From the NCBI GenBank assembly GCA_003024985.2, contig PXIH01S0015472.1: a stretch of DNA of 20,496 nt; one strand, given 5' to 3'. The stretch is from Euperipatoides rowelli (taxonomy: Eukaryota > Onychophora > Udeonychophora > Euonychophora > Peripatopsidae). Both the position numbers and the translations under genes were made by a program. Of this stretch, positions 1-20,496 are shown piece by piece (within the stretch, counting starts at the first letter, position 1; every line of letters starts with the position of its first letter). The notes under the pieces were generated by a model. That model had not been told where the DNA came from. It worked only from the letters and a program-made list of their open reading frames with translations, and ran no database searches.

Positions 1-1154
1 TAGTACCGTAGATAATTTGTAAAAAAAAAAAAAAAAAAAATGAATAAAATTAACAAATCTATTATTAACTTGTAATTTTCTTATTTTAAGCAATTATTTT
101 AAAATGTATGAATTTAAATAGTAATTAATATGAATATTTTTTATAACAATTGTTCAATTTTATAATGTTTATAACAACATTTATAACAATGGCAAAGCTT
201 TGCTGGAGAATAATGCAGGTCGGCCAATAGTAAATTATGTTTGCAATAACCTGGATTACCACTTTTAACCTTTACGTATAATTATAGCAACAATGGATTC
301 AATCATTTGAATTAGCAGCTGACGATTTATTTAATTTATCAGCCTATCTGTGAAACGAAATGCTGTCAGTCTATGGAATAGCTAATGGCATTTACAACCT
401 TCACAACTGAGTAAAATATAAGCCAAGTATTAAATTTCTTCCATCTCAATTTATTGGGATAAATTAAATCTGTCAATGGATGCTTTCAAATCGGATTAAA
501 ATTCAACAGTTTTGAACTCCAACTAGAGTGAGATACTGTATCTTACATCTTTACTAGTTTTCAACAGCAAGTTCTCATCGTTCAGTTCCAGGAAATAGCC
601 AATATCCTTTTATTAATAATCTTGTTAAATAAAGATTGCAGAACTATATATTTCTATAAACAATATTTCAGTCCGGACATAATAATACAATAGTGCTATA
701 AACTGAATTTGCATTTCACACATTCACTTTCTATCTATCCAACGCTTCTTTACAAATGTATTTCTAATTTTATAATAATAATTTATACATTATTATTCTA
801 TTGTTATAGATTTTGCTAGTCTTTTAAACTGATTGCATTAAATTAATTATATTCTAATTTATATGCTGTAGGAATCTTATTTATCTCTTCAGAGATCACA
901 TTTCTATAACCTTAGTGATCTCTCATCAGCTTACAAAAATAATTTTACCTAAAATATTTGTTAATAATTTCCTCTAAACCCTTTTACCACTCAGCTATGA
1001 TTTGCAGGTTGCTTTGTCCTAACTATGGCTCTGCATATGCTGTACATACAGTAGGTTATTTGCATTAGAAAAGTTATTTATTACAAACTTTAGTACTGTA
1101 CTATAATTTCCAAATTATACAAGATTAAACAAATATATAAAAATGAAATATTAC
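1..1154. other. Non-coding AT-rich stretch downstream of the PALB2 exon
   Basis: No convincing exon, RNA gene or transposon was found on either strand. On the minus strand it follows a splice donor at 1154-1153, so it should be the last intron of PALB2. The expected last exon (the seventh WD40 blade, starting in phase 2) was not recognised here. It begins with a run of 21 A bases. Confidence 0.5.
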
Positions 1155-1291
1155 TTAGCATTCTGTGATTGAGACTTTTTTAGTGGAGTCTGCAAATTGT
1201 TGATTGTGTGCATATTCATTGTGGCAGGATTAACAGCAATTAATCGAATATTGCATTTCGCTTCCCAAGCAAGAATAAGAAACAACAGACC
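1155..1291 (-). CDS. PALB2: PALB2 late WD40 exon (homologue of human exon 13)
   Basis: This is a 137-nt exon with acceptor TTCTATAG before 1291 and a GTAATA donor after 1155. It is read in phase 0 and leaves phase 2. The translation opens GLLFLILAWEAKC and continues RLIAVNPATMN. From memory, human PALB2 has GLLFIVLSHPCAKES followed by QLIVINPKTT at the same place, within the WD40 propeller that binds BRCA2. Human exon 13 is also phase 0 in and phase 2 out (149 nt). The frame meets a TAA at the donor if it is not spliced. The exon upstream in the transcript is 13610-13520, which lies 12 kb away in this scaffold. Identity rests on the motif match plus phase agreement; no alignment was run. Confidence 0.8.
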
Positions 1292-1595
1292 CTATAGAAT
1301 AATAAAAAAATCTATTAAGTATCTATAGCAACAACAAAATAAAAATAGATTAATGAAACAAATTGACTAAAAGCTTTCCAATTAACAAAAAAAAAACAAA
1401 AAACAATTATAATGCAAATTTCAGAATTAAATCAGTTGTAATTAGTAGCATTTTTAAAATTTGTTCATAATATAAAAAAAAGATTGATTTGTATACAGTA
1501 TATTATTAAAGGTTTATTTATTTATATATATTAACAACAACAATTTACATGAAAAATGTTATTGCCAAATGATAATGATAAACTAATCAATTCTA

Positions 1596-1596
1596 N
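1596..1596. other. N: probable contig junction
   Basis: A single N lies before a run of A. Exon order requires the pieces holding the exons at 13520-16255 to sit between the PALB2 exon at 1155-1291 and the one at 3936-6764. This is the only N in that interval, so it is the likeliest place for them. Confidence 0.6.
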
Positions 1597-3210
1597 AAAA
1601 AAAAAGACAAAGAAAAAAATGGAAGATTTAGAGGCAAGGGAGTCTTCAAACTAAAAGGGAAAAAGAAAATGTCATAATGTATAATTAATTTTTGTAATGT
1701 TTTGTTAATTAATGTAAATGGATAATCCATTGTATAAAGGAAATTTTCCTTACATTAAATACAGTAAATAAAAAAAAAGTTATTTAACCTCTCTACGGAA
1801 ATTCCCCTACAAGTACTTCCATGCTATTTAATTTATTTCTCGTCCATGGGAGTAATAGAATCAAATAGCAGACCATATTTTTTTCCCCCACTCTGTTTGT
1901 ATAGCACTTTTCTACTTCCATTCAATAAGTCACAAGATACTAAAATGAAACAGACAGCTTAATTTCATTGTGGAGATAACTTCTGAAGTGATTATCTTGT
2001 TTATGGTCACGGTATAACATAGGTTCACCAACTTCTGTTTCTATTACAGCTGGGCTTCAACCAAAAATATTCAATAATATAGAGGGTCCAATGTGAAATA
2101 CAACATAATAATTATTAGGCAACTAGTACCCATAATCTGAAGGAAATAGTAGAGTTTCCCTTCCATTTGCTGGTGACAGTTCGGAACGGTAGGGGAAAAA
2201 ATCAGTTTTGACAACTTTAGGCAGAAATTTCATGGGTTATGAAGTTTTTTTTATATCATTTCAGACCACAGTTTTGAAATCTCCATGGAATTTCGAGTCA
2301 ATATGATAAATTTTAAGGTTTTTCAGGCAATAATTGTCTTGGAATGTTTAATTGAAATAATGTTTTGTGGTTTAGACAAACTGTAACATGGAAAACACCT
2401 AAATTAATTTTCAGAGCCAATAAGGGAAAAATAAAAAATATGGGTTATATTTATTTATAGATGCTACATACCAAATTTTATTGATATTTGAGATGGTTGT
2501 GTGGACAAATCTAGCAAATAATTTTTGGTTGGGCTGTCAGCTTAGCTTTCAGTCCACTCATTAACATGCTTTTAAAATCTTGGTGGATAGATTATCTGTT
2601 TATGAAAAAAGGAAAATTAAAGGAACCAGTGTTTGCACATGAGTAGCTGTATGTGGCAGTGAGAAGAGCCAGAGATGAGGATAGTTTTAAAATTTATGTT
2701 GCTAGGAAAGAAAACCCAAGAAAGATTTCTGAAGAATGGAAATAATTGTATTGAGGAAGTTGTTACTCCATCATTTTCGAAGATTTTTAAGCCACAGTAT
2801 TTATAAAAAATCTAGAGGTTCATTAGACTAATCTATATAACAGTCATTTGAGTTTGGGAAAATTTCTTTGTCCCTGGGAAATTAATTGGCTAGGCTTTAT
2901 TCAATTACATGATTCTTTTTATCATGGATCAGGCAACTGCTTATTACATCAACAGTTTTTCAAAATGTGGAAAATGAAAAAAAAAGAAAAAGTATTTTCC
3001 TAATGGAACAGCCATTAACACAAGTCACTTTTGGCCTTTTAATTCTCAAACATTTTTTTTTTCAATGCATGGAAGTGTGCCAAGTGAGAATTTTTAGTTT
3101 GGACAGTCAACTTTGGTGTCCCATATCATTAGTGCATTTTAGCACAAGTAAGGGGGTCCACACAATATGGGTATCTTTTTAAATGACTTAAATAACCTAT
3201 TTGATCATTT
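1597..3210. other. PALB2 intron sequence with decayed repeats
   Basis: On the minus strand this follows the central PALB2 exon, so it is intron. It has no intact reading frame. The short plus-strand frame at 2967-3182 has no recognisable domain. The exon for the first WD40 blade was looked for on the minus strand (a Trp-rich stretch with splice borders) and was not found. A short helicase-like remnant is annotated separately. Confidence 0.5.
2605..2745 (+). pseudogene. Decayed PIF1-type helicase C-terminus, probably from a Helitron
   Basis: In one plus-strand frame the remnant reads KEPVFAHE, stop, LYVAVRRARDEDSFKIYV, then ARKENPRKISEEWK and a stop. PIF1-family helicases, including the helicase half of Helitron Rep-Hel proteins, end with a motif VI of the form HGQLYVALSRV followed by a short tail. 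The internal stop falls where the conserved Gln (CAG) would be, so a single C-to-T change would explain it. No upstream helicase motif, Rep domain or Helitron 3' hairpin was found. Only the C-terminal scrap is supported, and a cellular PIF1 relic is possible. Confidence 0.45.
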
Positions 3211-3585
3211 CAGTGGTGGATCTAGGCATTTTTGTTGGGAGGGTGGAGGGGACAAAGTTGACTTCTGCTACACCTTAATTTCTACAGGTGTTATCCCCAA
3301 ACAAATATCTTGAAAAGTTTCTATAACAAAAAACAATAATTTTTTTTTGTATGAACATTTTGATAAACATTAATCGTTATTTCACATTCATATTATTATT
3401 AAAGATGGACAACTTTATATTAACTTTGTAATCTACATTTTTGGTTGAGCGCCCGTGACCACACATTTATTTCCTAACATCAAAAACTTAATACATATAC
3501 TGCGTAAATTTTTAACTGCATGGTCCAGATGTGACACAGGGGTGGTTGTCCTTTCTTGCCCCCCTCCCCCTTAGATCCAGCACTG
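3211..3585. mobile_element. hAT-type MITE with 8-bp target duplication
   Basis: A 375-bp non-coding element. The left end is CAGTGGTGGATCTAGG. The right end, read inverted, is CAGTGCTGGATCTAAGG. The flanks are GATCATTT (3203-3210) and GATTATTT (3586-3593), an 8-bp duplication with one mismatch. CAGTG ends with 8-bp duplications are typical of hAT transposons. There is no transposase frame, so it is non-autonomous. It lies inside a PALB2 intron. Confidence 0.85.
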
Positions 3586-3935
3586 GATTATTTAGCCTTG
3601 CCTATAGACTATTATTTGTACAGTGTTCTTCAATGTTAAATTTTTCCCTAAATTATATATCTTAACCATTATACTTATACTAAATGTTATTTTTTATTAC
3701 TGAATTATTATTTGACACACCTTAAAATATATTCATTGCTTTTGTTTTCATTACAAAGATCTATCTTTTAATCAGGTTAATTTCACTGACTGTGACTGCT
3801 AAAATAGAGAGTCTGCCTAAAAATATGCTACACAAAATTCAATTTATATATTTAGACATTTTAAAAATCATATAAGCAATAACAAGAGAGTTGAAAATTT
3901 TAATATGAATAAAGATTACAAAGTTAAATACTTAC

Positions 3936-6764
3936 CTGCAAACAGACAGGTTCCACTTGTATATATGTAATGTCCTTAGTGGCATTTACTTGACTGTTGT
4001 TTTCTTTTGTTGTCTTCATATTTCTATTAGTAAGTTTTGGGATTACAGTTTCAATTGAAGGAATTTCACAACACTCTTTTTTATAACTGATACGATCATT
4101 TTCAGTTGTTGTCGTTAGTTTAGTTTCATCAGGTCCATTTTCACTGGGATCAATATTTGCATTTAATGGAATATTATATTCAATGGATGCATCTAATTTA
4201 GTTGTTTTTATTGTAGAAACAATTCCACTATGATCAATATTTACATTTAAAGGAGGAACAGCACTTTCAATTGGCGAATTCAGTCCAATTAGTTTAGTTA
4301 TTTCTCCTTTAACAAAAATTTCACTCGGATAACTATTTACATTTGTAGGAACATTATTTTCAATTGGCGAATTTAGACCCATTAGTTGAGTTGTTTCTTC
4401 TTTAACAATAATTTCATATTTATGACTATTTACATTTATAGAAACAGCTCTTTCAATAGGTGAGTTTAGCCGTTTTACTTTAGTTATCTCAAACGTACAA
4501 TTATTTACATTTAAAAGATCATCAGAGGTGATAATTGGAGACTTTAGTCCATCTAATTTAGCAGTTTCACAGAGATCATTATTTACAAAATTAGAAGGAA
4601 TATCAACAATTGGTGACATGAGTACATCTCTTTCTTTAACAGTTTCACAGGGATCTATGTTTACATTTAAAATAACTTCATTGGATGACTTTATTTTATA
4701 CAGTTTAGTTTCTTTTTTCTCAGCCAATTCACACTGATCAATATTTACATTTAAAGTATCAATTATTGATGACTTTTGCATATCTAATTTAGTTTCTTCT
4801 TCATTAATTCTTTCATGACAATCAATATATACATTTAAAGCATCATCTATTGATGACTTTGGCCTATCTAATTTAGTTTCTTCTTCATTAATTCTTCTAG
4901 GAGAATCAATATTTACATTTAAAGATACATCCGCTGTTGATTCTAACACTTCATTTTCTTCATCAAGACTTTTGCAGGGATCAATGTCAGGTTGAATTTG
5001 TGATTCTGGCCTACCAATGTTTGGTAGTTTACGCTCTACCATTTCAATTTTAACATTTGAATTTGACAGCATTTGAAAACTATCAATTGAATTGGAAGGA
5101 TGTGAGTTGGAATCCTTATAAGCAAATGTATTGCCATTTTCTTTTGATATCAAATCATCAAAATGCTGATCTTTCGGACATTTTGGCGAGTTAGAAGAAT
5201 TTTCTGATAAATATAATTCACTTTCAGGAATAACTTTTATTTCTTTTTCAATTTCCTCAGAATGTGAATTAGGTAATATAGGATTAAAATCTGGTGATTT
5301 TATATAGGGCGAGTTTTGTTCCTGGGAAAAGACTAGTGTATTATTCAATACTTTGTTATTTATATATTTCAATGACAGCTTTGGCAATGTTTTGGGCTGG
5401 CCATATTCACCAACTCTAATATCACCTTCAGTTTCATTTATATTTAAATTGGATTTAGACTGATTTTGACCTACATCACTTGTTTCAACATTTAAATTCA
5501 AATCGTATGGAAGGAATAAAATCCTATTTTCATCTGACTGAGGTGTTAGAGAATACAATTTGTCTTCACTGTTACTATCAGAATTTACTTCTATTTTACT
5601 AGAAAAGTTTGATTCTTCTTGACTAATACATAATTTACTTTCTACAACTGCTGACATTGATTTATGAACTTTATTATTATCTTTGGCAGTTTTAGGAAGA
5701 AATCTGCTCAGTATACTTAAATCACAGGAACGTCGCCTTTTCAAAAGAGATAGCTTTAGATTTACATAGTCATGATCAGGTAGAACAAAATCAGTTTCAC
5801 ATTTTAATAAAAAGGATGGAAAAGATGGGAAAGCAATTGGAGAACCATTGCCATTGTTAAACAAAACTGAATTATTTTCCGAAGATCGAGTAAAGTCATT
5901 GTTTAGATGTTCTAAATTTAAAATTTCCTTTGAAATTATTGTGGCCTGCCTGTCATTTTTAAATTTACCCAAGTCTTTAAGTGATTGAATTTTTACAGAG
6001 TTGCAATCATCAATTGAGCTACAATTGTCATTATTTGTTTCTTTTGGTGTATCAGAAATTTCTTTAGCTGACCATTTATCTTCAGAAATAATACAGTTGG
6101 GTTTATATTCTGTACAGAATAACTGCAGTTTTTTAGACACGTTGATGTTTTTGATTTTGAGACTTTTATTAAAATTATTTTTTGAAGTCAGACTTGAACT
6201 TTGGGCTATTATTTTTGAATCTAATTTAGGATATTGATTATAATCTAGGCATTTTTTTAATCTTTTGTAATTTTTATGAGTTGATGGCAATTCTAAACTA
6301 TTCAAACTATCGGATAATCTTTTAATTTCATGTTTTCTTGTCTGTATTTTTGTTTTAATATCTGTTTCAGGTGGAATAATGTTTTCTTCACTATATGAAA
6401 TTGATGCTTCAGTTTTAAAAGGATGTTGTCTGATCACAGAATCACTTATAAGTACCAGTGAATCATTAGTCTTTGTATTTTCTGTTAATATAAGTTCTGA
6501 AGCAGATTTTTTTACAAGTTTCTTTATAGATATATTAGACTTTTTTTCTTGTGTCCCAATATCACTTTGTTCATCTGTATTAAATTTAACAAATATTTTA
6601 TTTGGTTTCAAATGCTTCTTGTTCACACTGGATTGCTTGTCAAGGCTATCTACGGGTTGAGGTATAGCTGGCAATTTAAAATCCTCAGGGGAATTATGGA
6701 GCTTGTATTGATCCAGTAATCGTTCTTGTACATATTTCTTTACTCTTGCAGCTCTTTCAGATTT
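3936..6764 (-). CDS. PALB2: PALB2 giant central exon (coiled-coil tail to middle region)
   Basis: This is a 2829-nt, 943-codon open exon with acceptor TTTTAATTGTAG before 6764 and donor GTAAGT after 3936, phase 0 at both ends. PALB2 bridges BRCA1 and BRCA2 at DNA breaks and helps load RAD51. The exon starts KSERAARVKKYVQE, matching the human coiled-coil segment RAQRAEKIKHSIKK exactly where human exon 3 begins, also in phase 0. A second match lies at about 5755-5799: TDFVLPDHDYVNLKL against human TDFQLPDEDFGPLKL (from memory). A KRRR cluster follows and could be a nuclear signal. The last third is a tandem-repeat array. Most of the rest is low-complexity, Ser/Asn/Lys-rich and presumably disordered. 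The first Met in the frame (6674) is internal to the exon and should not be taken as the start. Human exons 3 to 6 or 7 appear fused here. Confidence 0.88.
4127..4945 (-). repeat. About ten tandem 25-32 residue repeats inside PALB2
   Basis: On the minus strand, units read LNVNID, then a variable stretch, EETKL, and KSSI or (L)NSPIE. Ten units can be followed in series, with lengths of about 28, 28, 28, 25, 26, 25, 31, 32, 28 and 30 residues. The first three are the most alike. On the plus strand the DNA signature is a recurring TCAATATTTACATTTAA or close variant. Divergence rises along the array, and the frame stays open throughout, so the repeats are protein-coding and tolerated. They lie between the conserved TDFVLP block and the WD40 exons. 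Confidence 0.85.
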
Positions 6765-7539
6765 CTACAATTAAAATATTATAAATTGAAATTATTCGAT
6801 GAAATTTATTTTATAAATAGTTAATTGCAATTTGAAGTCAACTGTATATTTTGTTTGTCAATACTATTAATAGAAATTTGTCATTTTTTTAAAGAACAAA
6901 CCAAAAGTGCAGTTTATAAGTTAGGGGACCAATGTACAGAAACACACAGCTGAGATCTTAAGAGGGTTACCTGCTATAGCTGACTAATTTTTTAAATTAT
7001 TATTCAAATTTAACCAAACTTTGGGCACACATATACAGTATATATATGTTACTAAAATGTTATTATTTATAGAAATTTTAGGGTCTACTAGTCACCGTTG
7101 CCATGGATACGGCGGCCATATTAGTTCTAGTATAGTCATTTTGCTCCATTTTGTATGGAAAAATTACAGATCATAAAAACTTGTAACAAAGTTTTATCTA
7201 CTCTTAAATGTCTATAGTATGCAATGATATACTCATTTTTTTAAAATTTTGATTTTTAAATTAATTTTTAGCATCAACAAGAGATAAGTAAACTTTTACA
7301 ATTTTTCGGAATTTACTGTTTACATCATATTTAACCTTTAATTATATTTAAATGCTTCAAACTTACTTATTGCATTGTTTGATATATACCTTATCTGTAT
7401 TCAAAGTTTCAGATCAATATCTCTTTCACAGGCAAAAATATAGAAAGAGCAACTTTCAAAATTTGTTAAAATTCAATTTTGAGATATTTCAATTCAAACA
7501 TGTAGGCTATTTAAATTTTACCGACGCTTGTAACCATTG
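6765..7539. other. PALB2 intron or upstream sequence, no gene seen
   Basis: Upstream of the central exon on the minus strand. The preceding PALB2 exons (start codon and first half of the coiled coil) were searched for here and not recognised. A GC-richer patch around 7090-7120 (CCATGGATACGGCGGCCATA) stands out from the AT-rich surroundings and may be the end of an old transposon. Its partner end was not found. Confidence 0.4.
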
Positions 7540-8189
7540 CTGAGTCAAATGGCAGTACTGGGATCTCTAGAACACTTCCCATTAGTAAACAGCGTCCTGC
7601 AATTCAAGGTGATCCCATGACATTTGATATGGCTGATGATAATTTAGTTGAAAGGCTAATATTGGATGTAAAAAATAAATCTGCAATGAGAGTTGATGGT
7701 ATTAATGCTAAAATTTTAAAATTGTCTCTACCAGTAACTCTGGTTTATATCACTCATATCATAAACTGCTCACTAAAATTAGGAACTGTTCCTAGTGTTT
7801 GGAAACAGGAACTAGCCTAATCACTCAAATATATAAAAATGGTGATAAAAAGGATCCAAATAATTATAGACCAATATTATTGCCTATAATTAGCAAAATT
7901 TTAGAACGCATTGTAAAACTACAACTACATTCATATCTTTGTGATGAACAGAGTAGGTTTCGGAAAAAATATTCAACCGAAACTTGTTTGTTAAAACTCA
8001 CAAGTGATTGGTATAGTGATATTGACAAAGGTAAAATAATTTTAATGACAACACTTGACCTGTCTAAAGCTTTCGACAGTATACCTCACAATAAATTACT
8101 ACAAACACTAAAGTTGTTAAATCTTGCACCAGTTGTCTTTGAATGGTTTAAAAGCTATCTGGAAAATAGAAACCAAGCAATATTACTAC
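7540..8189 (+). mobile_element. LINE-A, reverse transcriptase first half (frameshifted)
   Basis: A non-LTR retrotransposon relic, truncated on its 5' side, with no endonuclease visible. Reading frame one is open from about 7540 to 7820 and contains KSAMRVDGINAKILK and VPSVWKQ. The second frame (7799 onward) continues with QIYKNGDKKDPNNYRPI, then SRFRKKYSTETCLLKL, and the catalytic block TTLDLSKAFDSIPHNKLL, in which the first Asp of the RT triad is present. The switch between frames near 7810 is a frameshift. The sequence runs to the N at 8190 and resumes at 10369. The motif set (IYKKGDK.DPNNYRPI, later PQGSVLGPLLF and YADD) fits the Jockey/CR1/L2 group of LINEs. Confidence 0.85.
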
Positions 8190-8190
8190 N
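8190..8190. other. N: contig end sharing 17 nt with the piece starting at 10369
   Basis: The 17 bases before the N (8173-8189, CCAAGCAATATTACTAC) are identical to the 17 bases at 10369-10385, right after the next NN. This is what two contig ends that should abut would look like. A 17-bp target duplication around an insertion is a weaker alternative. Confidence 0.75.
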
Positions 8191-8239
8191 GGTTTGAGTC
8201 CTTTACAATTATATTAGCTATTGTTTGTATACTGCATAT

Positions 8240-9345
8240 ACAGTGTATATACTGTTATATACAGTAGGGTGGAGTGAATATAATATAATTTATTTTTCTA
8301 CTTATAATTTCTAATAGTTTAAATAGTATTAGAAAGTTGTCTCTTGCCATGTTATGATAATGTAATGTAAGTTTAATAAAACTGACAAGACTTTGAGGTG
8401 CCACAGTGACGTTGAACTTTATATATTGGAACAAAATTTAACGTCTTAGTGAATATAATATTTTTGTTTTTCAAGTTTCAATTTATAATAGTGTGATAAA
8501 GTTCATTTTTGCTTGTAGGATAATGCAAAAGCTTCCAAAACCTTGACACAATATTTTGAGGTGCCACAATGACATTGAACTTTAAGTATTCCAGCAAAAT
8601 TTAATCTCTAGACTAGTGATGTCCAACTGAAATTATTTGTCGGGACAAAAAATATATAACTGGTCTATTGTCTATACATTGACTAAATTTGGTTGTAAAT
8701 AATTTAATAAGCTTTTTTTTTTTTTTTGGTTGTCTGGACGTTTTGATAACAGAAAGGATAAAATTTGCTAAGATTTTTTTTTTCCTGTTAACTTTATAAG
8801 GGCCGCATAAAAGCTTCAATTGGACAGTATGCGGGCCGCGTCTTGGATATAGCTGCTCTAGGGAATAGAATTGGAGAATTTGTTTTTTCAAGTTGCAATT
8901 TCTATTATCGTAAAAAAGTTTATTCTTGTTTCATCATGACAATGTAAAAGTTTCAGAAATTGACGATATTTTGAGGTGCCACAAATGACCTTGGATTTTA
9001 TGTAATGGAGAAAAATTTATCATCCAGTGAATATAATAGGATAATTTTTATTTTCAAGTTGCAATTTCTAATAGTGTGAAAAAGTTTCTTCCTACTTTTA
9101 TTATGATAATGTAAAAGTTTCCTAAACCTGACACAACATTTTGAGGTACCACAATGATCTTGAACTTTACATATTCCAGTGGAATATAACTTCAAATTAG
9201 TATAATAGGATAATTTGGTTTTTTAAATTGCAATTTCTAATATTGTGAAAGTGTCTTCCTGCCCTCATTATGAAAATGTAAAAGTTTCTTAAATCTAATC
9301 GAACATTTTGAGGTGCCTCAATGATTTTGAACATTACCTATTGGA
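8240..9345. repeat. Tandem repeat, unit about 163-170 bp, five copies
   Basis: The block TTTTGAGGTGCCACAATGA recurs with small changes. TTTGAGG starts at 8392, 8555, 8970, 9140 and 9307, giving spacings of 163, 415, 170 and 167. The long interval equals one unit plus a 242-bp MITE. Each unit also carries TTCAAGTTGCAATTTCTAATAGTGTG and ATGATAATGTAAAAGTTTC in fixed order (each split here by variation). No coding potential is seen. In the corrected order this array lies in the PALB2 intron between the 13520-13610 and 1155-1291 exons. Confidence 0.85.
8614..8855. mobile_element. hAT-like MITE inserted in the tandem repeat
   Basis: The left end is TAGTGATGTCCAAC and the right end, inverted, is CAGCTATATCCAAG, matching at 10 of 14 positions. 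Flanks CTCTAGAC (8606-8613) and CTCTAGGG (8856-8863) match at 6 of 8. Removing the element restores a normal-length repeat unit, which supports these borders. The inner right end has a GGGCCGC motif repeated twice. There is no transposase, and a run of 16 T bases lies at 8711-8726. Confidence 0.7.
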
Positions 9346-9829
9346 CTGAACATTTAAACACAATGTACATCTTCATAATAGGATATTTTATGATACATTT
9401 AAATACAATATTGCTACAGTAATAGTTTAATTCTTAAATTTAAATGTGTTTACTGGAGTAATATAATGTAATAATCCTTAAGGCAAATCAACAACTGTTA
9501 CAAAACATTCTACAATTATCTTACCGAAGTACGCTACTTGAAAATTTACCGAAGGTCAACAAACTAAATCTGTGCAATAGTGTTTCAATCCCAACATCTC
9601 AACTTCCGCTAAAATGTCAACTTACTACTTTTGTGCCTTGAAGCCTAGATGACATCACTTCAATCTATATTACAGCACGGGCTAAATGGAAAGCATACCA
9701 GAACCAGGATGTACATCGGAATGATTGGACAGTTGTATAACGGCTTTGAATCAAAGGTCTAGCCTGGGGTTGACTGTCAGCCCATACAGCAAAACTACAA
9801 CAAATTCTATTCCTACACTGTTCCTGGTA

Positions 9830-9877
9830 TCTTTCTGTGAGGTGTTCCCCGGTTCTTTCTGTGAGGTGTTCCCCGGT
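9830..9877. repeat. Exact 24-bp tandem duplication
   Basis: Two head-to-tail copies lie at 9830-9853 and 9854-9877, each starting TCTTTCTGTGAGGTG and ending TTCCCCGGT. They are identical, so the duplication is recent. On the minus strand the unit reads ACCGGGGAACACCTCACAG. Confidence 0.95.
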
Positions 9878-9883
9878 CCAGCT

Positions 9884-10060
9884 TTAGTCAAGTTCCAGAG
9901 ATCCATCCTGCTGACATAATCCGTTCCTGACCAATGCTTTAGTCAAATCCTCAACCACTGTTTGCTTCTGTACCCGCAGCTGATCAATATGACCATTCTC
10001 CACTTTTTTCTGTCTTGCAATATTGACTGGAAGCCTAGCAACCTTTTCGTCGAAGCTGCA
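9884..10060 (-). pseudogene. Unidentified 58-codon coding-like fragment
   Basis: The frame is open from the codon after an in-frame TAG (10061-10063) to a TAA at 9884. There is no Met, so it could only be a terminal exon or a relic; TATAG or GTGCAG near 10050-10065 could act as a splice acceptor. It reads VARLPVNIARQKKVENGHID, then QLRVQKQTVVEDLTKALV, then RNGLCQQDGSLELD and stop. It is charged, probably helical, and unlike the low-complexity frames around it. The family was not recognised. It sits inside the TIR element and is not part of PALB2 as far as can be judged. Confidence 0.35.
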
Positions 10061-10086
10061 CTATAGTACAAAATTCTTCGGTAAGA

Positions 10087-10347
10087 TACGAACATTATTA
10101 TAAACCATTGCATACTATAACCAATGACAGTTATAAATTGTTATATATATATATTTATATATTCTAGATTGCCATAATCTTGTAAATTTCTAGTGTTGAT
10201 CATATTTATTTATAAATGTTATTTTATGTCTTTCGCTTACAGCATAATTTATGCTAAATAAACGTTGTTTGGCGATCCATGAATGCGAACCTCCGCCTCG
10301 GAGAACGCACCCAATGATAAGATAATTTATATTTCCAAGTTTACTTT
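10087..10347. other. Non-coding stretch with a possible polyadenylation signal
   Basis: No coding frame is supported. The segment around 10230-10310 (CTTTCGCTTACAGCA, then GCTAAATAAACGTTG, then a GC-rich patch CTCCGCCTCGGAGAAC) looks like the 3' end or LTR-like end of some element, with AATAAA at 10256-10261. No matching copy is in the window to confirm this. Confidence 0.25.
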
Positions 10348-10366
10348 ACACACACACACACACACA
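10348..10366. repeat. (AC)n microsatellite at a contig end
   Basis: Nineteen bases of AC repeat directly before the NN at 10367-10368. Another AC repeat (12980-13000) starts right after the N at 12979, so these two ends can be joined. Confidence 0.95.
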
Positions 10367-10368
10367 NN
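10367..10368. other. NN: contig junction
   Basis: Separates the microsatellite end on the left from LINE-A coding sequence on the right. The base composition and content change abruptly. Confidence 0.8.
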
Positions 10369-11076
10369 CCAAGCAATATTACTACAAACACTAAAGTTGT
10401 TAAATCTTGCACCAGTTGTCTTTGAATGGTTTAAAAGCTATCTGGAAAATAGAAACCAAGCAAACAAATGTAGGCTCCTCTGAATTTATATTAAATCACT
10501 TTGGAGTGCCTCAGGGCTCAGTGTTGGGCCCATTGTTGTTCATACTTCTTATAAATGATCTACCAGATATATTAAATCACTGTAAAATGTCACTGTATGC
10601 TGATGATGCCACTGTATACACAAGTGGTTTTGACTTGAGTGTCCTAAAAAGCAATATGGAATATGACCTAAATATAATTTCCAAGAGCCTAGCCAGAAAC
10701 GGTCTCCTATTAAATGGCAGCAAGACTGGATGCATGGTTATCGGCACAAGAAGAAATCTGATAACACATAAAGCAAAAAGTTTCTTCCTATATCTATACT
10801 CAGAGAAAATCTATGCGGAAAACAACATTAAGATACTAGGTTTAAATATCGACAGCCTATTAAGTTGGGAATATCACTTAAAGGAACTTGCAAAGAAAAC
10901 AATGAATCTAAACAAGTTACTATTCAGAATCCACCCCCTCCTTAACTATAATGTGCTCTCCATAATTTACAATGCTCTTATAGCATCACAATTAAAGTAT
11001 TGTGATATTGTCTGGTCACAATGCAGTGATTCTCAACAAAGTTGCAGGTGGTCTCAAACACGGCTGCAAAGGAATT
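10369..11076 (+). mobile_element. LINE-A, reverse transcriptase second half
   Basis: The first 95 bases repeat the end of the piece before 8190, including FEWFKSYLENRNQ. A one-base insertion near 10473 then shifts the frame. The rest is open to 11076: SSEFILNHFGVPQGSVLGPL, then LLFILLINDLPDIL, then the catalytic YADDATVY near 10597-10620, and KYCDIVW near 10997-11017 toward the thumb region. The PQGSVLGPLLF and YADD blocks place it with Jockey/CR1/L2-type LINEs. The frame ends at the border of an inverted repeat (RT sequence VSNTAAKE is reached in another frame), so the ORF is broken. Composition is ordinary here, unlike LINE-B. Confidence 0.88.
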
Positions 11077-11653
11077 AGTTTCTTGTCTTCTCTGGAATTT
11101 CATTCCACAATTTTGGCCGCAGTGTAGAAGGATTTACTTCCTATTTTTGTGTTTCTGTGTCTTATGAATAGATTTTCTGTTTTTGTAGACCGTGTATTAT
11201 GATCATGCATAATTTCATTAGTCGTAAATAGGTTTCCAAGATAGTCAGGTGCTTGACCATTTTTGCACTTCCATAATAAAGTTCCATAGTGTAGATTTCT
11301 TTTATTTTTTTTTAACGATGTCTAGTTTAACTTCATTTTTGCCTCCGTGGCGCTATGTCTTTGGTGGGGGAAGACATATCGCCATTGAGGCAAAAAAGAA
11401 GTTAAACTAGGCACCGTTAAAAACTAAAAGGAATCTACACTATGGAAATTTATTATGGAAGTGCAAAAATGGTCAAGCACCTGACTATCTTGGAGACCTA
11501 TTTACGACTAATGAAATTATGCATAATCATAATACACGGTCTACAAAAACAGAAAATATATTCATAATAGCAGAAACACAAAAATAGGAAGTAAATCCTT
11601 CTAATACACTGCTACAAAATTGTGGAATGAAATTCCAGAGAAGACAAGAAACT
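11077..11653. repeat. Large foldback made of two LINE-A 3' segments
   Basis: The left arm 11077-11361 is the reverse complement of the right arm 11371-11653, with only scattered mismatches and a spacer of about 9 bases (TGGTGGGGG). The right arm is in LINE sense and encodes the C-terminal part: LLWKCKNGQAPDYLGDLF, HNTRSTK and then LWNEIPEKTRNSN in another frame. The left arm, read on the minus strand, encodes the same segment, GTLLWKCKNGQAPDYLGNLF, and keeps its frame longer. The arms differ at several bases, so they are not an exact copy of one another. Confidence 0.9.
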
Positions 11654-11715
11654 CTAATTCATTTGTATCTTTCAGAAACTCTTACTATGGTTTTTTTGTG
11701 TTCTCAGAATTGTTG
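11654..11715 (+). mobile_element. LINE-A end of ORF
   Basis: Continues the right arm of the foldback in the frame SFVSFRNSYYGFFVFSELLN and ends at TAG around 11718-11720. This is the usual LINE C-terminal tail after LWNEIP. The 3' UTR follows, with no clear poly-A or microsatellite end. Confidence 0.6.
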
Positions 11716-11720
11716 AATTA

Positions 11721-12239
11721 GTATGAATAATAATGTGGTTAATCATTGGTGGTTGAAAAATTTGGCAAATGCATTGTCTATATTAATATATTTTCCTATA
11801 GATTTTAAGTTATTTACTCAACAATGGATCTAGAATATCAACATAACTGATGAAGATCCTGCTAAAAATAGTAATAGTAATAGTGTTTTTATAAGCACAA
11901 ATTGTAAGCGTCGGTATCGGCCATTTTGTTTACAGGATGATGACATAGTGAAAAATCATGTCATTTCTTGTTGGCAAATTAGCACTCTAATTGTATATAC
12001 ATTAACATCATTATGATGTCGATTTTAAATACCCTGTAAATGTAAACGTGTGTAAACGCTACCTCCACAGCAACATTACTCTAATTATATGACATAAACC
12101 ACACTTTTTTAAACGTCAGAAAATAAATTATTATTTTTACCAATAGAGGGAGAATTATTGCTTTAAAAAAGATCTCCTACTTGATGGCTAACTGTTACAT
12201 GTGTTTTTGATTTTGATTGCGATTTTTATTATTGTGGAT
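11721..12239. other. No gene seen between LINE-A and LINE-B
   Basis: AT-rich, with a GTAAGCGTCGGTATCGGCC patch near 11906. Its core (TAAGCGTCGGTA) is close to the reverse complement of TACCGACGCTTGTAA near 7520, just before LINE-A. This could be the two ends of one older element that LINE-A inserted into. No long coding frame is seen, only a 36-codon minus-strand frame starting at an ATG near 11943. Confidence 0.35.
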
Positions 12240-12978
12240 TTAATGTGGTGAAGGAAACTTCGGTTATTAGGATTTGGAGGAGTTGGCTGGGAGCTAAGGG
12301 AAGTATACATTATTTTTAATTTTTTGGGTTATTTAGGGGTTTGAAGGGTATTTTGGGTATACCGTAATAAAATTTTGAAAAATTTTTAAGGGTAAAATGT
12401 TTTTGAGGGAAGTTTTCCTTTTACTTTGGTGGATATTTTTGGGGGGAATTTAAAATAATGTTATTTTGGGAAGTATTTATTTAAAATTAATTATAGTTTT
12501 GGATAATAAGTTTTGGATATGGAATTAATAGATGGGTTTTATAAAAAAGTAATATAAATGGGTTTCTAGTCAGTATGGATTAACATTGAATTTGGGGCTT
12601 TGAATTAGTAAGGGAGTTGTTAAAAAAATTTAGGGGTAAATATTAATTTAGAATTTTAAATAATTTAGGGGTGTATTTCAAATAATTTAGGGGAAGTTTA
12701 ATTTTAATTTAATTTGTAGTTTTGTTAATAATTTAGAGTATGGATTTTAATGTTGATATTACAAAATGAATTTAGGATTTGGGGTATTGAATAACGTTAG
12801 GATTAGGTTTTATAATTAGAAATTGTAAGTGAGGTATAGAGTTTTGATTGGGGTATTTGGGATTGGATTTTTAATATATTTTTTAGTTTATTTAGTATAG
12901 GAGATTTTAGAAATGATGGAGGGGAATGGTGAAATGGGGGGGGGGGTAAGGGTGTAAAGTGGGAAATGGGGGAATAGA
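12240..12978 (+). mobile_element. LINE-B, 5' portion (C-poor, G-rich)
   Basis: Base composition changes abruptly at about 12240 to long stretches of G, T and A with almost no C, and the same composition resumes at 17183. The last 18 bases (12961-12978) are identical to 17183-17200, so the two parts are adjacent ends of the same element. No coding frame was recognised here; it is presumably 5' UTR or decayed ORF1. A run of 11 G bases lies at about 12937-12947. Confidence 0.65.
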
Positions 12979-12979
12979 N
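12979..12979. other. N: contig end sharing 18 nt with the piece starting at 17183
   Basis: GGGAAATGGGGGAATAGA occurs at 12961-12978 just before this N and at 17183-17200 just after the N at 17182. Confidence 0.8.
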
Positions 12980-13000
12980 ACACACACACACACACACACA
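12980..13000. repeat. (AC)n microsatellite at a contig start
   Basis: Twenty-one bases of AC repeat begin immediately after the N. This matches the (AC)n end at 10348-10366. Confidence 0.95.
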
Positions 13001-13519
13001 TCATTTTATACTAGATTTGTAAGGTGGGAAATCGGGAATTTAGTTTTCATACTTAGGATTCCATGTTTGCCATATGGAAAACACGAATTCCAAACCCATA
13101 TTGTTTAAACTACGAGCAGTCTTACAAAATCCCAGCTCTCTTAATGTCCTGTTTGGTTCTTTGAAAATATGATAAGGCTTACAGAAAGTACATGATTATA
13201 TGAAATAATCATGAACACAGAATTTTTTAACTAGTATTCTGAAGATATTATTATTTTACCTTAGACAATTCACTTCAAAACACCCAACTCTTGATTAACT
13301 GTATTAAAATATTGATAATGAAATTTGATTTTATATGTGCTTAGGGTCAATTAAATTTTTATGGAGATAATTAAAAATACAATATTTATCAAACTAATAC
13401 TTTGTTCATTATCAAAAAAATGGAAGTTAATTCCTAATTTTGTTATTTTTTTCAAAGGTCAATTTGGGATTGACCTTTGCAAGTACATTGGTTGAAAGCA
13501 ATTTTAATATTTTTCTTAC
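13001..13519. other. PALB2 intron, no feature
   Basis: AT-rich and without coding frames or recognisable repeats. On the minus strand it follows the donor at 13519-13518. Confidence 0.5.
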
Positions 13520-13610
13520 CGCTTCAGCAGCTGCAAACAAACAAGTTTTGACATGTAAAAGCTGAGCTTCTAAGAAAATGGTTTTGACCAACTGGCAACT
13601 GACATGATTC
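13520..13610 (-). CDS. PALB2: PALB2 WD40 exon (homologue of human exon 12)
   Basis: A 91-nt exon with acceptor TTTATTGCAG before 13610 and donor GTAAGA after 13520, too short to stand out as an ORF. The first base completes the Trp codon begun in the previous exon, and it leaves in phase 0. It reads NHVSCQLVKTIFLEAQ, then LLHVKTCLFAAAEA. The human segment is NLKTGQLLKKMHIDD, then SYQASVCHKAYSEM (from memory), in human exon 12, which is 88 nt with the same phases. The continuing sequence (GLLF...) is found at 1291-1155. The next minus-strand acceptor in the scaffold as given is instead 6764, also phase 0, which would give a scrambled protein. Confidence 0.85.
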
Positions 13611-14642
13611 CTGCAATAAAGTGATCAAAATTATTATGTGATTTAAAATCTTAGGAATAATTTCTAAATTTATTTTTCAATACTAAACAATATTTTTTTG
13701 GGATTCAATATTTTTTTATTATAGAATACTTTGCTAAGAACATCTAATATCTTTAATCTTCAAGATTTTTTTAAATCAAAAGTTTGATTTCCAAGATTTC
13801 TGGGCCTCTGAGACCCAGAAAGACCAGATTAAGCTTAGCTCACCAATCCGTTAATTTAATAAAGAAAAAAAAATTGTCCAGACTTAGACTGTGATAGTCA
13901 GTTTTGTTTATTCCATTTATTGTTACTTTTCAAAACACAAAAAACTCATTCACATATCCTTAACCTTTACCAGTGAGTCCAATACTGTAACCCTGTGTTC
14001 AGGGCTGGAAGGAACCCATGTTATGGATTAGAAGTTGGAGCTTTTCTTGAATAAAATAAAATCTGTTCAAATGCCACCAATTAAAACGTAAAAAGTGAGT
14101 TGCTAAAAGTTGTAAACAAGAAAATATAGCCAGGTGACTGCAACTCAGGCTTTTTTTCCATACACATGGCAAGTATCACTGCTGTCGAAGAGCAGAATAA
14201 GAAAAGTTAGGTCATAGAGACTTAATGTTTCATGGATATTAAACCAAAGAACGTTGCTCAATATACAAAAACTAACTAAGCCTTTTCTAAATATTAAAAA
14301 AAAATTTTCCTTGCTTACTCCCTTACCACTAACTACTTGCCTGTATACCTTGATGGTACATGTACTACCAATTATCAACTACTGCTTTATAGGAAATAAA
14401 TATATCAATCCTTATATATCGGAAGTAATACTATTAAAAAGTTGACCAAACATGTAAGCTGTTAATACCCATAATTAGATCTATTCAAATTGATAGATTA
14501 TGGCAAAAACAAATAGTTAAAAAGTTATAGGAACATAAAAATATTATTTTACATTGTAAATGGAATAAATAATTCTAAACTTTCATACCATTAAAGTTGT
14601 CTAGAAGTATTTTTGAAAAAAAAAAAAATAAGCAATTCTTAC
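13611..14642. other. PALB2 intron, no feature
   Basis: About 1 kb of AT-rich sequence between two PALB2 exons. The overlapping short frames at 14145-14445 on both strands have no recognisable domain and no splice context. Confidence 0.55.
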
Positions 14643-14870
14643 CATATCAGAATTTTTTCTGGAGTTAAAGTCAGTAATGCTTCTGGTAATTCTTCTATTT
14701 TGTTAATTGATAATAGCTTGTCATCAATAACCATTCTCCTTTTTTCTTGATTCTTACTGTCTCCGGTAATAATTATTTCAAGCAATGTTTTGTTTAAAGA
14801 CTGCTGCGATGTAATTAGAAATTTGTTCTCTTGAATGCCAAACATATTAAAATTAACATCATCTAACAAG
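14643..14870 (-). CDS. PALB2: PALB2 WD40 exon (homologue of human exon 11 and adjoining blade)
   Basis: A 228-nt exon with acceptor TATATTTGCAG before 14870 and donor GTAAGA after 14643. It enters in phase 2 (AG from 16101 plus C gives Ser) and leaves in phase 2 (TG plus G gives Trp). It reads NKFLITSQQSLNKTLLEIII, and later MVIDDKLLSINKIEELPEAL, then LTLTPEKILIW. Human PALB2 has [20 protein letters not shown] and [20 protein letters not shown], then EALLGTTIMNNIVIW (from memory). The LPEALLTL...ILIWN block is the strongest single match in the window. Both blades belong to the C-terminal propeller that contacts BRCA2. Confidence 0.9.
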
Positions 14871-16100
14871 CTGCAAATATAAACATAAACTATGATTTGA
14901 ACACACTACATTACAAATCTCAATTTTTTTAAAAAAAAAAATTAGTTTCTAGAAGCATTACATTAATGAAAAATCTTTATCTGAATATCAGGGTTTAAGC
15001 TGCCACTAGCATTTTAGCCAAATGCTAATAAATCTAAGATTTTTCTCATTTTTGTCTCGGCATAATTAGCAAAAATGATAATTAGGTCATTAAAATAAAT
15101 GTCTTGTTTCTCATCCAGTTATGGTCCCAAAAATTACCAGGCAGGCAGGTTTTTTTTTTTAATATTTTAGTGGTGAAAAACCAGCATCAGGCAATTAAAA
15201 AAAAAAAAAAACGTTTTTTAATACCAGTAGTTATTTTCATCAAAAAATTAAACCCAGAAAGCTACATATAAATAAATAACATGCTGACCAAGTGTAACAC
15301 CCCATTCCTATTTTAGCATGTCTTGGACAGCATGGATGTATAAATAGAAGCGTATAGGAAGAAAATATTTTTTTTAAACAGAGTTGTATCATTTTGGAAT
15401 AGTTTACCAGAAAAAGTTGTTGAATCTAATTCAGTTGAATGTTTTAAGCTTAGGTTAAATGATTTTACAGATAGTTTAAGTATTGTTAGTTTAACTATAT
15501 GAATATAGGCTAGTTTGAATTGTTCTAATTGTTTTGTTTTTATTTTGGAATAGATTGGCAAAAAAGAAGTAGGGAACCTAGTTTGATCTGTTGGATTTTT
15601 TTTTTTTTTAAAGCATGGTTGAGTTTATTGAGGGTTTAACTAGTTAGGTACTGCAATGGGTACTATATATACAGTAATTGATATTTTTTAAATTAAAATT
15701 TCCAAGGACAAAAATTAAAAAATAATAAAAATAAAAAAAGATATAAAAAAAATAATTAAAAAATCTTAGAATAGCACTAGGAACAACTTTGCTGGACTGT
15801 GGTCTGTTGTTGTCCCCATATTTGTATTTGTTGAGAAATAAAGTTTCATTAAAAAAAAATATTGAATTTATAAAGCAGAGAAAAAAAAAATAAGATTTAT
15901 AAAGGCATCAGGAATTTTCTCTTATTATTATAATTTAAATAAATTTAAATACATAAAGAAAAGCATATACCCGGCAACTTTTAGAAGCATCCGCCCATGC
16001 TGAGAAACAATATTTTTTTTTAGTGGCCTTCTGTATACATTTTTAAATGTGAATTAGCCTAGTAAAAATATATTGTATATCAAATTTGTTTTTAAACTAC
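14871..16100. other. PALB2 intron containing a LINE 3' end
   Basis: Apart from the LINE remnant given separately, this is A- and T-rich intron with several homopolymer runs (for example 15199-15213). No other exon was recognised. Confidence 0.55.
15338..15860 (+). mobile_element. LINE 3' end (C-terminal scrap, 3' UTR, poly-A)
   Basis: The plus strand reads IEAYRKKIFFLNRVVSFWNS, then LPEKVVESNSVECFKLRLND, and ends at a stop near 15500. FF..RVV..WN.LP..VV...SV..FK is the usual C-terminus of CR1/L2/Jockey-type LINE proteins. The 3' UTR ends with AATAAA (15837-15842) and a short A-run at about 15850-15858, as expected of a 5'-truncated insertion. It lies antisense to PALB2 within an intron and is a different copy and subfamily from LINE-A. 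Confidence 0.75.
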
Positions 16101-16255
16101 CTCATATCTTCAAGAAGATTAACGGATGATTTATTCATCTGGTGACTTTCATACAAATAAAGTTGACTGGTGTTATCTGGATTAGATGTAATAAAAGGAA
16201 TAATTACAGCCTTGTTTGATGGTAGCAAACAACAGCAAACCAATTTAGATGGTGT
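16101..16255 (-). CDS. PALB2: PALB2 WD40 exon (homologue of human exons 9-10)
   Basis: A 155-nt exon with acceptor TTTTTATAG before 16255 and donor GTAGTT after 16101, phase 0 in and phase 2 out. It reads TPSKLVCCCLLPSNKAVIIP, then FITSNPDNTSQLYLYESHQM and ends NLLEDM plus AG. In the human protein VYNLVCVALGN begins the same propeller blade, and human exon 9 also starts in phase 0. The match is weaker than for the next exon but the splice phase and order agree. The exon(s) before it, for the first blade with its Trp-rich strands, were not found between here and 17181 or between 1597 and 3935. Confidence 0.7.
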
Positions 16256-17181
16256 CTATAAAAACAAAATAAAAATTGGTCATAAACTCACTAAGAAATA
16301 AAATTACATAATCTGTAAATATGGTAATGAAAGTAGCATGATAATAGAATGACTGTTCTGGCAATTTGTTTTAAGTTTTTTTTATATTAGCCTATAACAA
16401 AACATTAATTTTCATTATTTGCCAGTAAAATAAAGAATTCTAGTATATTAAAAAAAAAATTAAAGTGTAAAATAAATTGGGCATTTGTTGAGTTTCTGAT
16501 AAAAGCCTTAAAAACATTAAAAAAAAAAATATTGAAAAATTTTTTTTTTTCTTATTGGTTCACAAGAAGAGAGTCAAGATGTTTCAGCCTGTCATTTAAA
16601 TTTATCTGATTTTATTAATATTATATAATAATTAAAAACAAATATTTGTAGAAATAAATTTTATTTGTATATTAATATTTATTCAAAGGCTTATGATTTA
16701 TTAATTAAGGACACTTATTGGATACATCTGGCAAACAGGAATGCTTTTATGTTCTTTTTTTTTAAGGGGGGAGGGAGCAAAACAAAATTAATGTGGAAGC
16801 TTTTATTATGTATATGTTTAAGCTTGGTTTATGATATGTCATAGCTTAATTTTGAGTTTGAAATATTGTAAGCCTGTTTTCTACAATCGGGTCCAGAAGT
16901 ATAATCCTTTATGTTTAAGCAAGGATTTTTTTTTTAACCTGAGTTCTGTTAGACCTACTTAAAATTAGTGTCAGAAAATAAGACAAAAATGGTTTTACGC
17001 CGTTTATTAAAAGCAGATTAGTAATTAAATAACATTTTTTTTAAAAGTATCACTATATAACAGTGATACTACGCTTTTCTAAGTTCAAATTATTTATATT
17101 TTTTATGCTGTTAAGGTTTAAAGGGAAAATGAAGTCAAGTCCTAGAAGCCTATTTTTATTAAAGTTTTAAGCTGTACTAGT
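16256..17181. other. PALB2 intron, no gene seen; small hairpin near 17050
   Basis: No exon was recognised. AGTATCACT (17046-17054) and AGTGATACT (17062-17070) form a 9-bp perfect stem with a 7-base loop, possibly a MITE end or a chance palindrome. Confidence 0.45.
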
Positions 17182-17182
17182 N
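17182..17182. other. N: contig junction between PALB2 intron and LINE-B
   Basis: Composition switches at this base from AT-rich intron to C-poor, G-rich LINE-B sequence. The following 18 bases repeat those before the N at 12979. Confidence 0.85.
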
Positions 17183-18616
17183 GGGAAATGGGGGAATAGA
17201 GTAGGGAAGAGGGAGGAGAGGAATAAGGAAGGGTTAGTTGGGGATAGTGGGGTTTGTGGGAAGGATTGTAAGATTCTGGGTTCAAGGAATATGGTTCAAT
17301 GTGTGGGTTTGAGTAAAGAAGAGAGTAAGGGAATGTGGTTTTGTGGAGTGTGTTTGGATGATTTGAGGGGTTTTGGGGATGTTAGGAAAAGTTAGAGTGG
17401 TGTAAATAATAAATTGGGAAGTTGCATGGGATGTTGAAATGTATGGTTATAGGGAGGGAGGGGATGGAGGAATTAGGGATAAAATGGAAAAGGTTGGAGA
17501 AGATTTAGAAATAAGGAAATTGTATGGGGAAGAGATAGAATGGAAAAATAGGCTGGAGAGAGTAGAGAGGGAGTTGGCTTTATTAAATTTGGATTTGGGG
17601 AATGGTGAGGGAAATTTAAGGGGGGATGAAGTATATGTAGGGGAAGGGAAGAAAGTGGACTTGGGGGATGTGGCAGAGAGGGGAAGTGGGAGTTCGAGAG
17701 AGCTGGGGGTAGGGGATATTAGTTTTGATGAACGGGGAGTATAAGGATGGAGGAATATAATATGAATAGGTATGAGAAGCATGTTATTAAATTAATAAGG
17801 AGGGAAAAATTGAATGAGGGGTAGGGGTGGAGAGGGGGGTAAAAAAATTGAGGAAATAAAAAAGGAAAAAATGAAAGGTGAGATTTTATTGGGTGATGAA
17901 AGGGTTATGGGAGCAGGGGATTTTTGGTGTAGAGGAATGTGAGAATTATATAATATGGATGTGGGCTTGCTGCTGGAGAAAATGGGTTTAATTAGGGTGG
18001 CTAAGGATTATACAAGGGGGGGGGGTTTGGGTTTTTACCTATATTTATGGAAAGAAAAGAGGTTAAGGATAAGGGGGGAAGGGTGAATAAGTGTATTATG
18101 GACTTGTGTTTGGAGGGGGTTTATTTTGAGGATTTGGGGGAAGGATTGAGTAGGGATTGTTTTAAAAGTGGGGGATGTTTTTTAAATAGTAAAGGGGAGA
18201 TTTTTAAAAATTAAAATTAAAAAGGTTGAGTAAAAAAATAAAAGAAATAAGGAAGGGAGGGGATTATTGAAATTTGGATAAGGGAGAAGGGGAGAGGCAT
18301 ATTTTTAAAAGGAAAAGGAGGGTGGTAGATGGGGATGTAAGTATTGGGTTTATTAATATGCAATGAGGGAGGAGAGAGGATAAATGGTGGATTTAATGAA
18401 AACATGGAAAGGAAAGTTTAGGTATTTTGGGGATAGTTGCAACATATTTCAGGGGGGAGGCGATACCATTTTTGGAGGGAATGTGGTTTGGAAATAATAG
18501 GGAAGTAGAAGAAAAAAAGGGGTAAGGGTAGGAATTTGGGTGGACAATAATCTATTGGGAAATGATTGTGAGGTTAAAAGGGGTAAAGAATATTTATGGG
18601 TTGTGGGGGGGGGGNA
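17183..18616 (+). mobile_element. LINE-B, ORF1 region (decayed)
   Basis: Nearly C-free sequence. The clearest open frame, 17439-17744, starts MYGYREGGDGG and then forms a charged, heptad-like stretch (LYGEEIEWKNRLERVERELA) that suggests a coiled coil, as in many LINE ORF1 proteins. No zinc knuckle is visible; Cys and His codons are scarce. Downstream, frames are short and broken by stops. An N interrupts a G-run at 18615. Function is inferred only from its place ahead of the endonuclease. Confidence 0.5.
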
Positions 18617-19060
18617 GGAGATATAAAATTAGCAGTAGGGGTGGTGTATTTGGCGGTGAATGATAAAAATAATTAAGATTGGAATAGGGAAATTTTTAAA
18701 AATTTGTGGGAAGATTTAAGGGATTTTAGGGGTAAGGGCCATAAAATTATCTTGATGGCTGATTTTAATAGTCATATAGAGGAGTTTGAAGGGGAAAATA
18801 ATGATAATGGTTAAGTTATTAAAAGTTTTTTGTTTTAATATGGATGGGGTTGGTAATAGGGAATTTAAATAGGTTTTGTATAGGGGAAATAACTTGGAGT
18901 ATGGGCTGTCAGAATAAGGTGTTGATTTATATATTGGAGAGGGAAGGGGTGGATAAGATAGAGGAAATGAAAATATGAGATGAGATTGAAAAAAAAAAGG
19001 GTGTTTCAGATCACAAATTAATTATGATAAAGGTTAAAAGGAGGGGTAGAAGAGAAATAA
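18617..19060 (+). pseudogene. LINE-B apurinic-type endonuclease domain (broken)
   Basis: In one frame: AVGVVYLAVNDKNN, stop, DWNREIFKNLWEDL, then GHKIILMADFNSHIEEFEG. DFNSH (18761-18775) is the DFN catalytic motif of exonuclease-endonuclease-phosphatase-type LINE nucleases. In a second frame: GEITWSMGCQNKVLIYILE (TWS at 18892-18900), then a stop in IEEMKI-DEIE, and VSDHKLIMIKV (SDH at 19006-19014), the final catalytic His motif. Motif order and spacing are right for the family. A frameshift between DFN and TWS and two or more stops show this copy is dead. The stops at TAA and TGA could have come from CAA and CGA by C-to-T change. Confidence 0.8.
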
Positions 19061-19780
19061 AAAGAGTGGGGGTAAATTAAAGGAGGATGGAATATTAAGA
19101 AGAAAGGGGATTAGAGAATTTTAGTAATATGATGGGGAGTTTGGGAGAAGTGGATTATGGTTTGTTTTTGGATAATTTTAGGGAATTGGTGGGGAAGGCT
19201 TTTGGGGAAAATAAGGAGTTTGAAAGTAAAAAGATGAGGGGGAGGAAGGAGAGAGAGGGGGATAGGGAAATTAGTGAGTTAATAAAAAAGAGGAAGGAAG
19301 CTAATAAAAAGTATAAATTAAGTTTAAAAAAAGGGAAAAGGAGGAAATAAGGGTAAAGTGGGAGGAATATTTGAATTGCAAAAGGATGGTTAGGATTAAG
19401 GTGGGGGATTATAAGAGGAAATTGGATAGGAATTTAATGGAGAAATAAGGGAGGGGGTAAGGAGGGGTGTAGGAAATTTTGGGATTATGTTAAGGGTAGG
19501 AGTGAGGGGGGGGGGAGAAAAGGATTGTGGTTTAGATAGTGGGGTAATGTTGGAATTGCTAAATGAACATGCAATAAATATGCAAAGGGAGGAAGGGGGA
19601 AAAGGAAAAAGTTGGGAGTGTGTGCTATGAAAGGGAAGATTTAATCTTAAAGATGAGGAGCATGGAAAGCAGTAAGGGGTATGAAGGATGGTAAACAAGG
19701 GGTTTAGATGGGGTTGCTATGGAGATGTTGAATTGTTTGAAGAGCAAGGGTAGGGGTATTTTAGGAAAATTTTAAATGGG
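19061..19780 (+). pseudogene. LINE-B linker between endonuclease and reverse transcriptase
   Basis: An open frame at 19129-19350 reads LDNFRELVGKAFGENKEF and then EISELIKKRKEANKKYKLSL, the basic helical linker that follows the endonuclease in many LINEs. From 19350 to 19780 the frames are short and broken. Purine-rich throughout, with whole 60-base lines lacking any C (for example 19201-19260). Confidence 0.5.
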
Positions 19781-20496
19781 GGATATTCCGGATAGTTGGA
19801 AGAATAGGGTTAGAATGATTTTTAAGGGGAAAGATGTAAGAGTTTAGATAACTATAGGCAGGTAGCGATAACTACTGTTGTATATAAAGTCATGATGAAT
19901 ATATTGAAGGTGTGGATGGTGGAATGGTTGGAGGGAAATGGTAAGTTGGGGGAACTTCAGCATGGGTTCAGAAAGGCTAGGAATATAGGGAATTGTTTAT
20001 TTATAGTATCACAATTGTTTGAGAGAAGTTACAATGATAAAAGCGAGTTATTTTGGGGTTTCTTGGATATTAGGAAAGCTTATGACAATGTTAATAGGGA
20101 ATTATTGTGGAGAATGTTAGTAGAAATTGGAATCGATTTTAGGTGGATAAATTTTATGAGGAGGGTGTATGAGGATAATTTTTTTGTGTTGCAGTGGGCA
20201 GGGGTAAATTCGGAAAGAATGAAATGTAGTAAGGGTTTAAGACAGGGATATCCTCTTTCTGCAATTTTGTTTTTAATTTACATGGATAGGTTCGATAGGG
20301 GGTTAATGGATTCTGGTTTGGGGGTGGGAATGAGGGTAGAGAAGAGAAAATTATCAGGTTTGCTTTTTACGGATGATATAGTATTATTTGTGGAGGATAA
20401 GGGGGAGATGCAGGGTTTATTAAATATATGTGGGAGGGTGGGAAATGAGTTGGGTTTGGAATTTAGCAATGAAAAGTAAAAAATTATGAGGCTAAA
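19781..20496 (+). pseudogene. LINE-B reverse transcriptase, N-terminal and palm core
   Basis: Block 1 reads IPDSWKNRVRMIFKGKD (from 19785). A one-base frameshift near 19845 leads to DNYRQVAITTVVYKVMMNIL. The frame is then open to 20479: LQHGFRKARN, GFLDIRKAYDNVNRELLW (first catalytic Asp), KGLRQGYPLSAILFLIYMD and LLFTDDIVLF. In most LINEs the last is FADD; here Ala is Thr, and RQGCPLSP has become RQGYPLSA, but both catalytic Asp residues remain. The TAA at 20477-20479 lies inside the conserved EKSKIM motif (EK-stop-KIM), so it is an internal nonsense change and the element continues beyond the window. All 16 arginine codons in 19892-20476 are AGA or AGG. Confidence 0.85.

Follow-up and report, generated by a model that had tools for sequence, protein, structure and literature searches.

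Organization of the locus

The window analyzed here, i.e., the whole stretch of 20,496 nucleotides, consists of eukaryotic genomic DNA with a G+C content of 21-43% per 500-base window and occupies the right-hand side of a 29,836-base contig; the genome searched in this study comprises 100.9 million bases in 4324 contigs. Ns are located at positions 1596, 8190, 10367-10368, 12979, 17182 and 18615, five of which (1596, 8190, 10367, 12979 and 17182) had been named in the initial annotation of this DNA, while that at 18615 is one additional N. These interruptions of one or two Ns divide the window into six blocks, designated A to F, and as block F is itself split at 18615, seven pieces result:

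1..1595, no strand: assembly block A, with the N at 1596; no terminal overlap with other blocks, its place before C being deduced from exon order only
1597..8189, no strand: assembly block B; its final 17 bases (8173-8189) are identical to the first 17 of D
8191..10366, no strand: assembly block C; its final 19 bases (10348-10366, a CA repeat) are identical to the first 19 of E
10369..12978, no strand: assembly block D; its final 18 bases (12961-12978) are identical to the first 18 of F (17183-17200)
12980..17181, no strand: assembly block E, with three WD40 exons inside; its right end occurs once in the genome searched
17183..20496, no strand: assembly block F, with the additional N at 18615

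Five exons of a gene for PALB2, the partner and localizer of BRCA2, are distributed over these blocks:

3936..6764, minus strand: PALB2 large exon, comprising the coiled-coil end, the middle region and the MRG15-binding motif (AG/GT borders, 943 open codons, start register)
16101..16255, minus strand: PALB2 WD40 exon (borders and phase; weak alone, with no Pfam match by itself and adding 2 points to the alignment)
14643..14870, minus strand: PALB2 WD40 exon (borders, Pfam, 2w18, order scoring)
13520..13610, minus strand: PALB2 WD40 exon (borders, Pfam, 2w18, order scoring)
1155..1291, minus strand: PALB2 WD40 exon (borders, Pfam, 2w18, order scoring)

All five exons (5/5) are preceded by AG and followed by GT at the coordinates initially annotated, with lengths of 2829 (6764-3936), 155 (16255-16101), 228 (14870-14643), 91 (13610-13520) and 137 bases (1291-1155), and with start phases, in the same order, of 0, 0, 2, 2 and 0. 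Joined in this order, they form a single open frame of 1146 codons in which the expected split codons, AG/C for Ser and TG/G for Trp, are present, and the annotated succession along the minus strand (16255, 14870, 13610, 6764, 1291) was borne out. The accompanying statement that the exons join in frame only in the proposed gene order was not, although the phase shared by 13610-13520 and 6764 had been noted there: when the five exons were arranged in each of the 120 possible orders, eight were found to be open, among them the scaffold order 16255-14870-13610-6764-1291. The reading frame alone therefore cannot show that the exons are disordered, and it is homology to PALB2 that does so.

With respect to human PALB2, we take the large exon to stand for exons 3-5, exon 16101-16255 for exon 8 (by phase), exon 14643-14870 for exons 9-10, exon 13520-13610 for exon 11 and exon 1155-1291 for exon 12; the exon phases are presumably in agreement with those of human exons 8-12. 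Among PALB2 structures, 2w18/3eu7 represent the WD40 domain, 6e4h/7k3s and 8yap the coiled coil, and 7s4a the MRG15-binding segment.

The WD40 exons

When the four short exons were joined, a Pfam search returned the PALB2_WD40 family (PF16756) with an E value of 9.9e-9 (35 bits, cut-off 27), while a search of solved structures returned human 2w18 (E 3.7e-5) along one collinear stretch, the sole other match up to E 10 being an unrelated enzyme (E 0.28). The four joined exons thus encode a PALB2-type WD40 domain at the C-terminal end, whose first and last parts were not found in the window. No PALB2 match was returned by Pfam for single exons, for two exon pairs or for the first three WD40 exons without the fourth, nor for the two joins of full length, whether in the restored or in the scaffold order, and no PALB2 entry was matched by the full-length join among the solved structures. 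The homology signal of these exons, which is modest, depends on their joint reading. When the joined PALB2 exons were used as query, a large protein collection returned no relative and NCBIfam no match, and the identification of PALB2 is therefore based on Pfam and solved structures. Searching the genome of the window with the Pfam PALB2 family or with human WD40 letters returned nothing; the family search was also silent in control genomes, and neither empty result is proof of absence.

The order of the WD40 exons was scored against human PALB2 letters, which were partly checked by the 2w18 alignment. The order 16255-14870-13610-1291 scored 99, the highest of the 24 possible orders, followed by 97 when 16255 was moved to the last place and then by 73, while 1000 shuffles scored at most 58. 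Given these three scores, the succession of 14870, 13610 and 1291 is well supported by the alignment, whereas the position of 16255 among the WD40 exons is hardly supported. In addition, the Trp codon split between 14870-14643 and 13610-13520 aligns with a human PALB2 Trp, while the border between 13610-13520 and 1291-1155 directly precedes GLLF both here and in human PALB2; we take these to be the borders between human exons 10 and 11 and between exons 11 and 12, respectively.

The large exon

The large exon did not match any Pfam family. Its first twelve codons, compared to human residues 37-48 (human exon 3 presumably begins at residue 37), reached a score of 23, the next best among 2627 combinations of acceptor-like place and phase on the minus strand being 12. 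Of the N-terminal BRCA1-binding coiled coil, the window would hold the last residues only, the best-placed of the 2627, and the preceding exons were not found. A second segment corresponds to the MRG15-binding motif:

5739..5795, minus strand: MRG15-binding motif of PALB2, 11/19 residues identical to human, ranking first among 40,874 six-frame places

This motif reads TDFVLPDHDYVNLKLSLLK, versus TDFQLPDEDFGPLKLEKVK in human PALB2, and the stretch around it returned a single match among solved structures up to E 10, namely 7s4a_B (PALB2), at E 0.63. The human coiled-coil and MRG15-motif letters used here were checked. The large exon thus carries an MRG15-binding segment and, as judged from register and motif, belongs to PALB2, on weaker evidence than the WD40 exons. 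A coding tandem repeat is also located within it (4120-4924, minus strand), whose units mostly measure 84 bases (28 codons) and 93 bases (31 codons).

In human PALB2, the coiled-coil and MRG15-binding parts precede the WD40 domain, while on the scaffold the large exon lies between the third and fourth WD40 exons. The description of this exon as an N-terminal coiled-coil exon situated after most WD40 exons is thus correct as to its placement, but of the coiled coil it holds no more than the final portion. Taken together, the Pfam, structure, motif and register evidence agrees with the initial annotation in assigning the gene to PALB2 and in placing its exons out of gene order, with a disorder bounded by the named Ns.

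Terminal overlaps and interrupted mobile elements

The breaks of exon order coincide with the N gaps. A comparison of all ends of the seven pieces, in either orientation, identified three exact overlaps of at least 8 bases: B-D (17 bases), C-E (19 bases, in a CA repeat) and D-F (18 bases), each of which bridges over one block, while no such overlap was present at any of the six neighbouring joins (0/6). Among 200,000 random end/start draws in the window, an overlap of at least 8 bases occurred in 25 and one of at least 17 bases in two, draws touching an N or lying close together being scored as having no overlap. The C-E overlap, being a CA repeat, would be weak evidence by itself. It was also observed that the end of B (8095-8189) and the start of D (10369-10463) have 86 identical bases in common, which may represent a local assembly loop.

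Two mobile elements are likewise interrupted at the Ns:

8045..8179, plus strand: LINE reverse transcriptase, first half, block B (RVT_1 positions 70-109)
10476..11024, plus strand: LINE reverse transcriptase, continuation, block D (RVT_1 positions 117-205)
12220..12978, plus strand: cytosine-poor LINE, left part, block D (2.4% C)
17183..20496, plus strand: cytosine-poor LINE, right part, block F (2.2-3.5% C; reverse transcriptase at 19847-20476)

In B, the first LINE reverse transcriptase breaks off at profile position 109, to resume in D at position 117, and the cytosine-poor stretch breaks off at 12978 and resumes at 17183. Since the overlaps, the reverse transcriptase and the cytosine-poor stretch each skip one block, B-D-F would constitute one chain and C-E another, between which the scaffold alternates. 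Just past the block D reverse transcriptase, an inverted repeat is located (11162-11310 and 11419-11567), whose arms of 149 bases are 96% complementary and 108 bases apart.

A cytosine-poor LINE clade

The coding strand of the LINE located in the terminal part of D and in F contains 2.2-3.5% C and 26-38% G, whereas the other blocks have a C content of 13-16% and a G content of 12-17%. A DNA search of the same genome returned 27 other matches, and the 14 retrieved contain 3.4-5.7% C in the matched part. A protein search returned 149 matches, of which 30 were retrieved and 27 counted (including the window's own copy; three additional pieces of elements already counted were left out), these exhibiting 3.6-7.6% C at 41-100% amino-acid identity. 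Of 20 further places taken from the other 119 protein matches, 18 at 22-32% identity contain 10.2-23% C, and two (30% and 52% identity) contain 6.5-6.7% C. Cytosine poverty therefore marks a LINE clade rather than a single copy, the reverse-transcriptase coding strand containing approximately 4-8% C. In two other copies, the frame is open over the entire match (270 and 309 codons).

A single hypermutation event was ruled out as the origin of this composition, as the relatives are equally cytosine-poor and G is also raised; as the lowered C is accompanied by a raised G, a simple C-to-T change is insufficient. One guess is that the clade-wide strand asymmetry arises from steady strand-specific deamination in each life cycle. 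The clade is the most unusual side finding of this analysis and merits its own study. A literature search covering scaffolding errors, PALB2 evolution and C-poor retrotransposons retrieved no paper that describes such a clade or the present PALB2 gene order, which is not proof that none is in print.

Searches elsewhere in the genome

The joined protein, compared to the genome, returned five matches among the best candidates scored, all of them on this contig, exon by exon, and a second PALB2 copy, be it haplotype or paralogue, was not seen in the genome searched. A copy bridging the joins was also sought in the genome with end sequences of blocks A, B, C and E, and for each the full-length match was this contig only; partial matches were obtained for A (4 elsewhere) and for C (64 on other contigs and 2 nearby on this contig). 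Block C contains a tandem repeat (8385-9361) with a period of approximately 167 bases, and partial copies of the repeat sequence are present on many other contigs (8191-8850 searched).

An overlap that skips one block was not seen in 66 other loci (12 with single Ns, several representing the same place twice, and one more with a longer run), among which one overlap was found, between neighbours. One further contig possessed one usable N and no overlap, and the sample is too small to judge whether the error is systematic.

Restored order and alternative explanations

These data are best accommodated by an ordinary animal PALB2 orthologue on a scaffold whose contigs were wrongly ordered, a reading which we regard as very probably correct, and the exon disorder on the scaffold is, with high confidence, interpreted as an assembly artefact. 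The scaffolder would have interleaved two contig chains, C-E (with A ahead) and B-D-F, perhaps owing to misjudged mate-pair distances, and the most likely true plus-strand order would be A-C-E-(gap)-B-D-F. In that order, the minus strand reads 6764-3936, 16255, 14870, 13610, 1291, as expected for PALB2. No overlap is present at A-C or at E-B, and these two joins are deduced from exon order alone. In the output of some scaffolders, a single n marks gaps whose length is zero or negative. The passages of PMC6733440 consulted contain nothing on this convention. Points against misordering are the modest homology, the protein searches that returned no relative, the two joins lacking an overlap, the CA repeat in the C-E overlap, the skip-one pattern not being seen in the small sample of other loci, and the scaffold order itself being in frame.

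Were the locus truly scrambled in the genome, PALB2 would be broken or made by trans-splicing of two transcripts; the clean borders and open frame of all five exons (5/5) are compatible with such a rearrangement, as is the fact that the scaffold order is in frame. It would, however, have to coincide with the Ns, and to leave block ends that overlap second-next blocks and never neighbours, together with two unrelated mobile elements cut at the same Ns and resuming one block further on, which renders it extremely improbable. A reading in which PALB2 is produced from two separate transcripts joined together, the gene's N-terminal half being situated inside its C-terminal half, is likewise extremely improbable. 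The overlaps might themselves be explained if C and E had inserted into two LINEs, the 17 and 18 equal bases that flank C and E, respectively, representing target-site duplications. Yet C and E are each bordered precisely by Ns on either side, three PALB2 exons are located in E, and the end of C and the start of E lie in the same CA repeat, so that the likelihood of this scenario is considered to be minute.

A different objection is that exon 6764-3936 belongs to another gene within a PALB2 intron, in which case nothing would be out of order. This exon is without a Pfam match, its motif matches 7s4a_B at E 0.63 only, and, with phase 0 at both ends, it is joinable in 8 of the 120 orders. Against this stand its register, the best of 2627 places times phase, its motif, the best of 40,874, and the fact that the only structure matched is that of PALB2; moreover, the block overlaps reveal a misordering regardless of the identity of the exon. 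This proposition is therefore judged highly unlikely.

For the misordered PALB2 orthologue, no convincing counterparts of human exons 1-2, 6-7 and 13 emerged from the window when open stretches of chosen regions were inspected by eye and human letters were used in tblastn. The former covered minus-strand stop-to-stop stretches, with a minimum length of 18 codons in the regions 16200-17181, 1597-4000 and 1-1160 and of 25 codons in 6700-8189, while the tblastn search of human exons against the window was weak, recovering two of three exons known to be present. Human PALB2 possesses two phase-0 exons (6-7) between the counterparts of 3936 and 16255. These may lie in an unassembled gap at the E-B join, where such a gap is expected since the join has no overlap; exons 1-2 would be situated beyond the contig's right end, and the place of exon 13 would be left of position 1155.

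Significance and comparison with known systems

Because the scaffold order is in frame, the warning that a gene predictor may silently join 13610-13520 to 6764 is justified: gene prediction may build a chimeric PALB2 without any alert, or PALB2 may be scored as broken in this species, which is of concern to anyone using this assembly. A screen for overlaps between non-neighbouring blocks detects such errors from the DNA alone, and is applicable to all scaffolds with single-N gaps.

The gene described here resembles known PALB2 in its WD40 exons, which are collinear with 2w18, in its MRG15-binding motif and in the register of its coiled-coil end. It differs in that several exons were not found, and in that one large exon, which contains a coding tandem repeat, takes the place of three human exons. 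Contig-ordering errors in short-read scaffolds are of a known kind, and the present case shares with them the one or two Ns between blocks, the short unmerged overlaps and the repeats at block ends; unlike those errors, the two chains here alternate regularly, block after block.
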